A DNA stretch of 64,000 nucleotides. Origin: a virus. Both the position numbers and the translations under genes were made by a program. The notes under the pieces are model-generated. The model did no database searches. It was not told the DNA's origin and saw only the letters and a list, made by a program, of their open reading frames with translations. Shown here piece after piece: positions 1-64,000 of this stretch; position 1 is the stretch's first letter; every line of letters starts with the position of its first letter. The DNA is taken from IMG/VR virus record IMGVR_UViG_3300028197_001695, positions 54,006 to 118,005 of that record; one strand, written 5' to 3'.

Positions 1-376
1 TATCTTTGAAATTACCTATGCTTCTATTGCAGTTGTGACACAGCCAACCACGAAATTCTTTTGTTTTATGATCGTGATCACAAACCCAAGGCCCAAGTCT
101 TAATCCACCTTTTCCTTTGACTTCTTCTCCTGTCCCACTGCAAATTGGGCAAGTATGATCTTCTGGAGGGGGAGGAGTGGATATCCGAAGATCTCTCCTT
201 TCTTTCCCTAACCTTTTTTCACACTCTTTGCATTCAGTTCTTCTATAAGCCCCTCTATCACGGAACCTGAACGAGTCTACAGGTCTATGTTTGCCACATT
301 TTTCGCAGAATTTTGTTTCTACATCTGGCTTAACAGAATAAAAACTACGGAAAAACTCCAATTGATCAGAACTCAT
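1..376 (-). CDS. Recombination endonuclease VII family protein (3' end outside window)
   Basis: The first 125 residues are visible; the C-terminus runs off the left edge. The protein carries CxxC pairs at residues 24-27, 49-52, 76-79 and 113-116, and the segment DHDH at 100-103 followed by a CHNCNRSIG stretch. This CPIC...DHDH...RG.LC..CN..IG pattern is the His-Me-finger core of the T4 gp49 endonuclease VII family, which resolves Holliday junctions and branched DNA before packaging. The N-terminal CEKC/CKEC pair looks like an extra zinc knuckle. Start is the ATG at 376, nine bases after the preceding gene's stop. No Shine-Dalgarno sequence is seen. Family call is firm; exact substrate is inferred. 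Confidence 0.85.
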   Translation of the reverse strand, partial: MSSDQLEFFRSFYSVKPDVETKFCEKCGKHRPVDSFRFRDRGAYRRTECKECEKRLGKERRDLRISTPPPPEDHTCPICSGTGEEVKGKGGLRLGPWVCDHDHKTKEFRGWLCHNCNRSIGNFKD

Positions 377-385
377 TGCATTATT

Positions 386-742
386 CTATATCTTCACCCA
401 GTTCTTATCAAGAGACAATTTAAATGAACCTAAGTGTTTTTGGCCCCATTCTTCTGGTTTAATCATAGATAATACATTCTTACCCCGAATCTCATATAAA
501 TAATAAGTTTCTCCTACTATTGGCTCGAAATTAAATTCTGCTTCATATATTATCCTATCCCAGTTGTATTGATCTATTACTCTATCATACTCTTCTTTTA
601 GCTGTATCAGCTTCTGCTGAGTGTCTCTCTCTATACTAGAAATCCCCTGCGACTTGAATGAAGTAAGGTCATTCTTGATTATCGGAGGAGATAAAGTAGA
701 GACTGGATATGATAGAAAAGCTGAACCAGTTACATCGTTCAT
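386..742 (-). CDS. Conserved hypothetical protein, DUF2452-like
   Basis: A 118-residue soluble protein. The middle has a charged helical region with QQKLIQLKEEYDRV (about residues 42-55), and the C-terminal half has the pattern EFNFEPIVGETYYLYE...LSMI.PEEWG...LGSFKL, which I recall as typical of the DUF2452 family. No catalytic motif is visible and the function is unknown. It is the gene just upstream of endonuclease VII in the same minus-strand transcript. Family assignment is from memory, so it is moderate. Confidence 0.6.
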   Translation of the reverse strand: MNDVTGSAFLSYPVSTLSPPIIKNDLTSFKSQGISSIERDTQQKLIQLKEEYDRVIDQYNWDRIIYEAEFNFEPIVGETYYLYEIRGKNVLSMIKPEEWGQKHLGSFKLSLDKNWVKI

Positions 743-752
743 TCCTTATTAA

Positions 753-1583
753 TTATTTTAATTTACAAAAACATCTTGATAGACCTTCTTCAATTGACAC
801 CAAGGGCTTAAAACCTAAATCTTTTTTTGTCTCAGTTATATCTGCCAAAGAGTGCCTTACATCCCCTTCTCTCTTCGGAGAGTTCTCCCATTTAACATTA
901 TGCCTTTGATTTATAAAATCTCTTATGTAATTCATTGAGACCGATTCTCCAGAGCCTACATCATAAACCTTACCCCCAAACCAATCTTCTGATTCCATAG
1001 CGCAAATATTTGCTAAAACAATATCTTCAACATGAACAAGGTCACGAGTTTGCTCCCCATCTCCATCCATACGCAAAGGCTTTCCTTCTTGTATCATTTC
1101 CATCCATGCACCAATCGCTGTTGAATAAGATCCACTATAGCTTTGGTCTTCAGAGTAAGCGTTAAAGTAACGAAGACAAACTGTATCTAAACCATATAAT
1201 TGAGAAAATAACTTACATTCCATTTCTGAAACTAACTTATGTAGTCCATAAGGAGAACAAGAAACACCATCTCTATTGCCATTTGCAGCACTTGAAGAAC
1301 TAAAAATAACACGCTTTACATCATGATTTGTCGCCCACTCCAAAAGTGTCGAAGTCACAAGAACATTTTGTTTCATTGTGTAAGACGGATTACGAACAGA
1401 AAACTCAACTCTTGGCTCAGCAGCAAGGTGGAAGACATAATCAAAATCTTCATCAGGTAAGCAATGAAGGACATCTTCATTATCTTTTTTGTCTATACCT
1501 CGCACATCATGACCCAAAGATTTTAATTTATGAAATATGTGACCTCCAATATACCCTTTATGACCAGTTACTAATATCTTCAT
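753..1583 (-). CDS. NAD-dependent nucleotide-sugar epimerase/dehydratase (UDP-hexose 4-epimerase type)
   Basis: A 276-residue short-chain dehydrogenase of the extended type. The Rossmann motif TGHKGYIG is at residues 6-13, the Ser-rich active-site strand at 94-98, and the catalytic Tyr112-x3-Lys116 pair in PYGLHK. RYFNAYS and RDLVHVEDI further on are typical of UDP-glucose/UDP-GlcNAc 4-epimerases (GalE/WbpP/WcaG type). It is somewhat short for the family (usually 300-340 residues). It may supply UDP-galactose for the UDP-galactopyranose mutase encoded at 18859-19845. The start is preceded by TTAGAGTAATC, a loose relative of the late box. Substrate is inferred. Confidence 0.85.
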   Translation of the reverse strand: MKILVTGHKGYIGGHIFHKLKSLGHDVRGIDKKDNEDVLHCLPDEDFDYVFHLAAEPRVEFSVRNPSYTMKQNVLVTSTLLEWATNHDVKRVIFSSSSAANGNRDGVSCSPYGLHKLVSEMECKLFSQLYGLDTVCLRYFNAYSEDQSYSGSYSTAIGAWMEMIQEGKPLRMDGDGEQTRDLVHVEDIVLANICAMESEDWFGGKVYDVGSGESVSMNYIRDFINQRHNVKWENSPKREGDVRHSLADITETKKDLGFKPLVSIEEGLSRCFCKLK

Positions 1584-1607
1584 GATTACTCTAATAAATA
1601 TAAAAAT

Positions 1608-2207
1608 TTAAATCGGCCAAGAAAATCCTTTTTCTACATCAATCTTAACTCCAAAAACCCTAGATCTCCATAATACCGATCCAACCTGTGCATCTTCAAA
1701 AATACAATAATCCTCTTTAAGTCCATGATTTGCTACAATAGAAGCCGCTCTTTTGGATAAAAAATACGCTCCTCCCATACAATAGATTACTCTTGGGACA
1801 AAAAACTTCACGTCATTTAATTCTTCACTTTCACATTTCCCGAAATGCCAATCAGAACTGTAATCACCTCGAACTAAGAGGCCAGAATAATCATTTTTTG
1901 AAGCGTCTTTAACAATTTTGTCGAAACCATCTAAGAAAACTACATCGTCATCTGTTTTCAGGAGTAAGTCGAAATCTTTATTTTCAACCGCCCACTTTAC
2001 AGCCATCATGCTTTTTACACTTAGACTTTCATAATTATCTGGGCAAGGCAAATAAACTACTTTCCCTTTAACCAAAGGAGAGGACAATGAAGGATCACCA
2101 ATGAAATACATGTGGTCTCCAAGCCTAGAAGTATCTTGAGACAACATTTTGTGCCTATACTTCTCACAAGATAAAATTATTGTAAATAATCGGTCCTTTG
2201 GTTCCAT
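1608..2207 (-). CDS. GT31-like (beta-1,3-galactosyltransferase type) glycosyltransferase
   Basis: A 199-residue protein with the hallmarks of the Galactosyl_T/GT31 fold: the metal-binding DDD at residues 86-88 within LLLKTDDDVVFL, the acceptor-side motif YCMGGAYFLS at 142-151, and EDAQVG at 171-176, matching the EDV.vG motif of eukaryotic beta-1,3-galactosyltransferases. There is no signal peptide or membrane segment, so it acts in the host cytoplasm. It ends two bases before the neighbouring gene and follows a sugar epimerase, which fits a shared glycan role. Donor and acceptor sugars cannot be read from the sequence. Confidence 0.8.
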   Translation of the reverse strand: MEPKDRLFTIILSCEKYRHKMLSQDTSRLGDHMYFIGDPSLSSPLVKGKVVYLPCPDNYESLSVKSMMAVKWAVENKDFDLLLKTDDDVVFLDGFDKIVKDASKNDYSGLLVRGDYSSDWHFGKCESEELNDVKFFVPRVIYCMGGAYFLSKRAASIVANHGLKEDYCIFEDAQVGSVLWRSRVFGVKIDVEKGFSWPI

Positions 2208-2209
2208 TA

Positions 2210-3472
2210 TTAAAATTTAAGCTTAATCGCTCTGGAAGTCCCTGCTAGCCCAAGGAAAACTTCTTTGCCTTTAACTGTAGCGCAAGTAGAGTAACCAGTT
2301 CCAAGACTCATTATCCCAGAACCCTCTTTTGCTGTTGGCCAACCATCCATAAACTGATACTCATAGTCTTCCCATTGGATCTCCTGAGTGAGAGGATTAA
2401 CCCTAAAACATTTAGTATCTCCCCAGAATGCGCTGTAAAGCCAACCATCAGGGGCGAGGTAACCGTGGAAGTTTTTATTTTTATTGGCTACCTTCAAGTA
2501 TCCTTCTGGCAAGTCTATCTCTTCATAACTATCATCAGCACAATTAATAATTAAAATCTTTTTGCCCGTCCTTGGTAAACAAAATACCTTATTAACACTC
2601 TTGACATATGTAGCCCCAACATACTTAACACTAAATCCAGAAACCCCAGATTTAATAGGATCACCTTCTAACAAGAAAGAATTACCATTCTTATCTATCT
2701 TGAGAATTTTGCTTCCTAAAGCTGGTGGCATATAAATGTTTCCATCTGGATCTGCTGCTGCTCCCCACACATGACTAAAGAATCCTATTTGTGGAGGAGT
2801 GAATGAACCAATCTCACCCGTTTTAGTATCCAAGGTATAAATTTTTAATGTCTTTGTATAAGATGGCATATAAATAATACCATTTGCTCCCTCTGCTCCA
2901 GATCTAACTTGAGGACAAGAGCTAAATTTCTTTTCTAAAGTAATCTCTCCCGTTGACCTTTTTAACTTAGCTATAGAAGTCGAATACGCTGGTAAAAAAT
3001 AAGTATAGCCATCAGAAGCTTCTACATTACCTATAAAGCCATGACTACCTTGAAGGTTTCTCTTAATAGAATCAGTAAGAGTATCTGTCTCAATATACAT
3101 ATCGGACTTATAGCCTAACGAATGGATAACCCCGCTGTCATCCATCGCCATCGTGCGAGTCTTTGTCAGATTACCTCTGATCTCGCCTTTTAAATATTCC
3201 AGCTTTGGCCAAGATGTTTTTGATGAATCTAAAAAAAAACCTTCCGCACTCGACTCCGCACTCGACTCCGCACTCGACTCCGCACTCGACTCCGCACTCG
3301 ACTCCGCACTGGTTTCCCAAGGTGGTTCAGAACTTGATTCAGCACTAGAAACTTCCGCCTCAGCACTAGAAATAAGCTCAGAGCTTGATAAGTGATTTTT
3401 TAATTGTTTTAATTGATCCACTGAAGTCTCTAATGAGTCAATTACTGAGGAGATTTGGTCTGAAGTTTTCAT
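2210..3472 (-). CDS. Beta-propeller-like protein with Ser-Ala-Glu-Ser tandem repeat
   Basis: About 420 residues. A helical N-terminus (residues 1-35) is followed by a Ser/Ala/Glu linker that contains six SSAE units, then a C-terminal domain of repeated strands with phrases such as DGYTYFLPA, ANGIIYMPS, DGNIYMPPA and DGWLYSAFW, each about 45-50 residues apart. That spacing fits a beta-propeller, as in NHL or SMP-30-like folds. The ATG at 3472 is preferred over one at 3502 because a strong promoter with its -10 box at 3481-3486 overlaps the extra codons. Possible roles are a virion fibre tip or a binding protein; none is shown. A second DNA-level oddity is the 12-base tandem repeat in the linker. 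Confidence 0.7.
   Translation of the reverse strand: MKTSDQISSVIDSLETSVDQLKQLKNHLSSSELISSAEAEVSSAESSSEPPWETSAESSAESSAESSAESSAESSAEGFFLDSSKTSWPKLEYLKGEIRGNLTKTRTMAMDDSGVIHSLGYKSDMYIETDTLTDSIKRNLQGSHGFIGNVEASDGYTYFLPAYSTSIAKLKRSTGEITLEKKFSSCPQVRSGAEGANGIIYMPSYTKTLKIYTLDTKTGEIGSFTPPQIGFFSHVWGAAADPDGNIYMPPALGSKILKIDKNGNSFLLEGDPIKSGVSGFSVKYVGATYVKSVNKVFCLPRTGKKILIINCADDSYEEIDLPEGYLKVANKNKNFHGYLAPDGWLYSAFWGDTKCFRVNPLTQEIQWEDYEYQFMDGWPTAKEGSGIMSLGTGYSTCATVKGKEVFLGLAGTSRAIKLKF
3243..3310. repeat. 12-base tandem repeat (about 5.6 copies)
   Basis: The unit CCGCACTCGACT recurs exactly every 12 bases with CCGCACT starting at 3244, 3256, 3268, 3280, 3292 and 3304. It encodes the Ser-Ala-Glu-Ser linker on the minus strand. 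Because the period is a multiple of three, gain or loss of a unit keeps the frame, so linker length may vary between related phages. Codon use in the copies is identical, which points to recent expansion. Confidence 0.9.
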
Positions 3473-3480
3473 GCTAACAT

Positions 3481-3509
3481 ATTCTAACAAAAGTTCGTGC
3501 AATTGTCAA
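3481..3509 (-). promoter_or_regulatory. Sigma70-like promoter for the beta-propeller gene
   Basis: On the minus strand: -35 TTGACA (3504-3509), a 17-base spacer and -10 TAGAAT (3481-3486). Only eight bases separate the -10 box from the ATG at 3472, so the transcript would begin at or next to the start codon. It lies just downstream of the tRNA-Met gene. Confidence 0.75.
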
Positions 3510-3519
3510 GTTAATTCGT

Positions 3520-3595
3520 TGGTGCGCCCGACCGGACTTGAACCGATAACCAAGGGTTTATGAGACCCCTGCTCTAACCATTGAGCTACAGGCGC
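3520..3595 (-). tRNA. tRNA-Met (CAT anticodon), CCA encoded
   Basis: A 76-base cloverleaf on the minus strand. The acceptor stem GCGCCTG pairs with CGGGCGC, the D arm is GCTC...GAGC, the anticodon stem GGGGT/ACCCT encloses the loop CTCATAA, and the T arm ATCGG/CCGGT encloses TTCAAGT. The anticodon is CAT. The 3' CCA is part of the DNA sequence (3520-3522). A CAT anticodon could also be the tRNA-Ile2 that is modified to lysidine; I cannot exclude this by eye. The first acceptor pair G-C argues against a typical bacterial initiator. Confidence 0.92.
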
Positions 3596-3617
3596 ATTAT
3601 CATTCTGTCTAGTGATT

Positions 3618-4241
3618 TTATTCACCAAATTTATAATTAAAATGTTTTATATCATCTCGATACACTTTCGAGATAATATCCCTAGTCTCATCATCATAAT
3701 ACTCTGTGTAATGCCTATGATTACTTTTATTGACATGAGGCAAGTCTTGCTTGGGTATTCCAATATCCTTGCAAATAAAATTAAAATCTTCCTGCAAACT
3801 TTCTATTTTACCCACAAAATCCATTTTTAATTCACCCTTGACGCTTAAAAAACTGTATTGTGTTTTTAAATGAGGCATTTCAACATCAGGTTTTTGAGTT
3901 TGATAGAAGTATGTTTGAGGTTCTGAAACTTTAATTAAAAAATCCTTAAAGCTCATGTCATTGTCCTGTATCTTCCGACAAGCGTCCTTGTCCCAAAAAT
4001 AGTGTTGATGATCAGGTCTCATCTGTTCCCAATAAGTATAAACGCTTAGCATACGAGACCAAGGATTTCTCACTATGGAATAGTACTTATAAGAATTAGA
4101 ATTAAAAATATAATTATGATAATTCTCCAAGGTTGCATGGGAGTTGCCCCGCCAACAATTAAAATTGTTACATTTTGTGATTGATGAACCTCCACATTTT
4201 GGGATATGTACAAACACAAATTTTTTAGTTTTGTTGATCAT
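3618..4241 (-). CDS. Carbohydrate sulfotransferase-like protein (copy 1 of 3)
   Basis: A 207-residue protein of the Sulfotransfer_2-type P-loop fold. The 5'-phosphosulfate loop is FVHIPKCGGSS at residues 10-20 and the 3'-phosphate motif is RNPWSRMLS at 58-66. The C-terminus has LPHVNK...HYTEYYDDETRDII and ends YKFGE, shared almost word for word with the genes at 20627 and 21185. The reaction expected for the family is transfer of sulfate from PAPS to a sugar hydroxyl, in the cytoplasm because no membrane anchor is present. The acceptor is unknown. It lies between tRNA-Met and a group of tiny genes. Confidence 0.85.
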   Translation of the reverse strand: MINKTKKFVFVHIPKCGGSSITKCNNFNCWRGNSHATLENYHNYIFNSNSYKYYSIVRNPWSRMLSVYTYWEQMRPDHQHYFWDKDACRKIQDNDMSFKDFLIKVSEPQTYFYQTQKPDVEMPHLKTQYSFLSVKGELKMDFVGKIESLQEDFNFICKDIGIPKQDLPHVNKSNHRHYTEYYDDETRDIISKVYRDDIKHFNYKFGE

Positions 4242-4264
4242 GTTTCTATTCCGAAAATAAAAAA

Positions 4265-4363
4265 TTAAAATGTATCAAAAATATCTTCCAATAAACCAAG
4301 GCGATACATCATGAATAATATTACGCCAATAAATATTGCTAAAACAAGTTCGCTTTTGTTCAT
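4265..4363 (-). CDS. Small single-pass membrane protein (32 aa)
   Basis: A 32-residue protein with one hydrophobic stretch, LVLAIFIGVILFMMY, at residues 6-20, and a short acidic tail. Its ATG overlaps the TGA of the upstream gene (ATGA), a coupling seen many times in this genome, which is the main reason for calling it. No function is recognised; small phage membrane proteins can be holin accessories or host-takeover factors. Confidence 0.6.
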   Translation of the reverse strand: MNKSELVLAIFIGVILFMMYRLGLLEDIFDTF

Positions 4364-4602
4364 GACTCTCTTACCCTAACTACTTCTTTCTTGACATTCT
4401 TAAAGTCTTTGTCGTATCTATCTGACCAGTGAGGGTCTTTAGCTTGTAGAACCTGTTCATATTCCTTGTCGATAAGTTGATTCTGGACCTGCCTCTCTAT
4501 CCAGCTTGGAGGATTCAGAATTTGATTTAAATCAAGATCTGATTCTTCGCCAAACATGGACTTCTTGAGCTTATGCAAGAGTAATTCAAATTTATTTTTC
4601 AT
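4360..4602 (-). CDS. Hypothetical protein (80 aa)
   Basis: An 80-residue charged protein, mostly helical, with a basic start (MKNKFELLLHKLKKSMFG) and the motif LNPPSWIERQVQNQL in the middle. It contains no cysteines or membrane segment. It is tightly linked on both sides: the small gene at 4604-4729 stops one base before its ATG and the next gene overlaps its stop. I do not recognise the family. Confidence 0.6.
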   Translation of the reverse strand: MKNKFELLLHKLKKSMFGEESDLDLNQILNPPSWIERQVQNQLIDKEYEQVLQAKDPHWSDRYDKDFKNVKKEVVRVRES

Positions 4603-4603
4603 T

Positions 4604-4729
4604 TTACCAATGTCTAATTGTATTTGCGATAATGAAACCGCAAGTTGTAATATGGATTAACCACCAAAAAGTTCTAATGACTGCTGCAATATCTGCTTCT
4701 GTACCATCATCTGAGATTTTTTGGCCCAT
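4604..4729 (-). CDS. Small membrane protein (41 aa), overlapping the neighbour out of frame
   Basis: A 41-residue reading frame starting MGQKISDDGTEADIAAV and containing the hydrophobic segment TFWWLIHITTCGFIIANTI (about residues 20-38). The last 73 bases of the gene at 4657-4767 are also read here in another frame. Its stop TAA is one base from the ATG of the gene at 4602, the normal spacing in this operon, and the acidic head plus membrane segment looks like a real protein. Function unknown. Confidence 0.55.
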   Translation of the reverse strand: MGQKISDDGTEADIAAVIRTFWWLIHITTCGFIIANTIRHW

Positions 4730-4767
4730 TGTCCTAGCCCATATTCTCCAAATTTTTTTTTATTCAT
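4657..4767 (-). CDS. Small basic protein (36 aa)
   Basis: A 36-residue frame beginning MNKKKFGEYGLGQW and continuing with a Gln-rich helix. It starts 12 bases after the stop of the gene at 4780-4983. It overlaps the 41-residue membrane protein out of frame, so either both are made or only one is real. No family is recognised. Confidence 0.45.
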   Translation of the reverse strand: MNKKKFGEYGLGQWAKKSQMMVQKQILQQSLELFGG

Positions 4768-4779
4768 AACTTACCCAAA

Positions 4780-4983
4780 TTAATAACCTTCAATAATATT
4801 ATTAATTGTTTCAACTACTTCATTATGATGAGCGATAGTCTCTACTTTCTTTTCGATTTCTACACCCAGATCAGGATGTTCTCCGATAGCTACTTGATGA
4901 TTCAAATAGGTTTCCAGATCTGCTCTGGCGATATCTCCAAGAGCTTCGTGTTTTTTCTTAATTGCTTTTAAATGTGCATTCAT
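4780..4983 (-). CDS. Hypothetical protein (67 aa), helical
   Basis: A 67-residue protein, predicted all-helical, starting with the Lys-rich MNAHLKAIKKKHEAL and ending in VVETINNIIEGY. It is the first gene downstream of tRNA-Leu on the minus strand. There is no recognisable motif. Confidence 0.6.
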   Translation of the reverse strand: MNAHLKAIKKKHEALGDIARADLETYLNHQVAIGEHPDLGVEIEKKVETIAHHNEVVETINNIIEGY

Positions 4984-5005
4984 ATTATTTTTTTAATAGT
5001 TTTAA

Positions 5006-5088
5006 TAGCTCTGGAGGGGATCGAACCCTCACGATCTAGGATCAACGGATTTTAAATCCGCAGCGTCTACCAATTCCGCCACAGAGCC
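5006..5088 (-). tRNA. tRNA-Leu (TAA anticodon)
   Basis: A class II tRNA of 83 bases on the minus strand. The acceptor GGCTCTG pairs with CAGAGCT (first pair G-U), the anticodon stem GCGGA/TCCGT holds the loop TTTAAAA with anticodon TAA, there is a long variable arm, and the T arm is GAGGG/CCCTC around TTCGATC. CCA is not encoded, unlike the tRNA-Met. UUA is expected to be a frequent Leu codon in this AT-rich genome. Confidence 0.92.
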
Positions 5089-5093
5089 TAAAT

Positions 5094-5513
5094 TTACTTA
5101 GCTGATACTACAATATATTCGTGATTGTCTTTATAGCTGTGAGCATAGTCGATGCAATCCTTGAAGTCTCCATGATAATCAATGAAAGAAGCATCGACCA
5201 CAAAGAACTTGCCATCTGGGAGAGGATAATTCTCTGCACCTTTCGCTAAGTGAGTCGAAGAGATCCTCCAACCAGATCCATCTTTCTTGACTAAGCTCTT
5301 AAATCGTTTCATCTCAGAAGGGTGATCATCTTCTTCGAAGTGACTGAGCATCTTCTCAAGCTGGAACTTAGTGAGAGAAACACAAGCCTCAATTTTTTCT
5401 GGATGAACAATCTCCTTTTCGATCTTGGTTTGAATTATCGGATCTTTAAAGCAATGCCAAGTTGCCAAAGCCCAAAGAGGAATTGATGTAGCTAGGAATA
5501 ATTTCGTTCTCAT
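5094..5513 (-). CDS. Hypothetical membrane-anchored or exported protein (139 aa)
   Basis: A 139-residue protein with an N-terminal signal-anchor (MRTKLFLATSIPLWALATWHC), then a soluble, Lys/Glu-rich domain with FFVVDASFIDYHGDFKDC near the C-terminus. Two cysteines in the mature part could form a disulfide in the periplasm. Its ATG overlaps the stop of the upstream gene by four bases. No family is recognised. Confidence 0.6.
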   Translation of the reverse strand: MRTKLFLATSIPLWALATWHCFKDPIIQTKIEKEIVHPEKIEACVSLTKFQLEKMLSHFEEDDHPSEMKRFKSLVKKDGSGWRISSTHLAKGAENYPLPDGKFFVVDASFIDYHGDFKDCIDYAHSYKDNHEYIVVSAK

Positions 5514-5722
5514 TTTCTTTTTTCAGTAATTTCATTCGGGAATACTTCTGCCTCTGACCCATCTCGGAACATAGCTAATACTTTCCCTTTACATTGAATA
5601 GCATTTTGCTTCGCCATCTCCAAGCAATTAATGGAGGGATTCACTTTCTCAAGGTCAGTTGAATACCCGCCCATCCAATCGCCCTTACGACTGTAAACAT
5701 TATATGTTTTGACTTCAGACAT
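5510..5722 (-). CDS. Hypothetical protein (70 aa)
   Basis: A 70-residue protein with the phrase YNVYSRKGDWMGGYSTDLEK at the N-terminus and a basic C-terminal end. It is four-base coupled to its downstream neighbour and shares one base with the AT-hook protein gene upstream. Function unknown. Confidence 0.6.
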   Translation of the reverse strand: MSEVKTYNVYSRKGDWMGGYSTDLEKVNPSINCLEMAKQNAIQCKGKVLAMFRDGSEAEVFPNEITEKRK

Positions 5723-5940
5723 TATGCTTCTAGCTTGATGTCAATCTTCGACGCTTCCTCTGTGGGAGTTTCGCTGCTGGTAACTACTGCACTAGGAGCA
5801 GAGTCGATAACAATATCAAGCTTCTCCAACCACACCCTAGAGACAGGGATTGATTGTCTCCGACCGAATAGGTCATTAAGTTGCTCAAGAGTAAGATTCA
5901 CGAATGATGTGCCACCTTTGGGTCTTCCACGTTTTGCCAT
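5722..5940 (-). CDS. Small protein with N-terminal AT-hook-like motif
   Basis: A 72-residue protein that opens with MAKRGRPKGG, an AT-hook core (RGRP) that binds the minor groove of AT-rich DNA in other proteins. A putative helix-turn region, LTLEQLNDLFGRRQSIPVSR, follows, and the C-terminus is acidic. It could be a small DNA-binding regulator; the family is not identified. Confidence 0.6.
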   Translation of the reverse strand: MAKRGRPKGGTSFVNLTLEQLNDLFGRRQSIPVSRVWLEKLDIVIDSAPSAVVTSSETPTEEASKIDIKLEA

Positions 5941-5975
5941 TGTATTAGTTTGTTAGTTTTTTTTGTTGGTTGAAA

Positions 5976-6173
5976 TTAGTATCCGCATTTTGAAACAACT
6001 GCGGAAGCTTCTCTGGAAAGAACCTCAAGAGTATCGTCATAGTCAATTGCCTCTACCTCTTTGAGAGCTTTCTCCAAGCCACCAATGAGTTCCCAAAGGT
6101 CATCCGCTTTGATCTTGTCGCCGTTGACTGTGATGTCGATCTTAGAAAAGTCGAAGTCTTGTTCGTTGTTCAT
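5976..6173 (-). CDS. Hypothetical acidic protein (65 aa)
   Basis: A 65-residue acidic protein (MNNEQDFDFSKIDITVNGDK...). It is probably the first gene of a leftward operon that goes on to the AT-hook protein and two other small genes. Its ATG is only six bases from a clear -10 box, so the message should be leaderless. No family is recognised. Confidence 0.65.
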   Translation of the reverse strand: MNNEQDFDFSKIDITVNGDKIKADDLWELIGGLEKALKEVEAIDYDDTLEVLSREASAVVSKCGY

Positions 6174-6179
6174 GCCGCT

Positions 6180-6207
6180 ATAATACTGCTTTTTGGATTA
6201 AGGTCAA
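6180..6207 (-). promoter_or_regulatory. Sigma70-like promoter abutting the ATG at 6173
   Basis: On the minus strand: -35 TTGACC (6202-6207), 16-base spacer, -10 TATTAT (6180-6185), then AGCGGC and the ATG. There is no room for a ribosome-binding site. Confidence 0.75.
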
Positions 6208-6218
6208 GTTTTTTTTCA

Positions 6219-7151
6219 TTAAATTGTTTGAGCAAGTGCCATACCTTCTCTAGTGAGTTTTCTCTTGACATCTATTTCCATGAGGTTCTTCCTAACTAAG
6301 ATCTGCTCGTAGTCTCTCTGAATAGCTTGCTTCTGGTAACCAGTGACAGAGCAGAGTCCATTGAGCGTCATCGCTCCCCTATCCCTCAGAGTCTTCACGA
6401 TCTGAATCTCAGAGTTTGATAAGCCCATCGGATTAACCCCCATAGCCTTACAGAACTCAGACCAGAGGGTCTTAGTGAAGACTTTCATCTTAGTGGCGGA
6501 AGCATACGTCTGAACGTCCTGAGCCTTGACTACAGCGTCTCTCGGATTGCCCCTCAATACAGAAACGATCTCTGTCTTCGCATTAGGGTCGATCTGCACC
6601 TCCCCTTCTAGATTAGACTCAAAGATTTTGTAAAGCTCTTCACCAGAGTAATCTTCAAAAGAAATATCTCTAAGTCTATCTCTAAGTGGCTCGCAAAGCT
6701 TTTCTTGATTTGTTGTCGCCATGCAAAGTGAAAGCTTCGAAAAGTCAAAGGTGAATGTCCCCTCCTCTGTAGTAACAGTTCGAACTGGATTTTTATCCAC
6801 GTTCAGTGCTGTCAAGAAAATCTCTTGTAAGTCTTTGGGAATATTGTGTCCCTCATCAATAAAAAGAAAGGCACTATGCTCAACCCACAATGGGTAAACC
6901 TGCTCAAAGAACGCACGAGCGTTTCTGATTGTCTTGCCGTTAATCTCAAGCATTGGAGGACGAGTGCCATCTGGACGCTGAAGAGCTTCGCGGAACTTAC
7001 GAGCAAAGAAAGTTTTGCCTCCACCCTTCTGGGTAGTGAGGTTGATAAACGGCAAACGGTTTGTCTCCTTGTAAGAGTCAATGAACACACTCAAAGTGCG
7101 CTTGACTGATTCTTGTCCAATGGCTTCTTCGAATACCTTGTTGATTTCCAT
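6219..7151 (-). CDS. RuvB-like AAA+ ATPase (Holliday junction branch migration motor)
   Basis: A 310-residue protein. The N-terminal AAA+ module has a Walker A-like QKGGGKT at residues 41-47 and Walker B FLFIDEGH at 95-102, with sensor-1 CMATTNQ and an arginine-finger region CEPLRDRLR. The C-terminal 70 residues form a winged helix starting near GLSNSEIQIVKTL, the domain arrangement of bacterial RuvB (about 330 residues). It should drive branch migration of recombination intermediates; no RuvA is seen. With endonuclease VII at the left edge it gives the phage both migration and resolution functions. A promoter directly precedes the start. Confidence 0.85.
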   Translation of the reverse strand: MEINKVFEEAIGQESVKRTLSVFIDSYKETNRLPFINLTTQKGGGKTFFARKFREALQRPDGTRPPMLEINGKTIRNARAFFEQVYPLWVEHSAFLFIDEGHNIPKDLQEIFLTALNVDKNPVRTVTTEEGTFTFDFSKLSLCMATTNQEKLCEPLRDRLRDISFEDYSGEELYKIFESNLEGEVQIDPNAKTEIVSVLRGNPRDAVVKAQDVQTYASATKMKVFTKTLWSEFCKAMGVNPMGLSNSEIQIVKTLRDRGAMTLNGLCSVTGYQKQAIQRDYEQILVRKNLMEIDVKRKLTREGMALAQTI

Positions 7152-7157
7152 GTCCGA

Positions 7158-7185
7158 AGAATATCACCATTCTCAGACGAGTCAA
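7158..7185 (-). promoter_or_regulatory. Sigma70-like promoter abutting the RuvB-like gene
   Basis: On the minus strand: -35 TTGACT (7180-7185), 16-base spacer, -10 TATTCT (7158-7163), then TCGGAC and the ATG at 7151. Confidence 0.65.
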
Positions 7186-7204
7186 CCCCTTTCTGATTAA
7201 AAAA

Positions 7205-7498
7205 TCACTTTTTTCTCAAATCTTTGTGCTTCAATACCCAAGGAATTACTAAATTTTCTACACATCGGACATAAGCTTCTTCATCATTATTCTCCATGAA
7301 GGCTATCCCTGTCATCTCAAAAATTATGTGGGTGACTTCGTGAACAAGCGTCCACCAGTGCTGCTCTGGATCTTTGAGGCATTTTTTATTCAATTTAATT
7401 AGCTTATCATCCATGAAGCATTCACCCCAATCCTCCATTTCCTCATAAACAATTTTTATTTTTACATTTAAAACCTCAACAAAAGAAAGCCTCTTCAT
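7205..7498 (-). CDS. Small putative zinc metallopeptidase (HExxH)
   Basis: A 97-residue protein with HEVTH at residues 53-57 inside WWTLVHEVTHIIFEMTG, the zinc-binding motif of gluzincin or ImmA/IrrE-like peptidases. A downstream DEEAYVRCVENLV (72-84) could hold the third ligand. It is shorter than most ImmA proteins. The start is preceded at ten bases by a late-type AGTGTAAT box. Substrate unknown; cleavage of a host repressor or a virion protein is possible but speculative. Confidence 0.7.
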   Translation of the reverse strand: MKRLSFVEVLNVKIKIVYEEMEDWGECFMDDKLIKLNKKCLKDPEQHWWTLVHEVTHIIFEMTGIAFMENNDEEAYVRCVENLVIPWVLKHKDLRKK

Positions 7499-7506
7499 CT
7501 TAAATA

Positions 7507-7514
7507 ATTACACT
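7507..7514 (-). promoter_or_regulatory. Late-type promoter box AGTGTAAT
   Basis: AGTGTAAT on the minus strand, eight bases before the ATG at 7498. It matches the box found upstream of structural genes elsewhere in the window. Confidence 0.5.
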
Positions 7515-7555
7515 TTGATCTTGACTAAGAACGAAAAACATTGAAAATATTATTG

Positions 7556-7774
7556 ATGACCTCACAAGAAAAATTACAAGCATTAGATAAAGCTAAGATA
7601 GAAATGGGCAGATTAAAAAAAGCTCAAGCTAATCTCTACGCAGAAACCAAAGAAAAATTAGAATTAACTGACAAGTATGATCGTAGTCTTTGGGACTTTC
7701 TCGTGATTGGACTGCAATTTGCTAGAGGTGAGATTGAGGTAGCCTTACACACAAATGAGGGAAAAGATGCTTGA
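7556..7774 (+). CDS. Hypothetical coiled-coil protein (72 aa)
   Basis: A 72-residue, Lys/Glu-rich helical protein beginning MTSQEKLQALDKAKIEMGRL. Upstream in-frame TTG codons at 7541 and 7553 are less likely starts than the ATG at 7556. It starts a short rightward operon (7.5-9.4 kb). A TTGACT at 7522 may be its -35 element, but no good -10 follows. No family is recognised. Confidence 0.6.
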   Translation: MTSQEKLQALDKAKIEMGRLKKAQANLYAETKEKLELTDKYDRSLWDFLVIGLQFARGEIEVALHTNEGKDA

Positions 7775-7798
7775 CTTCAATTTTTAAGCGTTTAAATT
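7771..7798 (+). promoter_or_regulatory. Sigma70-like promoter for the DenV-like gene
   Basis: TTGACT (7771-7776), 16-base spacer, TAAATT (7793-7798), then nine bases to the ATG at 7808. The -35 box overlaps the stop codon of the preceding gene. Confidence 0.5.
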
Positions 7799-7807
7799 AG
7801 CCCAGAC

Positions 7808-8305
7808 ATGAATATATTCTGCTTAGACAAAGACCCCGAAATTGCTGCTCGTCAGCATTGCGACAAACACTGTGTCAAGATGATTCTTGAATGTAGCCAA
7901 CTTCTCTGCACGACATTTTGGATGCAGGATCTTGAAGCACCATATAAGAAGACTCACTACAACCATCCCTCTGCGATCTGGGCTAGAGAGTCTCGTGGTA
8001 ACTTTGAGTGGCTCGTTCAGCATACAGCATCTTTACTTAACGAATATACTAGAAGGTATGGTAAACGTCATAAAAGCACAGATACTTTGATTTGGATTCT
8101 GGAGAACAAACATCGCTTACACTTCGACAAGCAAGAGCAGACAGAATTTGCTGTAGCTATTGCTCAAGACCAAAGGTGTAGAGAGCTTCCGAACTTTGAG
8201 ACACTTTCTGTTGTCGAAAAGTATCGAGAGTATTATAATCACGATAAGTCTTATATGGCAAAATGGCAACACAGTGAAACTCCGAAGTGGTATACTGTAA
8301 AATAA
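7808..8305 (+). CDS. Pyrimidine-dimer DNA glycosylase-like protein (DenV/Pyr_excise-related)
   Basis: A 165-residue protein whose N-terminus MNIFCLDKDPEIAARQHCDK, followed by VKMILECSQLL and THYNHPSAIWARES, is the pattern of the phage proteins annotated as pyrimidine dimer DNA glycosylase. These remove UV-damaged bases and nick the DNA. The conserved His/Asn/Pro and Trp residues in NHPSAIWAR and the YTRRYGKRHKS segment are present. It follows its own promoter. UV repair would suit a phage exposed to sunlight, but the activity is only inferred from family resemblance. Confidence 0.75.
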   Translation: MNIFCLDKDPEIAARQHCDKHCVKMILECSQLLCTTFWMQDLEAPYKKTHYNHPSAIWARESRGNFEWLVQHTASLLNEYTRRYGKRHKSTDTLIWILENKHRLHFDKQEQTEFAVAIAQDQRCRELPNFETLSVVEKYREYYNHDKSYMAKWQHSETPKWYTVK

Positions 8306-8323
8306 AAAATATTTTAATTGATA

Positions 8324-8809
8324 ATGATTAACGAAGAAATAAAAGATCTGGGGGAGCAAAGACAAAACGCTCACCCTAATGGAACACCGAGGTATTATGA
8401 TGACCCAAACATCGAAGATACGATTGGAGTAAGAGGAGAAGCTGCTTTCGCCAAAAGATACGATTTAAATATCGACAAAAGAATTCTCCCAGAGGGAGAT
8501 GACCACATTGATTTTATTGTAGAAATAAATAATCAAAAAGTATCTATTGACATTAAGACTGCTCAAAAAGCCTACAATCTTCTAATTAAAGAATGGGAAA
8601 TCGATAAATGCTCAGACATCCTCGTCTTAGCTGAATATACAAATGGGAAAATTAATTTCCTTGGGTGGGAGACTAAAGAAATTATGAAACTCATGCCTAA
8701 GAAAGTTTTTTCTAGACTTAATATAAAAAACTATTATAGAAATAGAAACGATTTAAGACCAATGTCTCAACTAGATAAACTAATCCCAACCCCATCATTT
8801 TTAATATGA
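8324..8809 (+). CDS. PD-(D/E)XK-type nuclease-like protein
   Basis: A 161-residue protein. The order E in GVRGEAAFAKRY, D in DDHIDFIVE, then IDIKT with an invariant Lys matches the E...D...(D/E)xK active site of restriction-endonuclease-like folds, in particular phage proteins annotated as nucleases or holliday-junction-type enzymes. The start is the ATG at 8324; an in-frame TTG at 8318 is less likely. It overlaps the next gene by four bases. The DNA target is unknown. Confidence 0.65.
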   Translation: MINEEIKDLGEQRQNAHPNGTPRYYDDPNIEDTIGVRGEAAFAKRYDLNIDKRILPEGDDHIDFIVEINNQKVSIDIKTAQKAYNLLIKEWEIDKCSDILVLAEYTNGKINFLGWETKEIMKLMPKKVFSRLNIKNYYRNRNDLRPMSQLDKLIPTPSFLI

Positions 8810-9051
8810 GAGAAAAATTTGAGAACTGTTTAATAATAATTGGATCAATTGTAATAGGAATACCTCTTGGTATTATAGTCGGTTTGGTTTGTTGGTTTAA
8901 ATTCCCATTCCAAATATATTGGGCAGCAAGAGCGAACTTATCTTTACAAAGAATCGAGCGAGCAAAAGAAGGAATAAAAAAACACGAAACTGTAGATATC
9001 TGGGAGAACCACATGAAGAAAATGGAAGAAAAAAAATCTTATGACAACTGA
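8806..9051 (+). CDS. Small membrane protein (81 aa)
   Basis: An 81-residue protein with one strong hydrophobic segment (CLIIIGSIVIGIPLGIIVGL, residues 8-27) followed by a Trp/aromatic boundary and a charged helical C-terminus ending in a Lys-rich tail. It is translationally coupled to the nuclease-like gene (ATGA overlap) and overlaps the next gene by 11 bases. No known family. Confidence 0.6.
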   Translation: MREKFENCLIIIGSIVIGIPLGIIVGLVCWFKFPFQIYWAARANLSLQRIERAKEGIKKHETVDIWENHMKKMEEKKSYDN

Positions 9052-9373
9052 AGAACTATTAGAACTACATAAAGATACCTGCGATACTTGCAGGGATATT
9101 ATGAGGCGGAAAAATAACGATTATACTGGTGGAGAAAAATCCACTGATCCTTTCGCCAATTTTAACGCTGCGTCTGTGCTTGGCATTGATCCAGTACAAG
9201 GCTTACTACTTAGAGTAATCGATAAAATTCAAAGAATTAGGTCTTTTACAAACGATAAAGAATTAAAGGTAGCAAATGAAAGTGTTGAAGATGCTTGTGA
9301 TGATATCGTAAATTACGCGATATTAGCCAAGGCAATGCTTATGGAGCAAAGAAGCTGCCCAGAAATTAAGTAA
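9041..9373 (+). CDS. Nucleotide-modification-associated domain protein (DUF1599/Nmad1-like)
   Basis: A 110-residue helical protein with MRRKNNDYTGG near residue 21, FANFN, and a later DACDDIVNYAILAKAMLMEQ helix. The short N-terminal KNxDYxG motif plus the DDxxDxxNY helix is typical of DUF1599, a phage family linked to base modification or all-alpha NTP pyrophosphatases. It is the last gene before a strong terminator. Exact activity is unknown. Confidence 0.65.
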   Translation: MTTEELLELHKDTCDTCRDIMRRKNNDYTGGEKSTDPFANFNAASVLGIDPVQGLLLRVIDKIQRIRSFTNDKELKVANESVEDACDDIVNYAILAKAMLMEQRSCPEIK

Positions 9374-9401
9374 AAACGATTAAAAATTCACCCCTCATCA
9401 A

Positions 9402-9428
9402 CCTACTCCTACGGGAGTGGGTTTTTTT
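9402..9428 (+). terminator. Intrinsic terminator of the 7.5-9.4 kb operon
   Basis: CCTACTCC (9402-9409), loop TACG, GGAGTGGG (9414-9421), then seven T. It closes the early-type operon immediately before a late-type start. Confidence 0.85.
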
Positions 9429-9436
9429 GTGTAACA
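9429..9436 (+). promoter_or_regulatory. Late-type promoter box GTGTAACA
   Basis: TGTGTAACA follows the terminator T-run directly and ends six bases before the ATG at 9443. Confidence 0.55.
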
Positions 9437-9442
9437 TAAGGT

Positions 9443-10315
9443 ATGCCTTCTGTAACGAGAGTCCACTCCCATGAGAGTCAAATATATATTGATAATACTT
9501 TGATAAAAGGAGTTCAATCTTTTAGCTACGACAATCCAAAAAATGTTCAAGAGCTAAGGCGACTTGGGTCTTACAAACAAGAAGATTATATTTTAACAGC
9601 AGATCAACCTATTGATACTTCTATAGATTTTATAGTTAATGATCATGTTCTAGACAAGGATGGGAACTACTTGAAGTTTTTGAGTTCAGATGAGTCTAGT
9701 ATAAAACTAAAAGATGCTACTGCTGAAACCACTTTCAATAAAGCAAATCTCACAAACTTTTCATTGGATTTTACCGTCGGAGAATTCGCTATAGGCAAAT
9801 ATGGATATCAGTGTGATTCCTTGTCTGTAGATTCGTCAGAGTCATATGAAGATGCAGATATAGATTCTTCTAAAATAAATATTTTCCGCCCACAAGATAT
9901 AACTCTTACCACAAGCCTAGCTGAAGGAATAAATTCTACAGACTATCCCATTCAATCTGCTTCCATTTCCGTAGGTATAGAGAGAAGACCCACAATCAGA
10001 GTCGGAGAACGAGGAGCGAAAAGAAGATACCCTGTATTACCAGCACAAGGATCTTTAAATATATCTATTCTTAAAAATAAAGTTGAAGAGACTTTAGATT
10101 TATCAAGCTTAGTCGCTAAAAAAGGAAACTTTACTTTTGTAATATCAGAGACTGCTTTGGGTTCTGCTTCTACAAATCCAAATTTAAATATAAAAGTTCA
10201 CAATTGTTTCTTAAATTCTGTAAGCCATTCTCATTCTTTAGACGATAATGCACTATTGGAATTTTCTTATACATTTCCGATTTCAAACGATGCCATCGAA
10301 TATTATTTTTCGTAA
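9443..10315 (+). CDS. Probable virion structural protein, tail-tube-like
   Basis: A 290-residue protein rich in Ser, Asp, Thr and beta-strand patterns with no signal peptide or catalytic motif. Features include an N-terminal VHSHESQIYIDNTLIKGVQSF, a middle RPTIRVGERGAKRRYPV region and a C-terminal ALLEFSYTFPISN. The overall character resembles phage tail tube or major tail proteins. It is preceded by a late-type box and sits alone between a terminator and another late gene. The structural role is inferred from promoter class and composition only. Confidence 0.5.
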   Translation: MPSVTRVHSHESQIYIDNTLIKGVQSFSYDNPKNVQELRRLGSYKQEDYILTADQPIDTSIDFIVNDHVLDKDGNYLKFLSSDESSIKLKDATAETTFNKANLTNFSLDFTVGEFAIGKYGYQCDSLSVDSSESYEDADIDSSKINIFRPQDITLTTSLAEGINSTDYPIQSASISVGIERRPTIRVGERGAKRRYPVLPAQGSLNISILKNKVEETLDLSSLVAKKGNFTFVISETALGSASTNPNLNIKVHNCFLNSVSHSHSLDDNALLEFSYTFPISNDAIEYYFS

Positions 10316-10368
10316 GCCAATTCGCCCCCTCCTTATTTGGCAAAATCCTGTTTAAACTTGGGACTTTT

Positions 10369-10378
10369 TAGTGTAAAA
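10369..10378 (+). promoter_or_regulatory. Late-type promoter box TAGTGTAAAA
   Basis: TAGTGTAAAA on the plus strand; six bases (TATAAT) separate it from the ATG at 10385. This box decides the start of the next gene. Confidence 0.6.
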
Positions 10379-10384
10379 TATAAT

Positions 10385-10912
10385 ATGCCATTGCCAACGC
10401 CCAATAATGGAGAAAAAAAATCTAAATTTGTCAGCCGCTGCATCATAGATCTTTCAGACAAAAAAGAATTTAAGGATGACAAACAAAGATCCGCTGTTTG
10501 TTATTCTCAATTTGAGAAAGCTGAAAGCAAAGCTTCTGTGATTATTAGCGACCCGCTAAATGAAGAGGACTGTATCTTATTTTTTTCCAAAGCATCTCCT
10601 GATGTAAAAAAACATTACTTCAAAACAAAAGAAGAAGCGATGAAGGATGCTGAAAAGATGGGACTCAAAGGTATCCACCCTCACGAAACAAAAGATGGCA
10701 AGACTTTATATATGGCTGGACCAGATCATGAAACATTTATGAAGCGTCATGACGAGATCCTAAAAGAAAAAGAGAAATCTGATAGTAGTCTCTGGGAGAA
10801 TATAAGAAAGAAAAAAGAAAGAATCAAGAGGGGTTCTGGAGAGAAGATGAAGAAAAAGGGTGATAAAGGAGCACCAACATCTGATCAAATAGAAAAAGCG
10901 AAAGGGAAATAA
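10385..10912 (+). CDS. Conserved phage protein, basic, structural type
   Basis: A 175-residue protein. The N-terminus MPLPTPNNGEKKSKFVSRCI followed by DDKQRSAVCYSQFE is a pattern shared by phage head or protease-associated proteins (MP.P.P..GE....F..RC). The middle has HYFKTKEEAMKDAEKMGLKGIHPHE, and the C-terminus is a Lys/Glu tail. A start at 10337 is possible but the late box at 10369 lies inside that extension, so the ATG at 10385 is chosen. Precise role unknown. Confidence 0.6.
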   Translation: MPLPTPNNGEKKSKFVSRCIIDLSDKKEFKDDKQRSAVCYSQFEKAESKASVIISDPLNEEDCILFFSKASPDVKKHYFKTKEEAMKDAEKMGLKGIHPHETKDGKTLYMAGPDHETFMKRHDEILKEKEKSDSSLWENIRKKKERIKRGSGEKMKKKGDKGAPTSDQIEKAKGK

Positions 10913-10933
10913 TCTAGCGTCTTTAATTGACAA

Positions 10934-11185
10934 CTAGAAAGACTGCTTTCTTAAGGTCTTAAAGATATCATAAAGGCACTGATCCTTTTTAGTAGCTTCT
11001 CTAACCTTATTCTTTAATTCAAAAGAATGTGAGGTATGGGCTATCTCTCTTTTAATGACCCAACCATCTTCAATAAAATAATCTGTATCCCATTTAAATA
11101 TCTCTGAAATATAATCCAAAGCAATCAAATGTCTCTGAGCTTCTGAGATCTCAATCTCTACTGTTTGCTTACCTGTTATTTTCAT
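10934..11185 (-). CDS. Hypothetical protein (83 aa)
   Basis: An 83-residue protein (MKITGKQTVEIEISEAQRHL...) with an N-terminal strand followed by helices; it resembles small phage proteins of unknown role. It converges with the plus-strand gene ending at 10912. A late-type box precedes the start by eight bases. Confidence 0.6.
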   Translation of the reverse strand: MKITGKQTVEIEISEAQRHLIALDYISEIFKWDTDYFIEDGWVIKREIAHTSHSFELKNKVREATKKDQCLYDIFKTLRKQSF

Positions 11186-11193
11186 GAACTTTT

Positions 11194-11202
11194 ATTACAC
11201 TA
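11194..11202 (-). promoter_or_regulatory. Late-type promoter box TAGTGTAAT
   Basis: TAGTGTAATA on the minus strand, eight bases before the ATG at 11185. Confidence 0.6.
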
Positions 11203-11208
11203 TTTATT

Positions 11209-11442
11209 TTAAAATTCAAAAAATGATTCTTCAATTCCACCCATAATATTGTCCTCGTTTACTGGACATTCGCTCAGAATATCACATAACATTTCATTTT
11301 CCTCTTCTGTAGGTTGTTCGGAGTCATTAAGTATCTTCTGAAATCTTTCTATAGAACCAAAGTTATCAATAATATCTCCGTCCTCCAACTCATAAGTGCG
11401 AACTTGCTGAAGTGAGCGAAGTTCAATCTTTTTTATTTCCAT
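11209..11442 (-). CDS. Hypothetical acidic protein (77 aa)
   Basis: A 77-residue acidic protein. The ATG at 11442 (MEIKKIELRSLQQVRTYELE) is preferred to an in-frame TTG at 11472 that would overlap the upstream gene. A conserved-looking CDILSECPVNEDNI segment lies near the C-terminus. Function unknown. Confidence 0.55.
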   Translation of the reverse strand: MEIKKIELRSLQQVRTYELEDGDIIDNFGSIERFQKILNDSEQPTEEENEMLCDILSECPVNEDNIMGGIEESFFEF

Positions 11443-11464
11443 AATCTTTAAATTAAGGAGAGGG

Positions 11465-11899
11465 TTACTCAAGAATTATTTCACCAGAGAAGACTTTTTT
11501 CCCTAGCTCATTCCCTCCCTCTATCCTATTACCATTTGATAAAAAAGCTCTAAATCTGCGGAACTTCTTTCCGTTTTCCCAGATAAGAGACATTTGTTTC
11601 TCTCCGTTCGGATACCAACTGTCGAAAGGACCGTGGAGCTTACCTTTGTAAACCCCAGCCTTTGCCATCATCGCTCCATTGATGTAGTATCTTACAGAAG
11701 TGCCAGAGAATTTATCCTTTTCTGCCATATTAATAGAAGTATAAAAAGTATTTGTATCTATGTCAATAAATAACTCCTCCGCTTTTACTGTTGGGCCTTC
11801 TGGATAATCTGCACCTCTATTGACATACGCCTCTACTCCATATTTAAATAATAGAGATAGAATTAAACAGGCGAATGATATTTTTAATAATTTGTTCAT
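11465..11899 (-). CDS. Exported protein with MORN-like repeat
   Basis: A 144-residue protein with a signal peptide or anchor (MNKLLKISFACLILSLLFKYG, residues 1-21). The mature part has the strand-turn pattern GVYKGKLHGPFDSWYPNGEK followed by LIWENGKK, characteristic of MORN/antitoxin-YwqK-type repeats. It should act in the periplasm or envelope. It begins three bases after the ThyX stop. Role unknown; an envelope-targeted superinfection factor is possible. Confidence 0.6.
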   Translation of the reverse strand: MNKLLKISFACLILSLLFKYGVEAYVNRGADYPEGPTVKAEELFIDIDTNTFYTSINMAEKDKFSGTSVRYYINGAMMAKAGVYKGKLHGPFDSWYPNGEKQMSLIWENGKKFRRFRAFLSNGNRIEGGNELGKKVFSGEIILE

Positions 11900-11902
11900 A
11901 CT

Positions 11903-12520
11903 TTAATAACCCCAACTATTTAAGGTGTGCTGAAAAGGATTATCCTTTATACCCTTAACCAAGTCAAGCATTTTCTCTGCTATTTCTTTAATTTCTTTTT
12001 GAGCGTGTTCACTTTTGCGTAATTTAATAAAGTTTGCAAAGCTACGCATGTTAAATTGTACATCGGCTTGAATGCGACTATTATAGGTCTTAAAGAAACG
12101 TGCAGATTCTTTTGCTCGTTTGCGACCCAACTCTGGTTCAAGATCAGCAAGACATTTATGGTAAAGTCTATTACCGTCTTCAGTATATTGTTTCAATTGT
12201 TGTTGCCAGAAATCTGGCCAATCATCAGGGATAAAAGTTTTATCCTCTTTCAATTCTTTGTATCGCGCCGATTCTGCATTAAGCGAAGATAATCTATGCT
12301 TAAGTAAATGAATATGACTGGCAATATCACAATCAACAAGAAAATGAATGCTACCTTTTTCAAAGGGTGTTTCATGTCCGTGGCTCCAAAGCATGTTGAT
12401 GAGCTTCGGAATTCTCTCTCTTTTCTTTTCATCTAGGTCTCTCGAAGTCGATGTCCAAGCACTACAAGCAATAACTTCATCACTACCATAGTGTCCTAAT
12501 AATTCTACTGTATTTTCCAT
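11903..12520 (-). CDS. thyX: Flavin-dependent thymidylate synthase ThyX
   Basis: A 205-residue protein, normal length for the family. It converts dUMP to dTMP using FAD, NADPH and methylene-tetrahydrofolate. The signature RHRx7S appears as KHRLSSLNAESARY at residues 74-87, with Lys for the first Arg, a conservative change. HETPFEKG (49-56) and the C-terminal MRSFANFIKLRKSEHAQKEI are also typical. Phage ThyX supplies dTMP for replication together with the ribonucleotide reductase whose end is at the right edge. Assignment is firm. Confidence 0.95.
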   Translation of the reverse strand: MENTVELLGHYGSDEVIACSAWTSTSRDLDEKKRERIPKLINMLWSHGHETPFEKGSIHFLVDCDIASHIHLLKHRLSSLNAESARYKELKEDKTFIPDDWPDFWQQQLKQYTEDGNRLYHKCLADLEPELGRKRAKESARFFKTYNSRIQADVQFNMRSFANFIKLRKSEHAQKEIKEIAEKMLDLVKGIKDNPFQHTLNSWGY

Positions 12521-12530
12521 TTTTTTTCAA

Positions 12531-13301
12531 TTAAAAAGTCGAAGGATCTGCCATCACAAAAGTAGAAGGCACGATCTTCCTGACAAAGAGATACCCATTT
12601 TTACGATAAGTGTCAACCATTCCTTCACTAATTTTCTTAAAAGCTCTTGGATTCCTGTCTGCATTGCCAGTCGGATCTTTCCTTATACTCCAATCAGAAT
12701 AAGTTGTAGCTTGCCCCATGTCAAAATCCATCCCCAGCTCTTTAGCTATCGCCCAAAAATAAAACTCATCAGCGAAAATAACCTTATTCTTCACAAAATA
12801 CTTAGACCAATGATCAAAAGTTTCTACAAACTTAATGACATCTTCTCTACGACAAGCAAAAAATTGACAAACTGCGTTATACTTATCGAACTTGTAATCT
12901 TTGACTCCCTCCTTTAAAACTTTCTGACTTTTTACTTTCGTGTGAAAGCTAAAGTGTTTCGCAAAAGTCATTTTTTTATACCTTTTTTTAATCAGATTTA
13001 CTGTAGAGTCTAAATCATACAAAGGAAAATGAGAATCGCTAATCAAAGTAAAGTATTCGTTTGATTCATCTTCCAAAGCTGCTTTCATTAATTCTATAGT
13101 AGCTTCAACTAATGAGAAGTGACCCCAAGCTGTTGGGACAGTATTTTCTATATGATAGTCAGAGAAAAGACTTGGGGCATCAAACTTCGGATGTAAATAC
13201 AAATTAAATGTATCTTTACTACCACCGTCGATAAATTTTTTCCAAATATTATTTTGGGTAAATGAATTTATAGTTAGATTTAAGAAAGCGACTTTTCCCA
13301 T
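12531..13301 (-). CDS. GT14-like (core-2/I-branching) glycosyltransferase
   Basis: A 256-residue cytoplasmic protein. The order WGHFSLVEATIELMKAAL, then YFTLISDSHFPLYD, then a SWS-like CQFFACRREDV, then ADEFYFWAI and YSDWSIRKDP is the pattern of family GT14 (Branch domain), which transfers xylose or GlcNAc. No DxD is needed in this family; the Glu in ADEFYF is the likely base. It shares a divergent promoter region with the gene at 13349. Sugar specificity cannot be predicted. Confidence 0.75.
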   Translation of the reverse strand: MGKVAFLNLTINSFTQNNIWKKFIDGGSKDTFNLYLHPKFDAPSLFSDYHIENTVPTAWGHFSLVEATIELMKAALEDESNEYFTLISDSHFPLYDLDSTVNLIKKRYKKMTFAKHFSFHTKVKSQKVLKEGVKDYKFDKYNAVCQFFACRREDVIKFVETFDHWSKYFVKNKVIFADEFYFWAIAKELGMDFDMGQATTYSDWSIRKDPTGNADRNPRAFKKISEGMVDTYRKNGYLFVRKIVPSTFVMADPSTF

Positions 13302-13348
13302 TTATTTAATGATTCTAGTGTATTATAATTATATAACTCAATTATACT
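13302..13348. promoter_or_regulatory. Divergent promoter region
   Basis: This 47-base AT-rich gap drives genes both ways. On the plus strand TAGTGTATTATAAT (from 13316) resembles the late box. On the minus strand TTGAGT, an 18-base spacer and TAGAAT lie just upstream of the ATG at 13301. The two elements overlap, so use of one may block the other. Confidence 0.5.
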
Positions 13349-13705
13349 ATGGATAATTTCGGAAATCCCTTACAAAGTCAGGCTAGCATCAATGATGCTG
13401 GAGAAATGGAAGTCACCATCGCTAAGAAGTATTCTCAAGCAGAGGCTGGAGTTTACAAGTCTTACATGAGCATGTGCGCGATGGAAGATAAAACATTTAC
13501 AGATACTGCTGGGATGGGAGACAAAGAGACTTATAGTGCTTGTGCAGTACAATATGGTAAAATGCGAGCTATGATGATGGACGATAGCAAGGGAGAACTT
13601 ACCGAAAAGCAAAAGAAGCTTCCTCCTGCACTCCGGAATAAAATCATCGAAAAGATGAAAAAAGAGGGAAAGAACAAGGAAGAAGAGAAAGAAGAAAAAG
13701 AATAA
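13349..13705 (+). CDS. Hypothetical protein (118 aa) with charged C-terminal tail
   Basis: A 118-residue protein. The N-terminal 70 residues contain DAGEMEVTIAKKYSQAEAGV and a Met-rich helix with two Cys (SMCAMEDK and YSACAVQYGKM). The C-terminus is Lys/Glu-rich with KKLPPALRNKIIEKMKKEG, a phrase common in small phage structural proteins. Function unknown. Confidence 0.55.
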   Translation: MDNFGNPLQSQASINDAGEMEVTIAKKYSQAEAGVYKSYMSMCAMEDKTFTDTAGMGDKETYSACAVQYGKMRAMMMDDSKGELTEKQKKLPPALRNKIIEKMKKEGKNKEEEKEEKE

Positions 13706-13740
13706 TTGATTTTTATATATTTTTTCTATAAAATCTTTTA

Positions 13741-14040
13741 GTGAAAACGATTGTTAAAAAGAAATTAGAAATCGAAACCAAAAGGCATGATTTCGATAAC
13801 GAATTTGCTTACATCGAAACGTGGCATAATACTCAACTAAAAGATTGTTTTTTCGCAGAAAAACAATTCCTCTGGCCTGATGGGAGCCTGAAGGCTGGAG
13901 GTAAAAAATATTTTTTAGGTAGAAACCCAGACTGGCCCGAAAAAGAAATTCAATGTATTAACTACAATAATTTCAATCACTTTGATCATCTTTACCATTT
14001 GGGAGAAAATGGAGAGGTCATAAACATTCTTCATATATGA
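13741..14040 (+). CDS. Hypothetical protein (99 aa), GTG start
   Basis: A 99-residue protein starting with GTG at 13741, preceded by an AT-rich CTATAAAATC. It contains several aromatic motifs (ETWHNTQLKDCFFAEKQFLW, HFDHLYHLGENGEV). It overlaps the next gene by four bases. It resembles toxin-antitoxin-like YwqK or MORN strand patterns only weakly, and no family is assigned. Confidence 0.55.
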   Translation: MKTIVKKKLEIETKRHDFDNEFAYIETWHNTQLKDCFFAEKQFLWPDGSLKAGGKKYFLGRNPDWPEKEIQCINYNNFNHFDHLYHLGENGEVINILHI

Positions 14041-14708
14041 GCGACACATTCCATATACTGTCTACTCCACCAGACAGTCCAGCATTTGACTTTCAGGCTA
14101 CGCCTTTTATGCCCAAAATAGAGTTTACTGGCCTCAGCTCCGATGCACAGAAACAATATGAAGTAAAATTTAATAAAGCTTTTATTTTTGATTATGCTTC
14201 GGCGGGTAAAAGGATTGAAGTTACTGGATTAACACAGGAGATTGATGATGGTTCAGAATCTTTTAGCCTAAAAATTGAATTCAATCATCAAGATGGAGCA
14301 ATTTTAAACGCAGGAATTGAGAAGGGCGCAGGAGGTAGCTCCACATTTGAAAACCTTACAGCTCAAAGCGATATAGTCGGAGAAGAAACGTTCCCAATCG
14401 ACCCAGCCGAATATCGTTTAGAATTAGCTGAATTTAGTGCTGGGAACCTTTCACAATTATACATAAGAGAAAACATCCACTTACATCTCAGGGGTCATTA
14501 CCAAAAGTTTGACGAATTTCAAACTTCAGAAAACGCGGTTGGAGTCGGTCATGGGGTTATGGACCCGCTTAATTCTAGCTTTGCTAATGGCAATATCCAA
14601 TATAGAGCAATAGCGGAAGACCCAAGAGAAAATAATGACTTAGAAATACGAACAGATGGAAATAATATTTACTTCTTCGTTGAGGGAGAATCCTCCGGAT
14701 CTTCTTAA
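14037..14708 (+). CDS. Hypothetical beta-rich protein, probably structural (223 aa)
   Basis: A 223-residue beta-rich, acidic protein with FHILSTPPDSPAFDFQATPF at the start and GAGGSSTFENLTAQSD in the middle. It lacks a signal peptide and catalytic motifs. It is coupled to the 99-residue gene and ends in a four-base convergent overlap with the HAD phosphatase gene. A virion or fibre-accessory role is a guess. Confidence 0.5.
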   Translation: MSDTFHILSTPPDSPAFDFQATPFMPKIEFTGLSSDAQKQYEVKFNKAFIFDYASAGKRIEVTGLTQEIDDGSESFSLKIEFNHQDGAILNAGIEKGAGGSSTFENLTAQSDIVGEETFPIDPAEYRLELAEFSAGNLSQLYIRENIHLHLRGHYQKFDEFQTSENAVGVGHGVMDPLNSSFANGNIQYRAIAEDPRENNDLEIRTDGNNIYFFVEGESSGSS

Positions 14709-15013
14709 AAATAAAGTTCATCAAAGAACCTATTTCCATTGTAAGCTTTGTCATCAATCCAAAAGTCATATGCTGGTTTATCTGTCCTTAACTCAGTATA
14801 TTTGACTCCCCACTCTTCAAGCTGCTTTTTTGTAAACTCTAACCAATCTTTCCCCGAGTTCGCTCCTCTTGCAGTCCAATAGGTAATTCTATTACCACCA
14901 TCAAATAAGCTATTAAAATACTCAATACGAGTTCTCATAGGTCGAGCTAATTCATATTTGCCCCGACTATCTGTACAAATAGTCCCATCAATGTCTACAA
15001 TAAAAGTTCTCAT
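14705..15013 (-). CDS. HAD-family phosphatase (capsule-biosynthesis EcbF/BcbF type)
   Basis: A 102-residue minimal HAD protein. Motif I is VDIDGTIC (nucleophile Asp7 and Asp9), motif II is YWTARG, and motif IV is DFWIDDKA near the C-terminus. Length and WTARG match the small phosphatases of capsular polysaccharide clusters. It is coupled by four-base overlaps to the HldE-type transferase and kinase genes and probably removes a phosphate from their sugar-phosphate intermediate. It is too short to be a standard GmhB. Confidence 0.8.
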   Translation of the reverse strand: MRTFIVDIDGTICTDSRGKYELARPMRTRIEYFNSLFDGGNRITYWTARGANSGKDWLEFTKKQLEEWGVKYTELRTDKPAYDFWIDDKAYNGNRFFDELYF

Positions 15014-15486
15014 AATTTTTTAATTTTTCCAATAATTTTTGTCGCACTTATATCTTCAGAAAAAGGAATGAAACGCACCTCTGTTTGACCACAGGATGCC
15101 TTCTCAGCAGGGTTTAGGGTTGCAACGCTATAGTCTCCACCTTTATACCAACGAGAGGGCTTAAAGTGTCTTAGGTAGCCAGAAACCGTTGGTTCATTAA
15201 ACACAAAAACATAATCAACACACTCATTACAAGCCACAAGAAAGGCTCTCTGTTCTTGACTAATAATGGGTCTTTCTTGGCCTTTATTCTCCCTAACACT
15301 TTCATCTCCATTCACGCCAACAACTAAACTGTAATCACAAGGTAAATCTTCCTTGATTGATTTTAGAAGGTCTGCGTGACCTGCATGAAATAAGTCAAAG
15401 CAACCGTTTGTAAAAGCCATCTTTTCCATCCCCATCGAGAAGCGGTGCATGATCGTAGATGTATCAACTATTTTAGGGTGATTCAT
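15010..15486 (-). CDS. HldE-type (RfaE domain II) nucleotidyltransferase
   Basis: A 158-residue cytidylyltransferase-fold protein. TNGCFDLFHAGH at residues 26-37 contains the HxGH nucleotide-binding motif, followed by VGVNGDESVRENKG, RPI, RA..VA and VDYVFVFNE, and GGDY near residue 116. This is the order seen in the C-terminal domain of HldE (ADP-heptose synthase), which transfers AMP from ATP to heptose-1-phosphate. Here it is a separate gene next to a separate kinase. A related glycerol- or sugar-phosphate substrate cannot be excluded. Confidence 0.85.
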   Translation of the reverse strand: MNHPKIVDTSTIMHRFSMGMEKMAFTNGCFDLFHAGHADLLKSIKEDLPCDYSLVVGVNGDESVRENKGQERPIISQEQRAFLVACNECVDYVFVFNEPTVSGYLRHFKPSRWYKGGDYSVATLNPAEKASCGQTEVRFIPFSEDISATKIIGKIKKL

Positions 15487-16229
15487 ATTGTTGCTGTCCC
15501 AGCTTTACTGACAACAATGCTACAGCAAGTCTGAGCGTAGTCAATAGCTGAATCCATGTCTTGATTAAATAAATAATTAGTCGCGAAAGCAGTAAGGAAA
15601 GTATCTCCAGCACCACTCACATCCCTTACTTGAGCCACAGATTTTAAAGGGTATTTCTTTCCCCTGAACCTACACCCGTTACTCCCTAAAGTAACAATGA
15701 GGTTTTCCATCCCTATACCTTTAAATCCATTCTCCTTATATTCCTTTTCGTTAATTTTGATAAAATCAAACGAATTGGCCCATTTAGGGTTATATTTCTT
15801 TTTTGTATCTAAGAAAGACAATTGAGAGTTATCTGCAATATATTTTAAATCTCTGTCTGTCAGGTATCCCTTGTTATAATCAGAAACTATTACAGCGTCA
15901 TAAGACCACACGCTTGCTTCGCGCAACTTTAATTTATTAATCTCTTCATACTCATCTGAATCAACCCGCAAAAACATTTGATTAGAATTGGAGTCAATGT
16001 ATCTAACCTTCGCTCCAGTGCTTTGATTGCTTTTAATATCTACTTCTGCTTTTTCGCCTAAATTGTTAAGGCAAGCAAGAACATTTCTATGGACGTTTGA
16101 AGCCATACCCATGAAAGTAACTGAGTTCTCCTGCTTGAAAACAGGAACTGGAGCTTCTGGGCATAATCTATCAGCAGACCCATAAGTAAAAATATCTAAG
16201 CAGGACTCTCCGATAATTAATATTTTCAT
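15483..16229 (-). CDS. HldE-type (RfaE domain I) PfkB-family sugar kinase
   Basis: A 248-residue PfkB-fold kinase. The N-terminus MKILIIGESCLDIFTYG and CPEAPVPVFK are specific to RfaE domain I, and the C-terminal DVSGAGDTF holds the catalytic Asp and anion hole. E. coli HldE domain I has about 318 residues, so this is a compact version. The expected reaction is phosphorylation of D-glycero-D-manno-heptose 7-phosphate at C1. Four-base overlaps join it to the transferase and to the cupin gene, so all four are made from one message. Confidence 0.85.
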   Translation of the reverse strand: MKILIIGESCLDIFTYGSADRLCPEAPVPVFKQENSVTFMGMASNVHRNVLACLNNLGEKAEVDIKSNQSTGAKVRYIDSNSNQMFLRVDSDEYEEINKLKLREASVWSYDAVIVSDYNKGYLTDRDLKYIADNSQLSFLDTKKKYNPKWANSFDFIKINEKEYKENGFKGIGMENLIVTLGSNGCRFRGKKYPLKSVAQVRDVSGAGDTFLTAFATNYLFNQDMDSAIDYAQTCCSIVVSKAGTATI

Positions 16230-16600
16230 TTTTGTGAATCTCCTTTTTGGATTCTATAAGAATCATATTCAAAATGTTGAGTGCTAACTTCAAAAACTTT
16301 AGAATCCTCTAGAGCTATAAGCTTGTGAGGAATACATGGTCGCAAATGAACAGTGTCCCCCTCATTTAATTCAACAACCTTGTCTCCTGCATCACTCAAG
16401 TCATAATACTTCAAAAGCAATGCTCCTTCTATAACAGCCCAAGTTTCCTCTTTCTTGATATGATAATGCATAGAAAATTCAGCCCCCTTGTTGAACTTCA
16501 AAATCTTACCACAATACAAGTCATTATTTGTGATCCAAACTTCTTCCCCCCATCCTTTAGGGTGTTTTTGGACTTTTGAAAATACAGGCTCTAACTTCAT
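16226..16600 (-). CDS. Cupin protein, mannose-6-phosphate-isomerase type II-like
   Basis: A 124-residue single cupin domain. Metal ligands HYHIKKEE (His, His, Glu about residues 45-51) and the second cupin box with PCIPHKL are present. The sequence KGWGEEVWITNNDLYCGKIL resembles the C-terminal part of phosphomannose isomerase/GDP-mannose pyrophosphorylase and sugar-operon cupins. It begins the four-gene HldE-type operon. The reaction, if any, is likely sugar-phosphate isomerisation or epimerisation. Confidence 0.75.
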   Translation of the reverse strand: MKLEPVFSKVQKHPKGWGEEVWITNNDLYCGKILKFNKGAEFSMHYHIKKEETWAVIEGALLLKYYDLSDAGDKVVELNEGDTVHLRPCIPHKLIALEDSKVFEVSTQHFEYDSYRIQKGDSQK

Positions 16601-16646
16601 TGACTAATTTTAGCTAGAATACATGAAAATTCAAGAGCTAATAATA

Positions 16647-16674
16647 AAAAAACCGTCCTTGCGGGACGGTTTTT
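16647..16674. terminator. Bidirectional intrinsic terminator
   Basis: AAAACCGTCC/GGACGGTTTT stem around TTGCG with A/T runs on both sides. For minus-strand transcription it ends the 16.7-18.8 kb lysis group upstream of the sugar cassette. Confidence 0.85.
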
Positions 16675-16692
16675 AAATGATTTAAATTTGTT

Positions 16693-16806
16693 TTATTTTT
16701 CTTTTCGCTCTTCTTCAGCTTTTCTCTTTTCTTTAGCTTCGACTTGATGAGCGATAGCAAAGTAACAGAAAAAAGATGTAATAGCGGATATAAGAATTAA
16801 CTTCAT
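16693..16806 (-). CDS. Small membrane protein with charged tail (37 aa)
   Basis: A 37-residue protein: hydrophobic LILISAITSFFCYFAIAH (residues 3-20) followed by a highly charged KEKRKAEEERKEK tail. It lies just before the terminator at 16647, next to the holin candidate and near the endolysin. It could be a lysis accessory or antiholin; unproven. Confidence 0.55.
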   Translation of the reverse strand: MKLILISAITSFFCYFAIAHQVEAKEKRKAEEERKEK

Positions 16807-16838
16807 TGCTTAATTACTAAAATTAAGACATGACGCTC

Positions 16839-17033
16839 TTATTTTTTATCTCCCTTGTCTTTCGCTTTACCAATATTGACACTAAGGAAGTCAACGAGCT
16901 TGTATGCTTTAGCAAGGATAGTTCCTTCTTTGGGGGTGGGAGTTAAAGCTGCGAATGCGCTAGCAGCTGCGATAACAGCACAAGCCCAATTAAACCACGC
17001 TTGACCTTCGACGAATTGAATAAGTGTTTCCAT
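16839..17033 (-). CDS. Small membrane protein, holin candidate (64 aa)
   Basis: A 64-residue protein with one long hydrophobic helix, WFNWACAVIAAASAFAALTP (residues 13-32), and a basic C-terminal tail KAKDKGDKK. The TPTPKEGTILAKAYKLVDF phrase is common among small proteins beside phage endolysins. It lies about 1 kb from the amidase in the same orientation and is preceded by a late-type box. A class II/III-like holin role is likely but not shown. Confidence 0.6.
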   Translation of the reverse strand: METLIQFVEGQAWFNWACAVIAAASAFAALTPTPKEGTILAKAYKLVDFLSVNIGKAKDKGDKK

Positions 17034-17057
17034 AGCAATATTTTGTTTCTACAGCTT

Positions 17058-17066
17058 ATTACACTA
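17058..17066 (-). promoter_or_regulatory. Late-type promoter box TAGTGTAAT
   Basis: TAGTGTAATA on the minus strand, 24 bases before the ATG at 17033. Confidence 0.55.
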
Positions 17067-17083
17067 AACGAAAAAACAGGGAA

Positions 17084-17212
17084 TTATCTGCCCTGCCCTC
17101 TATAGGGCTTTTTGTAGTTTTTGGAGCTTTTAATCTTAGAAGTCTTGCTTTTAGCATGTATGCCTTTACGTCTAATCTTCTTTTTTGCTTCGTAAGTATT
17201 TAATTTTTTCAT
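17084..17212 (-). CDS. Small highly basic protein (42 aa)
   Basis: A 42-residue protein with about 17 Lys/Arg (MKKLNTYEAKKKIRRKG..., ending YKKPYRGQGR) and no acidic patch. Its ATG overlaps the TAA of the MazG-like gene (TAATG). Such a composition suggests nucleic-acid binding or ribosome binding. No family is recognised. Confidence 0.65.
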   Translation of the reverse strand: MKKLNTYEAKKKIRRKGIHAKSKTSKIKSSKNYKKPYRGQGR

Positions 17213-17631
17213 TACTGATCCTTTACAAATTGTCCATCTACCATCTTGCCAGTACGACTCTTAATTACATCATAAGCTACCCTTAAACATTCTGTTGTAT
17301 CAAAGCCAACCATTTTAGCCAGCAAAACAATAGTGACCAGCATATCCCCAATCCCGTCCTTGACTTCTGAGAGAATATCCTCTTCGTTTGAGGTTGGCAT
17401 CCCAAGGTCTTCCATGAGATCTCGCTGATAACTAAAATCATTTAACTTTTCTAAAGCTTCTCTTGTTTCATCAAGCTCTTCTTGCGTTTTATCTAGTTGG
17501 CGTAGTGGGGTAGAGGATTCTAAAATCCCTTTGTTTCCTCCCCACTCAATCACTAATTTACTTAGTTCTTCGTATTTCATAGATTCTTCTCTCTCCAGCA
17601 TTTTGTTGAATGCGTTTTCAAAAGGTCTCAT
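17212..17631 (-). CDS. MazG-like nucleotide pyrophosphohydrolase
   Basis: A 139-residue all-alpha NTP pyrophosphatase. QLDKTQEELDETREAL carries the first acidic metal-binding helix (ExxE) and EVKDGIGDMLVTIVLLAKMVG the second (E..D). The C-terminal SRTGKMVDGQFVK motif is typical of phage MazG-like proteins. It would hydrolyse dNTPs or (p)ppGpp-type nucleotides in the cytoplasm. An internal ATG (residue 11 or 18) could also serve as start; the chosen one gives the usual four-base coupling to the upstream gene. Confidence 0.8.
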   Translation of the reverse strand: MRPFENAFNKMLEREESMKYEELSKLVIEWGGNKGILESSTPLRQLDKTQEELDETREALEKLNDFSYQRDLMEDLGMPTSNEEDILSEVKDGIGDMLVTIVLLAKMVGFDTTECLRVAYDVIKSRTGKMVDGQFVKDQ

Positions 17632-17924
17632 AGATTTACCATTTTAGGAGCAATCTCCTCAATTTCCTCACACAATCTTAAAATTTCAGAGGTCTGCATA
17701 TTGAGTGCCTTTGTTTTTAATTTAAACATTTCATTGTAGAAACGTTGATAATCCTCTAATTGATAGATATACTCTTGACCAGCAATCTTAAGGATAAAGT
17801 CTCCATATGTTTCATATAACATTGGGTCAATGCATTTTTCAATTGGATCATAGGAAGCATTCCCTACAACGTAATCAAAAATGTCGTGACGATCCACATT
17901 AATATTCATTATTTCTTGACTCAT
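17628..17924 (-). CDS. Hypothetical protein (98 aa)
   Basis: A 98-residue protein with acidic and aromatic residues (DYVVGNASYDPIEKCIDPMLY and QEYIYQLEDYQRFYNEMF). It resembles no family I can name. It is coupled to the MazG-like gene downstream. A hairpin precedes its start. Confidence 0.55.
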   Translation of the reverse strand: MSQEIMNINVDRHDIFDYVVGNASYDPIEKCIDPMLYETYGDFILKIAGQEYIYQLEDYQRFYNEMFKLKTKALNMQTSEILRLCEEIEEIAPKMVNL

Positions 17925-17933
17925 AATCGTAAT

Positions 17934-17973
17934 AGCGAGTCCACCGATAGATAAGAGGTGAACCCGCTTTTTT
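17934..17973 (+). other. Imperfect hairpin with T-run on the plus strand
   Basis: AGCGAGTCCACC (17934-17945) pairs with GGTGAACCCGCT (17957-17968) with two mismatches, followed by a run of T on the plus strand. As a terminator it faces opposite to the minus-strand genes on both sides; as read on the minus strand it would be a 5' leader hairpin for the gene starting at 17924. Confidence 0.5.
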
Positions 17974-17987
17974 CTATAAACTGGATT

Positions 17988-18620
17988 TTAAAGCTCTTTA
18001 ATCCGATTGATAACCATTTGATAAGTCTCGTCTGAAGGATCGTTCTTTCTATTAGGCGCAATCATTTTATGCGTTAAAATATTTTCAATCCCAAAATCAA
18101 ATTTGTCCATAAGGTATTTGCATTTCTTAGCAGCGGAATCGATTTCAGCCGCACTGGGTGTTCGTTTGTTAGTGTCTCCATAGAAAGAGATCCCGACACT
18201 ATGAGCATTTAAACCGCTCACCCCTTTCCAAGAAGATCTCCCTGCATGCCAAGCTCTTTTTTTATCATAGACGAACTGTGTGCGAGATCCATCAGCCGCA
18301 ATAAGATAGTGATAACTAACCTTTGATTCAGCCTTCAAAATCCATGAACGAGTCCCATCATGACTTCCGCTGCTATGATGCAAAATCACATACTCCGGTT
18401 TAATCGTCCCAGACTGGTTTGGAGAAGCTTTGTAAACTTCAGGATAATCATCTTTAAGTTCTTCTACTGGTGGCTCTGGCTTTTCTGGTTCACCTTTTTC
18501 ATCGTGAACCAACTGCTCCCAAATCATTTTCCATGTAGCAGGTCCATCAATTCCGTCAGCGGTCAAGCCAAGCTTGCCTTGAACTTCTTTGACAATTTGA
18601 GTTTTAGCAGAAAAGCGCAT
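17988..18620 (-). CDS. N-acetylmuramoyl-L-alanine amidase endolysin with peptidoglycan-binding domain
   Basis: A 210-residue endolysin. Residues 1-36 (KEVQGKLGLTADGIDGPATW) form a short peptidoglycan-binding domain, then a Pro/Glu linker, then an Amidase_2/PGRP domain from about 75: VILHHSSGS with zinc ligand His81 or His82, SYHYLIAADG, WHAGRSSW, SVGISFYGD and THKMIAPNRKNDP with His184 as a likely second ligand. The usual Glu after VGI is Ser here. There is no signal peptide, so release needs a holin. It is preceded by a 65-residue gene in the same operon. Confidence 0.88.
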   Translation of the reverse strand: MRFSAKTQIVKEVQGKLGLTADGIDGPATWKMIWEQLVHDEKGEPEKPEPPVEELKDDYPEVYKASPNQSGTIKPEYVILHHSSGSHDGTRSWILKAESKVSYHYLIAADGSRTQFVYDKKRAWHAGRSSWKGVSGLNAHSVGISFYGDTNKRTPSAAEIDSAAKKCKYLMDKFDFGIENILTHKMIAPNRKNDPSDETYQMVINRIKEL

Positions 18621-18622
18621 CT

Positions 18623-18817
18623 TTATTCGCCTTCAGGTAGAACTTCGGCTTCAGCCTCTGGTTGGGGCAACTGAGATTTTGCTTGCTCTTGGATTTTGGT
18701 AGCAAGGAAAGAACCTGCTTCAGCGATCTGAAGTCCTTGAGCTTTTACAGCGACATCAATAATCTGGAGAAGAGCATTTGCCTCGTTTTCTTGTAAGGTG
18801 ATTTTAATTTCATTCAT
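18623..18817 (-). CDS. Hypothetical protein (64 aa)
   Basis: A 64-residue protein with MNEIKITLQENEANALLQII at the start, a helical middle and an acidic Pro/Glu tail. The pattern TLQENEANALLQIIDVAVKAQGL is common in small phage proteins next to endolysins. The ATG at 18817 is preferred to one at 18823. Function unknown. Confidence 0.6.
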   Translation of the reverse strand: MNEIKITLQENEANALLQIIDVAVKAQGLQIAEAGSFLATKIQEQAKSQLPQPEAEAEVLPEGE

Positions 18818-18858
18818 ATGCACCTGATTATCGACACAGCGAAGAATAATTCAACAAA

Positions 18859-19845
18859 TTAACATCTAAATTTCAAAAAAACATGCTTAACCGCCATCCA
18901 CATGTCCAGATATTTATACTTAGCTAATCTACCCAGAAACACAGTATCCTTTTCTTCTCTAGCTAATCCATCATATCTTAAATACATCTCTTGGCCTTCT
19001 CCCCAAGGGATAGGATAGAATGGAATATCTCCTTCCTCCATACTTTTCGGGTATTCTCGGGTAATTATAGTCTCTCCTGAGTGATTGGAACTAAAATAAG
19101 AATGATCATACTGTCTAGTCCATTTATTTTTCTTACTGCATTCGTTGTAAACAAGTGTGTCTTGCTTATCCATTGTTGAGTAATGCTCTAGCTTTAAAGA
19201 CCTGTAAGGCAATTGCCCAAAACAATAATTAAAATACTGATCTATCCTACCTGTATAAATAACTTTATCGTAATCCTCCCCCCTCCATTCTTCCTGCCCC
19301 GCATTTAAAACAACTTCTATCCCATCTAACATTTTTTCGAACATTTTTGTGTATCCTTCTTTTGGTACACACTGATATTTTTGGCCTTCAAACCAAGTTG
19401 GACTTTCTGAGTTCTTGGTCTTTGGGATTCTGTTCGTGATTGTTTTAGGAATCTTCCTGAAATCTACTCCCCATTGTTTCTCACTGTAGTCTTTAAAAAT
19501 GTATTTTTTAATCTCTTCTTGAGAGAGTGTCCTGCCTATAGCTGCCTCACAACCTTTGTCGTGGTATGGTAGAGGAATATCCCCGATCTGGGTTTTGCCA
19601 ATTGGCTTATACTTCAGATCAATCCACTCTGTGTACCGTGATAGAAACTCAAAAACTTCTTCATCATCCGTATGGAAAATATGTGGGCCATACTTGTGGA
19701 AGTGAAGACCTTCAATGTCAACATCATAACAGTTACCCCCAATGTGATTACGGGATTCAAAAATTTTAACTTCATGGCCTTTATCTTTAAGTAAACGAGC
19801 AGAAGTTATCCCACTCAAACCACAACCAACAATAGCAAACTTCAT
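18859..19845 (-). CDS. glf: UDP-galactopyranose mutase
   Basis: A 328-residue flavoprotein that converts UDP-galactopyranose to UDP-galactofuranose. The FAD-binding GCGLSG (residues 7-12) and ESRNHIGGNCYD, YGPHIFHT, the EEIKKYIFKDYSEKQWG segment and the C-terminal FLGRLAKYKYLDM are all typical. Slightly short compared with the usual 370-390 residues. It probably uses product from the epimerase at 753-1583. It begins a five-gene glycan cluster and overlaps the GT2 gene by four bases. Confidence 0.93.
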   Translation of the reverse strand: MKFAIVGCGLSGITSARLLKDKGHEVKIFESRNHIGGNCYDVDIEGLHFHKYGPHIFHTDDEEVFEFLSRYTEWIDLKYKPIGKTQIGDIPLPYHDKGCEAAIGRTLSQEEIKKYIFKDYSEKQWGVDFRKIPKTITNRIPKTKNSESPTWFEGQKYQCVPKEGYTKMFEKMLDGIEVVLNAGQEEWRGEDYDKVIYTGRIDQYFNYCFGQLPYRSLKLEHYSTMDKQDTLVYNECSKKNKWTRQYDHSYFSSNHSGETIITREYPKSMEEGDIPFYPIPWGEGQEMYLRYDGLAREEKDTVFLGRLAKYKYLDMWMAVKHVFLKFRC

Positions 19846-20627
19846 ATGTTAAAATGTAATCTCATGCTCTTGCTAATTTCTTGAGAGTACTTCAAATTAG
19901 CTTTACCTGAGACTTGTTCATTATGAGAGCAGTTATATATGGCTGCTCTAAAATCAATATTCCCACCTTCATATCCTTTGTAATTAAAATATCTCCAAGA
20001 AAACGCATGAGATCCTATGACTTTTATTAAATAATATTTTTGTGTAGATCTAATTATACTACTCTGGGATGAACTTAGATTGATGTTTCTAAAATCGATT
20101 TCTTTTTTGAGCATACTTGCTTTAGTTATATTACATGTCCCGCATTTTCTATTAAAATCATTAATATACTTCAACGTATCATCAATACCCATCCTGATAC
20201 CCTTATCGATTCTCAAAAAATCTTTATTCGAATTATGAATAGTTCTAACTAGATCTCTATGTACGAAGTCATCCGCATCAACAAACATAACATAATTATC
20301 ATTGTTAACCTCACTTAAAGCTAAAATATACTTAGTGCCTTTATCTAATCTAGCTTGGTATATCCCATTTTCGACACTTACTTGAGTGCCTATCTGCCAA
20401 TTATTTGAAGGCGTAGGAGGCAACCAATTTACTTCTATAAACTTTACATTTTTAATCTTTTTGTTTTCTGTAAAGGTGTTTAATGTTTTATTCGAAACTA
20501 CTATTACTTCAAACCTATCATCAAGCTGACCACAAACCGAACCCAAAGTCTTTTCTAATAAATCCCAAGTATCATTATATGAATGACAGTTCTCGTAATG
20601 TTTAACAGCTATAATAAAAGTAACCAT
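19842..20627 (-). CDS. GT2-like glycosyltransferase
   Basis: A 261-residue GT-A-fold protein. The N-terminus FIIAVKHYENCHSYNDT and EVIVVSNK give the nucleotide-binding start, and VMFVDADDF (residues 113-121) is the metal-binding DxD. No membrane segments are present. It is next to UDP-galactopyranose mutase and could be a galactofuranosyltransferase, but this is only inferred from position. Confidence 0.75.
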   Translation of the reverse strand: MVTFIIAVKHYENCHSYNDTWDLLEKTLGSVCGQLDDRFEVIVVSNKTLNTFTENKKIKNVKFIEVNWLPPTPSNNWQIGTQVSVENGIYQARLDKGTKYILALSEVNNDNYVMFVDADDFVHRDLVRTIHNSNKDFLRIDKGIRMGIDDTLKYINDFNRKCGTCNITKASMLKKEIDFRNINLSSSQSSIIRSTQKYYLIKVIGSHAFSWRYFNYKGYEGGNIDFRAAIYNCSHNEQVSGKANLKYSQEISKSMRLHFNI

Positions 20628-21181
20628 TATTCCCCAAATTTATAACCAAAATATTCGATGTCTTTTGCATATTTTTCTGCAACAATTTGTTTTGTTTCTT
20701 CATCGTAGTATTCGGTGTAATGCTTATGTTTTGTTTTGTTTACGTGAGGAAGTTTTTGTTGCGGAACTCTAATTTTGTCGCAAATAGTATTAAAGTCTTC
20801 CTGAAGATTTTCAAACCTACCAATAAAATCGACTAAGCATTCGTCACCTTCAAATAACCAATTATGCTGTAATTTATGTTTCGCAGGAAATGGATTTAAT
20901 AAAAAATCCAAGAAGCTCAAGCCTTTAGCACTTTCTATATATCCATGTTGAGTATTATCTTTAACTCTAAAGAAATACTGAGACAGTAATTTATCCCAAG
21001 GATTACGTATAATAGAGAATTTGAAATAAGTATTAAATGCCTTAGGCTCATACTTTTTGTACCACCAAGCCCGGTGATGCTTCTGCGGAGGATTCTCAGC
21101 GTTCACTAGAAGCTTAGTAATACTAGTACCACCAGTTTTGTTTATGTGTATAAAGATAAACTTATTTTTGCGACACATCAT
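20627..21181 (-). CDS. Carbohydrate sulfotransferase-like protein (copy 2 of 3)
   Basis: A 184-residue protein with the PAPS loop FIHINKTGGTS (residues 10-20), the 3'-phosphate motif RNPWDKLLS (59-67) and the C-terminal signature LPHVNKTKHKHYTEYYDEE, ending YKFGE. The shortest of the three sulfotransferases. It is three bases from the next copy, suggesting tandem duplication and divergence. Sulfate acceptor unknown. Confidence 0.85.
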   Translation of the reverse strand: MMCRKNKFIFIHINKTGGTSITKLLVNAENPPQKHHRAWWYKKYEPKAFNTYFKFSIIRNPWDKLLSQYFFRVKDNTQHGYIESAKGLSFLDFLLNPFPAKHKLQHNWLFEGDECLVDFIGRFENLQEDFNTICDKIRVPQQKLPHVNKTKHKHYTEYYDEETKQIVAEKYAKDIEYFGYKFGE

Positions 21182-21184
21182 AAT

Positions 21185-21778
21185 TTATTCTCCAAATCTA
21201 TATTTAAATGTATCTATATCTTCTTCAAAGCTTCTCGCAATAATCTTAATTGATTGATCATCATAGTACTCAGTGTAATGAGCGTGTTTGGTTTTGTTCA
21301 CATGAGGAAGTTTTACTTTAGAATAATCAATTTGATCACATATTAAATCGAAATCATTTTGAAAATTTTCAAACCTGCCCACAAAATCTGTTTTAATTGA
21401 TCCATTTACAGTGATAAATTCCAATTGAGGATAAAAGAACACCCACTGCTGCCAAACCTCTTTTGCCAATAAAAAATCCTTGAATTCTGGATATTCTTTT
21501 TTAATCACTAATGTCTTGAGTCTATCATAAAAAGGTATCCCCCCTCTTTTAAGATATTCATAAGCACTTACAAACTTATCCCAAGGATTCCTAACAAACG
21601 CAAATTTAAATAAATCCTCTACCGCTAATTTAGGGCAATAGTCATTAGATTTAAAACCTAATTTAGATATTCCATAGTGGTCATGTGTTGTGATATTGAA
21701 AACCTTTTTAATAGATCTCCCTCCACATTTTGGGATATGAACAAAGACGAATTTATTTTTATGATCTACAAAAGGCAT
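21185..21778 (-). CDS. Carbohydrate sulfotransferase-like protein (copy 3 of 3)
   Basis: A 197-residue protein with FVHIPKCGGRS (12-22), RNPWDKFVS (63-71) and the shared C-terminal LPHVNKTKHAHYTEYYDD and YRFGE. Its middle region differs from the other two, which implies a different acceptor. It starts inside the end of the Fringe-like gene (20-base overlap). Confidence 0.85.
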   Translation of the reverse strand: MPFVDHKNKFVFVHIPKCGGRSIKKVFNITTHDHYGISKLGFKSNDYCPKLAVEDLFKFAFVRNPWDKFVSAYEYLKRGGIPFYDRLKTLVIKKEYPEFKDFLLAKEVWQQWVFFYPQLEFITVNGSIKTDFVGRFENFQNDFDLICDQIDYSKVKLPHVNKTKHAHYTEYYDDQSIKIIARSFEEDIDTFKYRFGE

Positions 21779-22508
21779 TTTCTAAAGATTGATAAGGGCA
21801 TTCTTGTTCATTAAAGTCATTCCAGATATATCGCATATCTTTGATATGCACAGTGATAAGATCTTCCTTCACATTAATTGACTTTTGATTTTTTTTCATT
21901 GTGTCATGATTAAAAGAATACATTGTTTCGGGGTTAACAATATATATTTTATCATTTTCTTTATTAGCCGCTTTCAGTTTTTTATTTAAACGATAACACA
22001 TGTGCGACAATGCTATGTCAGAATGGCTTTGAAAACTTCTATCTTCTTTCCATCCATTTTCTATTACAAATTTCTGGATCAATTTAAAAGTTTTATTGTT
22101 CATTAAAATACCAGCCCCTCCGAATATACCGACACTATCTTTATAAAGCTGAGAGCAATATATTCTTAAATTATCTTCGGGTAATTTACTTATAAATGAA
22201 TTTAAATTCTCAGTGTGTATAAAAGTATCATCGTCACAAATTATGTGCCAATCAGCATCACACCAATCTTGCTTAAATACTGATTCTATTTTTTCGATAC
22301 AAGAATGGTAGTCATCAAGATCACAAACCTTTATTACTGGAAGTTCGTCAATTAGTTCAAAGCCTCCAAGAAGATAGAAATTATCTCCACAGTCTTTAAT
22401 CCTTTTTATGACTGTATTATACAATGGTTTAGTCCTCTTCTCGTGAAGAGGTTTGCATACCATAAAATAATAATTAATCACCTTCGACTTCTTCTGCATT
22501 TTCTTCAA
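21759..22508 (-). CDS. Fringe/GT31-like glycosyltransferase
   Basis: A 249-residue protein. WHIICDDDTFI holds DDD at 92-94 and GIFGGAGILMN at about 127-137 is the Fringe-type acceptor motif; SHSDIALSHMCYRL could supply the catalytic Asp. Fringe enzymes add GlcNAc in beta-1,3 linkage; here the sugar is unknown. An internal Met at residue 4 is an alternative start; the chosen start overlaps the upstream gene by 35 bases. Confidence 0.75.
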   Translation of the reverse strand: MKKMQKKSKVINYYFMVCKPLHEKRTKPLYNTVIKRIKDCGDNFYLLGGFELIDELPVIKVCDLDDYHSCIEKIESVFKQDWCDADWHIICDDDTFIHTENLNSFISKLPEDNLRIYCSQLYKDSVGIFGGAGILMNNKTFKLIQKFVIENGWKEDRSFQSHSDIALSHMCYRLNKKLKAANKENDKIYIVNPETMYSFNHDTMKKNQKSINVKEDLITVHIKDMRYIWNDFNEQECPYQSLENAFCRS

Positions 22509-22818
22509 CAGGGGCCATTTCTAATATTCCTTCTTTATAGTATGATTCAATAGCTGGTATCGCATCAAATACAGATTGCATCGCAGCAGCTGCTTCTGGA
22601 ACGTTAGCTATAATTTCCCAAAAGTCTAAGTCCAGTCGTTCTGAATTTTCAAGATTTGGGTCTTCATCAGAATCTGAATCAAATGCAGTAAGATTCAAGC
22701 TCATATAACCATCTGAGGCATTAGGAGCATTAACGATGAGTTCTGATAACCATGTATGCGGAAGAGATTTCTCTCCTTGCGCTGGTATCACTAATGGGGT
22801 TTCTTTTTTAATTGGCAT
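22474..22818 (-). CDS. Hypothetical acidic protein (114 aa), fibre-associated
   Basis: A 114-residue acidic protein (FDSDSDEDPNLENSERLDLDF in the middle, EENAEEVEGD at the end). It starts right after the 1507-residue fibre gene and may be a fibre chaperone or assembly factor from its position. No family is recognised. Confidence 0.5.
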   Translation of the reverse strand: MPIKKETPLVIPAQGEKSLPHTWLSELIVNAPNASDGYMSLNLTAFDSDSDEDPNLENSERLDLDFWEIIANVPEAAAAMQSVFDAIPAIESYYKEGILEMAPVEENAEEVEGD

Positions 22819-22849
22819 ATCTTTATTTTTGTTTTATTGAAATTATTTA

Positions 22850-25800
22850 TTAACCTGCTCTCCAAGAATAACCGTCAGAGTATACTGGGACTACATAACT
22901 ACCATTTGTACTTACAACAGATCCGTGAGAAGTCGCTAAAGGATAGAAGCTGTAAGCAAACGCTCTTTGACCTGCTGGAGAAGCAGATGGGAGCTGGCTT
23001 GCGTTGTATACTGTCTGGTGAATAGTCCCGCTCACATCAAGAGCAGTACTTGGGCTAGTGACACCGATTCCTAATTTAGTGTTAGTGAAGTAGCTCTTGT
23101 CCTTTCCCACAACTAATACTTTATTTCCGCCAGCCGCAGTAGTGCTGCCGTAATTGAACATGGCAACAAGTTGATTAGTACTTGAGTTTGCAGACTGAAC
23201 ATAAAGCACCGCATTGGCATTGCTGTTTCGAGTGAGTAAATTATAATCAGTATTGCTGGTGTCAGTTCTAAAGAAGTTAGCAGTAGCACTCCCTGTGACA
23301 TCAATACCAGAAGTATTAACCCTAAATCTTTCTGATCCGTTTACTACCGATCTAAAGTAAGAGTTGTTTGACCATTGGACATAATCATTACTATCGTAAC
23401 CAATGTAGCTAATACTATCTCTGAGGTCAGTCTCTAATTGGAATTGAGTCCCGCTAAGATCTAGACCTCTACCTGCTGAGTATGTTGTATTGGTATCAGT
23501 ATTTGTATCCGTCCAAGGGACATTGACATACATCTTTTCAGATGTAACTTCGACAGGGTAGTTCTTACCACTTTCACTATACCCAATCTTGAAACCACCT
23601 CTAGTAGAAGAAGATCCAGCAGGTAGCGAATAGTTGTTCGCACCACTGGCAACATTAATAAATGATCTCACCGCTGCGGCAGTTCCGTGGCGAATATAAC
23701 CATCGTTACCCGTTTCAACACAAATTTGAGTAACACCACTGGAAACAGTGTTCGGTGTAGTGTTAAAGTAGTTAGCAAAAATATAACCAGAACTGTGTCG
23801 TTTAACGATGGTGTTATTACTAGCACTAGAAGAAATAGTATCTGTTATACTAAATGTAGTCCCTGATAATGATAATCCAGTTCCAGCCGAATAGGTTGTA
23901 TTGGTATCGGTGTTAGTATCTACCCAAGGTACGTTAACAAACATCTTCTCAGAAGAATCAAGTTCAACAGGATAATTCTTACCGCTTTCGGCAAACCCAA
24001 TCTTAACTCCACCCCGTGTCGAACTAGAAGAAAGTGGTAGTGAATAAGCAGAAGGAATCGTAGGTTTATTAGTTAGATTATTATAACTAATATTGATGTT
24101 TGATGAACCATCAAAACTCGTTCCAGCAATCGTTCTCCCGGTTGCTAATTGTGTTGCTGTAGATGCGTTTCCTGTTAAAGCTCCCGTCACATTCCCATGA
24201 AATCTCCCATCATTAGCAATATAAGATACATCACTTGAATTTCTTCTAAACTGTACAATTCTATTTGATGATGAATCAGAAACTATATACCATCTGTTTG
24301 AGTGGTATTGTATTTTACCAGCACCTCCCGGATTACCTGTCCAGTTTGAAGAGGCTGAAGATAAAATCGAAGAGTTGGTTATGTTAATTGCTCCCTGACC
24401 AAAAGTAAAGTTGATAGCACCTGAAACAGTATCATTCGCATTGCTCCTTAAGAATGATGATGAATCAATGCCATCAAGTAGATTAGAATCTGCTGCTTTA
24501 CCTGATGTTGTTAAGTAACCAGCACCGTTGGTGAGTTGGTTGTTATTGGTTATGTAGTTAGCATTTGTAGCTCCAGTGTAACCAAGATTAGCGAGTGTGA
24601 GTGTGCGCGTAGAGTGTGATTGGATCACACCATCTGTCATATTCAACTGATCTACAACCGTAGCACCAGACGTATTGATGTCAGAATCGGTTCCGATGAT
24701 CGTGTTACCGCTTGAAGTAACATAACCAGCACCGTTGGAAAGCTGGTTGTTGTTGGTAGGAATCGTGGGCTTATTAGTTAGGTTATTGTAACTAATATTA
24801 ATGTTAGCCGATCCATTGAAACTCGTTCCAGCAATCGTCCTTGCAGTCGTAAGTGTGTCCGCATTTGGATGGTAGTTGTCATTGAACATCCGATACTGGG
24901 TCTGAAGTCCATCACCGTATATTTTTCCAGTAGTGGCAATCCCCCCATTCTCAATATTATCAAGATCTATCTTGCCCTGCTCACTAGCTCCAGACCAGTT
25001 ACTTATCAGACTCGGAGCAGAAGAGTCTGCTAACCAGTCTACTAATTCCCACCCGCTGTTTTGTGCGTTACCCCCTACAATAGCGACATTGACTCCATTC
25101 GTGCTACTATCAATATAAACTTGGATAGCTGCCCCATCATAAGTGCCGTTTTCTTTAATCCTTACATACCTAAATACATGTGTGCCATAACTTGAATTAC
25201 CAAGAACTGTTATGCTGTTTGAATCATTCTGTCCGTAGTGATGTGCTGCATTAAAAATTACCGATTGATGTCTACTACTTGCGGTATCCCAAATTTGAAA
25301 TTCTCCAAAAGCCCTATCCCCAGTGTTTTGAGCAATGGTATACCAACCAACAGGCAAGTTCCCTGCTGATTGAGCGTTGATATAACCTCTCTTAAAGAAG
25401 GTCTGCACTTCACTCTCCGTATAGTAACGACTATCTAAATTAGTGCTGCCGAGCGAAGTGATATGCCCATAAGTATCAAGAGTAACATCTTGAATTACCG
25501 TACCACTACTATTGTTTACCGATCCTTGGGATGAAGTATCATTGTGAGTAAATGTAGTTCCTGATAAAAATAAACCAGCTCCAGCAGAGTAAGTTGTGTT
25601 CGTAGTAACATAACCAGCACCGTTGGTAAGCTGGTTGTTATTGGTAATGTAGTTAGCATTTGTAGCTCCGGTGTAACCAAGATTCGCAAGAGTTAAGTTA
25701 CGAGTAGAGTGTGATGTTATCACACCGTCTGTCATCACTAACTGGTCTAAAACCGCTGCACCAGATGTGTTAATATCAGAATCGGTTCCGATAATGGTAT

Positions 25801-27373
25801 TACCACTTGAGGTTACATAACCAGCAGAAGCGTGGTTACCCCAACCAAAAGCGGTCTCCGCAGAAGTCCCTTGGTTTGCCGTAGCGAAAGCTGAAGCGTG
25901 ATTACCATCAAGTAGATCAGCATCTAAACCTGTGCCAGTGCCATCAACAGTTTTAATTGCTGTTAGTATTTCAGCGGCTGTCTGGTCGTTGGTGTAACCG
26001 TTAGGGTTGCTCGCAGCGTAGGCTCCAATGTCACTAAGAACTTGAGAACCAGTTCTATATTTAATCACCCCAGAGTCTGATACTAAAAACTTGTCTAGGT
26101 CGCTTGTTGCGTTAGAAATTGTATTCAATGTAAGTCCTGTAGACTGTAAAGTAGCAGCTAAATTCGCATTTACTGAACCTGCGTAAAACTTGATTGAGTT
26201 TCTCCCATAGATACTCATTCTGTCGTTATCACCAAAACTATCCCAATTACCTTCAGTTATACCAAGTGGAGCAGAAGTAGTAGTATCTCCAAAGTGTAAT
26301 TCACCTCCTTGACACATTCTAATTCTTTTTATAGCACCTGTGCTATATGTTCCTATTTCTGTTGTATTAGAACTGTTTCCAGCAATATTGCCATTGACTT
26401 TGAATGTTCCTGCTATCTCTAAGTTACCAGTTGTAGCATTCAAAGACATTTTTGATGTGGCAGTTGCTCCACCACCGCCAGAGCCACCAGTTTCCCAGTT
26501 CCAACCATAAGTTGCTACACCTTCCATCCTTGAACGCAATGCCCAACTTGTGACTCCAGCTAATCCCGTTGGGGCTGTTAAGTTCCCATTTGGTCCGCAA
26601 CCTGTGACCCCTGCCGCAGCCATGTAATCTTGCCAGTTGTAGTATGATTCATTATACCAAGTGATTCCAGTTCTTGCCGTTGATGCCCTCAATAAAGACA
26701 ATCCAAAGGCTTTAATCGAAGCCGTGCCATCTCTTTTTACAATACTATTATCTACAGCACCTTCTTCTGCGTTGTAGCCATCAAGTAGATTAGAATCTGC
26801 TGCTTTTTCTGATGAACCCAACTTACCATTTAATGCAGACTGCAAACCATCAACATTAGAGATAACGTGATTATGTGAATCGTCAGCAACCGTAACTGAA
26901 ATTGATGTTGTTCCTGATCCACTTACATCACCGCTTAATGTGATAGTTTGGTTCCCAGTTAAAAATGAAGTGCTATTAAATGCATTTGAACCAAGCTCTC
27001 TTGTACCAACAACATTGCTTCCATTAACAACCAGCGCAGTAGCTTCTGAACTTTGATTGGATAAACCAGTTAATGTTAAATTAGGAGCAGAGAATCTCTG
27101 GTTAGATGTCCAAGAATCTGTCGAGTTGATCCAGTTAATCGTCTTATCACTGGCTCCTTTCAAGGTAATACCACCACCATCTGCCGTGCTATCACTAGGA
27201 GATGATACATCACCAATGATTATATTCTTATCCTCAACTAATAGGTTAGCTGTATCAATAGTCGTAGTAGTACCATTGATATTCAGGTTGCCTCCTATAG
27301 TAACATCTCCATTACTTTCGTAAGTATTAGAGGTGTGTGTTAGTTGTCTTTTTGATGAAGTTACTGTTGCCAT
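22850..27373 (-). CDS. Giant tail fibre protein (1507 aa)
   Basis: A repetitive, Ser/Asn/Gly/Thr-rich beta protein of the cyanophage tail-fibre type. Near the N-terminus (about residues 30-90) it carries the module VEDKNIIIG...DGGGITLKG...NSTDSW shared with the two other large fibre genes. Two long, near-identical internal blocks begin SSGNTIIGTDSDINTSG and end ITNNNQLTNGAGY; several TYSAG.GL.LSGT units follow. The C-terminal part has KLGIGVTSPSTALDVSG and an aromatic end, SFYPLATSHGSVV. It is presumed to bind the host surface. No dispersed late box is seen before its start; it is 4 bases after the 582-residue gene. Confidence 0.85.
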   Translation of the reverse strand: MATVTSSKRQLTHTSNTYESNGDVTIGGNLNINGTTTTIDTANLLVEDKNIIIGDVSSPSDSTADGGGITLKGASDKTINWINSTDSWTSNQRFSAPNLTLTGLSNQSSEATALVVNGSNVVGTRELGSNAFNSTSFLTGNQTITLSGDVSGSGTTSISVTVADDSHNHVISNVDGLQSALNGKLGSSEKAADSNLLDGYNAEEGAVDNSIVKRDGTASIKAFGLSLLRASTARTGITWYNESYYNWQDYMAAAGVTGCGPNGNLTAPTGLAGVTSWALRSRMEGVATYGWNWETGGSGGGGATATSKMSLNATTGNLEIAGTFKVNGNIAGNSSNTTEIGTYSTGAIKRIRMCQGGELHFGDTTTSAPLGITEGNWDSFGDNDRMSIYGRNSIKFYAGSVNANLAATLQSTGLTLNTISNATSDLDKFLVSDSGVIKYRTGSQVLSDIGAYAASNPNGYTNDQTAAEILTAIKTVDGTGTGLDADLLDGNHASAFATANQGTSAETAFGWGNHASAGYVTSSGNTIIGTDSDINTSGAAVLDQLVMTDGVITSHSTRNLTLANLGYTGATNANYITNNNQLTNGAGYVTTNTTYSAGAGLFLSGTTFTHNDTSSQGSVNNSSGTVIQDVTLDTYGHITSLGSTNLDSRYYTESEVQTFFKRGYINAQSAGNLPVGWYTIAQNTGDRAFGEFQIWDTASSRHQSVIFNAAHHYGQNDSNSITVLGNSSYGTHVFRYVRIKENGTYDGAAIQVYIDSSTNGVNVAIVGGNAQNSGWELVDWLADSSAPSLISNWSGASEQGKIDLDNIENGGIATTGKIYGDGLQTQYRMFNDNYHPNADTLTTARTIAGTSFNGSANINISYNNLTNKPTIPTNNNQLSNGAGYVTSSGNTIIGTDSDINTSGATVVDQLNMTDGVIQSHSTRTLTLANLGYTGATNANYITNNNQLTNGAGYLTTSGKAADSNLLDGIDSSSFLRSNANDTVSGAINFTFGQGAINITNSSILSSASSNWTGNPGGAGKIQYHSNRWYIVSDSSSNRIVQFRRNSSDVSYIANDGRFHGNVTGALTGNASTATQLATGRTIAGTSFDGSSNINISYNNLTNKPTIPSAYSLPLSSSSTRGGVKIGFAESGKNYPVELDSSEKMFVNVPWVDTNTDTNTTYSAGTGLSLSGTTFSITDTISSSASNNTIVKRHSSGYIFANYFNTTPNTVSSGVTQICVETGNDGYIRHGTAAAVRSFINVASGANNYSLPAGSSSTRGGFKIGYSESGKNYPVEVTSEKMYVNVPWTDTNTDTNTTYSAGRGLDLSGTQFQLETDLRDSISYIGYDSNDYVQWSNNSYFRSVVNGSERFRVNTSGIDVTGSATANFFRTDTSNTDYNLLTRNSNANAVLYVQSANSSTNQLVAMFNYGSTTAAGGNKVLVVGKDKSYFTNTKLGIGVTSPSTALDVSGTIHQTVYNASQLPSASPAGQRAFAYSFYPLATSHGSVVSTNGSYVVPVYSDGYSWRAG
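24530..25830. repeat. Two diverged copies of a ~220-base block inside the fibre gene
   Basis: The blocks at roughly 24530-24745 and 25605-25825 encode almost the same 65-70 residues (GTDSDINTSGA...NYITNNNQLTNGAGY). They differ by scattered single bases. They are direct repeats that could recombine to shorten or extend the fibre in frame. Confidence 0.75.
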
Positions 27374-27377
27374 GATA

Positions 27378-29126
27378 TTAGTGTCTTAGCCTTTTTCTAT
27401 TTATCTTAAATTTAATGTTGGAGTCTTTTGCTACTGCGTGGAGTGAACCATAAAAAATCTTAAGAGGACCATCTCCTCCATTACCACTATAATAAGGTAC
27501 TTTGTCTGGTTGTCCATTAGCAGAAAATTTAACCCTTAATTGTGTCCCGCTTGTAGAGAAGACGTGAGTGTCGGTAGAATCTTTATCGTATGTTTCCCAA
27601 GTGCTTCCATTATTATTAGATACATATATTGTTAATGTTGTTGAACTAGGGATACCAAAACTAATTCCTTGTGGCAACGAAACGTGATCAATATTAGCAC
27701 TGTTCGCCAAAGTGAATGTTCCAAATACAACTTCCCAACTTCCTTTTAATTCAAATGGCTTTGCGCTTTCAGGCCATATGTGAAATTGGTGACCATCTGC
27801 TCCCCCGTAACCCATTTTAACCCAATGCTTAGTTCCATTAGCGGATTCCATTAGAACAGCTGGACAACCATAGTCTATGTATAATGATCGACCTCTCCCG
27901 TTAGATGTATCTTCTGTGACTGAAGAATAATCATCAATAGCTACAGGAACATTATTATCCGTGTCGATCCAACCGCCAACATCACACCTACCTCTATCTG
28001 GATGTATCGAAACAAAATTAGGATATGATGGAATCTTATCCATAGGAACGCCACTTGTTTTTTGATACTTTGTGCCTAATCGATTTAAAGGGTTTGTTGA
28101 AAAATAAGTAATTGAGGGGATATTCGCATGGATCGTAGGAGCAGAACCAGTAAAACATGGAGTAATGTCAATATCATTAAACCTATTGCTGTGACCTATC
28201 CACATTCTATTCGGCGCATTAGCAGGATCTGGTATATACATACCCATATCATGCGACCCAGTTCCTTGACCAGCATCACCCAAATCGCACCACAGTAATT
28301 CTGGCGAAGATGTACTAGCATCAAGCACCACAATAAAACTCCCGTTATAATAAGCAAAATAGTACACTCTATCGTTCACTTCATCGTAACATAGTGTGTA
28401 CCTATAACCATCACGATCAATATTTGCACTACCACTATATAAATCAGCAGTGCCAGAACTATTCCCCAAAACTTCTTCAACCCCAGTATTAAGATTACGA
28501 CGAAGTGCTCTTCTGTAATGACGAGCGTCATACTCTCCTACATAAATCCACTCACCTGCTGCTACCAACCCACTGGTGTAGTATAACCCAGAACTAGAAA
28601 TATTTAAATCGCTGCTTCCTGCACCGCCAATAAATCTTTGAGGGTTAGAGTGCGTTGGTCTTGCATCTTTAACGAATGTAGTCCCACCATTAGTGCATCC
28701 ACTATAATCAAATGTAGTATATCCGTCCACATTATATGTCATCACTACACCCAACTTATTTGTGGTATCAATCGCGACACTTTGAAGATGGTTGTATGTG
28801 CTACTAGAATCTCTGTATAAAAAATTAGCATCATAAAATAAACGTGTCATTGACCCATCATTATTCAAACGCCTTACTGCAAATCCATCACCCCAACCAA
28901 CAGTAAATAAAAGATCCCCATCAATTTCGTATCCATTAGGAAATCCGATAACTCTATCTCCTCCATCGTAATCACCCGACCCACTACGCACAGTAGCATT
29001 TGATATACCTCCTTTATATTGAGGAAATATAGCAAAGTTTCCGTTACTACCAGAGTCAGTAATGATAGCTCCGCTATGAGATATAATATTAGATCTCGTA
29101 ATATTACCTTTTGTCAGTTTACTCAT
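27378..29126 (-). CDS. Tail-associated protein with propeller-like domain (582 aa)
   Basis: A 582-residue protein. After an N-terminal adaptor (MSKLTKGNITRSNIISHSGA) come repeated strand units with phrases GDLLFTVGWGDGFAVRRL, DRVYYFAYYNGSFIVVLD and AAGEWIYVGEYDARHYRR, typical of a beta-propeller or lectin-like fibre body. The C-terminus ISFGIPSSTTLTIYVSNNNG looks like a beta-sandwich. It starts within the stop of the small gene at 29119 and precedes the 1507-residue fibre, so it belongs to the fibre operon. Confidence 0.7.
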   Translation of the reverse strand: MSKLTKGNITRSNIISHSGAIITDSGSNGNFAIFPQYKGGISNATVRSGSGDYDGGDRVIGFPNGYEIDGDLLFTVGWGDGFAVRRLNNDGSMTRLFYDANFLYRDSSSTYNHLQSVAIDTTNKLGVVMTYNVDGYTTFDYSGCTNGGTTFVKDARPTHSNPQRFIGGAGSSDLNISSSGLYYTSGLVAAGEWIYVGEYDARHYRRALRRNLNTGVEEVLGNSSGTADLYSGSANIDRDGYRYTLCYDEVNDRVYYFAYYNGSFIVVLDASTSSPELLWCDLGDAGQGTGSHDMGMYIPDPANAPNRMWIGHSNRFNDIDITPCFTGSAPTIHANIPSITYFSTNPLNRLGTKYQKTSGVPMDKIPSYPNFVSIHPDRGRCDVGGWIDTDNNVPVAIDDYSSVTEDTSNGRGRSLYIDYGCPAVLMESANGTKHWVKMGYGGADGHQFHIWPESAKPFELKGSWEVVFGTFTLANSANIDHVSLPQGISFGIPSSTTLTIYVSNNNGSTWETYDKDSTDTHVFSTSGTQLRVKFSANGQPDKVPYYSGNGGDGPLKIFYGSLHAVAKDSNIKFKINRKRLRH

Positions 29127-29277
29127 CAGTCAATTCTTCCACTTTTTGTTCGGCTATTTCTTTAGCTTTTGTTAATAGACGAATAAGTACGTCGTCTTCA
29201 TCTCTCTCAATTTCTAGATTTAAATCTTCTATTCTTTGATCTAAGACCCACTGCCAGTATTCCAAATCGTCTTCCAT
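29119..29277 (-). CDS. Small coiled-coil protein (52 aa) within the fibre operon
   Basis: A 52-residue acidic helix (MEDDLEYWQWVLDQRIEDLN...EQKVEELTDE). It starts one base after the stop of the 1834-residue fibre and its TAA overlaps the ATG of the 582-residue gene, so it is tightly coupled on both sides. Likely a fibre chaperone, by position only. Confidence 0.65.
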   Translation of the reverse strand: MEDDLEYWQWVLDQRIEDLNLEIERDEDDVLIRLLTKAKEIAEQKVEELTDE

Positions 29278-29278
29278 C

Positions 29279-32200
29279 TTATGCTATAGTTGTTTCTACC
29301 CAAAATTGGTGGAAGTTGCTATTATTAGTTCCGCTAATCTGATACATATAGTTTGTATTCATTCCAGAATAAATTAAAGATGCTGAACTCCTACTTAAGC
29401 TGCCTTGTGTTGCATGCTCGTGTTTATAAACATTATATGCTGTAACAAATCTTGCATTAGCACTTGGTGGATTCCATTGTACATAGTATGCATTGTTAAG
29501 GTTTACTACACTCATTGTCGTAGGTTCAGCAGAAGAAACTGCATAAGCAATACTCGCTGTAGTAGCACTTGATAGAATACCATATTTCATTGCATATACA
29601 CGATATGCTTGTGTACCTGTTTCATCAAATGCATTATCAATAATGCTCATTGAAGCAGCAAAGTCATCAGGTGGTACAATAGAAATCAAACCATAATCAC
29701 TTCCATCAATTGAACTATAAACAAGATAAGCATCAATATTTGAAGTAGTAGATGCTGCAAACGTAACCTCTACTGTATTCCCGACAATCGCTGCTGATGC
29801 GCTTGCTGGTGCGTTAGGTGCAGAGATGCCAAGATTCGCCGCAGTTAGTGTCCTTGTAGCAACTGTGCCATTAGCATCTGTAACATGACCCAAACTGTTA
29901 GTTGTAACATTGAAATCAAGATCAGAGATAACCGTTGCTCCTGTAAGCGCACCAGTATCAATATTAATATCATCGCCAGCATGTGTTGGGTGAGTATAAA
30001 CTGTATTCGTATCTGTTGGAGTAGCCCAAGTAAATGTACCATCACCATCACTTCGCAAGAACTGAGATGTGCTTCCATTCCCACTAACACTAAGTTCACT
30101 TGCTCTAACGGCGTTAGCTGCAATCTCACTGGCTCCAACTGCGTCAGTCGCAATTTCACTTGATCCAACTGAATTAGCTGCGAGAGCTGTTGCGATACTA
30201 ACATTGGCAGAACCGTTAAAGTTAACGTTCCCCGTAACATCTCCAGATAATGCGATGTTTCTTGTGGTAGTAAGTATATCCGCATTCGGGTGATAACCAT
30301 CATGGAAAATTGAATAACCATCTATTTGATGAGATGGGTTTGATGAAAAACCGGAAACACTTGAGACAGAAGCAGGAGCGATCATTTGCATCGCATTAGT
30401 CGTATCACTAGTAGCTAATCGTCCTGTAAAGTAATGCCCAGATGTTTCGTAATACGCATCTGGGTTTGTGATTTTTAATGCGATGAAAGAATTTGAACTG
30501 TAGGTAAGAGTAACTAACTCATAACTAGGAGAACTACCTCCTGCTGTACCAATTGAACGACAAGTTCCTGCGGGGTTTGTTCCAGTACCTGCTGAAACAA
30601 CTATATCTACTGAGCAAGCGTGTCTTAATCCGCTTGTCCTGTCCATAGTGACAGTACCATTGACATCATTATATGGTGCATTTCGGCATAACAATAAGTA
30701 TGCAGTAGTAGAATTACTAACGCCTTCATCAACTGTAACGTCAAACCTCTTAAATACAACATGGTCCTGCTGCAATGCAATATGAGAGCTTGCACCAGAG
30801 AAGGTTAATGTCCCAGCCATTGTATCATTAGCATCACTTCTTAAGAATTGTGTGCTATCATAACCATCTAACGTACCAGCATTACCTCCATTAGCAGATG
30901 TAATATACCCTTGAGATTTAACATAAGCGGTTGTCGCTATCTTAGTGCTGTTTTCGTTAGAACTCTGTGTGGTTGCTGTAGGATTTCCTGTGAGAGCAGC
31001 GTTCGTAAACATCGTAGCCTTGCTCTCGTTTGTAACACTACCTAGGCCAACGTGAGCTTTAGTCACACCACCAACGGTCCCCGTAAATGTAGGACTAGTG
31101 AACATCGTAGCCTTACTCTCATTAGTGACATTGCCTAAACCAACATCACCTTTTACTAAACTTACGACACCGCTCTTACCCGCCACTGAAGTGACTAAAT
31201 TGGTATCATCAAGAAGATCTCCAAGATCTAATGTAAACGTAGTCGAATCGTCCCTTGTAAATGTAACAATGCCATTACCACTATTTAAAGAACCAGAAGC
31301 TATAGATCTAGAATCTTCATCTAAGTAAGCCGCTAAAGAAATACTATTGGCTGTACCACTTTCATTTGTATAAACCAAAGAGCCAGAAGTTAATGCTAAA
31401 CTCGTTACTGTTTCTGAACTTACGTAAGTGGTACTATCTACACTACCATCAGCTTTGAGAAATTGTGATGAAGTCCCTCCTGATTTTATAAGTGATGTCG
31501 CAGTAACTGAACCTGCAAAGGTTGCGTTTTGTGAAGTGTCTAGATGTAATGCTCTAACACCACCTGACCACAAGTTTGTGTCTTGAGTATTGTATATATT
31601 AAATGATTGAGCTGCCCCACCTGTTTGCGTTCTAGTCGAGCTATTCCTCCATATTTCTGCATTACCTGTGTCATTAACCCATTTTCTAGAAACATAAGCG
31701 GCACTTCCTGCGTTAGAGTTTGTTTGAGTATTAAAACCTCCACTGTTAACGTTAGTATCAAAAGTAGCAGCACCGTTTATATCTAAACTAGTAGCAGTAA
31801 CTGAACCTGCAAAAGTTGCATTACCAGAACTGTTTATAGTTAATCTATCAGCTCCATTTGTACCTAGTAAAATTGATTGATTTGATGGTTTTATTTTTAT
31901 CCAACTATAATTACCCGCTCCCGATGCTCTAGCTTGGAATCTCATGTCTGATAACACATCTGTGATACCAACTCTTTCCATGTAAAAACCATTACTATCA
32001 TCGTTTGAATAAATAAAACTATTTCCAGTTGTAGCCCATTTAAAACTTCCATTAACCGTTACATCACCTGCAAAAGTTGATGCTCCTGTTCCTGAGCATT
32101 GTATAACTCCTCCAACAGAGACTATCCCCGTGTTGGGGTTTAATGCGAGATTCGTTCCAGAAGGGGTCAATATTTGACCTCCACCAACAGTTACATTACC

Positions 32201-34783
32201 TGAAGCAACTGTATCACCAGTAGAACTAATAGTTAAAGCAGTACCGTCTACTGAGTTAATAAACTGGAATCCGTTACCTGTTAATCCAGTAGTGGCTTTC
32301 CATGTTCCACCATAGTTTCTAAATTCACCACCACTACTTGAATAAAGATTTAAAAAAGAAACTATTCCAGTATTATTAAATTGTGCTCTAAGCGTACCTC
32401 CAGTCGTGACACCTAACGCATCAGCACCAATTCTATAAATTCCAGTATCTGTATCGCCAGCAAATGTTAAGGAAGGTGAAGCAGCGGAACCAACAGGAAT
32501 CGAAACTCTCTCGCTAAACGTCCAAGCATCCGTAGAATTAACCCAGTTGATTGTTTTATCAGTCGCACCTTTGAGTGTGATACCACCACCGTCAGCAGTC
32601 GCGTCAGTCGGTGTTGCAACAGTTCCTAACTCAATGTTTTTATCATCAACCTGAACTGTCGTACTGTTAATCGTTGACGTTGTGCCATTGACTGTGAGGT
32701 TTCCACCTATAACTAAATCGCCTGTAGCATCTACCCTGCCATCATTTCTGATACTAAATAAACTAGCAGAAGCGGAATCTCTGGCGACAAAAGCGTTAGC
32801 CGTTGTGTCAGCGGTAGAACCTTTTAGTTCTAATTTAGCACTTGGACTAGTTGTTCCTATACCAACTTCACCAGAAGAAGTAATACGCATTCTTTCATCA
32901 ACACCTGCATTATTAGAAAACCTCCAATCATTTCGACATTCAAGTTCTGCTTCTCCCGTACTATCTTTAAATCTTACAGTTACAGCGGTATCAGTTGATT
33001 CAAATATAGTGTTAGCGTTTGATGTCCCAGAATTTACGTGAAGTTTTCTATCTGGACTCGTTGTTCCTATACCAACGTCACCAGAAGAGTCAAACACCAC
33101 CTGATTTGCTGCTGTACCTGTGGCTGCTGGTCTAAAATATAATTTTCCTCCAGAAGAGTTGATCCAATATTTATTAGCATTGTTTTCAGTAAATCTTATA
33201 TATTGACCTTTACCAGAATGACTATCAATGTATAATGAAGAATGATTATCTGTTGATTCTATTCTCGCTCCAGAATCACCACTGAATAAAACATGTAGAG
33301 GTTGACTTGGATTAGTTGTCCCTATACCAACGTTACCTCCTGCTTCTACAGTCATTTTCGTGGACTGTGCTGCGCCTGTTGCGCCTGTATCAATTCTTAA
33401 ATCACCACCATCAATACTTCTTAAAACGGCAACTCCATTACTTCCCGTATTTCTTTGTAAAGCGATAAAAGGCTCCACGTTGGCTGAAGTCCTTACTATT
33501 ATACCATCTGAACCCGAGGATTGCACATGGAGTCTGGCAGCTGGACTAGTTGTTCCTATACCTACATTACCAGAAGAATTGATGCGAACTGACTCAGAAC
33601 CATTTGTCAAGAAAGCGTGGGTGCTAGCATCTTGAGAGACTAGTAACCATTGTTTATCATCTGTTCCTATGTACAGACTTTTATCATTATCTGTTGTAGG
33701 TCTGATATACGAAAACCCTCTAGACATATAAAGCCCATAACCATTGATTTCAGTATAAGTGTTGTCATTATGATAAAAACGACTTGATGTATCAGTTGTC
33801 CCGTCTCCCACCTGAAAGTTTACAGAAGGACTAGTTGTTCCTATACCAACGTTACCGTCAGCAGCGATAAGCATTGCTTGGGCGTTGTTACCAGCTAAGA
33901 ATCTAATTTTACCTGATGCTGTGGTAGTCGCTATATCAAAAGTATTAGTTGTAGTAAAACCTAAATACCCTGCTCTAGAAGTGTTGTTGCTTGCATAGTA
34001 TTGTTGGTAAGCTCTAATATCATTTGCATTCGTAGTAGCAGTATCTGTGAATCTTAAGCATTCATCATTGGATGTCGCTACGTTTAATATAGCTGCTGGA
34101 TTAGTTGTTCCTATACCAACGTTGCCGTTAGTATGAATTCTCATCCTTTCAGCATAAGAACCCCCACCCATAAACTTAACTGGACCTCCGCCTGACCAGC
34201 CGAATTCTAATTGATTACCACTATTGACTCTTGCAATTGTTCTTATATTTGAACTATTATCTTTAGAACGTAATTCAATACCATTATTAAGAAGTATATG
34301 TCCTGTCATATTACCACCTGCCAGTGGTAGTTTAGTATTGTCAGTTGATGAGGATAAACCTGTTAGGTTACTACCATCACCATGAAAGGCAGTAGCAGTT
34401 ACAGCACCTGCGAAAGTTGCCGCTTCGCTACTACCATTACCAAGTCGTAATATTTCTGAACCTAAATGTACAAACTGAAAACCATCTCCTACTGAGCTGT
34501 GATCTCGAAATCTTCCAACAAGACCGTTACCATCTATTCTTAGGCGTTCATTGAATACATCAATCTCTCTAATGTATAGCGTCCTAAAATCTTTAGAATT
34601 CGTGGTTCCCAAGTCTACTTCGTTATCCGCATCTGGTATTATGTGATTTCCGACAGTCAATCCGTTAAATGTCGGAGAATGTGTGGTATTTAACTGTAAA
34701 TCATCCAGAACTTCAGAAGTCTTTAAAGATTCGAAGGTGGTTTGGTTATTGGTTCCTGTTGTTCCTACGAAATACTCAGACAT
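29279..34783 (-). CDS. Giant tail fibre protein (1834 aa)
   Basis: The longest gene in the window. The N-terminal third contains at least six units of the pattern GNVGIGTTSPS..LHV (also GDVGIGTTSP, GEVGIGTTSP), each 60-80 residues apart, a classic trimeric fibre repeat. The module VDDKNIELG...DGGGITLKG...NSTDAW lies at about 32510-32670. The distal part has GNVTNESKATMFT duplications and ends in a fibronectin III-like pair (NAPASASAAIVGNTVEVTFAAS; AYNVYKHEHATQ). A late box lies 21 bases upstream. Presumed side or long tail fibre. Confidence 0.88.
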   Translation of the reverse strand: MSEYFVGTTGTNNQTTFESLKTSEVLDDLQLNTTHSPTFNGLTVGNHIIPDADNEVDLGTTNSKDFRTLYIREIDVFNERLRIDGNGLVGRFRDHSSVGDGFQFVHLGSEILRLGNGSSEAATFAGAVTATAFHGDGSNLTGLSSSTDNTKLPLAGGNMTGHILLNNGIELRSKDNSSNIRTIARVNSGNQLEFGWSGGGPVKFMGGGSYAERMRIHTNGNVGIGTTNPAAILNVATSNDECLRFTDTATTNANDIRAYQQYYASNNTSRAGYLGFTTTNTFDIATTTASGKIRFLAGNNAQAMLIAADGNVGIGTTSPSVNFQVGDGTTDTSSRFYHNDNTYTEINGYGLYMSRGFSYIRPTTDNDKSLYIGTDDKQWLLVSQDASTHAFLTNGSESVRINSSGNVGIGTTSPAARLHVQSSGSDGIIVRTSANVEPFIALQRNTGSNGVAVLRSIDGGDLRIDTGATGAAQSTKMTVEAGGNVGIGTTNPSQPLHVLFSGDSGARIESTDNHSSLYIDSHSGKGQYIRFTENNANKYWINSSGGKLYFRPAATGTAANQVVFDSSGDVGIGTTSPDRKLHVNSGTSNANTIFESTDTAVTVRFKDSTGEAELECRNDWRFSNNAGVDERMRITSSGEVGIGTTSPSAKLELKGSTADTTANAFVARDSASASLFSIRNDGRVDATGDLVIGGNLTVNGTTSTINSTTVQVDDKNIELGTVATPTDATADGGGITLKGATDKTINWVNSTDAWTFSERVSIPVGSAASPSLTFAGDTDTGIYRIGADALGVTTGGTLRAQFNNTGIVSFLNLYSSSGGEFRNYGGTWKATTGLTGNGFQFINSVDGTALTISSTGDTVASGNVTVGGGQILTPSGTNLALNPNTGIVSVGGVIQCSGTGASTFAGDVTVNGSFKWATTGNSFIYSNDDSNGFYMERVGITDVLSDMRFQARASGAGNYSWIKIKPSNQSILLGTNGADRLTINSSGNATFAGSVTATSLDINGAATFDTNVNSGGFNTQTNSNAGSAAYVSRKWVNDTGNAEIWRNSSTRTQTGGAAQSFNIYNTQDTNLWSGGVRALHLDTSQNATFAGSVTATSLIKSGGTSSQFLKADGSVDSTTYVSSETVTSLALTSGSLVYTNESGTANSISLAAYLDEDSRSIASGSLNSGNGIVTFTRDDSTTFTLDLGDLLDDTNLVTSVAGKSGVVSLVKGDVGLGNVTNESKATMFTSPTFTGTVGGVTKAHVGLGSVTNESKATMFTNAALTGNPTATTQSSNENSTKIATTAYVKSQGYITSANGGNAGTLDGYDSTQFLRSDANDTMAGTLTFSGASSHIALQQDHVVFKRFDVTVDEGVSNSTTAYLLLCRNAPYNDVNGTVTMDRTSGLRHACSVDIVVSAGTGTNPAGTCRSIGTAGGSSPSYELVTLTYSSNSFIALKITNPDAYYETSGHYFTGRLATSDTTNAMQMIAPASVSSVSGFSSNPSHQIDGYSIFHDGYHPNADILTTTRNIALSGDVTGNVNFNGSANVSIATALAANSVGSSEIATDAVGASEIAANAVRASELSVSGNGSTSQFLRSDGDGTFTWATPTDTNTVYTHPTHAGDDINIDTGALTGATVISDLDFNVTTNSLGHVTDANGTVATRTLTAANLGISAPNAPASASAAIVGNTVEVTFAASTTSNIDAYLVYSSIDGSDYGLISIVPPDDFAASMSIIDNAFDETGTQAYRVYAMKYGILSSATTASIAYAVSSAEPTTMSVVNLNNAYYVQWNPPSANARFVTAYNVYKHEHATQGSLSRSSASLIYSGMNTNYMYQISGTNNSNFHQFWVETTIA

Positions 34784-34803
34784 ATCAACGAATTATACAT
34801 TCT

Positions 34804-34812
34804 GTTACACTA
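34804..34812 (-). promoter_or_regulatory. Late-type promoter box TAGTGTAAC
   Basis: TAGTGTAACA on the minus strand, 20 bases before the ATG at 34783 of the 1834-residue fibre. Confidence 0.6.
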
Positions 34813-34830
34813 TTTCACCACAAATGCAGA

Positions 34831-34864
34831 AAAAAAAACCTGCCTCAACGTTAATCGAGGCAGG
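34831..34864 (-). terminator. Intrinsic terminator after the 604-residue fibre gene
   Basis: On the minus strand CCTGCCTC (34864-34857) pairs with GAGGCAGG (34846-34839), followed by eight or nine T. It separates two fibre transcripts; the next late box is only 20 bases further on. Confidence 0.85.
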
Positions 34865-34884
34865 TTTAATATTTATTTTCTGTA

Positions 34885-36699
34885 TTAGGACGCGTCTTCG
34901 ATCCAGTTATAATTAATTGTAGCAGAAGTAACTAAATTAGTTTGAGACCAAACGTTATTGATTTTTAATCCATTCCCATTCACACTTACGGATAATTCAG
35001 AAGAACTAGCCGCAGCATTTGAACCTTGGAAAGTGTTCGTAACAAAAGATTGCAACATATTTGTACTATCTGAATCTCTACGGATTGCTCCTTGAATTTT
35101 CCACATAGAAACATGATTTCCATTGTCAGAATCTTGGTCTGTTCTGACTGATTGAACAACACCTTCAAAAGCGACAGTCGTCTTATCATTCAAGTCCATT
35201 GCGTTTCCATTTGCCGCACCACTTGTAGTAATGCCGTAAGCACCTGTACCACGAAGTATAATGATACCACCCTTTGTTACCAAGTTTGTCTCTGCGCTAT
35301 TATCAGAACCAAGTTCAATCTCATCAAGATGGCCTTGGTCTGAGGATGTGCCAAGACTTGTTGTGTTTCCAAGAGCAACTGCTCCACCTCCAGCAATCCC
35401 GGACCCAGCAGTAATTGTAATACTACTATTGGAAAGTTTGCTGTTCGCAATCGAACCTGCTAACTGAGTATTAGTGATTGTGCCAACAAGTGCCGTTGTA
35501 GGATAATTGGTAGCATCCGAAAGATCGAAAGCTGGAGTAGCGTCTGACCCACCCAATGATAGAGCAACTCCACCGTAAGAAACAGAACTATTAACAAACT
35601 TTGAGTTAGCAATAGACCCTGCCAACATGTCATTTTCAACAGCTCCATTTGCAATTGTCGCAGTCAGAGTCCCAGTCATATCTGCGTTAAAATCGACATG
35701 TCCTTGTAAATCTCCACCTAACTCTATCCTAGAGTCTGCTACCCAAGATGATGCCGTAGAAGCATTACCAACAATATCAGCAGCAATGTCTATGCTATTA
35801 GTTTTCCAACGATTGTTTGTACCATCAAAAGTAAATTCAGCAATGTTCGCAGCTCCAGTTCCATCAATGATAATACCTCCACCATCAGCAGACGCTGCAT
35901 TAGGCGCACCAGTACCAAGAACTAAGCTAAGATCATCAATTTGGACGCTTGTAGAATTAATGGTCGTTGTTGTGCCATCAACCTGAAGGTCTCCAGCGAT
36001 AATAACCTTACCTGATGCACCAGCAGCGTCTGGATCAATCGTGATTGTAGCTGGACCTGTAATACTACCACCACCAACACGAATATCACCAACAGTAATA
36101 TCATTGCTTGTAACAGCATTAACGTCAGTAACAGCATCGAAAGTAGGAACGCCTGAAACAGCTTGAAGATCGTCAATCTGATTTTCCAAATAACCAGTAG
36201 CAGTCCTTAAAGTTACAAGTTCAGCATCATTACCAGTAATATTAGTATTTAAAACACCAGTAGCAGTCCTTAAGGTTGCTAATTCAGTATCATTAGTGGC
36301 AATCCGACCATTTAAAATACCAGTGAGAACGTTAACCTCTGTTCTAGGATAATAAATAGTATCTAAATTTATAGAACTAACAGCTGTTGCAACAACGTGA
36401 CCATCTGCATCAAGGTCTACAGTGATATTATTTAGGACAGAACCACTTGCATTTGTTGTAACTTCAATGTCAGAACCCGGAGTTATATCTACGTGATTCG
36501 TTAAAGCAGCCAAAACACCCGACATGTCGTAGATAGCATTTTGAGAGGCTCCAATATCAGTAACGCCATTTGCAATAGAGTTTTGTATTGCTGTCCCCCT
36601 TACATCTCCAGTGAAGGTTGATATATCCGTCAGGCTTCCTGTTCGAAAGTCTACCTGAGTGCCGTTAAGTTCGCCTTTATAAATTAAATTCGTCGCCAT
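34885..36699 (-). CDS. Tail fibre protein (604 aa)
   Basis: A 604-residue fibre protein. An N-terminal adaptor (MATNLIYKGELNGTQVDFRTG) is followed by paired units (GRIATNDTELATLRTATGVL) suggesting a coiled stalk, then the shared module VQIDDLSLVLG...DGGGIIIDG (about 35800-35960), then a C-terminal lobe with VAFEGVVQSVRTDQDSDNGN and NYNWIEDAS. The last region resembles the domain in the gene at 36750. It has its own late box and terminator. Confidence 0.82.
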   Translation of the reverse strand: MATNLIYKGELNGTQVDFRTGSLTDISTFTGDVRGTAIQNSIANGVTDIGASQNAIYDMSGVLAALTNHVDITPGSDIEVTTNASGSVLNNITVDLDADGHVVATAVSSINLDTIYYPRTEVNVLTGILNGRIATNDTELATLRTATGVLNTNITGNDAELVTLRTATGYLENQIDDLQAVSGVPTFDAVTDVNAVTSNDITVGDIRVGGGSITGPATITIDPDAAGASGKVIIAGDLQVDGTTTTINSTSVQIDDLSLVLGTGAPNAASADGGGIIIDGTGAANIAEFTFDGTNNRWKTNSIDIAADIVGNASTASSWVADSRIELGGDLQGHVDFNADMTGTLTATIANGAVENDMLAGSIANSKFVNSSVSYGGVALSLGGSDATPAFDLSDATNYPTTALVGTITNTQLAGSIANSKLSNSSITITAGSGIAGGGAVALGNTTSLGTSSDQGHLDEIELGSDNSAETNLVTKGGIIILRGTGAYGITTSGAANGNAMDLNDKTTVAFEGVVQSVRTDQDSDNGNHVSMWKIQGAIRRDSDSTNMLQSFVTNTFQGSNAAASSSELSVSVNGNGLKINNVWSQTNLVTSATINYNWIEDAS

Positions 36700-36721
36700 G
36701 ATGAGTAACTAGTTAAATCTA

Positions 36722-36730
36722 GTTACACAA
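36722..36730 (-). promoter_or_regulatory. Late-type promoter box TTGTGTAAC
   Basis: TTGTGTAACT on the minus strand, 22 bases before the ATG at 36699. Confidence 0.55.
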
Positions 36731-36749
36731 TAAAGGGGGAATCAGAAAA

Positions 36750-37289
36750 TTAATATTTTAATTGAGTTAAGTCAATTTTACCTAGCCAGCGAATATTTGT
36801 CTCAGATTTTCCTGTCGCAAAGAATTTTAAAGAACCATTTGAAGCACTTACTGAAAACTGAACATCTCCCACGCCTATTCCATCGTGAATAATATGATTA
36901 TGGGGTTCTCCCAATATTTCTACAGAGTTCGCACTAGATCCTCTCTTAGCACCGCCATTAACATGCATAACAGCAGTATCACCATTCTCTGCTCTTGCTA
37001 TAAACTGACAACAAAAAAAGTAAGAAGTATTATCTTCTAAGACAAACCTCGCATTAGAACCATCTAAAAACAACTCAGTCTCAGAATCATCTGTAGAACT
37101 ACCACGAAGTAAAAAAAAGCAGGTCTGGGCATCCCCAGCGGTAGAGAAAAAACCATTAGAAATAATAAACTGGCTCTGCTGAGAGTTAATACTCGGATTC
37201 TCAGAACCACCACCAAAAATAGCTTTTGAGACATTCTCAGAATTAAGAGTCTCTACAACTAAATTTTTTAATTTTATTTCTAGTGCCAT
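36750..37289 (-). CDS. Tail fibre tip-like domain protein (179 aa)
   Basis: A 179-residue beta protein. FFLLRGSSTDDSETELFLDG and YFFCCQFIARAENGD followed by GAKRGSSANSVEILG form a domain seen at the ends of many marine phage fibres. It shares one base with the neighbouring 407-residue gene (ATG overlap). It is likely part of the adhesin complex. Confidence 0.7.
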   Translation of the reverse strand: MALEIKLKNLVVETLNSENVSKAIFGGGSENPSINSQQSQFIISNGFFSTAGDAQTCFFLLRGSSTDDSETELFLDGSNARFVLEDNTSYFFCCQFIARAENGDTAVMHVNGGAKRGSSANSVEILGEPHNHIIHDGIGVGDVQFSVSASNGSLKFFATGKSETNIRWLGKIDLTQLKY

Positions 37290-38512
37290 TATGTATTCGG
37301 AATTGATCTCGTTTGCAGCACGTAACCTGTACCTATATTATCTGAAAATTCTACAAAGAATCCAGTAGTAGTTATGTCTCTCACTGCTAAAAAGTAAGTT
37401 CTTTCTCCTCCACTTGGTAGCTGTAATTCACATTGAACCATTGGCGCAGAAGAAAATGCAGTGCTGAATTCTATTCCTGTCTCATCTATACCAGAAGGTA
37501 AAACTGTATCAAATCTCTGGCTAGTTTCTTGAGATTGGACCCAAGTTCTCGTAGCCACCGTCTCTCCACCCATAGTTATGTCTTCTGCTACCGCTAAATT
37601 ACCTGTTGGCACATCTACCCCACTTGCAAAATCAATTGTCAACCCATGATCCGAGAAAGAAGTTTTACTTCTACCTACTTTTCCGTCAGCTAGAACCATT
37701 GAACCTTCATGTATAGCCCTACCTCCTCTTCCAGCCATAACCGTGGAAAAAGACCCACTAGCAAAATTATTAACACCACCAACTACAATAGCATTAGAAG
37801 CATCCTGAATGTTGTTGTTCTCACCACCTAAAATTATAGAGTGATCAGGTGCTATAGTACCACTAGTGATATTACTACTTTGTCCACCAACAATAACCGC
37901 ATTAGAGGCTCCTAAGATGTCATTATCATAACCTCCATCCACTAAAGAAGCTGTAGACTGCTTAATAGAATGAGCTGTACCACCATTGATTGTGTTATAT
38001 CCAAGACCACCATTTTCAATTAAGTTAGATCTACCACCAATAATAACAGAATAATCATCACCACTAATAATATTTAACTCCCCTCCTGCTATAATATCGT
38101 AATCACCAAAAATTTGGTTGCCACTACCAAGTATGGCAGCAGAATATAGTGAGTTTACTGCGTTGTCTCCAATGATAAGAGCTTCAGCATCAATATAAAG
38201 CTTTCTCTCTGAACCATCAAGATCACCAGTTACAGATATGTCTTGTCCACCAGCATTAATTATATAACCAGAAGCAAAAGTTTTAACACCACTAATGGTT
38301 TCTTCTCCTGTGATATTTACGAAGGCATCTGGGTTACCACCTATTTGATTATACTGATCTAATGTTAAGTGATAATATTCGCCTGTATCACCACCTTGAA
38401 TACCCACAAGTGAATTGTGAGATGTACCACCAACACCTAAATTTAAACCTGTCGAAGAGGATATCGACAGGTCTACATTGGGAGTCTCTGTGACTGTTAC
38501 ATTAATGCTCAT
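37289..38512 (-). CDS. Fibre protein with YadA-head-like repeats and H-lectin-like C-terminus (407 aa)
   Basis: After a short adaptor, residues about 100-270 consist of 14-20-residue units such as NAVIVGGQSSNI, HSIILGGENNNI and NAIVVGGVNNFASG, the left-handed parallel beta-roll seen in trimeric autotransporter heads. The C-terminal 80 residues (IEFSTAFSSAPMVQCELQLP, FFVEFSDN) look like an H-type lectin or galactose-binding fibre domain. It should bind a surface sugar. Coupled to genes on both sides by one- to four-base overlaps. Confidence 0.78.
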   Translation of the reverse strand: MSINVTVTETPNVDLSISSSTGLNLGVGGTSHNSLVGIQGGDTGEYYHLTLDQYNQIGGNPDAFVNITGEETISGVKTFASGYIINAGGQDISVTGDLDGSERKLYIDAEALIIGDNAVNSLYSAAILGSGNQIFGDYDIIAGGELNIISGDDYSVIIGGRSNLIENGGLGYNTINGGTAHSIKQSTASLVDGGYDNDILGASNAVIVGGQSSNITSGTIAPDHSIILGGENNNIQDASNAIVVGGVNNFASGSFSTVMAGRGGRAIHEGSMVLADGKVGRSKTSFSDHGLTIDFASGVDVPTGNLAVAEDITMGGETVATRTWVQSQETSQRFDTVLPSGIDETGIEFSTAFSSAPMVQCELQLPSGGERTYFLAVRDITTTGFFVEFSDNIGTGYVLQTRSIPNT

Positions 38513-38856
38513 GGAAGAGGAACGGAGGTTCCGCTAATAGTTGCCATTCCATATAACAACCTGTCAACACAACCATCAGATTTGATTAAAAATATATCGT
38601 AAGAACTATAAGCTGGCTCCATAGCTTGAGTATCAGAACTACTCAAAGACATTTTGGCAGCACCATTAACAGCATCAGTTTCAGAATAAGTGAAAGTTGC
38701 TTGAACCGCTTGATCATAATCACGATAAATCACTCCAGTCAAATAAACCTGATCTGTCCTTAAATCATAGGCCGTATTAGAGTCATCCTTTAAAGTTAAA
38801 GGAATGTCGAGACAAGCACCCTGCTCAATAACGATATCATATTTTGTCCCAGCCAT
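38509..38856 (-). CDS. Baseplate/fibre adaptor protein, BppU N-domain-like (115 aa)
   Basis: A 115-residue beta-sandwich: YDIVIEQGACLDIPLTLKDD, DLRTDQVYLTGVIY and AAKMSLSSSDTQAMEP match the tail-associated domain found at the start of baseplate protein BppU. It begins the operon that runs through the 407- and 179-residue genes. A late box sits nine bases upstream of the ATG. Confidence 0.68.
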   Translation of the reverse strand: MAGTKYDIVIEQGACLDIPLTLKDDSNTAYDLRTDQVYLTGVIYRDYDQAVQATFTYSETDAVNGAAKMSLSSSDTQAMEPAYSSYDIFLIKSDGCVDRLLYGMATISGTSVPLP

Positions 38857-38864
38857 TGTTTTAT

Positions 38865-38873
38865 GTTACACTA
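38865..38873 (-). promoter_or_regulatory. Late-type promoter box TAGTGTAAC
   Basis: TAGTGTAACA on the minus strand, eight bases before the ATG at 38856. Confidence 0.65.
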
Positions 38874-38878
38874 ATTAT

Positions 38879-39193
38879 CTATTTTTTTAAGAATTTATCA
38901 GGATTCTTTTCAAACTTCTTCGCTAATGCAATTACCCCGTTTATTATCTCTGGAGCTACTACTCCAACAATACCGTAAGAAATAGCCTTAATAAAATCAC
39001 TTATGGGAGCATCTTGCAAAACGAACCATAGAATTCCTGATAGGATAGCCGCAGCTACAACATTCCTCAAAAAAGACTTCACTGAAACATTGCCTTTGTA
39101 TGTCAGCATACGAGCAATCATGCCAGATGCACCAATTACAGGGATAACCCACCCACCATCTAAAAATTCTCTTATTAGATTTTTAAAATCCAT
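38879..39193 (-). CDS. LydA/phage-holin-like membrane protein (104 aa)
   Basis: A 104-residue protein with about three hydrophobic segments: WVIPVIGASGMIARML (15-30), VVAAAILSGILWFVL (45-59) and YGIVGVVAPEIINGVIAL (73-90), and a basic C-terminus. This layout and the phrase GGWVIPVIGASGM fit LydA/holin-superfamily proteins. The ATG at 39193 follows a late-type box by ten bases; a longer frame from 39253 would run through that box and into the divergent gene. A second holin candidate lies at 16839, so the division of labour is open. Confidence 0.7.
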   Translation of the reverse strand: MDFKNLIREFLDGGWVIPVIGASGMIARMLTYKGNVSVKSFLRNVVAAAILSGILWFVLQDAPISDFIKAISYGIVGVVAPEIINGVIALAKKFEKNPDKFLKK

Positions 39194-39202
39194 GTAAAAT
39201 AC

Positions 39203-39211
39203 ATTACACCA
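39203..39211 (-). promoter_or_regulatory. Late-type promoter box TGGTGTAAT
   Basis: TGGTGTAATG on the minus strand, nine bases before the ATG at 39193. On the opposite strand TTGTGTATCTT ends eight bases before the plus-strand ATG at 39242, so the 48-base gap serves both directions. Confidence 0.55.
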
Positions 39212-39241
39212 AAAAATGTTTTTTGTGTATCTTATTTTAAG

Positions 39242-40462
39242 ATGGGTAAACATCGGAAAGACCTTACGGAAGCGAAAGCTTTTGCTGAAAAATATTGTAA
39301 TCCAGAAGATAGTAAAATCATCTCTGACTTAGACCGTCATGCAAGAGAAACAGCATGGGCTTTATTACAAAAAATTAAGCATTTAGAACAAAACTCTTGT
39401 GTTTGTGACGAGTGTGGTTCTGAAGTAGAAGACGAACCGGAAGAAGAGGTTAAAGTTGAAAAAAATAAAAACCAAGAAGTGAAGGCTGAAACCCCTGAAA
39501 CTTCTACTATGGACAAGCTATCTGAAATAGCTGAAAAGAATAAAGATATTTTAGATAAAGCTGCGAAAGGCACAGCGGCTGTAGCAGCGGCTGGAGCGAC
39601 AACTCAAACCGCAAGTGCAGCTACTGGGTTAACTGCTTTTGTACAAGAAACAGTTCAAAAAGTAGGGGCAATTGGAATGGCTGGCACTATGTCTATAGGT
39701 AGTGGAGCCTACTTCCAAGCAAAAACCACCAAAGAAAAGGGGACTGAGATAGCTGTCGTAGCAGAGCAAGAACATAACGTATTTTCAAATTTAAATGACT
39801 TTACTGAGACAACAATCGGATTCCAACCTTTTGGTGGTGTTACCGAAGCTATTGTAGAATATGCCGAAAAAGGTTATGGAGATGTTGTGGGTACGTCTGA
39901 AGAAGGCTACGAAGGAGGAGAAGGTGAAGAATCTGGTGGCGAAGAGGGAGAGGGCGAATCGTCAAATGAAGAAGCTTCTAACGAGGGAGAAGGAAATGAA
40001 GGCGAACCTACAGAAGAAAACAATGAAGAAGGAGAAGGAGAAGGGGAAGGAAAGGCCGTTAAAGAAGAAGAATCTGTAGAAACCGAAGAGGAGACAGAAG
40101 AAGAAAACGAAGGGGAAGAGACTGAAGAATCAGAAGAGGAATCTGAAGAAGAAGGAGAAGAGGAGGAACCCAAAGAAGAGGAGTCCGAAGAGGAATCCGA
40201 AGAGGAATCCGAAGGGGAATCCAAAGAAGAGACCGAAGAAGAGACCGAAGAGGAGGAGTCTGAAGATGAGGGAGAAGAAGTGGAGGAAGAATCTGAAGAG
40301 GGTGAGCCTGAAGAAAAAGAGGAGACTGAAGAACAGTCGGAAGAGGGCGAAAAGAAAAAAACAGATATTGAGAATTCAGAAGAAACATTCGAACTAGAAG
40401 AAGATGATCAAGTCACTCAAGTCCCTGATGTGATTAAACTCCCTAACATGATAAGAAAATAA
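39242..40462 (+). CDS. Glu-rich low-complexity protein with hydrophobic centre (406 aa)
   Basis: Residues 1-60 are helical and hold CVCDEC (two Cys pairs, possibly metal-binding). Residues 105-165 are Ala/Gly-rich and hydrophobic (KGTAAVAAAGATTQ and VGAIGMAGTMSIGSGA). From about 215 to 385 the protein is almost entirely Glu/Ser/Thr/Gly, with runs like EESEEESEEESEGESKEE. The net charge is extremely negative. It starts a plus-strand island of three genes. A DNA-mimic, packaging-core or membrane-linked role can be imagined but nothing shows it. DNA of the acidic part is a degenerate 12-15-base repeat. Confidence 0.75.
   Translation: MGKHRKDLTEAKAFAEKYCNPEDSKIISDLDRHARETAWALLQKIKHLEQNSCVCDECGSEVEDEPEEEVKVEKNKNQEVKAETPETSTMDKLSEIAEKNKDILDKAAKGTAAVAAAGATTQTASAATGLTAFVQETVQKVGAIGMAGTMSIGSGAYFQAKTTKEKGTEIAVVAEQEHNVFSNLNDFTETTIGFQPFGGVTEAIVEYAEKGYGDVVGTSEEGYEGGEGEESGGEEGEGESSNEEASNEGEGNEGEPTEENNEEGEGEGEGKAVKEEESVETEEETEEENEGEETEESEEESEEEGEEEEPKEEESEEESEEESEGESKEETEEETEEEESEDEGEEVEEESEEGEPEEKEETEEQSEEGEKKKTDIENSEETFELEEDDQVTQVPDVIKLPNMIRK
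39900..40350. repeat. Degenerate Glu-codon repeat tract
   Basis: A purine-rich plus-strand tract made of GAA/GAG codons with repeated units such as GAGGAATCCGAA around 40184-40215. It encodes the acidic half of the 406-residue protein. The strand bias is so strong that long shadow frames (Ser-rich) exist opposite. Confidence 0.8.
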
Positions 40463-40467
40463 TTATT

Positions 40468-40659
40468 ATGGAAGATTTATTTGAAAAAATACTCGCTCCT
40501 TACATGGGGTCAATGCCTGAGTTCATTATTTCTATCTTGGGTTTGCTAGGGACTCTTTCTTATATTGTCCCTGAAAATAGTAAGCTGGGTAGGTTATTAG
40601 GTAAGTTGACGGGGAATCTAACTAAACTTAAAAACTTTATACTAAAAAAGAAGAAATGA
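40468..40659 (+). CDS. Small membrane protein (63 aa)
   Basis: A 63-residue protein with a hydrophobic middle (EFIISILGLLGTLSYIV, residues 18-34) and a Lys-rich C-terminus (LKNFILKKKK). It lies between the Glu-rich and PEP-CTERM-like genes and overlaps the latter by four bases. Function unknown. Confidence 0.65.
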   Translation: MEDLFEKILAPYMGSMPEFIISILGLLGTLSYIVPENSKLGRLLGKLTGNLTKLKNFILKKKK

Positions 40660-41489
40660 AGCGCACACTCATAACTTTACTCTCAATTATTTCCGTAGCT
40701 AAATCTGCTATTATTACCTCTGTAGAAGGAAATGTATTCCTAATCAACCCTACAGAAAACCCTAATATCAACCCTGTAGTCAATATCCAAAGACCCATCC
40801 AGATCAGCAATGAGGAAGTTGTAGATATAACTGAAAGCGAAGATAAAAAAGAAGATTCAATTATTCCTTGGGATGCAGACGAAGAGGAAATTTATGATTT
40901 TTATGATGCTCCTAATTGGGATTTTTCAGAATCAGACTTGAAAGAGTTAGATCGAGATTCTGCTATCACTAGCATATTGACTATAACAGATGCCTTAATA
41001 CTTGAAGACAGTCCCTCTTATTCAAATATCGAGATTGGAGATGGGTTTTCAGTAACATTAAAGTCTACAGATTTTACTTTTCAAAAAAGCAATGGTTTCA
41101 CTGGAGTAAATGATGATGATAATGTATATTCAGTTTTAAATATAACTGAAGGGTCTAGTATGTATGCCATGTTTACTTCAATTGGTCTAAAGGTAAATGT
41201 AGATTCAACTAGCAGTTTGACTCTACGGGGAGTTGGAGACCCAATCAATAGTCAAATAGAAAGATCTATCGTTAATTTGTCTCCAAACGCGCAGCTCACT
41301 CTAGATTCAATAGAGGAGTTTTCAGAACAGGGTGATGATATTTATTTGAATGGCGTATCGTTCTCCCAAAACCCTTCTATCTTGAAATTTAATGGAACTA
41401 CTGCGACCGCTATTCCAGAAGCTTACTCAGCCCTGCTAAATGCTTTGCCTATAATTTTACTTTTAAGACGGAGGAATAGATTTAATTAA
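40656..41489 (+). CDS. Exported protein with PEP-CTERM-like C-terminal sorting tail (277 aa)
   Basis: A 277-residue protein. The N-terminus is a signal peptide (MKRTLITLLSIISVAKSAI). Residues about 60-105 are very acidic. The middle is a beta-solenoid-like Ser/Asn/Thr-rich region (VNVDSTSSLTLRGVGD). The last 26 residues, IPEAYSALLNALPIILLL followed by RRRNRFN, match the layout of PEP-CTERM signals: a Pro-Glu motif, a hydrophobic helix and an Arg cluster. Pro-Glu-Ala replaces Pro-Glu-Pro. Such proteins are sent to the outer surface by exosortase in the host. It converges with the spanin-like gene (four-base overlap). Confidence 0.7.
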   Translation: MKRTLITLLSIISVAKSAIITSVEGNVFLINPTENPNINPVVNIQRPIQISNEEVVDITESEDKKEDSIIPWDADEEEIYDFYDAPNWDFSESDLKELDRDSAITSILTITDALILEDSPSYSNIEIGDGFSVTLKSTDFTFQKSNGFTGVNDDDNVYSVLNITEGSSMYAMFTSIGLKVNVDSTSSLTLRGVGDPINSQIERSIVNLSPNAQLTLDSIEEFSEQGDDIYLNGVSFSQNPSILKFNGTTATAIPEAYSALLNALPIILLLRRRNRFN

Positions 41490-41734
41490 TCAAAAAGTTC
41501 TCTCTCTAGTTTCCTGAAGCGAGCATCTGAATGCCAAACCTCATCTATCTGAGGGGTGTAAACCCCTTCTTCAGTCTGAATCGGTTGACCCGCCTTGAGC
41601 TTTAATGAAGACGGTTGATATATGTTCAAAGTCGTCGTTTTCGGATTTGAGACGCTTCCGCAAGAGGTCAGCCCGATCAGAGGAGTTACTATCGCCAGCA
41701 GCCCGTAATTCTTCAATTTCGTTAATGAGTTCAT
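41486..41734 (-). CDS. Outer-membrane spanin-like lipoprotein (o-spanin candidate), nested start
   Basis: An 82-residue lipoprotein: basic N-terminus, hydrophobic YGLLAIVTPLIG and lipobox LTSC (about residues 22-25), then a short Pro-rich mature part ending EVWHSDARFRKLERELFD. The first 164 bases lie in another frame inside the gene at 41571-41837, the layout of Rz/Rz1 pairs. The mature length (about 57 residues) fits an o-spanin. It would link to the inner partner and disrupt the outer membrane. Confidence 0.7.
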   Translation of the reverse strand: MNSLTKLKNYGLLAIVTPLIGLTSCGSVSNPKTTTLNIYQPSSLKLKAGQPIQTEEGVYTPQIDEVWHSDARFRKLERELFD

Positions 41735-41837
41735 TTTTTATGTTTCTATGTTGATTTTTTATTTCAAAAAAAGCCAATCTATTCCTTAATTCAAGGTAAA
41801 GCTGTAGGCTCTTAGCTAGAGTTTTAATTAAAGACAT
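41571..41837 (-). CDS. Coiled-coil protein overlapping the lipoprotein gene (i-spanin candidate)
   Basis: An 88-residue protein starting at the ATG at 41837 (MSLIKTLAKSLQLYLELRNR). Residues 20-75 form a charged coiled coil (KNELINEIEEL, RADLLRKRLK), typical of Rz-type i-spanins and other phage helical proteins. Unlike a standard i-spanin, no clear N-terminal transmembrane helix is visible; the first 20 residues are only amphipathic. The overlap with a lipoprotein frame is the main argument. An in-frame TTG at 41888 would add 17 residues. Confidence 0.55.
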   Translation of the reverse strand: MSLIKTLAKSLQLYLELRNRLAFFEIKNQHRNIKNELINEIEELRAAGDSNSSDRADLLRKRLKSENDDFEHISTVFIKAQGGSTDSD

Positions 41838-41847
41838 TATTCTTATT

Positions 41848-42648
41848 CTATATACACTCCAAAACCTGTTTCCACTCCATATCTCCAATCACAGACGTTA
41901 ACTTTGTGATATCTGCTTGAGTGAATTTTTGATATTGCCCTTTTAGTTTTTCTGGCATCGCGATCTGTTTCACTTTCGCTCCAGAGTTTTCTGCCATTTT
42001 ATCAGCAATAGCTTTAAAAGATATGGAATTGCCAGTACCAACATTGAAGATACCAGAATTATCATGATGGAGCATCCTATAATGCACCTCACAAATATCT
42101 TCCACATGGACAAAGTCTCTACTTGCTTTTCCTCTAAATACTTTGATCTCCCCATTTTCTTGAACTTCGTTAATGAATTTTGTAATAGGGCTAGCTTGAT
42201 CCCCTTTATGCTCTTCATGAGGTCCATACACATTAAAGTAACGGAACCCTTGATAGGGATGTTGCTCGTTCAAAAGCCAATTGTCAAACATATATTTACT
42301 ATACGCATAAGGGCTAAGAGGAACACAAAATTGATCTTCTTTAAAAGAGTCTGCTATGCCATATACCGAAGCACTGCTAGCGTATTGGAATTTAATGTCC
42401 ATATTGGCGCATAGCTGGTAAAGAGTGCCAGAGAATATAAAATTTTCATTTAATATCTTTTTTAAGTCGGTTTCTGTGGTGCTTGAATTAGCTCCAAGGT
42501 GAATAACCGCATCAATACCACTCAGAGGAGGTAAACTATTTCCAAACTTAATATCGTAAGGAATGACCTCTATTCCTCTTTTCTCAAGATAAGGACAAAG
42601 GTTCTTGCCAATAAAACCTTCGCTACCAGTAACTAATACCCTTCTCAC
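41848..42648 (-). CDS. ADP-L-glycero-D-manno-heptose 6-epimerase-like (HldD/RfaD) NAD-dependent epimerase
   Basis: A 266-residue extended SDR, GTG start. TGSEGFIG (7-14), HLGANSSTTE (50-59), SSASVYG (91-97), YAYSK (Tyr114, Lys118), RYFNVYGP (136-143) with HEEHKG, RDFVHVEDI, GIFNVGTG and the C-terminal KGQYQKFTQADITKL are all specific to HldD rather than general epimerases. It would convert ADP-D,D-heptose to ADP-L,D-heptose. E. coli HldD has 310 residues. A TATAAT -10 box lies six bases before the GTG. It partners with the HldE-type genes at 15010-16229, 26 kb away. Confidence 0.85.
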   Translation of the reverse strand: MRRVLVTGSEGFIGKNLCPYLEKRGIEVIPYDIKFGNSLPPLSGIDAVIHLGANSSTTETDLKKILNENFIFSGTLYQLCANMDIKFQYASSASVYGIADSFKEDQFCVPLSPYAYSKYMFDNWLLNEQHPYQGFRYFNVYGPHEEHKGDQASPITKFINEVQENGEIKVFRGKASRDFVHVEDICEVHYRMLHHDNSGIFNVGTGNSISFKAIADKMAENSGAKVKQIAMPEKLKGQYQKFTQADITKLTSVIGDMEWKQVLECI

Positions 42649-42660
42649 AAAGGTATTATA

Positions 42661-43632
42661 TTAGAGATCGCCTTCGTCTTCTACAATTTCTTTTACTGAT
42701 TCTAAAAATGGATGTCCGTTCAACAAATCTTGATGCTCTGCAAAAGACTCATCGTCCCAGCACCACCGAGAGAATTCTTCGTTATCGTCCCAAGCGACAA
42801 CTTCTTCAGAAGCCATTGAACTGACAGGCTTTTTAGACCAGAATTTACAACTCCAGTAGCGGGGAGTAGTTTTGTCTTTAGCTGTGTCGCACTTATGACG
42901 AGCGCGGAAATTTCTGCGACGAGCTGGGTCATCACGCTTAATCTCCATATTAGGGTCACCAAATTTAACCATAATAACATTGCCAGTTTTGGGACTTTTC
43001 ACATAAACGCCAAACTTCTTTTTGCCATCCTTTAAGCGGAAAGGCTTATTTAAAGTTTTTTTCTCCGCTTCTGTATACTCAAGATCTTCGATCTCTTGAG
43101 TTGATTCTTCTAAAGCATCAACTCTTTGAAGATCGAAACGAGCTAAAGCAAAATCTAATTCATCAAAGTATACAAAAGCCAGACCTTGTTCTTCTAGGTG
43201 ATATTCCTCTGAACCCTTAGCGACATCTTGATCTGCTGCACGGTAAGACTTCTTAACTTTGCCTCCACTCACCATTTTTAAAAACATATTCACCCTAGCC
43301 ATCGCCCACTGACCTCTGGTCTTTCCAACACGATGACTAGAGCTAAATGCTCCCGCGCCTCTACGGTATATTTTTTTAAGTTGTGTAAGAGAAACTTTTT
43401 TAGAATGCTTCTCGTTGTGCTCCTTAACTTTATTTTTCAGAGCAGTCACTATTTTTTCTGAAAAAGCTATTTTCTTCCCGTCTTTCCCTGCGCTGCCTTT
43501 CTTGTTCTTACTAGAACCTTCTTTCCGCTCATCAGGCTTCGCTGGAGTTTGCGCTCCACTTTTAGGCCCAGATCGTTTAGCAGCTTGGGAATTTAGAAAT
43601 TCTTTAGCTTCTTTAGAAAAATCGTATTCCAT
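42661..43632 (-). CDS. Conserved phage structural/head-associated protein (323 aa)
   Basis: A 323-residue basic protein. The N-terminal 60 residues are Lys/Ser/Gly-rich and disordered; SLTQLKKIYRRGAGAFSSSHR and KKSYRAADQDVAKGSE follow. The C-terminal core has KFGVYVKSPKTGNVIMVKFG, RRNFRARHKCDTAKDKTTPRYWSCKFW, a signature I know from hypothetical or head proteins of marine phages. ATG 43632 is used; an in-frame TTG precedes. It has a late box, which overlaps the stop of the upstream gene. Probably a virion protein or DNA-binding head protein. Confidence 0.65.
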   Translation of the reverse strand: MEYDFSKEAKEFLNSQAAKRSGPKSGAQTPAKPDERKEGSSKNKKGSAGKDGKKIAFSEKIVTALKNKVKEHNEKHSKKVSLTQLKKIYRRGAGAFSSSHRVGKTRGQWAMARVNMFLKMVSGGKVKKSYRAADQDVAKGSEEYHLEEQGLAFVYFDELDFALARFDLQRVDALEESTQEIEDLEYTEAEKKTLNKPFRLKDGKKKFGVYVKSPKTGNVIMVKFGDPNMEIKRDDPARRRNFRARHKCDTAKDKTTPRYWSCKFWSKKPVSSMASEEVVAWDDNEEFSRWCWDDESFAEHQDLLNGHPFLESVKEIVEDEGDL

Positions 43633-43640
43633 CAAATGAT

Positions 43641-43649
43641 GTTACACTT
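43641..43649 (-). promoter_or_regulatory. Late-type promoter box AAGTGTAAC
   Basis: AAGTGTAACA on the minus strand, eight bases before the ATG at 43632. Its TAA is also the stop codon of the gene at 43642-43830. Confidence 0.55.
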
Positions 43650-43830
43650 CTTTCTGAAAAACTTCTTTATAACTTTCAAGTTTTTCTTCTTCACTCATAT
43701 TTTCAAGCTTCCGATCAACCTCTTCTCTAACCAAAGTTGAGATTATGTCGATCAACTCTGCAAAAGTTAAGTTACTTGTAATATGATTTACAAGTGCTTC
43801 ATGAAGCTCTTGTTCCTGCTCTGAAGACAT
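43642..43830 (-). CDS. Hypothetical acidic helical protein (62 aa)
   Basis: A 62-residue, Glu-rich helical protein (MSSEQEQELHEALVNHITSN...). It begins at the last base of the preceding gene (one-base overlap) and is one of four small genes in a row. Function unknown. Confidence 0.6.
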   Translation of the reverse strand: MSSEQEQELHEALVNHITSNLTFAELIDIISTLVREEVDRKLENMSEEEKLESYKEVFQKEV

Positions 43831-44036
43831 TATTTCTGCAAAGCTTTACTCTTATAAATGCGAAGGTCTGGCTGAGTATCTTTCTCTTTAAATTTATTCT
43901 TAAAGATTACAATTTCAACTTTTTCCTCTCCGATTGTAAGATTGCCAGAATAAAAGGGCTTTTCGCCACCTTTACGCCATAAGGCTCCGATTTCACGCTC
44001 TGACCATTCACTGTTTGTTTTATTTTCTTCGTTCAT
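43830..44036 (-). CDS. Hypothetical protein (68 aa), DUF736-like
   Basis: A 68-residue protein with REIGALWRKGGEKPFYSGNL and VEIVIFKNKFKEKDTQPDLRIY, a pattern seen in small phage and plasmid proteins such as DUF736. Roles are not known. It is coupled by an ATGA overlap to the basic 49-residue gene upstream. Confidence 0.6.
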   Translation of the reverse strand: MNEENKTNSEWSEREIGALWRKGGEKPFYSGNLTIGEEKVEIVIFKNKFKEKDTQPDLRIYKSKALQK

Positions 44037-44182
44037 AAACTAATATAAGATTTAATTAAATGTTTTTTGTTGTGAGGGAGCTTAGTGTAGCGTTTTTTAA
44101 GACGCTTGTAAACTCTTTTCATAATTGGATCTGCTCGAAATGAAATCAAGCTTCTCAAATACCTTGATGTAGATCCGCTCAT
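44033..44182 (-). CDS. Small highly basic protein (49 aa)
   Basis: A 49-residue protein (MSGSTSRYLRSLISFRADP...) with about 14 Lys/Arg and few acids. The start overlaps the stop of the upstream 70-residue gene (TAATG) and the stop overlaps the ATG of the next one, so it fits perfectly into the operon. It is similar in character to the 42-residue basic protein at 17084. Probably nucleic-acid or ribosome binding. Confidence 0.65.
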   Translation of the reverse strand: MSGSTSRYLRSLISFRADPIMKRVYKRLKKRYTKLPHNKKHLIKSYISL

Positions 44183-44394
44183 TAATTACTTGAATTAACT
44201 GAAGCCAAACTTGTTTTCGCTAAACGACGATTAAAACGAGCATTACGATCAAAAATGGTAATGTAGTCGTTTGTCTCTCCAAGGAACTGAGCATTCAGGG
44301 TTTCTCCTTGAGTCGTTTGAAGACCGAAGAACCGACCACGGGTTGCACGGATAAGTTTTAGAGCAGTTTTCTGCTTAGTATTTAATTTCATCAT
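44182..44394 (-). CDS. Hypothetical basic protein (70 aa)
   Basis: A 70-residue protein with MMKLNTKQKTALKLIRATRG and FFGLQTTQGETLNAQFLGE. Phage proteins with this RG.FFG..T..GE...A pattern are common but unnamed. A strong promoter abuts the start, so it is probably the first gene of the small-gene operon 42.6-44.4 kb. A second ATG is at 44391. Confidence 0.62.
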   Translation of the reverse strand: MMKLNTKQKTALKLIRATRGRFFGLQTTQGETLNAQFLGETNDYITIFDRNARFNRRLAKTSLASVNSSN

Positions 44395-44400
44395 CGCGTT

Positions 44401-44428
44401 ATTGTAAGGGGAAATCTAGTTTTGTCAA
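44401..44428 (-). promoter_or_regulatory. Sigma70-like promoter abutting the ATG at 44394
   Basis: On the minus strand: -35 TTGACA (44423-44428), 16-base spacer, -10 TACAAT (44401-44406), six bases, ATG. The -35 box overlaps the stop codon of the Clp-like gene. Confidence 0.75.
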
Positions 44429-46725
44429 CTAAGAAAACCCATTTCATCTAAATTTATTTTAGAGGCGTTTCCCGTCAACTCTTGACATATAAACTTATTA
44501 ATCTGGTCCTCGAAACGATCTTGGAAATCAACTAGGTTCTTAGAAGAACGAGCGAATTTCTTTAGAAAACTTAGTGTAAATAATACCTCTATATCGCTCA
44601 ATCTCAAATCTTCATTGATCTTCTGTATCTTATGATAAAGAATTCTAAATATGTCCTTTTTGCGAGCTTCATTTAATACTAAATTACAGTCAACTAGAGA
44701 TAATAATTCTTTAAAAATAGACGAGGTTGGAGACTCCTTGTCAGAGTTAAACCCCATTGATGAAGTGTCCTCTACTCCGCTAGTCACAAAAATTTTGACA
44801 TTAGAAAAGTCAGCTATATCTCCATTAGCCATTTGCAACTTCCCGTCCTTTAGTATTTGAGCAAATAAACTCTTAACAGACAAATGTAGCTTGTGGAAAT
44901 CGTCAATAATAATGACACTATTAGGATAGATATTAATCTTCTCACATAAAGAAGTGTTATTCATTATCTCTGGTAAGATTTTAAACTTAGCGAACTCATC
45001 TGAAAAATGAACTCCGCTGTAGCTTAAGATATTCACGCCACTCTTTTCCAGAGAGTCCTTCAAAGTCGAACAGAAAAAACTTTTGCCACTAGACTCAACT
45101 CCTGTAATACAATAAATGCTGGGAGCTGACCCTTTTTTATATATTCCATAATTAGATAGAGATATGGATTCGATAAGAGAATCAATAATTCTATTATTGC
45201 CTATAAACTTTTTCTTTAAACTCTCAGAGAGATCAGATAAAATTTTTGGCTTCCTCAGAGGGTTCTCCTTCTTTGAGAAGAAATCTTTAAGATGCTTCAT
45301 CCTAACTTCTGGAACTTCATCCTCCTTGTCTTCAGACCAGTCTGATAATTTTTCTGTTACAAATGATAATAATGATTCTGTCGAGGTTATATCTACATCG
45401 TTATCTTTTATTTGTTCTTGCAACTCTTTAAATGAAGTATCATTGCCCCAGTGGGAAACTTTCGCTTGCGCTCCACAATGATCAATTACGTCAATTGCTT
45501 TGTCTGGATAAAATTTATTTGGAAGATATTTTTCACAAAAAACAATAACATTGTCAATAAAGTTTTGAGTATAATTAACATTATGGAAGTCTTCGTAATA
45601 AGAGGTTATAGTAGGTAAAATTTCCTTCATCTGAAATTTAGAAGGCTCTTTGATAATAACCCTTTCAAAACGACGATCTAAAGCAGAGTCTTTTTTAATA
45701 GTGTTTGTATACTCGTTTATTGTAGTGGCTCCAATACAACTAATTGTGCCACGAGCAAGCTCTGGCTTGAGTATATTAGAAGCTTCTAGGGAGTTTTCTG
45801 TAGTTCCTCCAGCACCAACAAGAGTATGGACCTCGTCTATGAATAGAATAATATTTTCATACTTCTTAACTTCATCTACAAACTTCTCCAGCCTCTCTTC
45901 AAACTGACCACGATACTGTGTTCCAGCGACCATACTAGACAAACTAAGAGAGTAGATAACTTTATTCGCGATAAGCTCTGGAGCTTCACCATTTACAATT
46001 TTGGAAGCTAGACCCTCAATCAAAGAAGTTTTACCAGTTCCCGCTGGTCCCACTAAAATTGCGTTTGGCTTCTTCTTTCTGCAAAGAATAGTCGCTATCT
46101 CTGATATTTTGTCATCAAAGTCTACTATTTTATCAAATTCATGACGGGAGGCTTTTAAGTTTAAGTTTTCTGCGAACTGATCAAGGATTGGGTTTTCATC
46201 AAACATCCCAATCCATTTGCCAACTATATCCATAGAAATATCATCAGCAAAAGAATACTCTGATTCTCCCTCTGGTGCTACTTCTTCTTCGTCTTTTATA
46301 AAACGAGTTATAGACTCCACCATTAGATCTCTATCTTGTTCCTCAAGAACCCCAGAGAAAGCCTTCGGAGTGAACCCTTCACTCAAGAAACAAAGCAAAA
46401 TAGCTTCTGTGCTAACGTAATCTAATTCAAACAGCTCCTTCTGAATAAACTTACATTCATTTAGTAATTTATTTAATTTAGTGGAATATTTAGTAGAAAC
46501 AATTTTGTTAGACTTCTTCTTCTCGATGACCTTTTTAGATGCAATAAACAAAGCTTCCCTACAAAAAGATTCTTCAAGAAATTTCTCACAAGACAAGCTT
46601 AGGTCACTAATAAATGAATGAAAAAAAACATCTATATCAACCTTATTTCTCCCAAGGAATTCGTTTAAATCTTGAGCACCCTTAAGGATGCACTTTAATT
46701 GTGGAGTAAGTGGTAAGTCGTTCAT
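44425..46725 (-). CDS. ClpA/ClpB-like double AAA+ ATPase (766 aa)
   Basis: The first AAA+ module has Walker A GPAGTGKT (226-233), Walker B IILFIDEVH at about 291-299, the pore loop region GTQYRGQFEERL and sensor GATTINEY with Arg finger DRRFERV, all as in ClpA/ClpB D1. The second, diverged module has Walker A GVESSGKS at about 521-528 and Walker B VIIIDDFH. The N-terminal domain is not the standard Clp_N. No ClpP-binding loop was spotted. It overlaps the polymerase gene by four bases, which is unusual. It may remodel replication or host proteins. Confidence 0.82.
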   Translation of the reverse strand: MNDLPLTPQLKCILKGAQDLNEFLGRNKVDIDVFFHSFISDLSLSCEKFLEESFCREALFIASKKVIEKKKSNKIVSTKYSTKLNKLLNECKFIQKELFELDYVSTEAILLCFLSEGFTPKAFSGVLEEQDRDLMVESITRFIKDEEEVAPEGESEYSFADDISMDIVGKWIGMFDENPILDQFAENLNLKASRHEFDKIVDFDDKISEIATILCRKKKPNAILVGPAGTGKTSLIEGLASKIVNGEAPELIANKVIYSLSLSSMVAGTQYRGQFEERLEKFVDEVKKYENIILFIDEVHTLVGAGGTTENSLEASNILKPELARGTISCIGATTINEYTNTIKKDSALDRRFERVIIKEPSKFQMKEILPTITSYYEDFHNVNYTQNFIDNVIVFCEKYLPNKFYPDKAIDVIDHCGAQAKVSHWGNDTSFKELQEQIKDNDVDITSTESLLSFVTEKLSDWSEDKEDEVPEVRMKHLKDFFSKKENPLRKPKILSDLSESLKKKFIGNNRIIDSLIESISLSNYGIYKKGSAPSIYCITGVESSGKSFFCSTLKDSLEKSGVNILSYSGVHFSDEFAKFKILPEIMNNTSLCEKINIYPNSVIIIDDFHKLHLSVKSLFAQILKDGKLQMANGDIADFSNVKIFVTSGVEDTSSMGFNSDKESPTSSIFKELLSLVDCNLVLNEARKKDIFRILYHKIQKINEDLRLSDIEVLFTLSFLKKFARSSKNLVDFQDRFEDQINKFICQELTGNASKINLDEMGFLS

Positions 46726-49283
46726 TTTTTATTCAGATCTCTAAGCTTCATCATGATTTTAGTATCAATCACCCTAGCCGAAGTTATAAAACTACTACCA
46801 CGGCCTTTACTAGCATTCAAGATCAAAATGCACTCTTTCGATATTTTATATTGTGAAAGGAAGTCTGAAAGAGTATTAGATCTAGAATTATCCATCATTA
46901 AAAATTTAGATGAGCCTGTATTGTCTGAAACATTAATCATCATATACTTATTACCGCTTTGAGAGATATTTGTGAAGAAATCTTTTACTTGGCAAGCTAC
47001 CTTGAAACTCGTTCTTTCTGAGATCTCATCTATTTCTCTTAGACTACTCATGGAACCGAATTCATCTTCAAAGCAGTCTCTCAAATCGAAAGAGTAACTA
47101 TAACCCAATAAAGTATTTTCATACCACCAATTACAAAACTTCTGGAATGGCTTATTCTTGTCGAAGATCTCTTTGTAATTCTTAAAATTTTTCTTAAAGG
47201 TATTAAACCTAGATTCTTTCATTATTGGGCGACCATCATCAGCAATAGCGTTCACCCTTATCACTTCCGATATTGCTTTTAAAACATCATCACCAAACCT
47301 CTCTTTAAATAGATTAAAATTTCTCTTCTCCCTGTCTGTCAATATGTTGAAAGCTTGAGCCTCTAAAACTAACCTGCCTCTTTTTTCTGTAGACTCGTCC
47401 ATAGATCCAGCTTGAATCAAAGCAGCTAGCACTGAGATATTAATTCCACAATTTTTAGCTGCCATGAATACATCATATTTGCTTTCAAACCCGTCTGACC
47501 CTTTGAAAGATAAAAGACCTTCTTTAGATTTAGAAGAAATACCTTTGATTCCATTAAGGCCATATCTAATGTTGTCACCTTCAATAGAAAAGTCCATTTT
47601 TGATTTAAATAGGCTTGGAGGTAATAATCGAACACCAAAGTAATCTAACTCTTGATGGACAGAAGCAACAACTTCAAGAGGCTCTGGGTCAAACTCAGAA
47701 GACTCAAGGACAGACAAGAAGAACTCTCTAGGATATTTGTACTTCAAATAAACTGTCTTAGCTGCCAATTCAGCATAAGCGAAACTGTGAGACTTGTTGA
47801 ATGAGTAGTCAGCAGAAGCTTGTAGGGCAGTCCAGTAGAAATCACTGATCTGACTATCTAAACCTAGAGCTTGTGCAGCATCATAAATTCTATCTTTCCA
47901 CTTCGGCATTTCCTCAACCTTCTTCTTACCAACAATGCGACGAAGAGTTTCTGCCTCTTCTAGAGTCAAACCGAAAACCTTGTTAGCAATCTGCATCAAC
48001 TGCTCTTGATACAAGATAACGTTTTTAGACCAAGATAGGATTTCATCTAGCTCTTTATGAAGGTTGCTTGATTGAGGGGCTTGTTTCTGTCGGACATATT
48101 CGTCAACAAATTGTAAAGCCCCCGGTCTAGCAAGAGCTACAACGTCAGAAAGTTCATTGAGATTGTCAGGCTTTACGTCTTGGCAAACCCTGAAGTTTGT
48201 ATCTGCTGAAATCTGGAAGAGACCTTCTGGATGATTATAGGTTTGAAGCTTCTCATATATGAATGGGTCATTAGGGTCTATTTCATCTATGCCAATGCCA
48301 ATCTTGTCGCAAGTCCTGTGAGCGATTGTTAATGTCCTAAGACCAAGAATATCGAACTTAACCATGAGGTCAGCAACATCGTGCATATTGTAACCTGTTA
48401 CTAAGTCTCCATCTTTAGTTTTTTGAAGAGGCACAACATCTCCTATTGATTGAGAGCAAATAGCAATGCCAGATGGATGGACTCCTGTGTTTTTAATTAG
48501 ATTCTCAATCTTCTTCGCATTAATAAAAGTCCTACTATGTTTTTTAGCCCAATTGTCGAGCTTCTCATTCTCTTCTCTCGCATTATCTAAAGAAGATACT
48601 TTGCCATGAAGTTTCGGAATCATGTCACTAACTGAATTAGCTTGGTCCTCTTTGGCTTCATCAAAATACTTGGTAGCCTCTCTAATGCAAAGCTTCGAAC
48701 TAAAAGTGTTGAAGGTTAAAATTTTTGCTGTCCTGCCCTTATGTTTTTCTTCAATGTATTGAATGACTCTCTGTCTTTGCTCATAACTGATATCTGAGTC
48801 AACATCAGGAAGTAGACTGCCAACAAGAAACTCTTTATTTCGTTTGTCGTAAACTTTTTTAGCACGACTCTTTGATACAAAACGTTCAAAGAACAAATTG
48901 TGAGGAATGGGATCAATATTAGTAACCCTAAGCAAATACAAAACTAAAGATCCAGCAGCAGAACCACGACCTGCTCCGGTGGGAATACTATTTTCATGGC
49001 AAAAGTTTAAAACATCCCAATTTAACAAAATATAATCTGTAAATCCAAGCTCTTCAAAAGTCTCTAGCTCTTGTTTGGCACGATCAAAATATTCTTTTTT
49101 ATTCTCATACTTTGTAATTCCTTTGTCCCGCAATCCTTTGCGGGTAAGCTCATACATAATTTCTTTAGTGGAGCTTTCTTCGCCAAGCCCAATACTCCTC
49201 AATACAGCTTCGCTGACAGAAGTCTTAGGTAATTCAACGCCAATAGGCTCACAATCGTCGTAAACAGAAAAATCTTTAAACAT
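46722..49283 (-). CDS. DNA polymerase III alpha-like catalytic subunit (C-family), lacking PHP domain
   Basis: An 853-residue C-family polymerase core. Palm motifs: GAGRGSAAGSLVLYLLRVTN, then LLPDVDSDI with the two catalytic Asp, then KFDILGLRTLT with the third. GVHPSGIAI, EAETLRRIVGKKK and SFNKSHSFAYAELA are all conserved. The N-terminal PHP part is missing and is made by a separate gene (49884-50585); the normal protein has about 1160 residues. It synthesises phage DNA; proofreading would come from the neighbouring DEDDh exonuclease. Confidence 0.93.
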   Translation of the reverse strand: MFKDFSVYDDCEPIGVELPKTSVSEAVLRSIGLGEESSTKEIMYELTRKGLRDKGITKYENKKEYFDRAKQELETFEELGFTDYILLNWDVLNFCHENSIPTGAGRGSAAGSLVLYLLRVTNIDPIPHNLFFERFVSKSRAKKVYDKRNKEFLVGSLLPDVDSDISYEQRQRVIQYIEEKHKGRTAKILTFNTFSSKLCIREATKYFDEAKEDQANSVSDMIPKLHGKVSSLDNAREENEKLDNWAKKHSRTFINAKKIENLIKNTGVHPSGIAICSQSIGDVVPLQKTKDGDLVTGYNMHDVADLMVKFDILGLRTLTIAHRTCDKIGIGIDEIDPNDPFIYEKLQTYNHPEGLFQISADTNFRVCQDVKPDNLNELSDVVALARPGALQFVDEYVRQKQAPQSSNLHKELDEILSWSKNVILYQEQLMQIANKVFGLTLEEAETLRRIVGKKKVEEMPKWKDRIYDAAQALGLDSQISDFYWTALQASADYSFNKSHSFAYAELAAKTVYLKYKYPREFFLSVLESSEFDPEPLEVVASVHQELDYFGVRLLPPSLFKSKMDFSIEGDNIRYGLNGIKGISSKSKEGLLSFKGSDGFESKYDVFMAAKNCGINISVLAALIQAGSMDESTEKRGRLVLEAQAFNILTDREKRNFNLFKERFGDDVLKAISEVIRVNAIADDGRPIMKESRFNTFKKNFKNYKEIFDKNKPFQKFCNWWYENTLLGYSYSFDLRDCFEDEFGSMSSLREIDEISERTSFKVACQVKDFFTNISQSGNKYMMINVSDNTGSSKFLMMDNSRSNTLSDFLSQYKISKECILILNASKGRGSSFITSARVIDTKIMMKLRDLNKK

Positions 49284-49897
49284 TACAAATTCATTTCTTT
49301 TTTAAGTGCAGAAAAAACCTTGAAGCACATCTTATTATCATATAAGGCATCATGCAACTTCTCTTCTTCAAACTCTATGCCAAAGAATTTAAGCAATTGG
49401 TTTTGAGAAACTCTCGACTTGAGGGATCGGTCATGGATTATCTTATACTGCCAACTCAACAAATCTTTCTTGGGCTTGTCGAGATCTTCTCTGTAAGCCT
49501 TGCCGAAGGCTCTAGTGTCATAAATTCGATTAAGATACGAATAATCAGGAGTTTCCCCCAACAACCTTTGCATGCAAGCCACCATGTAGACATCAAAGCC
49601 CAAAAGGTTCTGACCAACAATTTTATATTCTGGGTTAAATAAATCAACTTTAAAATCAGCCCAAACTTTCTTCAAAGGCTCCTTCCTCTCGTTATACTTA
49701 TCCCAACTGAAGCCTGTCAAATGCTCCACTTTTTTATTAATTTGTAGGTCTTTATGGCTAATATATCTATCGTTCTCTTTAATGACTCTATTGCCTTGGC
49801 AAATCAACCATGAAACTTGCCAAGTACGAGAAGAGTGCAAATTAAGACCCTCAGTCTCCGTGTCAAAGACTAAATATTTTTGATTATGTGGTAGCAT
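49283..49897 (-). CDS. DnaQ-like DEDDh 3'-5' exonuclease
   Basis: A 204-residue exonuclease. Exo I FDTETEGLN (Asp and Glu), exo II GQNLLGFDVYM (Asp) and exo III HDALYDN (His and Asp) match the DEDDh order of DnaQ, the epsilon subunit. It lies between the PHP-like piece and the polymerase core, sharing one base with the polymerase gene, so all three should be made together and assemble. Proofreading function is inferred from this. Confidence 0.9.
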   Translation of the reverse strand: MLPHNQKYLVFDTETEGLNLHSSRTWQVSWLICQGNRVIKENDRYISHKDLQINKKVEHLTGFSWDKYNERKEPLKKVWADFKVDLFNPEYKIVGQNLLGFDVYMVACMQRLLGETPDYSYLNRIYDTRAFGKAYREDLDKPKKDLLSWQYKIIHDRSLKSRVSQNQLLKFFGIEFEEEKLHDALYDNKMCFKVFSALKKEMNL

Positions 49898-50585
49898 CTT
49901 TATAAGACTCCCAACAGAACTCGTCTGAGCAGAAGTGATTTAAGTTTGGGTTTTGGAAGGTTGGAGTCCTACCTCCAGATCTATTACAAGCTGCTTTATA
50001 CATTTGTAAAGCAGCAAAGTCATCTTTGTCACGATGAAGTATCGTCTTAACAGTTTGAGTCTTAACATCAAGACTGTCAATAATAGATTTAATTTGGAAA
50101 TCAAAGGGGTGATTATTATCTTCGATAAAGTAAACCGGATCTAAGTCTTTAATATCTATGTGAGATAAGCCAAAATGAAATAAATTATTAAAGATATAAG
50201 AGTCGTAGAATGGGACGCACACTTTTAGATTCTTAAAATCAATTTTGTTATACTCAGATAAAATCAAAGAATTTCGGTCATTCAAAGAGGCGTTAGAATA
50301 CATCCTTTTCAAATCTCGTATTCCTTCGTTGTTTTTCGCAAAAAGAGCTAGCTTGCTAGGTTTTTCGCTGTAGTCCCCCTCTGTATTAAGAACAGATATC
50401 TTTAATCCAAAAACAAATGGAACCTCCTCCTCTTGAAAGAGCTTGTTAAATACTCTAAACCCATAAAAAGTGTCTTCAAGTAAAACAACCTTTCCTAATT
50501 GGTCGGTTTTAGCTATATCCAATATTTTCTCTGCGGTGAGAATAGACTTACCTACACTAAACTGACTCTTAAAAAGAGGGATCAT
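49884..50585 (-). CDS. PHP-like N-terminal piece of DNA polymerase III alpha (split, probably inactive)
   Basis: A 233-residue protein that corresponds in layout to the N-terminal PHP domain of bacterial DnaE: ILDIAKTDQLGKVVLLEDTFYGFRVFNKLF mirrors the region around AlTDHGNLFG, and VPFVFGLKISV mirrors kPIiG.E. The HxH and other His metal ligands of active PHP domains are absent (FKSQFSVGK at the start). It probably serves a structural role, holding polymerase and exonuclease together. It overlaps the exonuclease gene by 14 bases. Confidence 0.72.
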   Translation of the reverse strand: MIPLFKSQFSVGKSILTAEKILDIAKTDQLGKVVLLEDTFYGFRVFNKLFQEEEVPFVFGLKISVLNTEGDYSEKPSKLALFAKNNEGIRDLKRMYSNASLNDRNSLILSEYNKIDFKNLKVCVPFYDSYIFNNLFHFGLSHIDIKDLDPVYFIEDNNHPFDFQIKSIIDSLDVKTQTVKTILHRDKDDFAALQMYKAACNRSGGRTPTFQNPNLNHFCSDEFCWESYKDATT

Positions 50586-50594
50586 GCAGGAATT

Positions 50595-51641
50595 CTAAAG
50601 AAGATCACTCGTGTTGTCAAACGAAAAAGACGGGCAACCAGAATATTTTTTCTTCTCAATATGAGTCCCTACTCCTTCGTCGAGCATAACTTGTAAATTT
50701 TCTTTAACGTAAGACGACTTAATGAACTTGTCTTTTTCTCCAAGCAAATGGTAATACTCAAATGGAAACTTGAATGGACAGTGCCACATTAAATCTCCGT
50801 TCTTTTTTAATTGTCCTACGCGAGTAGCTCTGCCACAAACAATTTTACCAGCAAACCCTTCTTCCTTCGCTGGATACCCCTTATCCCAAGCAAGGCCACT
50901 AACCGCAGTATTGTGATTGAAATTATTGATTACCTGTTGAACATCAGTCAAAAAATATTCAAAACCTTCTAAGTCTAGTTCATCTAACGGCTCCATAGCC
51001 ATAAGACCTTCCCCGTTCAAGTCGAACTTTAAGAATAAGAACTCCATGCGTCTCTTCAAGTATTCTGGATACAAGTATTTAACAGCAAGACAATACATGT
51101 AATCCTGCATGTTGTCTGTATACTCCTTACCTTCAAAGATACTTTTTGAGGTTTTGAAATCTCGGATTATAGCTGTTTTTTTTCTTTTAAATAAAAATAG
51201 TTTATCTATAAAGCCTAGTATCCGATAATCCTTATCGCCTTCATTTACAGAGATGTCGAAATCTTTCTCAGAGATAGCTTCTGTAGGCTTCCCCTCTGTG
51301 TCCCCAAAGAAATCAAAATTCAGACCCTCAACTGTCATCTTGTTGATTAGGTCCATATTCTCAAAGTCGTCTATCTCATACTTTTTAGCGTAAGCTTCTA
51401 TCATCCTCTTAATCGGAGGACTAACATTTATATCTTGAGCTTTGATAATCGCTGTATAATGCTTCCTGTGTTTAGGATTACCTAAGTTCTCAAAAACAGC
51501 ATGGCAGATTGTCCCACGCAAAGATCCATGATTAGATTTATCTGGTAAGCGCAGATGATACTTGGCCCAATATTGCCAAGTACAAGTTTGCATTGTTTTT
51601 ATGCGAGAGGCTGAGAGAGGCTTATTTTTAGATTTCTCCAT
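50595..51641 (-). CDS. RecB/Cas4-like PD-(D/E)XK exonuclease
   Basis: A 348-residue nuclease. PLSASRIKTMQTCTWQYWAKY opens the RecB-family fold; RGTICHAVFENL holds the conserved His; AIIRDFKTSK holds the D...K pair; QDYMYCLAVKYLYP is motif IV (QxxxY). A Cys in TMQTCTW and others near the C-terminus (CGRA, WHC) may bind an iron-sulfur cluster as in Cas4/AddB. Start ATG 51641 gives a 14-base overlap with the primase gene; a farther ATG at 51704 is less likely. Confidence 0.82.
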   Translation of the reverse strand: MEKSKNKPLSASRIKTMQTCTWQYWAKYHLRLPDKSNHGSLRGTICHAVFENLGNPKHRKHYTAIIKAQDINVSPPIKRMIEAYAKKYEIDDFENMDLINKMTVEGLNFDFFGDTEGKPTEAISEKDFDISVNEGDKDYRILGFIDKLFLFKRKKTAIIRDFKTSKSIFEGKEYTDNMQDYMYCLAVKYLYPEYLKRRMEFLFLKFDLNGEGLMAMEPLDELDLEGFEYFLTDVQQVINNFNHNTAVSGLAWDKGYPAKEEGFAGKIVCGRATRVGQLKKNGDLMWHCPFKFPFEYYHLLGEKDKFIKSSYVKENLQVMLDEGVGTHIEKKKYSGCPSFSFDNTSDLL

Positions 51642-52677
51642 AATGGAAGTCGTATTTTTTTTCAAACTTCCGTAAATTGGAAGTGAATGTTTTATTGACC
51701 CCACGTTTATTCATCTCTTTAGCGAAATCAATAACGTTAGCCATCGATTCATTATGTTTAACTGAGTCGCAATATTCAACATATTTATCTATTTGACCTT
51801 TATCCATGTCTCCAAAATCATTCTCTGGAGGAGGGGAAAAGAATACTTTGTCAAAATCAATTTGATCGCAGAGTTTAAATATAGACTTTATTGAGCCTTC
51901 AAATCCCCTGTTCGAACCTGAATTAAAATCATTATTAAACGCAATGATAATTTTATCTAAAGGTAAACTATGAAGTTTAGAAATGAACTTTGGTGAAACG
52001 TTCAAGCCGAAAGAAACAAGTACATTCTTAATCCCAGCGTTAAATAAAGAAATGCAATCTCCAATAGATTCTACCACATATACGCAACGATGTTCTTCAA
52101 TCGCATCAGCGACATCATTTATACTATAATAAGGATAAAACCAATCAGAACACCTCCCATTGTGTAGCCATTTGGGTCTAGGGTCATCTGTTACCTTACG
52201 ACCTGAAAACCCGTGTATCTTACCATCAGAGCGCATAATAGGGAATATAACTCTCTGATACATTTTGCCAGACATAGCTAATCCACATTTAAATTTTTTA
52301 AGAGTATCTTCTGAGATCCCTCTGTTAAAATAAAAATCATAATGAGGCAATAGTCTATTTAAACAAGTATCTGGGTATGTTTTCTCCTCACTCAAAAGAT
52401 GCTTTTTTCTGGCACGTTCATATATATTTACACCATCCGTCTTCAAATAAGAATTTAAAACATTCTTATCATTTGTATTAAGAGTTTTTTGGAGTAAGGC
52501 TTTAAAAGGAAGAAAAATAGAATCCTCTACATAGTCTTTCCAAACTCCAGTGTCTTTATAAATTTGAAGGGCCGTAGTATTACTCCCAGACCTGTAGACT
52601 GCGCTAGTTCTCCAATAAGAACCATGATCTTTGAGTTTATACCCTAAGTCCTCCAAAATAGATCTGTAATCAGTCAT
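51628..52677 (-). CDS. TOPRIM primase, zinc domain degenerate
   Basis: A 349-residue DnaG-like primase. The N-terminal YWRTSAVYRSGSNTTALQIY keeps the shape of the CHC2 zinc domain but has lost its Cys/His ligands. RVIFPIMRSDGKIHGFSGR is the DnaG core strand pattern. The TOPRIM fold holds Glu203, Asp207 (VVESIGDCIS) and FNND at 247-250 in IIIAFNNDFNSG, where the usual first Asp is Asn. It should make RNA primers for the helicase encoded just downstream (four-base overlap). Confidence 0.85.
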   Translation of the reverse strand: MTDYRSILEDLGYKLKDHGSYWRTSAVYRSGSNTTALQIYKDTGVWKDYVEDSIFLPFKALLQKTLNTNDKNVLNSYLKTDGVNIYERARKKHLLSEEKTYPDTCLNRLLPHYDFYFNRGISEDTLKKFKCGLAMSGKMYQRVIFPIMRSDGKIHGFSGRKVTDDPRPKWLHNGRCSDWFYPYYSINDVADAIEEHRCVYVVESIGDCISLFNAGIKNVLVSFGLNVSPKFISKLHSLPLDKIIIAFNNDFNSGSNRGFEGSIKSIFKLCDQIDFDKVFFSPPPENDFGDMDKGQIDKYVEYCDSVKHNESMANVIDFAKEMNKRGVNKTFTSNLRKFEKKYDFHYGEI

Positions 52678-54221
52678 TGCGAAAGAACCATTGGAATATC
52701 GTCATTGCCCTCGTTGGTCTCTAGCGAAACATCAACGTTATTAACAGAGTTTACAATATCTTGAAGGTCTCCTCTTTCTTCGATTCTAAAATTTTGAATA
52801 TTCAAGTTTATAAAGTTCTTTCGGTTAGAACCATCTGGCATCTCAACAGCATTGATAGCACGGAGAGCGTCTTTGCCTAAGTGTCGAGCCTTAAGGTTTA
52901 CTAGCTTATGAGTACCGAATCGATCTCCATCTTGGTGAATTTCATCTGCAACCTTTGTCCTCAACAAAAACAAATGAGAGCAGAATTGAGTAATGCCATC
53001 AGAAAGTGAAACAACGCTTTCATCGTCAACAATAGAGTCTGCGTTACGGTTACTAGTAATTCCAAGTCTATTCGCTTGAACAGAAGTCATCATTGACACG
53101 CAAGGCTTCCCATCAAAACACAAGTCTCTGTGAATAGTCTGCTTGAACAAATGAACCATCGAGGCTACTTGCTGCCAACCTTCATTCTTACCAAGGTTAT
53201 TGAAGTCTGTCTTAATGTAATCAAAACTAAAAATCATTCTGTTACCCCTGCCAACTTTAGAGTAGTAATACCTTTTTAGATAAGAGCACATCTCTTCCGC
53301 AGACATGCCAGCAACATTCACATAATAAAACTGCATATTGCCAGCCTTAATCTTATCCCAAGTTCTACGTACCCTCGCCACAACCTCTTCAACAGACCAG
53401 TCCTTATAGCTAGAAGTTCTCCACTTTCCACTTTGTAGGAGGTAAACGGGGATACCACTCATCGCAGAACATTGACGGAAAGTAAGCTCTTCTTCACTCA
53501 TCTCCCCATTGTCAAAGTGTAAGACGGGGATGTTATATTTAGCTCCAGTTCTTGTAGTATAGTCCATGCAGAACTGAGTTTTTCCCACGCCAGAACGAGC
53601 TACAATAACAGAGATATTACCCTCAAGAAGAAGAGATCCGTAAATCTCGTTTATTCTTTCGTGTGGACCCATTAATCCAGATTCTTCAACAGGATTATTC
53701 CCTCTATCTTCCACTAAATCTTCCATCATGTCAAAAAGATTAACTGGTCCATCGTCAGAGAACTCAAACTCTTTGATATTTTTATTATAGATTTCGTCAG
53801 CTTTATCTATAATTTCTGAATATTTTATGTCAGGATCGACCTTTTTAACATAAGAGGCTACGTCCCTTGCGGAGCGATAAATCTCTCTACGCGCAGAGAA
53901 CTTTTTCAATTCCTTTACCGAAGAAATAAATATATCTTCTGTTATCTTATGATAGACAAGGGAGCGAATATATTCTGGGAGATCAATACTATCTGGGAAA
54001 CTGACCTTGAGCTGTTCTAACCTTGGTATGAGGATGGTGTCATCTATAGTCTCTGTGTTATTCAGAGCATTTCGGATGAGCTTGAAGATAGATAGATTTA
54101 CAACAGAATCATCGCTAAAGAAATCTTTTTCATTTAAGAACACTGAAACTTCAGCCCACTTGTGAGGGTGCTGGAGAAGACCTTTCAAAACTGTCTTCTC
54201 TAAGTCTAAGCTAGCTATCAT
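52674..54221 (-). CDS. DnaB-like replicative helicase
   Basis: A 515-residue helicase. The N-terminal domain (1-100) is DnaB_N-like (EKTVLKGLLQHP, then VFLNEKDFFS). The RecA-type motor has Walker A ARSGVGKT at 208-215, GEMSEEELTFR and the Walker B strand MIFSFDYIKTD at about residue 330, then SVQANRLG. The C-terminal linker is acidic. It drives fork unwinding and pairs with the primase. Typical DnaB has 450-470 residues. Confidence 0.9.
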   Translation of the reverse strand: MIASLDLEKTVLKGLLQHPHKWAEVSVFLNEKDFFSDDSVVNLSIFKLIRNALNNTETIDDTILIPRLEQLKVSFPDSIDLPEYIRSLVYHKITEDIFISSVKELKKFSARREIYRSARDVASYVKKVDPDIKYSEIIDKADEIYNKNIKEFEFSDDGPVNLFDMMEDLVEDRGNNPVEESGLMGPHERINEIYGSLLLEGNISVIVARSGVGKTQFCMDYTTRTGAKYNIPVLHFDNGEMSEEELTFRQCSAMSGIPVYLLQSGKWRTSSYKDWSVEEVVARVRRTWDKIKAGNMQFYYVNVAGMSAEEMCSYLKRYYYSKVGRGNRMIFSFDYIKTDFNNLGKNEGWQQVASMVHLFKQTIHRDLCFDGKPCVSMMTSVQANRLGITSNRNADSIVDDESVVSLSDGITQFCSHLFLLRTKVADEIHQDGDRFGTHKLVNLKARHLGKDALRAINAVEMPDGSNRKNFINLNIQNFRIEERGDLQDIVNSVNNVDVSLETNEGNDDIPMVLSQ

Positions 54222-54439
54222 TCGCCCACCTCCTGCTGTTGGAATATTTCAACCAATTTAGTGAGAGCCATGTCAACACAAGCATTGTCTGTTTTACTGG
54301 AGAAGGTAGGATGGCCTGATTCATTTATGTAAAATAAAAAGAATCCTTTGTTTCCTCCACTAGGAGAACCAGTACAGTCGAACAATTTAGTAAGGATGCT
54401 TTGAGGTAAAGTATTTTCTGTTTTATCAAAAAGATTCAT
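54218..54439 (-). CDS. Hypothetical protein (73 aa)
   Basis: A 73-residue protein (MNLFDKTENTLPQSILTKLF) with GGNKGFFLFYINESGHPTF in the middle. It is four-base coupled to the helicase and nuclease genes. No family is recognised; by location it may be a helicase accessory. Confidence 0.6.
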   Translation of the reverse strand: MNLFDKTENTLPQSILTKLFDCTGSPSGGNKGFFLFYINESGHPTFSSKTDNACVDMALTKLVEIFQQQEVGE

Positions 54440-54843
54440 ATTACGTCTAACTCGTTTAGTAGATCTTCATTCAGAGTATCTTTCTCTAGTATTCTTACAA
54501 GTCTAATTTTGTTAATATCGCAAAAATATTCCTTTTTCTCGTCTCTTTGCAATTGTGACAGAAAATTCTGCCTTGAGTTTGAGTGAAAAAATTTATTAAA
54601 TTTGTAATGCTGGTTGCCATCAACTTCTATTGCAAGTTTTTTATTCGCGTTATAAAAGTCTATAGTCATTCTAGTTCCAAGAACAGGGAACTCTTCAAAA
54701 ACTACATCTGAAATCCAGTGTGAGTATAAAAGGTCTTTTACTTTTTTTTGGATCTTACTCCGACACTTTTTATCCCAGTCAATTAAATATTTCGATGAGT
54801 TTTTTAGCTTCTGTTCACGACCAGTTGTCGTAAGAAAAATCAT
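54436..54843 (-). CDS. Vsr/DUF559-like PD-(D/E)XK endonuclease
   Basis: A 135-residue protein. RMTIDFYNANKKLAIEVDGNQHY contains the D...ExDGxQH active-site pattern of Vsr/DUF559-type nucleases, followed by FLSQLQRDEKKEYFC, in which the Arg-Asp-x2-Lys is typical. KIRLVRILEKD is the closing strand. Phage members cut branched or mismatched DNA, or act as resolvases; the substrate here is unknown. It is coupled to the recombinase gene by four bases. Confidence 0.75.
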   Translation of the reverse strand: MIFLTTTGREQKLKNSSKYLIDWDKKCRSKIQKKVKDLLYSHWISDVVFEEFPVLGTRMTIDFYNANKKLAIEVDGNQHYKFNKFFHSNSRQNFLSQLQRDEKKEYFCDINKIRLVRILEKDTLNEDLLNELDVI

Positions 54844-55967
54844 ACAAAAATATTCTCAGCAATAAATAAGTGCATCCCCTTAGTGATTTCCTCACTGTTC
54901 TCTAAAAGGTCATACAGAGCTTTCATCCCCTGATACTTCTCTTGAACTTCGACTCCCCTATCAGCAAGATACTTGATAAGTTCAGCATCAATCTTAAACC
55001 AAGAAGCAGACTTCTCAATAAAGTTCCACATTAAAAGCATCTCAATGATCTCACGCTCAATCCAAATAGACTTACCATCAGATCGACCATGCTTGATTGG
55101 GTAACGAATACGCATACCAGTACTTTCATTCGTAGACTTCTGAATATGAACTTTCGCGTAATGACCTATAATAGAATTCTCTGGGCTTGGCCTTGCCTTT
55201 TGATCTTGTAGAATTAGATCAGATTGGTTTCTTCTTTCGAAGTTTATAATCCAGTCTGGATAGTGAAGAGCTGCATTGCCACCGCTAGAATTAGTTTGGT
55301 TGTTTGGATCACTAGGAGCATATTGATTAGTCTTTATAGTTGACCGAACCTGAGAGACCATAATACACATATGACCAAATTTACCCATTCCAAGACTAAC
55401 TCGCTTTAAGAAATCTGAAGTAAGAGATGCACCTGCTGCAACTTTTGCTGCATCACTGGTAGTCTTCTCTAGATCAGATTTAGGAAGCAAGCCATCCATA
55501 CTGTCGATGACAATGCAAAATTTTTCTCTATCTGGATTATTTCTTAGTAATTCTCTAAGACCATCAAAAACTGTGTCGTAAATGTGACACTCCCAAACAA
55601 GGCAAGTGCCTAAATCCCAGTCTTCTGGGTCAGTCACAAATTTCAATCCAGAACGCTTTTGGATGTCTGCTGATAAACGACCCTCCGCTTTGATATAAAG
55701 ACCCTTGGTCTTCTCTACCGTCTCAAGCATATTCTTCATAACATGAAGAGCTTCATTTGTTTTACCACCCTCGTTACAACCAATGAAACGCTGGAGTCCA
55801 GCTCCAAGACCTCCACCCACAAACTGATCTAGAATTAGGGAGCCAGTCGAAACTATGTAAGGCTTTGCAGTCTCTTCATAGTTGTAGTGGAATTCTTTAT
55901 TACTCTTAAAAAACTTCGACATAAATTGCGAAGTCCCAACTTTTTCTTTTGCACTTTTCTTACTCAT
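54840..55967 (-). CDS. RecA/UvsX-like recombinase
   Basis: A 375-residue recombinase. The Walker A is GCNEGGKT (63-70), the glutamate switch region IKAEGRLSAD follows, Walker B is FCIVIDSMDGL at about 152-162, and VSQVRSTI is the L1 start. It is closer to phage UvsX-type proteins than to bacterial RecA (a Glu-Gly pair in place of S-S in the P-loop). It pairs homologous DNA in recombination-dependent replication and repair. It overlaps the zinc-ribbon gene by eight bases. Confidence 0.88.
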   Translation of the reverse strand: MSKKSAKEKVGTSQFMSKFFKSNKEFHYNYEETAKPYIVSTGSLILDQFVGGGLGAGLQRFIGCNEGGKTNEALHVMKNMLETVEKTKGLYIKAEGRLSADIQKRSGLKFVTDPEDWDLGTCLVWECHIYDTVFDGLRELLRNNPDREKFCIVIDSMDGLLPKSDLEKTTSDAAKVAAGASLTSDFLKRVSLGMGKFGHMCIMVSQVRSTIKTNQYAPSDPNNQTNSSGGNAALHYPDWIINFERRNQSDLILQDQKARPSPENSIIGHYAKVHIQKSTNESTGMRIRYPIKHGRSDGKSIWIEREIIEMLLMWNFIEKSASWFKIDAELIKYLADRGVEVQEKYQGMKALYDLLENSEEITKGMHLFIAENIFV

Positions 55968-56406
55968 CTAAAAAATCTCTCAGGGTTTTTCTTTTTTCGA
56001 TCAATCTATCTTCTCCGAATTTGAGCTTGTGGTCAACCATTTTCTCGGAGTTTTTTGGCTTGTAGTAAAATTCCCTGTGTTTTTTATCTAAGTATACTAA
56101 TCCCTCCTTGGTCAAGAAATATTTTATTGACCCATTAAACTTAAATGGAGGCTTGACCTTTAATAAAAAGTCAACGTCATTTTCAAAACGCTTAAACAGC
56201 TTTGTAGCTGCGATCATATCCAGTTTGTAATTAATAGAAGGCTGATCATTCAGCATCTTCCTTATAAACTGTTGCCTCTCTTTAAAGTAAGAAGGTTTTT
56301 TGGCTGTTTTTTTTTGATTTTTAAAACTAAACCCGCATTCACAAACTAGAGAACGAGCAGAGCATAAGGCAGAACATTTTGGACATTCTTTTTTACCCTT
56401 TGGCAT
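55960..56406 (-). CDS. Zinc-ribbon protein (148 aa)
   Basis: A 148-residue protein with CPKCSALCSARSLVCECG at residues 8-25, a double CxxC treble-clef-like ribbon, followed by a basic linker and a helical/strand domain without other motifs (KFNGSIKYFLTKEGLVYL). The layout suggests a nucleic-acid-binding factor, for example a late transcription or recombination mediator. It is the first gene of the replication operon. Confidence 0.7.
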   Translation of the reverse strand: MPKGKKECPKCSALCSARSLVCECGFSFKNQKKTAKKPSYFKERQQFIRKMLNDQPSINYKLDMIAATKLFKRFENDVDFLLKVKPPFKFNGSIKYFLTKEGLVYLDKKHREFYYKPKNSEKMVDHKLKFGEDRLIEKRKTLRDFLDE

Positions 56407-56415
56407 AAATCAATC

Positions 56416-57444
56416 CTAACATGAATTAATATCGTTTGCAAGCATTTTTCTCACAAGACCAATAAAGTTTGTCTTAGGCTTCCAGCCCAAGTCCCTCCTA
56501 GCATCTGAAGAGTCTCCCCAAAGCACCTCTACTTCAGCAGGTCTATAGAATTCTGGGTTAATCTGCATCAAAATCCTACCTTCATGCACATACTGCTCAT
56601 CTACACCCTTACCAACCCACTTGCACTTTTCTACAGCAAAGCCAGCAAAATTAAACGCTTGTTCTACAAATTCCCTAATAGTATGAGTTTCATTTGAAGA
56701 AAGGACGTACTCTCTAGGAGCTTCTTGATTCAACATTAACCAAACACCTTCTACAAAGTCTTCCGCATCACTCCAATCTCTTTTCGAATCAATATTCCCC
56801 AACTCAAGAGGTTTAAAATCATTTAAAATATACTCATTTTTAATGCGAGCCACATTCTTTGTTATCTTACGAGTGACGAACTCTTCTCCACGACGAGTAC
56901 CTTCATGATTAAACAACCAACCTTGAATAGCGTAAAGGTCGTAAGAATCTCTCCATACTTTTACCATGTGCCTCGCACTAGCCTTAGAAACACCGTAGGG
57001 GCTTCTTGGGCGCAAAGGGTGAAGCTCTGACTGGGGAGAGTATAAAACGTCTCCAAACTCTTCTGAAGAGCCAGCATTGTAGTAGCGGCAATTAGGACAA
57101 TGTTTCCTTATAGCCTCTAGTTGATAAAGAACAGCCATTGCGTTTGTCTCCATATGATTAACTGGCATCTTCCAACTCACACCAACAAAAGAATTAGCAG
57201 CGAAATTGATGAAGTAATCTGGCTTGTGCTCTGCTATCACCAGCTCTGTATTAGTTTGATCAGCGACATCTAAGTCAATAAGTTTGAATCGAGGATTGTC
57301 TATTAGATGAGCAATATTATCGTGGTTTTTTACACTTAATCTGCGGACACCAGCTACAATAGTATGCTCAGTATTCTTTAAGAGATAATCTGCCATAAAA
57401 CTACCGTCTTGACCTGTTACCCCTGTAATAATAATCTTTTTCAT
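56416..57444 (-). CDS. gmd: GDP-mannose 4,6-dehydratase
   Basis: A 342-residue extended SDR that makes GDP-4-keto-6-deoxymannose. TGVTGQDGSFMADYLL is the Rossmann start. NFAANSFVGVSW, AGSSEEFGD, SPYGVSKASARH (Tyr-x3-Lys) and NHEGTRRGEEFVTRK are specific to GMD. Typical length is 340-370. No GDP-fucose or GDP-rhamnose synthase was found nearby, so the 4-keto sugar may be used by the adjacent genes or a host enzyme. ATG 57444 is used because an upstream one at 57474 would add a non-conserved stretch. Confidence 0.93.
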   Translation of the reverse strand: MKKIIITGVTGQDGSFMADYLLKNTEHTIVAGVRRLSVKNHDNIAHLIDNPRFKLIDLDVADQTNTELVIAEHKPDYFINFAANSFVGVSWKMPVNHMETNAMAVLYQLEAIRKHCPNCRYYNAGSSEEFGDVLYSPQSELHPLRPRSPYGVSKASARHMVKVWRDSYDLYAIQGWLFNHEGTRRGEEFVTRKITKNVARIKNEYILNDFKPLELGNIDSKRDWSDAEDFVEGVWLMLNQEAPREYVLSSNETHTIREFVEQAFNFAGFAVEKCKWVGKGVDEQYVHEGRILMQINPEFYRPAEVEVLWGDSSDARRDLGWKPKTNFIGLVRKMLANDINSC

Positions 57445-57854
57445 ATGATATAGTCGCTGCAAACCCCAAAGCAATCGTAATATTTAGACCGCCAGTTTCT
57501 ATCATTATCTACTATAATAGATTTATCGACAACAGGTTTATTGGGGAATGTCCAAATAAAACCTTTAGACGTTAAGGTGTAACTATCAGAATCATGCCAA
57601 AAATAATTTACATTGCTTGAGCAATACTGTAGAGCTTCTGCATTTTTACAATGAACCCAAAGACCTTCTTGATCTAGAAACGCAGGATGAATAATATACT
57701 CTGGGATATCATGACCCAGAAAAAGTTTACCAAATTCGTACCACAGATCTATTTCACAATCATACCCTAAACTTAGAACTTTTTTTATTTGTTCTGGATG
57801 GTTTTCTAAATCAGATGGGCCATTTAGATTACCTCTATGGGAAATAACCTTCAT
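57441..57854 (-). CDS. Short glycerophosphodiester phosphodiesterase-like protein
   Basis: A 137-residue protein with HRGNLNG near the N-terminus, CEIDLWYEFGKLFLGHD (Glu-Asp pair and His) and a Trp-rich end. These match the first metal-binding motifs of GDPD/PI-PLC TIM-barrel enzymes, but the protein is about half the usual length. Such shortened GDPD-like proteins occur in polysaccharide clusters of bacteria and large phages, where they may transfer a phosphodiester or glycerophosphate group. It overlaps GMD and cupin genes by one to four bases. Confidence 0.7.
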   Translation of the reverse strand: MKVISHRGNLNGPSDLENHPEQIKKVLSLGYDCEIDLWYEFGKLFLGHDIPEYIIHPAFLDQEGLWVHCKNAEALQYCSSNVNYFWHDSDSYTLTSKGFIWTFPNKPVVDKSIIVDNDRNWRSKYYDCFGVCSDYII

Positions 57855-58177
57855 TATCCTACTAAATACTTATCCGCAGTATTCGAAGAAGTCCTTATCA
57901 CAATCAAATGAGTATCTTCGTGAAATTTAGACTCTGATACCATATAAGGATCAATCACGAAAACCTCCCCTTCTATAAACCTTTCTCCATTTATCTCTAC
58001 ATCACCCTTTGTGACAACATTAATCTCTGTGCTTAATTTATGATAATGGTTCTGAGTTTCACAACCCTTATCATACTTATGGTAGCCAACTTCAAAGTCT
58101 TGAGTTTTAAAAATGGAAGGCTCAAAGTTTCCAACCAACCACCCATTAACCATATCACCCAACTTATATTTTTTCAT
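57854..58177 (-). CDS. Cupin protein in sugar operon
   Basis: A 107-residue single cupin with NHYHKLSTEINVV (His, His, Glu) and GEVFVIDPYMVSE with HEDTHLI near the C-terminus. It resembles sugar-nucleotide-operon cupins of unknown role. It is 14 bases inside the end of the fusion gene and shares one base with the GDPD-like gene. ATG 58177 is chosen; one at 58222 would overlap the upstream gene further. Confidence 0.68.
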   Translation of the reverse strand: MKKYKLGDMVNGWLVGNFEPSIFKTQDFEVGYHKYDKGCETQNHYHKLSTEINVVTKGDVEINGERFIEGEVFVIDPYMVSESKFHEDTHLIVIRTSSNTADKYLVG

Positions 58178-59339
58178 TGAATTCAGCTTTAGTGATTCTC
58201 GGGATATGCCTACCCCCGTCAAAAGAGGTTCTTTCCCAGATATCTACCATGTTTGAAAGCATGCTTGCATCAACAACTCTAGATGGTACTGAAAAATAAT
58301 TAGCACAATTATGTTTTATCGAATATTCTGCTGCGTATTCGTCGTAAACAACAGCGGCTCTTACACCTTTATTTTTACTACCCGCTATATTGACTCCTTG
58401 CCCAGTCCTACAAAAAGCTATAACATGATCACTGAACCCTCTATTTAGAGCATCTATAGCTTGCCCAACATAATCATTGTAATCACAATCTTTATCGACA
58501 AAAGTTCCATAATCAACGTAACGGAGACCTCTTTCAGTTAAGATTTTACAAGCTTCATTTTTTAAGTCAAACCCAGAATGGTCAGCGCATATTGCTATTG
58601 GCTTATCTCCAAATTTAACTAAGGAGTGAGTTAAATAAAACTCTAATTCTTCTGGAGTCCCCATCAAGTGCATCTTATTAACCTCATTTATATTTACCTT
58701 AGCCCCATCTTTAATCATAAGGTTATAAAGAGGACAGATGTAAAACTCTCCACGAGTCATAATTTCCTGATCAATCATTTGTTCTGCATACTTCACGAAT
58801 GAAGCCCCACTACCAAATGTGTAAACGCCAACCGCCGCATTCTCACTGATAACTTCTTTTTCCGCTGTTTTTGTAACGAAACCCTCGTCATTTAATTTGG
58901 CATAACTATAACCATTATTATTACTCTTGAATGTAAGAATCGTTCCATCTACATCTGGTTCTATATCAGTTGGATCAAAAAAATCTTCGAAGTAAACATC
59001 CAATGTGTAAATCATTAATGGATTATCATTATTTATATAATTCTTCGCCATTAAACAAGTTTCTACCGAACCTCTTGTTACATGATCTAGAATAATTAAC
59101 TTTATGTCTTCTCCATACTTTTGTTTTAAAATCTTATCTAAAGAGTAATCATTAACGTGGTCTCTCCGCAAACAAAAAATTAAATTACACCGATCTTTAT
59201 TTAAAATTGAACTTAAACTAAGATCAATCATTTGAGTATCACCAACCATAATTAATTGTTTAGGCATCACGTAACCCTCATCAACAAATCTTTGCCCCCT
59301 CCCGGCGATAGGTATTAATATGTTTGTTTTATTTTTCAT
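58164..59339 (-). CDS. Fusion: sugar nucleotidyltransferase + RpiB-family isomerase
   Basis: A 391-residue two-domain protein. Residues 1-235 are a GT-A-type nucleotidyltransferase: NILIPIAGRGQRF, VMPKQLI, YTLDVYFED (metal Asp) and GTPEELEFYL. Residues 245-391 are RpiB/LacAB-type isomerase: AICADHSGFDLK (252-257), DYGT, FCRTGQGVNIAGSKNKGVRAAV, KHNCAN (342-347) and GGRHIPRI. The active-site CGTG is CRTG here. The fusion suggests that an aldose/ketose-phosphate interconversion feeds straight into nucleotide activation. I do not recall this pairing in a phage. Confidence 0.8.
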   Translation of the reverse strand: MKNKTNILIPIAGRGQRFVDEGYVMPKQLIMVGDTQMIDLSLSSILNKDRCNLIFCLRRDHVNDYSLDKILKQKYGEDIKLIILDHVTRGSVETCLMAKNYINNDNPLMIYTLDVYFEDFFDPTDIEPDVDGTILTFKSNNNGYSYAKLNDEGFVTKTAEKEVISENAAVGVYTFGSGASFVKYAEQMIDQEIMTRGEFYICPLYNLMIKDGAKVNINEVNKMHLMGTPEELEFYLTHSLVKFGDKPIAICADHSGFDLKNEACKILTERGLRYVDYGTFVDKDCDYNDYVGQAIDALNRGFSDHVIAFCRTGQGVNIAGSKNKGVRAAVVYDEYAAEYSIKHNCANYFSVPSRVVDASMLSNMVDIWERTSFDGGRHIPRITKAEFNEKI

Positions 59340-60021
59340 TTTTTGATTTGATTAGATTAAATGTTTTTTTATGGCTGTCACTTATTATTTTTTCTAAACT
59401 AACACCTTTGCTATCAATTAAATAACTTATAACAGCGGCTGCAAACATATCGCCCGCTCCAAGTATATTCGCATCAGTTAAAGTTTTTTCAATTTCCGTT
59501 TCAAAAAAATCTCCGTTTTTTCTGTAGAAATAACTCCCGTGAGAGTGGTGAACCAAAATGTCCCCTTTGACAAGTTTTTTCAATTCTTCCACAGGCAACC
59601 ATAAATCGTCATCAGAAATAAATAACAAATCCACATACTTTAATAACTCAACGTCTTTTAAGCTTAAACCAGCGCAAATATCCGCAGATACAAATTTACT
59701 TTTGGTAGCAACCTCTGAGATAAATCCAGTCTCCTTTAATTGATTTAAATATAAAACATGAGACCAGTCTGAATTATGTATGAATGGAATTCTTTTCTTC
59801 AAAGAAAGAGATGCTTTAGAAGATCTTCTACTCTTATCCGTATCAACGTAAATTAAAGCTTCTCCTATTTCAGTAGGCTCTACATGAACTTTATGATTAC
59901 ACACTTGTATCAGAGCATCCCAAACATTAGCTAATCCACCAACAGTTTCATGGATCTTGATCCCATCGAAAATAGTATCATGTGTCAGATGGCCATATAA
60001 GCTTATTTCAAAATTTTTCAT
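59329..60021 (-). CDS. PfkB-family sugar kinase, compact (230 aa)
   Basis: A 230-residue ribokinase-fold protein. GGLANVWDAL (about 28-37) is the substrate-binding start, and the C-terminal ANILGAGDMFAAAVIS holds the catalytic Asp of GAGD. It is about 80 residues shorter than ribokinase or HldE domain I. Overlapping genes on both sides make a nucleotidyltransferase-isomerase, the presumed next steps, so it should phosphorylate the same sugar. Confidence 0.78.
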   Translation of the reverse strand: MKNFEISLYGHLTHDTIFDGIKIHETVGGLANVWDALIQVCNHKVHVEPTEIGEALIYVDTDKSRRSSKASLSLKKRIPFIHNSDWSHVLYLNQLKETGFISEVATKSKFVSADICAGLSLKDVELLKYVDLLFISDDDLWLPVEELKKLVKGDILVHHSHGSYFYRKNGDFFETEIEKTLTDANILGAGDMFAAAVISYLIDSKGVSLEKIISDSHKKTFNLIKSKNEK

Positions 60022-60532
60022 CTTTATCTAAAGCTAAGAAATCATTTAGTAAGAATTTTTTTACAAGACCCCTAGAAGAGCATACGTTATACAATTCGTC
60101 TAAAACATTTTCTCCCCCTTTGCTATGAAGGGTATTCTGATTACCACAAATATCTCTTATCTCGGAAACAGCGTCTTTAGGGCAAAATTTATAAGAAACT
60201 CTTTCCATTATGGGAGCGTCAAATATATCATCTCCTATAAAACACATTGAATCTTCTGTAACGGAGTATTTATTCTTAAATTCAGATATAAAAGAAGACT
60301 TGCATTTATCGCGAGCATAATAAAAATCTAAATTTCTATTTAAAGCGATAGACTCATTGATATTCTTATCTCCTGATAAAAATATAACCCTACAAGAAGA
60401 AGCTTTAAACTTTTTAATTGCAGAAAAATCCTTGTCACAAAAGGTCTTATACTTAGCTAACCCAGTGTCATCATAATACTTTTTACCGTCAGTCAACACT
60501 CCGTCTACATCCAATATCAAAAGCTTTATCAT
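60008..60532 (-). CDS. KdsC-like HAD phosphatase
   Basis: A 174-residue HAD phosphatase of the KdsC/8-phosphatase type: LLILDVDGVLTDGKKYYDDTG (motif I, within it DVDGVLTDG), FLSGDKN, KCSSFISEF region and IGDDIFDAPIME (motif IV), PKDAV. KdsC removes the phosphate from Kdo-8-phosphate; related proteins act on Neu5Ac-9-P and others. ATG 60532 leaves one base to the upstream stop; an ATG at 60565 is not used. Confidence 0.82.
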   Translation of the reverse strand: MIKLLILDVDGVLTDGKKYYDDTGLAKYKTFCDKDFSAIKKFKASSCRVIFLSGDKNINESIALNRNLDFYYARDKCKSSFISEFKNKYSVTEDSMCFIGDDIFDAPIMERVSYKFCPKDAVSEIRDICGNQNTLHSKGGENVLDELYNVCSSRGLVKKFLLNDFLALDKDEKF

Positions 60533-60533
60533 T

Positions 60534-61199
60534 TTATCTTTTTGGGAAGGCTTCATTGCCATCAATTGTTATATGAGCGTTTTCAGACATGTCGCAATTA
60601 TACCTAATGCAATGGATATCTAAAGAGTCCTTTACTAAGTCTACATTAATAAAACTCATCTTGTCAACCATTTCCTCATAAGTCCACCCGTTTTTTTTCA
60701 TTATGTTATAACATAATTGTTTTTCTGGTTGATTAAAATCAGGACCAACTTGACGGTAAGACCATAAATCTAAAGCGTAATCAAGCCCACTAAATGTAAC
60801 GAAATCATGCATCTCATGTATGCTTGGTTTGTAATTGAGATACGAGCATAAAGAATCCTCCTTTATCATTTTTTCAAAAGCCATACGGATAACTCCTTTT
60901 TGATTTGTCCATAATAAATCACCTCTAACTTTAACTATCCAAGGTTTATTTATTGCACGAATACCTGCCTCAGAACTCATGCATTGTAAATTTATATTAT
61001 TATAACCCTTAAACGATGGGGTTGTATTTAAAATAATAGGGACTTGCTTGGCAACCTCTTTTATATTCTCTATTGGCTCATTATCCCAAGTAGACCAAAC
61101 GTAAGAAAAGCTCTGGTCTAAGTTAGATAAAACCCTTTCGTAGTTATTCGTTGGTCCTTGGATAACTATTCCGACATCATTTAAATCAAAGTCCCTCAT
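60534..61199 (-). CDS. WavE-like LPS biosynthesis protein
   Basis: A 221-residue protein with VGIVIQGPTNNYERVL, YVWSTWDNE, NINLQCMSSEAGIRAI and WIVKVRGDLLWTNQ, the blocks of WavE (Vibrio LPS core) and related GT-A-fold proteins of unknown donor. It is coupled to the phosphatase and GT2 genes by one to four bases. It probably transfers a sugar in the second glycan operon. Confidence 0.75.
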   Translation of the reverse strand: MRDFDLNDVGIVIQGPTNNYERVLSNLDQSFSYVWSTWDNEPIENIKEVAKQVPIILNTTPSFKGYNNINLQCMSSEAGIRAINKPWIVKVRGDLLWTNQKGVIRMAFEKMIKEDSLCSYLNYKPSIHEMHDFVTFSGLDYALDLWSYRQVGPDFNQPEKQLCYNIMKKNGWTYEEMVDKMSFINVDLVKDSLDIHCIRYNCDMSENAHITIDGNEAFPKR

Positions 61200-61801
61200 A
61201 TCTTGTCGTATAATTGATTTTGTTTTTTTTGTTTATCTATATCTTTAACGTGAAGAATACTAAACATGGGGTCTATTTGAGATTGCCCACCAGAGCGAAA
61301 CCCCTTTGGGATTTCATGCACCTTACCCTCCCACCTAATGTGGCCTTGAGTGGACATAAATCTTAATTGATAGTCAGGATAACCTTCCCAACCCATATCA
61401 TTAATTTGCCAATTAAAATTTTTAATATCTTTTTCTGTAGCACCTCTAACTACATTAATCCGAGGAACAGCAAATAAATCATATTGACATGACTTAGCTA
61501 CATTCCTAATTAAATTCAAAAGGGTAAATGGAATTTGCTCATCAGCATCTATTTGGAATAAAAAGGGCTTGGTAGCATATTTAAATAATTCGTTCTTAAA
61601 TTCTGCAAAATCATTTTGAAAATCAAAATACTTTAAAGTTAATCCAACATATCCGCAAAAATCTTGTATTTCCTTCGTTACTTTGTTTTTATCTGCTAAG
61701 ACAATAACCTCCTCTTCTGGTAAAATATAAGGTTCAAGTGAATTAATTAATCTTTTAAATTCAAAAAACTCGTCTGCTACAGTTATTCCATAAGTAATCA
61801 T
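61196..61801 (-). CDS. GT2-family glycosyltransferase (WaaE/KdtX-like)
   Basis: A 201-residue GT2. MITYGITVADEFFEFKRLI opens the domain, DFAEFKNELFKYATKPFLFQ precedes the IDADEQ metal site, and WEGKVHEIPKG near the C-terminus is typical of WaaE-like LPS glucosyltransferases. Four bases overlap with the WavE-like gene. Sugar unknown. Confidence 0.82.
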   Translation of the reverse strand: MITYGITVADEFFEFKRLINSLEPYILPEEEVIVLADKNKVTKEIQDFCGYVGLTLKYFDFQNDFAEFKNELFKYATKPFLFQIDADEQIPFTLLNLIRNVAKSCQYDLFAVPRINVVRGATEKDIKNFNWQINDMGWEGYPDYQLRFMSTQGHIRWEGKVHEIPKGFRSGGQSQIDPMFSILHVKDIDKQKKQNQLYDKI

Positions 61802-61815
61802 GATACTTGGTGACT

Positions 61816-62475
61816 CTAATCAATATACTTTTTATTTATAAAAATTAAATCAGCTTCCGGGCAAGATACCAAAGAGCAATCATTTTCATGAATCAACTCA
61901 AACCCTAAATCGTTTAAGGCTTTAATATCTTGGTCTTTATTTGTCTGACCTTCATACATCATTTCGATATCTGTTGAAGACACACAAGACTCCATTTGTA
62001 TAAAAACAGTTTTTTGTAACCAGTCTCCAGCACTCAAGATACAATCTAAATCATTTCCTTGTGCATCCACTTTTATATAATCAACTCTATCAAAATCCGT
62101 TTTATCTAAAATTGATTTTAAAGTAACACAATCAACTTGTATTTCTCCAGTTTTTGAAATATTGCGCGGTGCATACCAACCATCTCTTGACCTATCCCTT
62201 ACTAAATTTTCTAATTTCATTTTTAATAGGGAATTACAACCCGCTTCATCATAAGTGTTGAAATTAGCCTTCCCTGTTTTTGTAGAAATTGCAGCCTGAA
62301 TGAATTTATTGCAAGCGTTCGTTTCATAATTTATTGGATCTATTCCAATTGTATAAAACTTCTTGCCTCGCATCTTAAATAAAAACTGGCGTATAAAACC
62401 ACCTCTATGATGACCAATGTCAACAACATTCAATAAATCTCTTTCTTCTAATACTGTAGATATTAAATTTTCCAT
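61816..62475 (-). CDS. FkbM-family SAM-dependent methyltransferase
   Basis: A 219-residue methyltransferase. VVDIGHHRGGFIRQFL is the SAM-binding motif I, then IGIDPINYE, QAAISTKTGKANF, TLKSILDKTDFDRVDYIKVD and the DAQGNDLDCILSA block, all FkbM-specific. FkbM enzymes O-methylate sugars or other hydroxyls, so it may cap the phage glycan. Confidence 0.88.
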   Translation of the reverse strand: MENLISTVLEERDLLNVVDIGHHRGGFIRQFLFKMRGKKFYTIGIDPINYETNACNKFIQAAISTKTGKANFNTYDEAGCNSLLKMKLENLVRDRSRDGWYAPRNISKTGEIQVDCVTLKSILDKTDFDRVDYIKVDAQGNDLDCILSAGDWLQKTVFIQMESCVSSTDIEMMYEGQTNKDQDIKALNDLGFELIHENDCSLVSCPEADLIFINKKYID

Positions 62476-62489
62476 AATGTTTCAAATAA

Positions 62490-63152
62490 CTAAATTTTAA
62501 GTGCTCCCCAAATTCCGAAAAGATAAGAAAACTTACTAAATTTATCGCTGTCCCTAATTTCTTCATTTACAGCCTGAGCTAGTCCTTCAAAACCTGCATT
62601 TTCTATCTTAGGATCTGGATAGTCATGGCCAAAAATAATTCCACCTGATTTTAATTTAGGAGTCCACGATAGTATATCTAATTTCACGTTCTCGTAATCA
62701 TGTTCTGCGTCAATAAAAATTAGATCAAGAGAATTATCTTCAAAATCTTTGGCCGCATCTGCTGAATATTTTTCTATAACGGAGATAGAATCTAAAATAC
62801 CACTATCTTTTAAATTCTTCTCGAAATCCGCTCTTGTGGAGGCTCCTTGCAAAGAGTCTTTGTGCTCTGCTGATCCTAAAAAGGGGTCTACACAAAATAG
62901 TTCAAATTGATCTTTTGGTATATTGGATTTGAAAGCGTAAGTGGCTCTACCTTTCCAGCATCCAACTTCAATAGCCTTACCTTCAAGAGTGGAGAAGATA
63001 ACCCACATCAATGGAATTTGATAACCACATAACCAACCTTCAATCTTATTGGTTTCGTCAATAAGATTTTTTATGAAGTTCGGGTTGATTCTATTTAATA
63101 AATTTTGGTATTTTTTGAATATACCAAGATCTCTTTCTAATAGTTCACTCAT
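62490..63152 (-). CDS. Class I SAM-dependent methyltransferase (Methyltransf_24-like)
   Basis: A 220-residue protein. AIEVGCWKGRATYAF is motif I, FCVDPFLGS motif II, DLIFIDAEHDYENVKLDIL motif IV with the conserved Asp/His, and SGGIIFGHDYP motif V. Members occur in TylF-like and glycan clusters. An AAGGAG directly before T6-ATG is one of the few Shine-Dalgarno-like sites in this window, and it lies within a hairpin. Confidence 0.85.
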   Translation of the reverse strand: MSELLERDLGIFKKYQNLLNRINPNFIKNLIDETNKIEGWLCGYQIPLMWVIFSTLEGKAIEVGCWKGRATYAFKSNIPKDQFELFCVDPFLGSAEHKDSLQGASTRADFEKNLKDSGILDSISVIEKYSADAAKDFEDNSLDLIFIDAEHDYENVKLDILSWTPKLKSGGIIFGHDYPDPKIENAGFEGLAQAVNEEIRDSDKFSKFSYLFGIWGALKI

Positions 63153-63189
63153 AAAAAACTCCTTCTAGGTAAGCACGACCTAGAAGGAG
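63153..63189 (-). terminator. Perfect 12-bp hairpin that ends hsp20 and hides the next gene's Shine-Dalgarno site
   Basis: On the minus strand CTCCTTCTAGGT (63189-63178), loop CGTGCTT, ACCTAGAAGGAG (63170-63159), then T6 and the ATG at 63152. As a terminator it would stop most hsp20 transcripts. Its 3' arm contains AAGGAG six bases from the ATG, so in any read-through message the ribosome site is paired. Confidence 0.85.
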
Positions 63190-63211
63190 CGATATAAGTC
63201 ACCTCAAAGCT

Positions 63212-63637
63212 TTACTTAACTTTGATCATTATATCTTTCTGTTCCTCTTTCTCAAGAGGTATTTTGATTCTCAATAGGCCATTTTTATATTCTGCCTCAA
63301 TGGAATCCTTATCAACGTTCTGGTGCAAGGTGAAGTGCTTCTTGACAGAGCGTCGAGATATTTTTCTATGGTAGAATTCAGCATCATCATCTTTTTGCTG
63401 AGATCCCGCCTCAATCTTTAAGGTTTGGCCAGATACAGATACAGAAATATCTTCCTGATCTAATCCAACCAATGCAAACTCAAGAATAAAATCATCATCC
63501 TTGTCTTTATAAGCATCAAAAGGCTCTGAGCCTGAATAAAATGGAGTGTTAGCTTGATTAGCTAACGATTGCATACGCTTAAAGATATCTCCCTCGAAAA
63601 CCAAGGGAGCCAACATTTTGTTTATCATCATTGTCAT
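63212..63637 (-). CDS. hsp20: Hsp20/alpha-crystallin small heat-shock protein
   Basis: About 141 residues. The alpha-crystallin domain begins at DFILEFALVGLDQEDISVSV and continues through KKHFTLHQNVDKDSIEAEYK to the GLLRIKIPLEKEE end, which carries the I/V-x-I/V-type region. The N-terminus has DAYKDKDD. ATG 63637 is chosen; an in-frame TTG at 63676 is less likely. Marine T4-like phages often carry such a chaperone for scaffold or tail assembly. Its own terminator follows. Confidence 0.93.
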   Translation of the reverse strand: MTMMINKMLAPLVFEGDIFKRMQSLANQANTPFYSGSEPFDAYKDKDDDFILEFALVGLDQEDISVSVSGQTLKIEAGSQQKDDDAEFYHRKISRRSVKKHFTLHQNVDKDSIEAEYKNGLLRIKIPLEKEEQKDIMIKVK

Positions 63638-63717
63638 ACTACTATTTTTAGTTAGTTTTTGTTTTTCTAGCCCCAATTTGGGTACTGGAAATTCTCAGAC
63701 AATAGAGATATACTAAA

Positions 63718-63819
63718 TTAATCCTCGTCGAATTGTGCTTCGTCGATACGATCTAGTATAAATGCTATTGTTTCATCGAGTTCTACCTCGTCTGTTAAAT
63801 TAATTTCTGGTTCGGTCAT
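63718..63819 (-). CDS. Small acidic protein (33 aa)
   Basis: A 33-residue acidic helix, MTEPEINLTDEVELDETIAF and so on, between nrdA and hsp20. A 10-base palindrome TGTATATACA (63826-63835) lies just upstream of its ATG. No family; by place it may modulate NrdA, but this is a guess. Confidence 0.5.
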   Translation of the reverse strand: MTEPEINLTDEVELDETIAFILDRIDEAQFDED

Positions 63820-63857
63820 AGTGCATGTATATACACAAACGAAACCCTTGGGGAATT

Positions 63858-64000
63858 TTACCCCTCACAAGATTTACATTCCATCAAAGACCTTGATAGT
63901 TCTTGGCTTGGATTAGCGCTCCTTTGGTAATACAAACCTTTCACTCCATTCTCCCAAGCGAAAATCATAAGTTGATTAACTTCTTTCATTGGGGTCTTTG
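63858..64000 (-). CDS. nrdA: Class I ribonucleotide reductase large subunit, C-terminal end (5' part outside window)
   Basis: Only the last 46 residues or so are in the window: VNQLMIFAWENGVKGLYYQR is the typical strand near the NrdA C-terminus, followed by a flexible tail ending MECKSCEG. The CxxC pair is the swinging redox disulfide that re-reduces the active site. It provides dNTPs together with ThyX. Subtype cannot be set from this fragment. Confidence 0.85.
   Translation of the reverse strand, partial: KTPMKEVNQLMIFAWENGVKGLYYQRSANPSQELSRSLMECKSCEG

Follow-up and report, generated by a model that had tools for sequence, protein, structure and literature searches.

A viral fusion of a sugar nucleotidyltransferase with an RpiB-type isomerase, in a conserved gene set that may encode a compact sugar-activating pathway

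Introduction

RpiB-type isomerases are known to act on C4-C6 substrates. The structure of the related LacAB enzyme assigns isomerisation to a cysteine, ring opening to a histidine and phosphate binding to arginine residues; directly after the cysteine stands a glycine with a presumed structural role, and a nearby position, equivalent to Gln314 of the protein described here, lines the pocket (PMC3755991). Genes termed rpiB were reported to be enriched in a marine viral metagenome, where they lie on cyanophage scaffolds and have been read as feeding nucleotide synthesis, with rpiB preferred by phages over rpiA for its shorter length (PMC4022391). Elsewhere, rpiB is listed among pentose-phosphate genes (PMC3877843).

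The sugar-activating pathway that most resembles the system reported below is the ADP-heptose route, in which sedoheptulose-7-phosphate is converted to heptose-7-phosphate, heptose-1,7-bisphosphate, heptose-1-phosphate and finally ADP-heptose by GmhA, HldE and GmhB (PMC10948575). Its four steps employ a SIS-type isomerase, a PfkB-fold kinase, a HAD phosphatase (GmhB) and a nucleotidyltransferase of cytidylyltransferase-like fold, with steps 2 and 4 fused in HldE.

Here, we analyze a viral gene that fuses an RpiB-type isomerase to a nucleotidyltransferase (NT). It lies in a window of 64,000 nucleotides, positions 54,006 to 118,005 of IMG/VR record IMGVR_UViG_3300028197_001695. We consider it fairly probable that the fusion is a bifunctional enzyme that both opens and completes a nucleotide-sugar pathway encoded by the phage.

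Results and discussion

One reading frame encodes two enzyme domains

A preliminary description of this DNA, made from the sequence alone, had read the 391-residue product as a GT-A NT joined to an RpiB/LacAB isomerase (Table 1). The domain search that it proposed bears this out: within one frame, PF00483 matches residues 12-179 with 26.1 bits (cut-off 21.2) and PF02502 matches residues 248-384 with 122.4 bits (cut-off 24.7). In an AlphaFold2 model of the fusion (mean pLDDT 89.8, pTM 0.83), each half finds its own fold matches, 4evw and RmlA for the NT and RpiB for the isomerase (TM-score 0.92 to 1o1x, normalised by target), and none of the best 50 structure matches was a chain described with both enzymes. 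Among solved structures the NT half is nearest to 4evw from V. cholerae (24% identity in the fold alignment), which is a nucleoside-diphosphate-sugar pyrophosphorylase by annotation only and, in contrast to the NT half, is unfused. The isomerase half scores above the cut-off of TIGR00689 (109.6 versus 88.3), below that of the RpiB equivalog TIGR01120 (102.3 versus 138.65) and far below those of all LacA/LacB equivalogs (e.g., 59.8 versus 234). In PHROGs, the fusion falls into phrog_3980, a family of unknown function.

Table 1. Window features, numbered from the first nucleotide of the window.
Feature	Position	Strand	Evidence or remark
NT-RpiB fusion, 391 aa	58164..59339	(-)	single open frame; two Pfam domains above cut-off
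NT half, residues 1-240	58620..59339	(-)	PF00483; best fold match 4evw
RpiB/LacAB isomerase half, residues 248-384	58188..58598	(-)	PF02502; fold match 1o1x
CRTGQG motif, residues 310-315	58395..58412	(-)	Cys310, Arg311 for Gly, Gln314
Mini-PfkB sugar kinase, 230 aa	59329..60021	(-)	Foldseek 5.8e-12 to ribokinase-family kinase 5ysq
KdsC-like HAD phosphatase	60008..60565	(-)	TIGR01670 2.3e-23; family-conserved start is ATG at 60532
WavE-like glycan gene, upstream	60534..61199	(-)	PF07507 8.4e-05, below cut-off
Small cupin	57854..58222	(-)	phrog_24762 3.5e-35; likely start ATG at 58177
GDPD-like (HRGN) small protein	57441..57854	(-)	phrog_34507 1.7e-23
GDP-mannose 4,6-dehydratase-like SDR	56416..57474	(-)	PF16363 3.4e-102; likely start ATG at 57444
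Split, shortened HldE (region)	15010-16600	(-)	with WbuC-like cupin
HldE-like kinase	15483-16229	(-)	rfaE_dom_I 1e-34
HldE-like adenylyltransferase	15010-15486	(-)	rfaE_dom_II 3.8e-38
UDP-galactopyranose mutase	18859-19845		PF03275; near sulfotransferase-like genes
Sulfotransferase-like genes	3618-4241, 20627-21181, 21185-21778		by eye; FxHIPKCGG or HINKTGG start
DNA polymerase	46722-49283		only distant matches among cultured phages
RecA/UvsX-like	54840-55967		only distant matches among cultured phages

The fusion is a genuine viral gene

Scans of viral contigs returned 71 different full-length fusions, and the sequence in the window is identical in three IMG/VR contigs. Median dN/dS is ~0.05 in the NT half and in the RpiB half (113 pairs), which shows that purifying selection acts strongly on each. 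These three observations rule out a frameshift or assembly join of two genes, an error that the preliminary description had named as one possible undoing. Cultured carriers are the Synechococcus phages Bellamy and SynMITS9220M01, whose fusions are ~50% identical to that of the window. Both genomes label the gene 'phosphatase' (7998-9155 in each of L017 and L018), with which its domains disagree.

Among cellular genomes, a selective pattern scan that took one genome from each of 84,980 species detected full-length fusions on just two contigs. The first (L024) agrees in length and range with an IMG/VR viral record (L097); the second has the same cassette and a fusion 89% identical to the window's. 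L023 and L024 are short contigs binned as Flavobacteriaceae and Crocinitomicaceae MAGs and bear the phage cassette; they are probably phage contigs inside these MAGs. Two profile searches, one over 289 and the other over 295 genomes, had NT and RpiB on separate genes among the matches listed, the second of these contigs excepted. Within the genomes searched, which included no group sample of cyanobacteria, the fusion is nearly restricted to viruses, though a rare cellular copy may exist. The proposed search for it in other phages and bacteria thus finds it widespread in the former, with two cellular-set occurrences on viral-looking contigs. Literature searches on an NT-RpiB fusion or its pathway found nothing. 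The preliminary description knew of no named phage pathway with it; no known product turned up for this widespread viral fusion. The fusion and its parts list are new to the sources searched, while the pathway logic is already known.

The isomerase half keeps its catalytic residues and has altered pocket residues

Six RpiB-half positions, D253, H254, C310, H343, R377 and R381, are invariant in the 71 fusions, and comparison with the LacAB structure (PMC3755991) places the isomerisation cysteine, the ring-opening histidine and the phosphate-binding arginines among them. The viral domain shares these residues and its fold with RpiB and LacAB isomerases (PF02502) but differs in forming the C-terminal half of a larger chain and in three local changes: replacement of the glycine after the cysteine, a glutamine at the pocket position, and HNC for HND/HNN (HND/HNN/HNA across RpiB and LacAB). 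In the window, the motif reads C310-R311-T312-G313-Q314-G315.

The preliminary description had noted a change from CGTG to CRTG. Arginine occupies the glycine position in 71/71 fusions found by NT- or isomerase-based searches. A kinase-fetched sample contained CR(T/S)GQG in 55/62 fusions and C(Y/C)TGQA in 7/62, the latter with the catalytic residues kept; a motif count that includes loci fetched by the CRTGQG pattern itself is circular and is not relied on here. Thus the replacement of glycine stands, with no fusion in either sample retaining it, whereas invariance of Arg311 was rejected on account of the Tyr and Cys variants. Of 46 cellular RpiB sequences, four of them without a recognised motif, none had arginine after the cysteine of a recognised motif; none had HNC, and two had the pocket glutamine. 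In a tree with these 46, the viral RpiB halves group together as a single, long-branched clade (SH-aLRT 100).

Could the half have become a non-catalytic regulatory or oligomerisation domain? The glycine beside the catalytic cysteine is replaced in all sampled fusions, and the half has apparently been lost twice (see below), both of which would suit such a role. We nonetheless hold it highly improbable: the catalytic Asp, His, Cys and His and both arginines are invariant in the 71 fusions and are kept in the Tyr/Cys variants, which rules out a lost active site, and dN/dS equals that of the NT half.

In the NT half, R17, K27, D114, E160 and K161 are likewise invariant in the 71 fusions. The second metal-binding Asp usual in RmlA-type transferases was not recognisable by eye, which counts against the pathway proposed here. 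The NCBIfam model rfaE_dom_II did not match this half.

A fixed gene set surrounds the fusion

The order common to the loci is kdsC-like, mini-pfkB, fusion, cupin and usually the GDPD-like gene. pfkB adjoins the fusion in 77/78 testable loci, kdsC is close upstream in 72/74, the cupin adjoins in 77/81 and the GDPD-like gene is present in 72/75. Kinase and fusion genes most commonly overlap by 4 bases (50 loci), and by 11 bases in the window. Over 41 loci, pairwise distances in the NT half track those in the RpiB half (correlation 0.96), and the distances of either half track those of kinase and phosphatase (0.86-0.89); these values are descriptive only because the loci include related phages.

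That the next genes encode a PfkB kinase and a KdsC-like phosphatase, as described before, agrees with our analysis. The kinase scores 19.3 against the Pfam PfkB cut-off of 25.8, which a homologue (locus L005) exceeds with 26.3; its predicted fold is PfkB/ribokinase (Foldseek E 5.8e-12, probability 1.00), and G188, G190 and D191 of the GAGD-type motif (GxGD) are invariant. It falls ~70 residues short of the usual PfkB length, a point against the pathway reading, and matched no NCBIfam model, the rfaE domain models included. Among cultured phages, this mini-PfkB occurs only in the two with the fusion. The phosphatase stays below the cut-offs of the TIGR01670 subfamily (82.8 versus 106.95) and the KdsC equivalog PRK09484 (69.8 versus 208); its best solved relatives are KdsC-type, and the HAD motif residues D19, D21, K89, D112 and D113 are invariant.

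The cupin homologues give weak Cupin_2 matches. The HRGN protein resembles a shortened GDPD by eye only, and a Pfam search with it gave no match; homologues of phrog_34507 occur at most loci, and in phages as well as bacteria the gene accompanies NT and cupin. The SDR, which scores below the TIGR01472 cut-off, is not adjacent at most other loci.

Some loci do without the isomerase, which counts against the pathway reading. Of 80 loci found through the kinase, 18 showed no fusion; in some of these the contig or fetched stretch breaks off inside or ahead of the NT gene, and in most of the others an unfused NT follows the kinase. In a quick NT tree with SH-aLRT support only, fused and kinase-linked unfused NTs make up one viral clade (99), within which the unfused ones fall in two separate groups. 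Together with the single RpiB clade, this would fit one fusion event followed by two losses of the RpiB half. One cluster (L345) holds an unfused NT and an NT-RpiB fusion together. That some phages do without the half makes it probable that hosts, too, form its product; ribose-5-phosphate fits, and so would a heptose phosphate.

Sixteen loci, including L064, L130, L167, L198, L215, L326, L336, L345, L347, L352, L354 and L366, have a transketolase split into two proteins (about 213 + 160 aa) close to the cassette, and its presence fits a pentose-phosphate-type input. The first such loci hinted that it strictly replaces RpiB, an idea ruled out by the nine that have transketolase and fusion beside the seven RpiB-less ones.

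A candidate pathway from ketose phosphate to NDP-sugar

The cassette enzymes together probably make an activated sugar. We infer the individual reactions, their substrate and, by likeness to ADP-heptose synthesis, their order. The RpiB half would convert a ketose phosphate to an aldose phosphate; the mini-PfkB would phosphorylate the anomeric carbon, giving an aldose-1,x-bisphosphate; the KdsC-like phosphatase would take off the other phosphate to leave aldose-1-phosphate; and the NT half would join this to a nucleotide, forming an NDP-sugar that nearby glycosyltransferases would put on the host surface or the virion. The cupin and the GDPD-like protein lie outside this scheme, a point against it, and the WavE-like gene is a possible user of the product.

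The preliminary description had suggested a compact pathway that isomerises, phosphorylates and activates an uncommon sugar. The constant gene order, the parallel divergence of the genes and the conservation of active-site residues support a compact sugar-activating pathway well, and an uncommon sugar is plausible; what the three steps leave out is the phosphatase, probably a required step by the logic of ADP-heptose synthesis. From that route the cassette keeps the PfkB fold only. Its isomerase is RpiB-type rather than SIS-type, its phosphatase KdsC-like rather than GmhB, and its NT of GT-A type; where HldE fuses steps 2 and 4, the viral chain fuses 1 and 4, with a separate, small kinase.

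The leading substrate candidates, unranked, are pentose-5-phosphate and sedoheptulose-7-phosphate. With the latter, the same chemistry would have the RpiB half replace GmhA and yield an NDP-heptose, possibly of other stereochemistry. Transketolase, found near some cassettes, can make sedoheptulose-7-phosphate; no SIS_2/GmhA domain was found in the 118-kb record, and the pocket residues are changed. We still regard this version as doubtful, as known RpiB-type enzymes act on C4-C6 substrates and the window's separate split HldE could make a second heptose route redundant, despite the full analogy that it would offer with the heptose route (PMC10948575). With that HldE present, the cassette more likely serves another sugar; judged from these genes, the phage would have two kinase/transferase sugar routes.

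We give very little credence to a Kdo- or nonulosonate-like route, in which the isomerase would make arabinose-5-phosphate, the KdsC-like enzyme would act on an ulosonate phosphate and the NT would activate the product. The phosphatase is indeed closest to the KdsC/YrbI and KDN-9-phosphatase families, but none of the conserved cassette genes was recognised as a KdsA- or NeuB-type synthase, the NT matches PF00483 and not a CMP-Kdo synthetase family, and the PfkB kinase is left without a place.

A broader possibility, put forward tentatively, is that viruses built a nucleotide-sugar pathway of their own with no cellular counterpart, making an undescribed donor by means of an isomerase whose specificity is new and which is joined to the pathway's final enzyme.

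Bearing on published cyanophage rpiB genes

Wherever RpiB was found in a named cyanophage, it was part of the NT-RpiB fusion; the remaining RpiB matches in that phage collection come from records that lack annotation and bear the label Listeria phage, faecal phage or uncultured phage. An ordinary pentose-phosphate enzyme that turns ribulose-5-phosphate into ribose-5-phosphate for nucleotides and is merely joined to an NT would agree with the published reading (PMC4022391, PMC3877843) and with the superfamily catalytic residues. Against it, every named cyanophage with RpiB has it fused to a sugar NT, the gene sits in a fixed sugar cassette, the altered pocket residues are absent from 46 cellular RpiB sequences save for glutamine in two, the halves form a separate single clade, and the score lies below the RpiB equivalog cut-off; we judge this explanation unlikely. 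The named-cyanophage fusions are a lead against the reading in PMC4022391, short of a refutation. Viral 'RpiB' genes that have been taken to serve nucleotide synthesis therefore deserve re-examination: the rpiB that metagenome surveys tally as a pentose-phosphate gene is, in each named cyanophage case found, half of a predicted sugar-activating enzyme. The bifunctional pathway enzyme favoured here supplies a function hypothesis for the unannotated phrog_3980 together with a fixed gene set across many aquatic phages, and the cultured Bellamy and SynMITS9220M01 allow direct tests.

Related fusions and other features of the window

The NT family also occurs in another fusion, with a beta-phosphoglucomutase-family HAD as partner (L019 7344-8717, L020 7344-8729, L026 7353-8723, L028 7344-8711). 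The carriers of this fusion are cyanophages S-CAM9 and B23, a Pelagibacteraceae genome and a Poseidoniales genome, and NT relatives outside the viral clade are fused to or adjoin such a HAD. These proteins resemble the NT-RpiB fusion in their related NT and in gene company, which often includes the GDPD-like gene and at times the cupin, but differ in the HAD partner, the lack of RpiB and a separate branch in the NT tree. In either arrangement the partner could supply sugar-1-phosphate, through a mutase there and through kinase and phosphatase here.

Judged by its DNA polymerase and RecA/UvsX-like genes (Table 1), the phage would be one without a close cultured relative, unlike the cyanophages that share its cassette. 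Elsewhere in the window, three genes look sulfotransferase-like by eye, and a UDP-galactopyranose mutase gene lies near genes of this kind.
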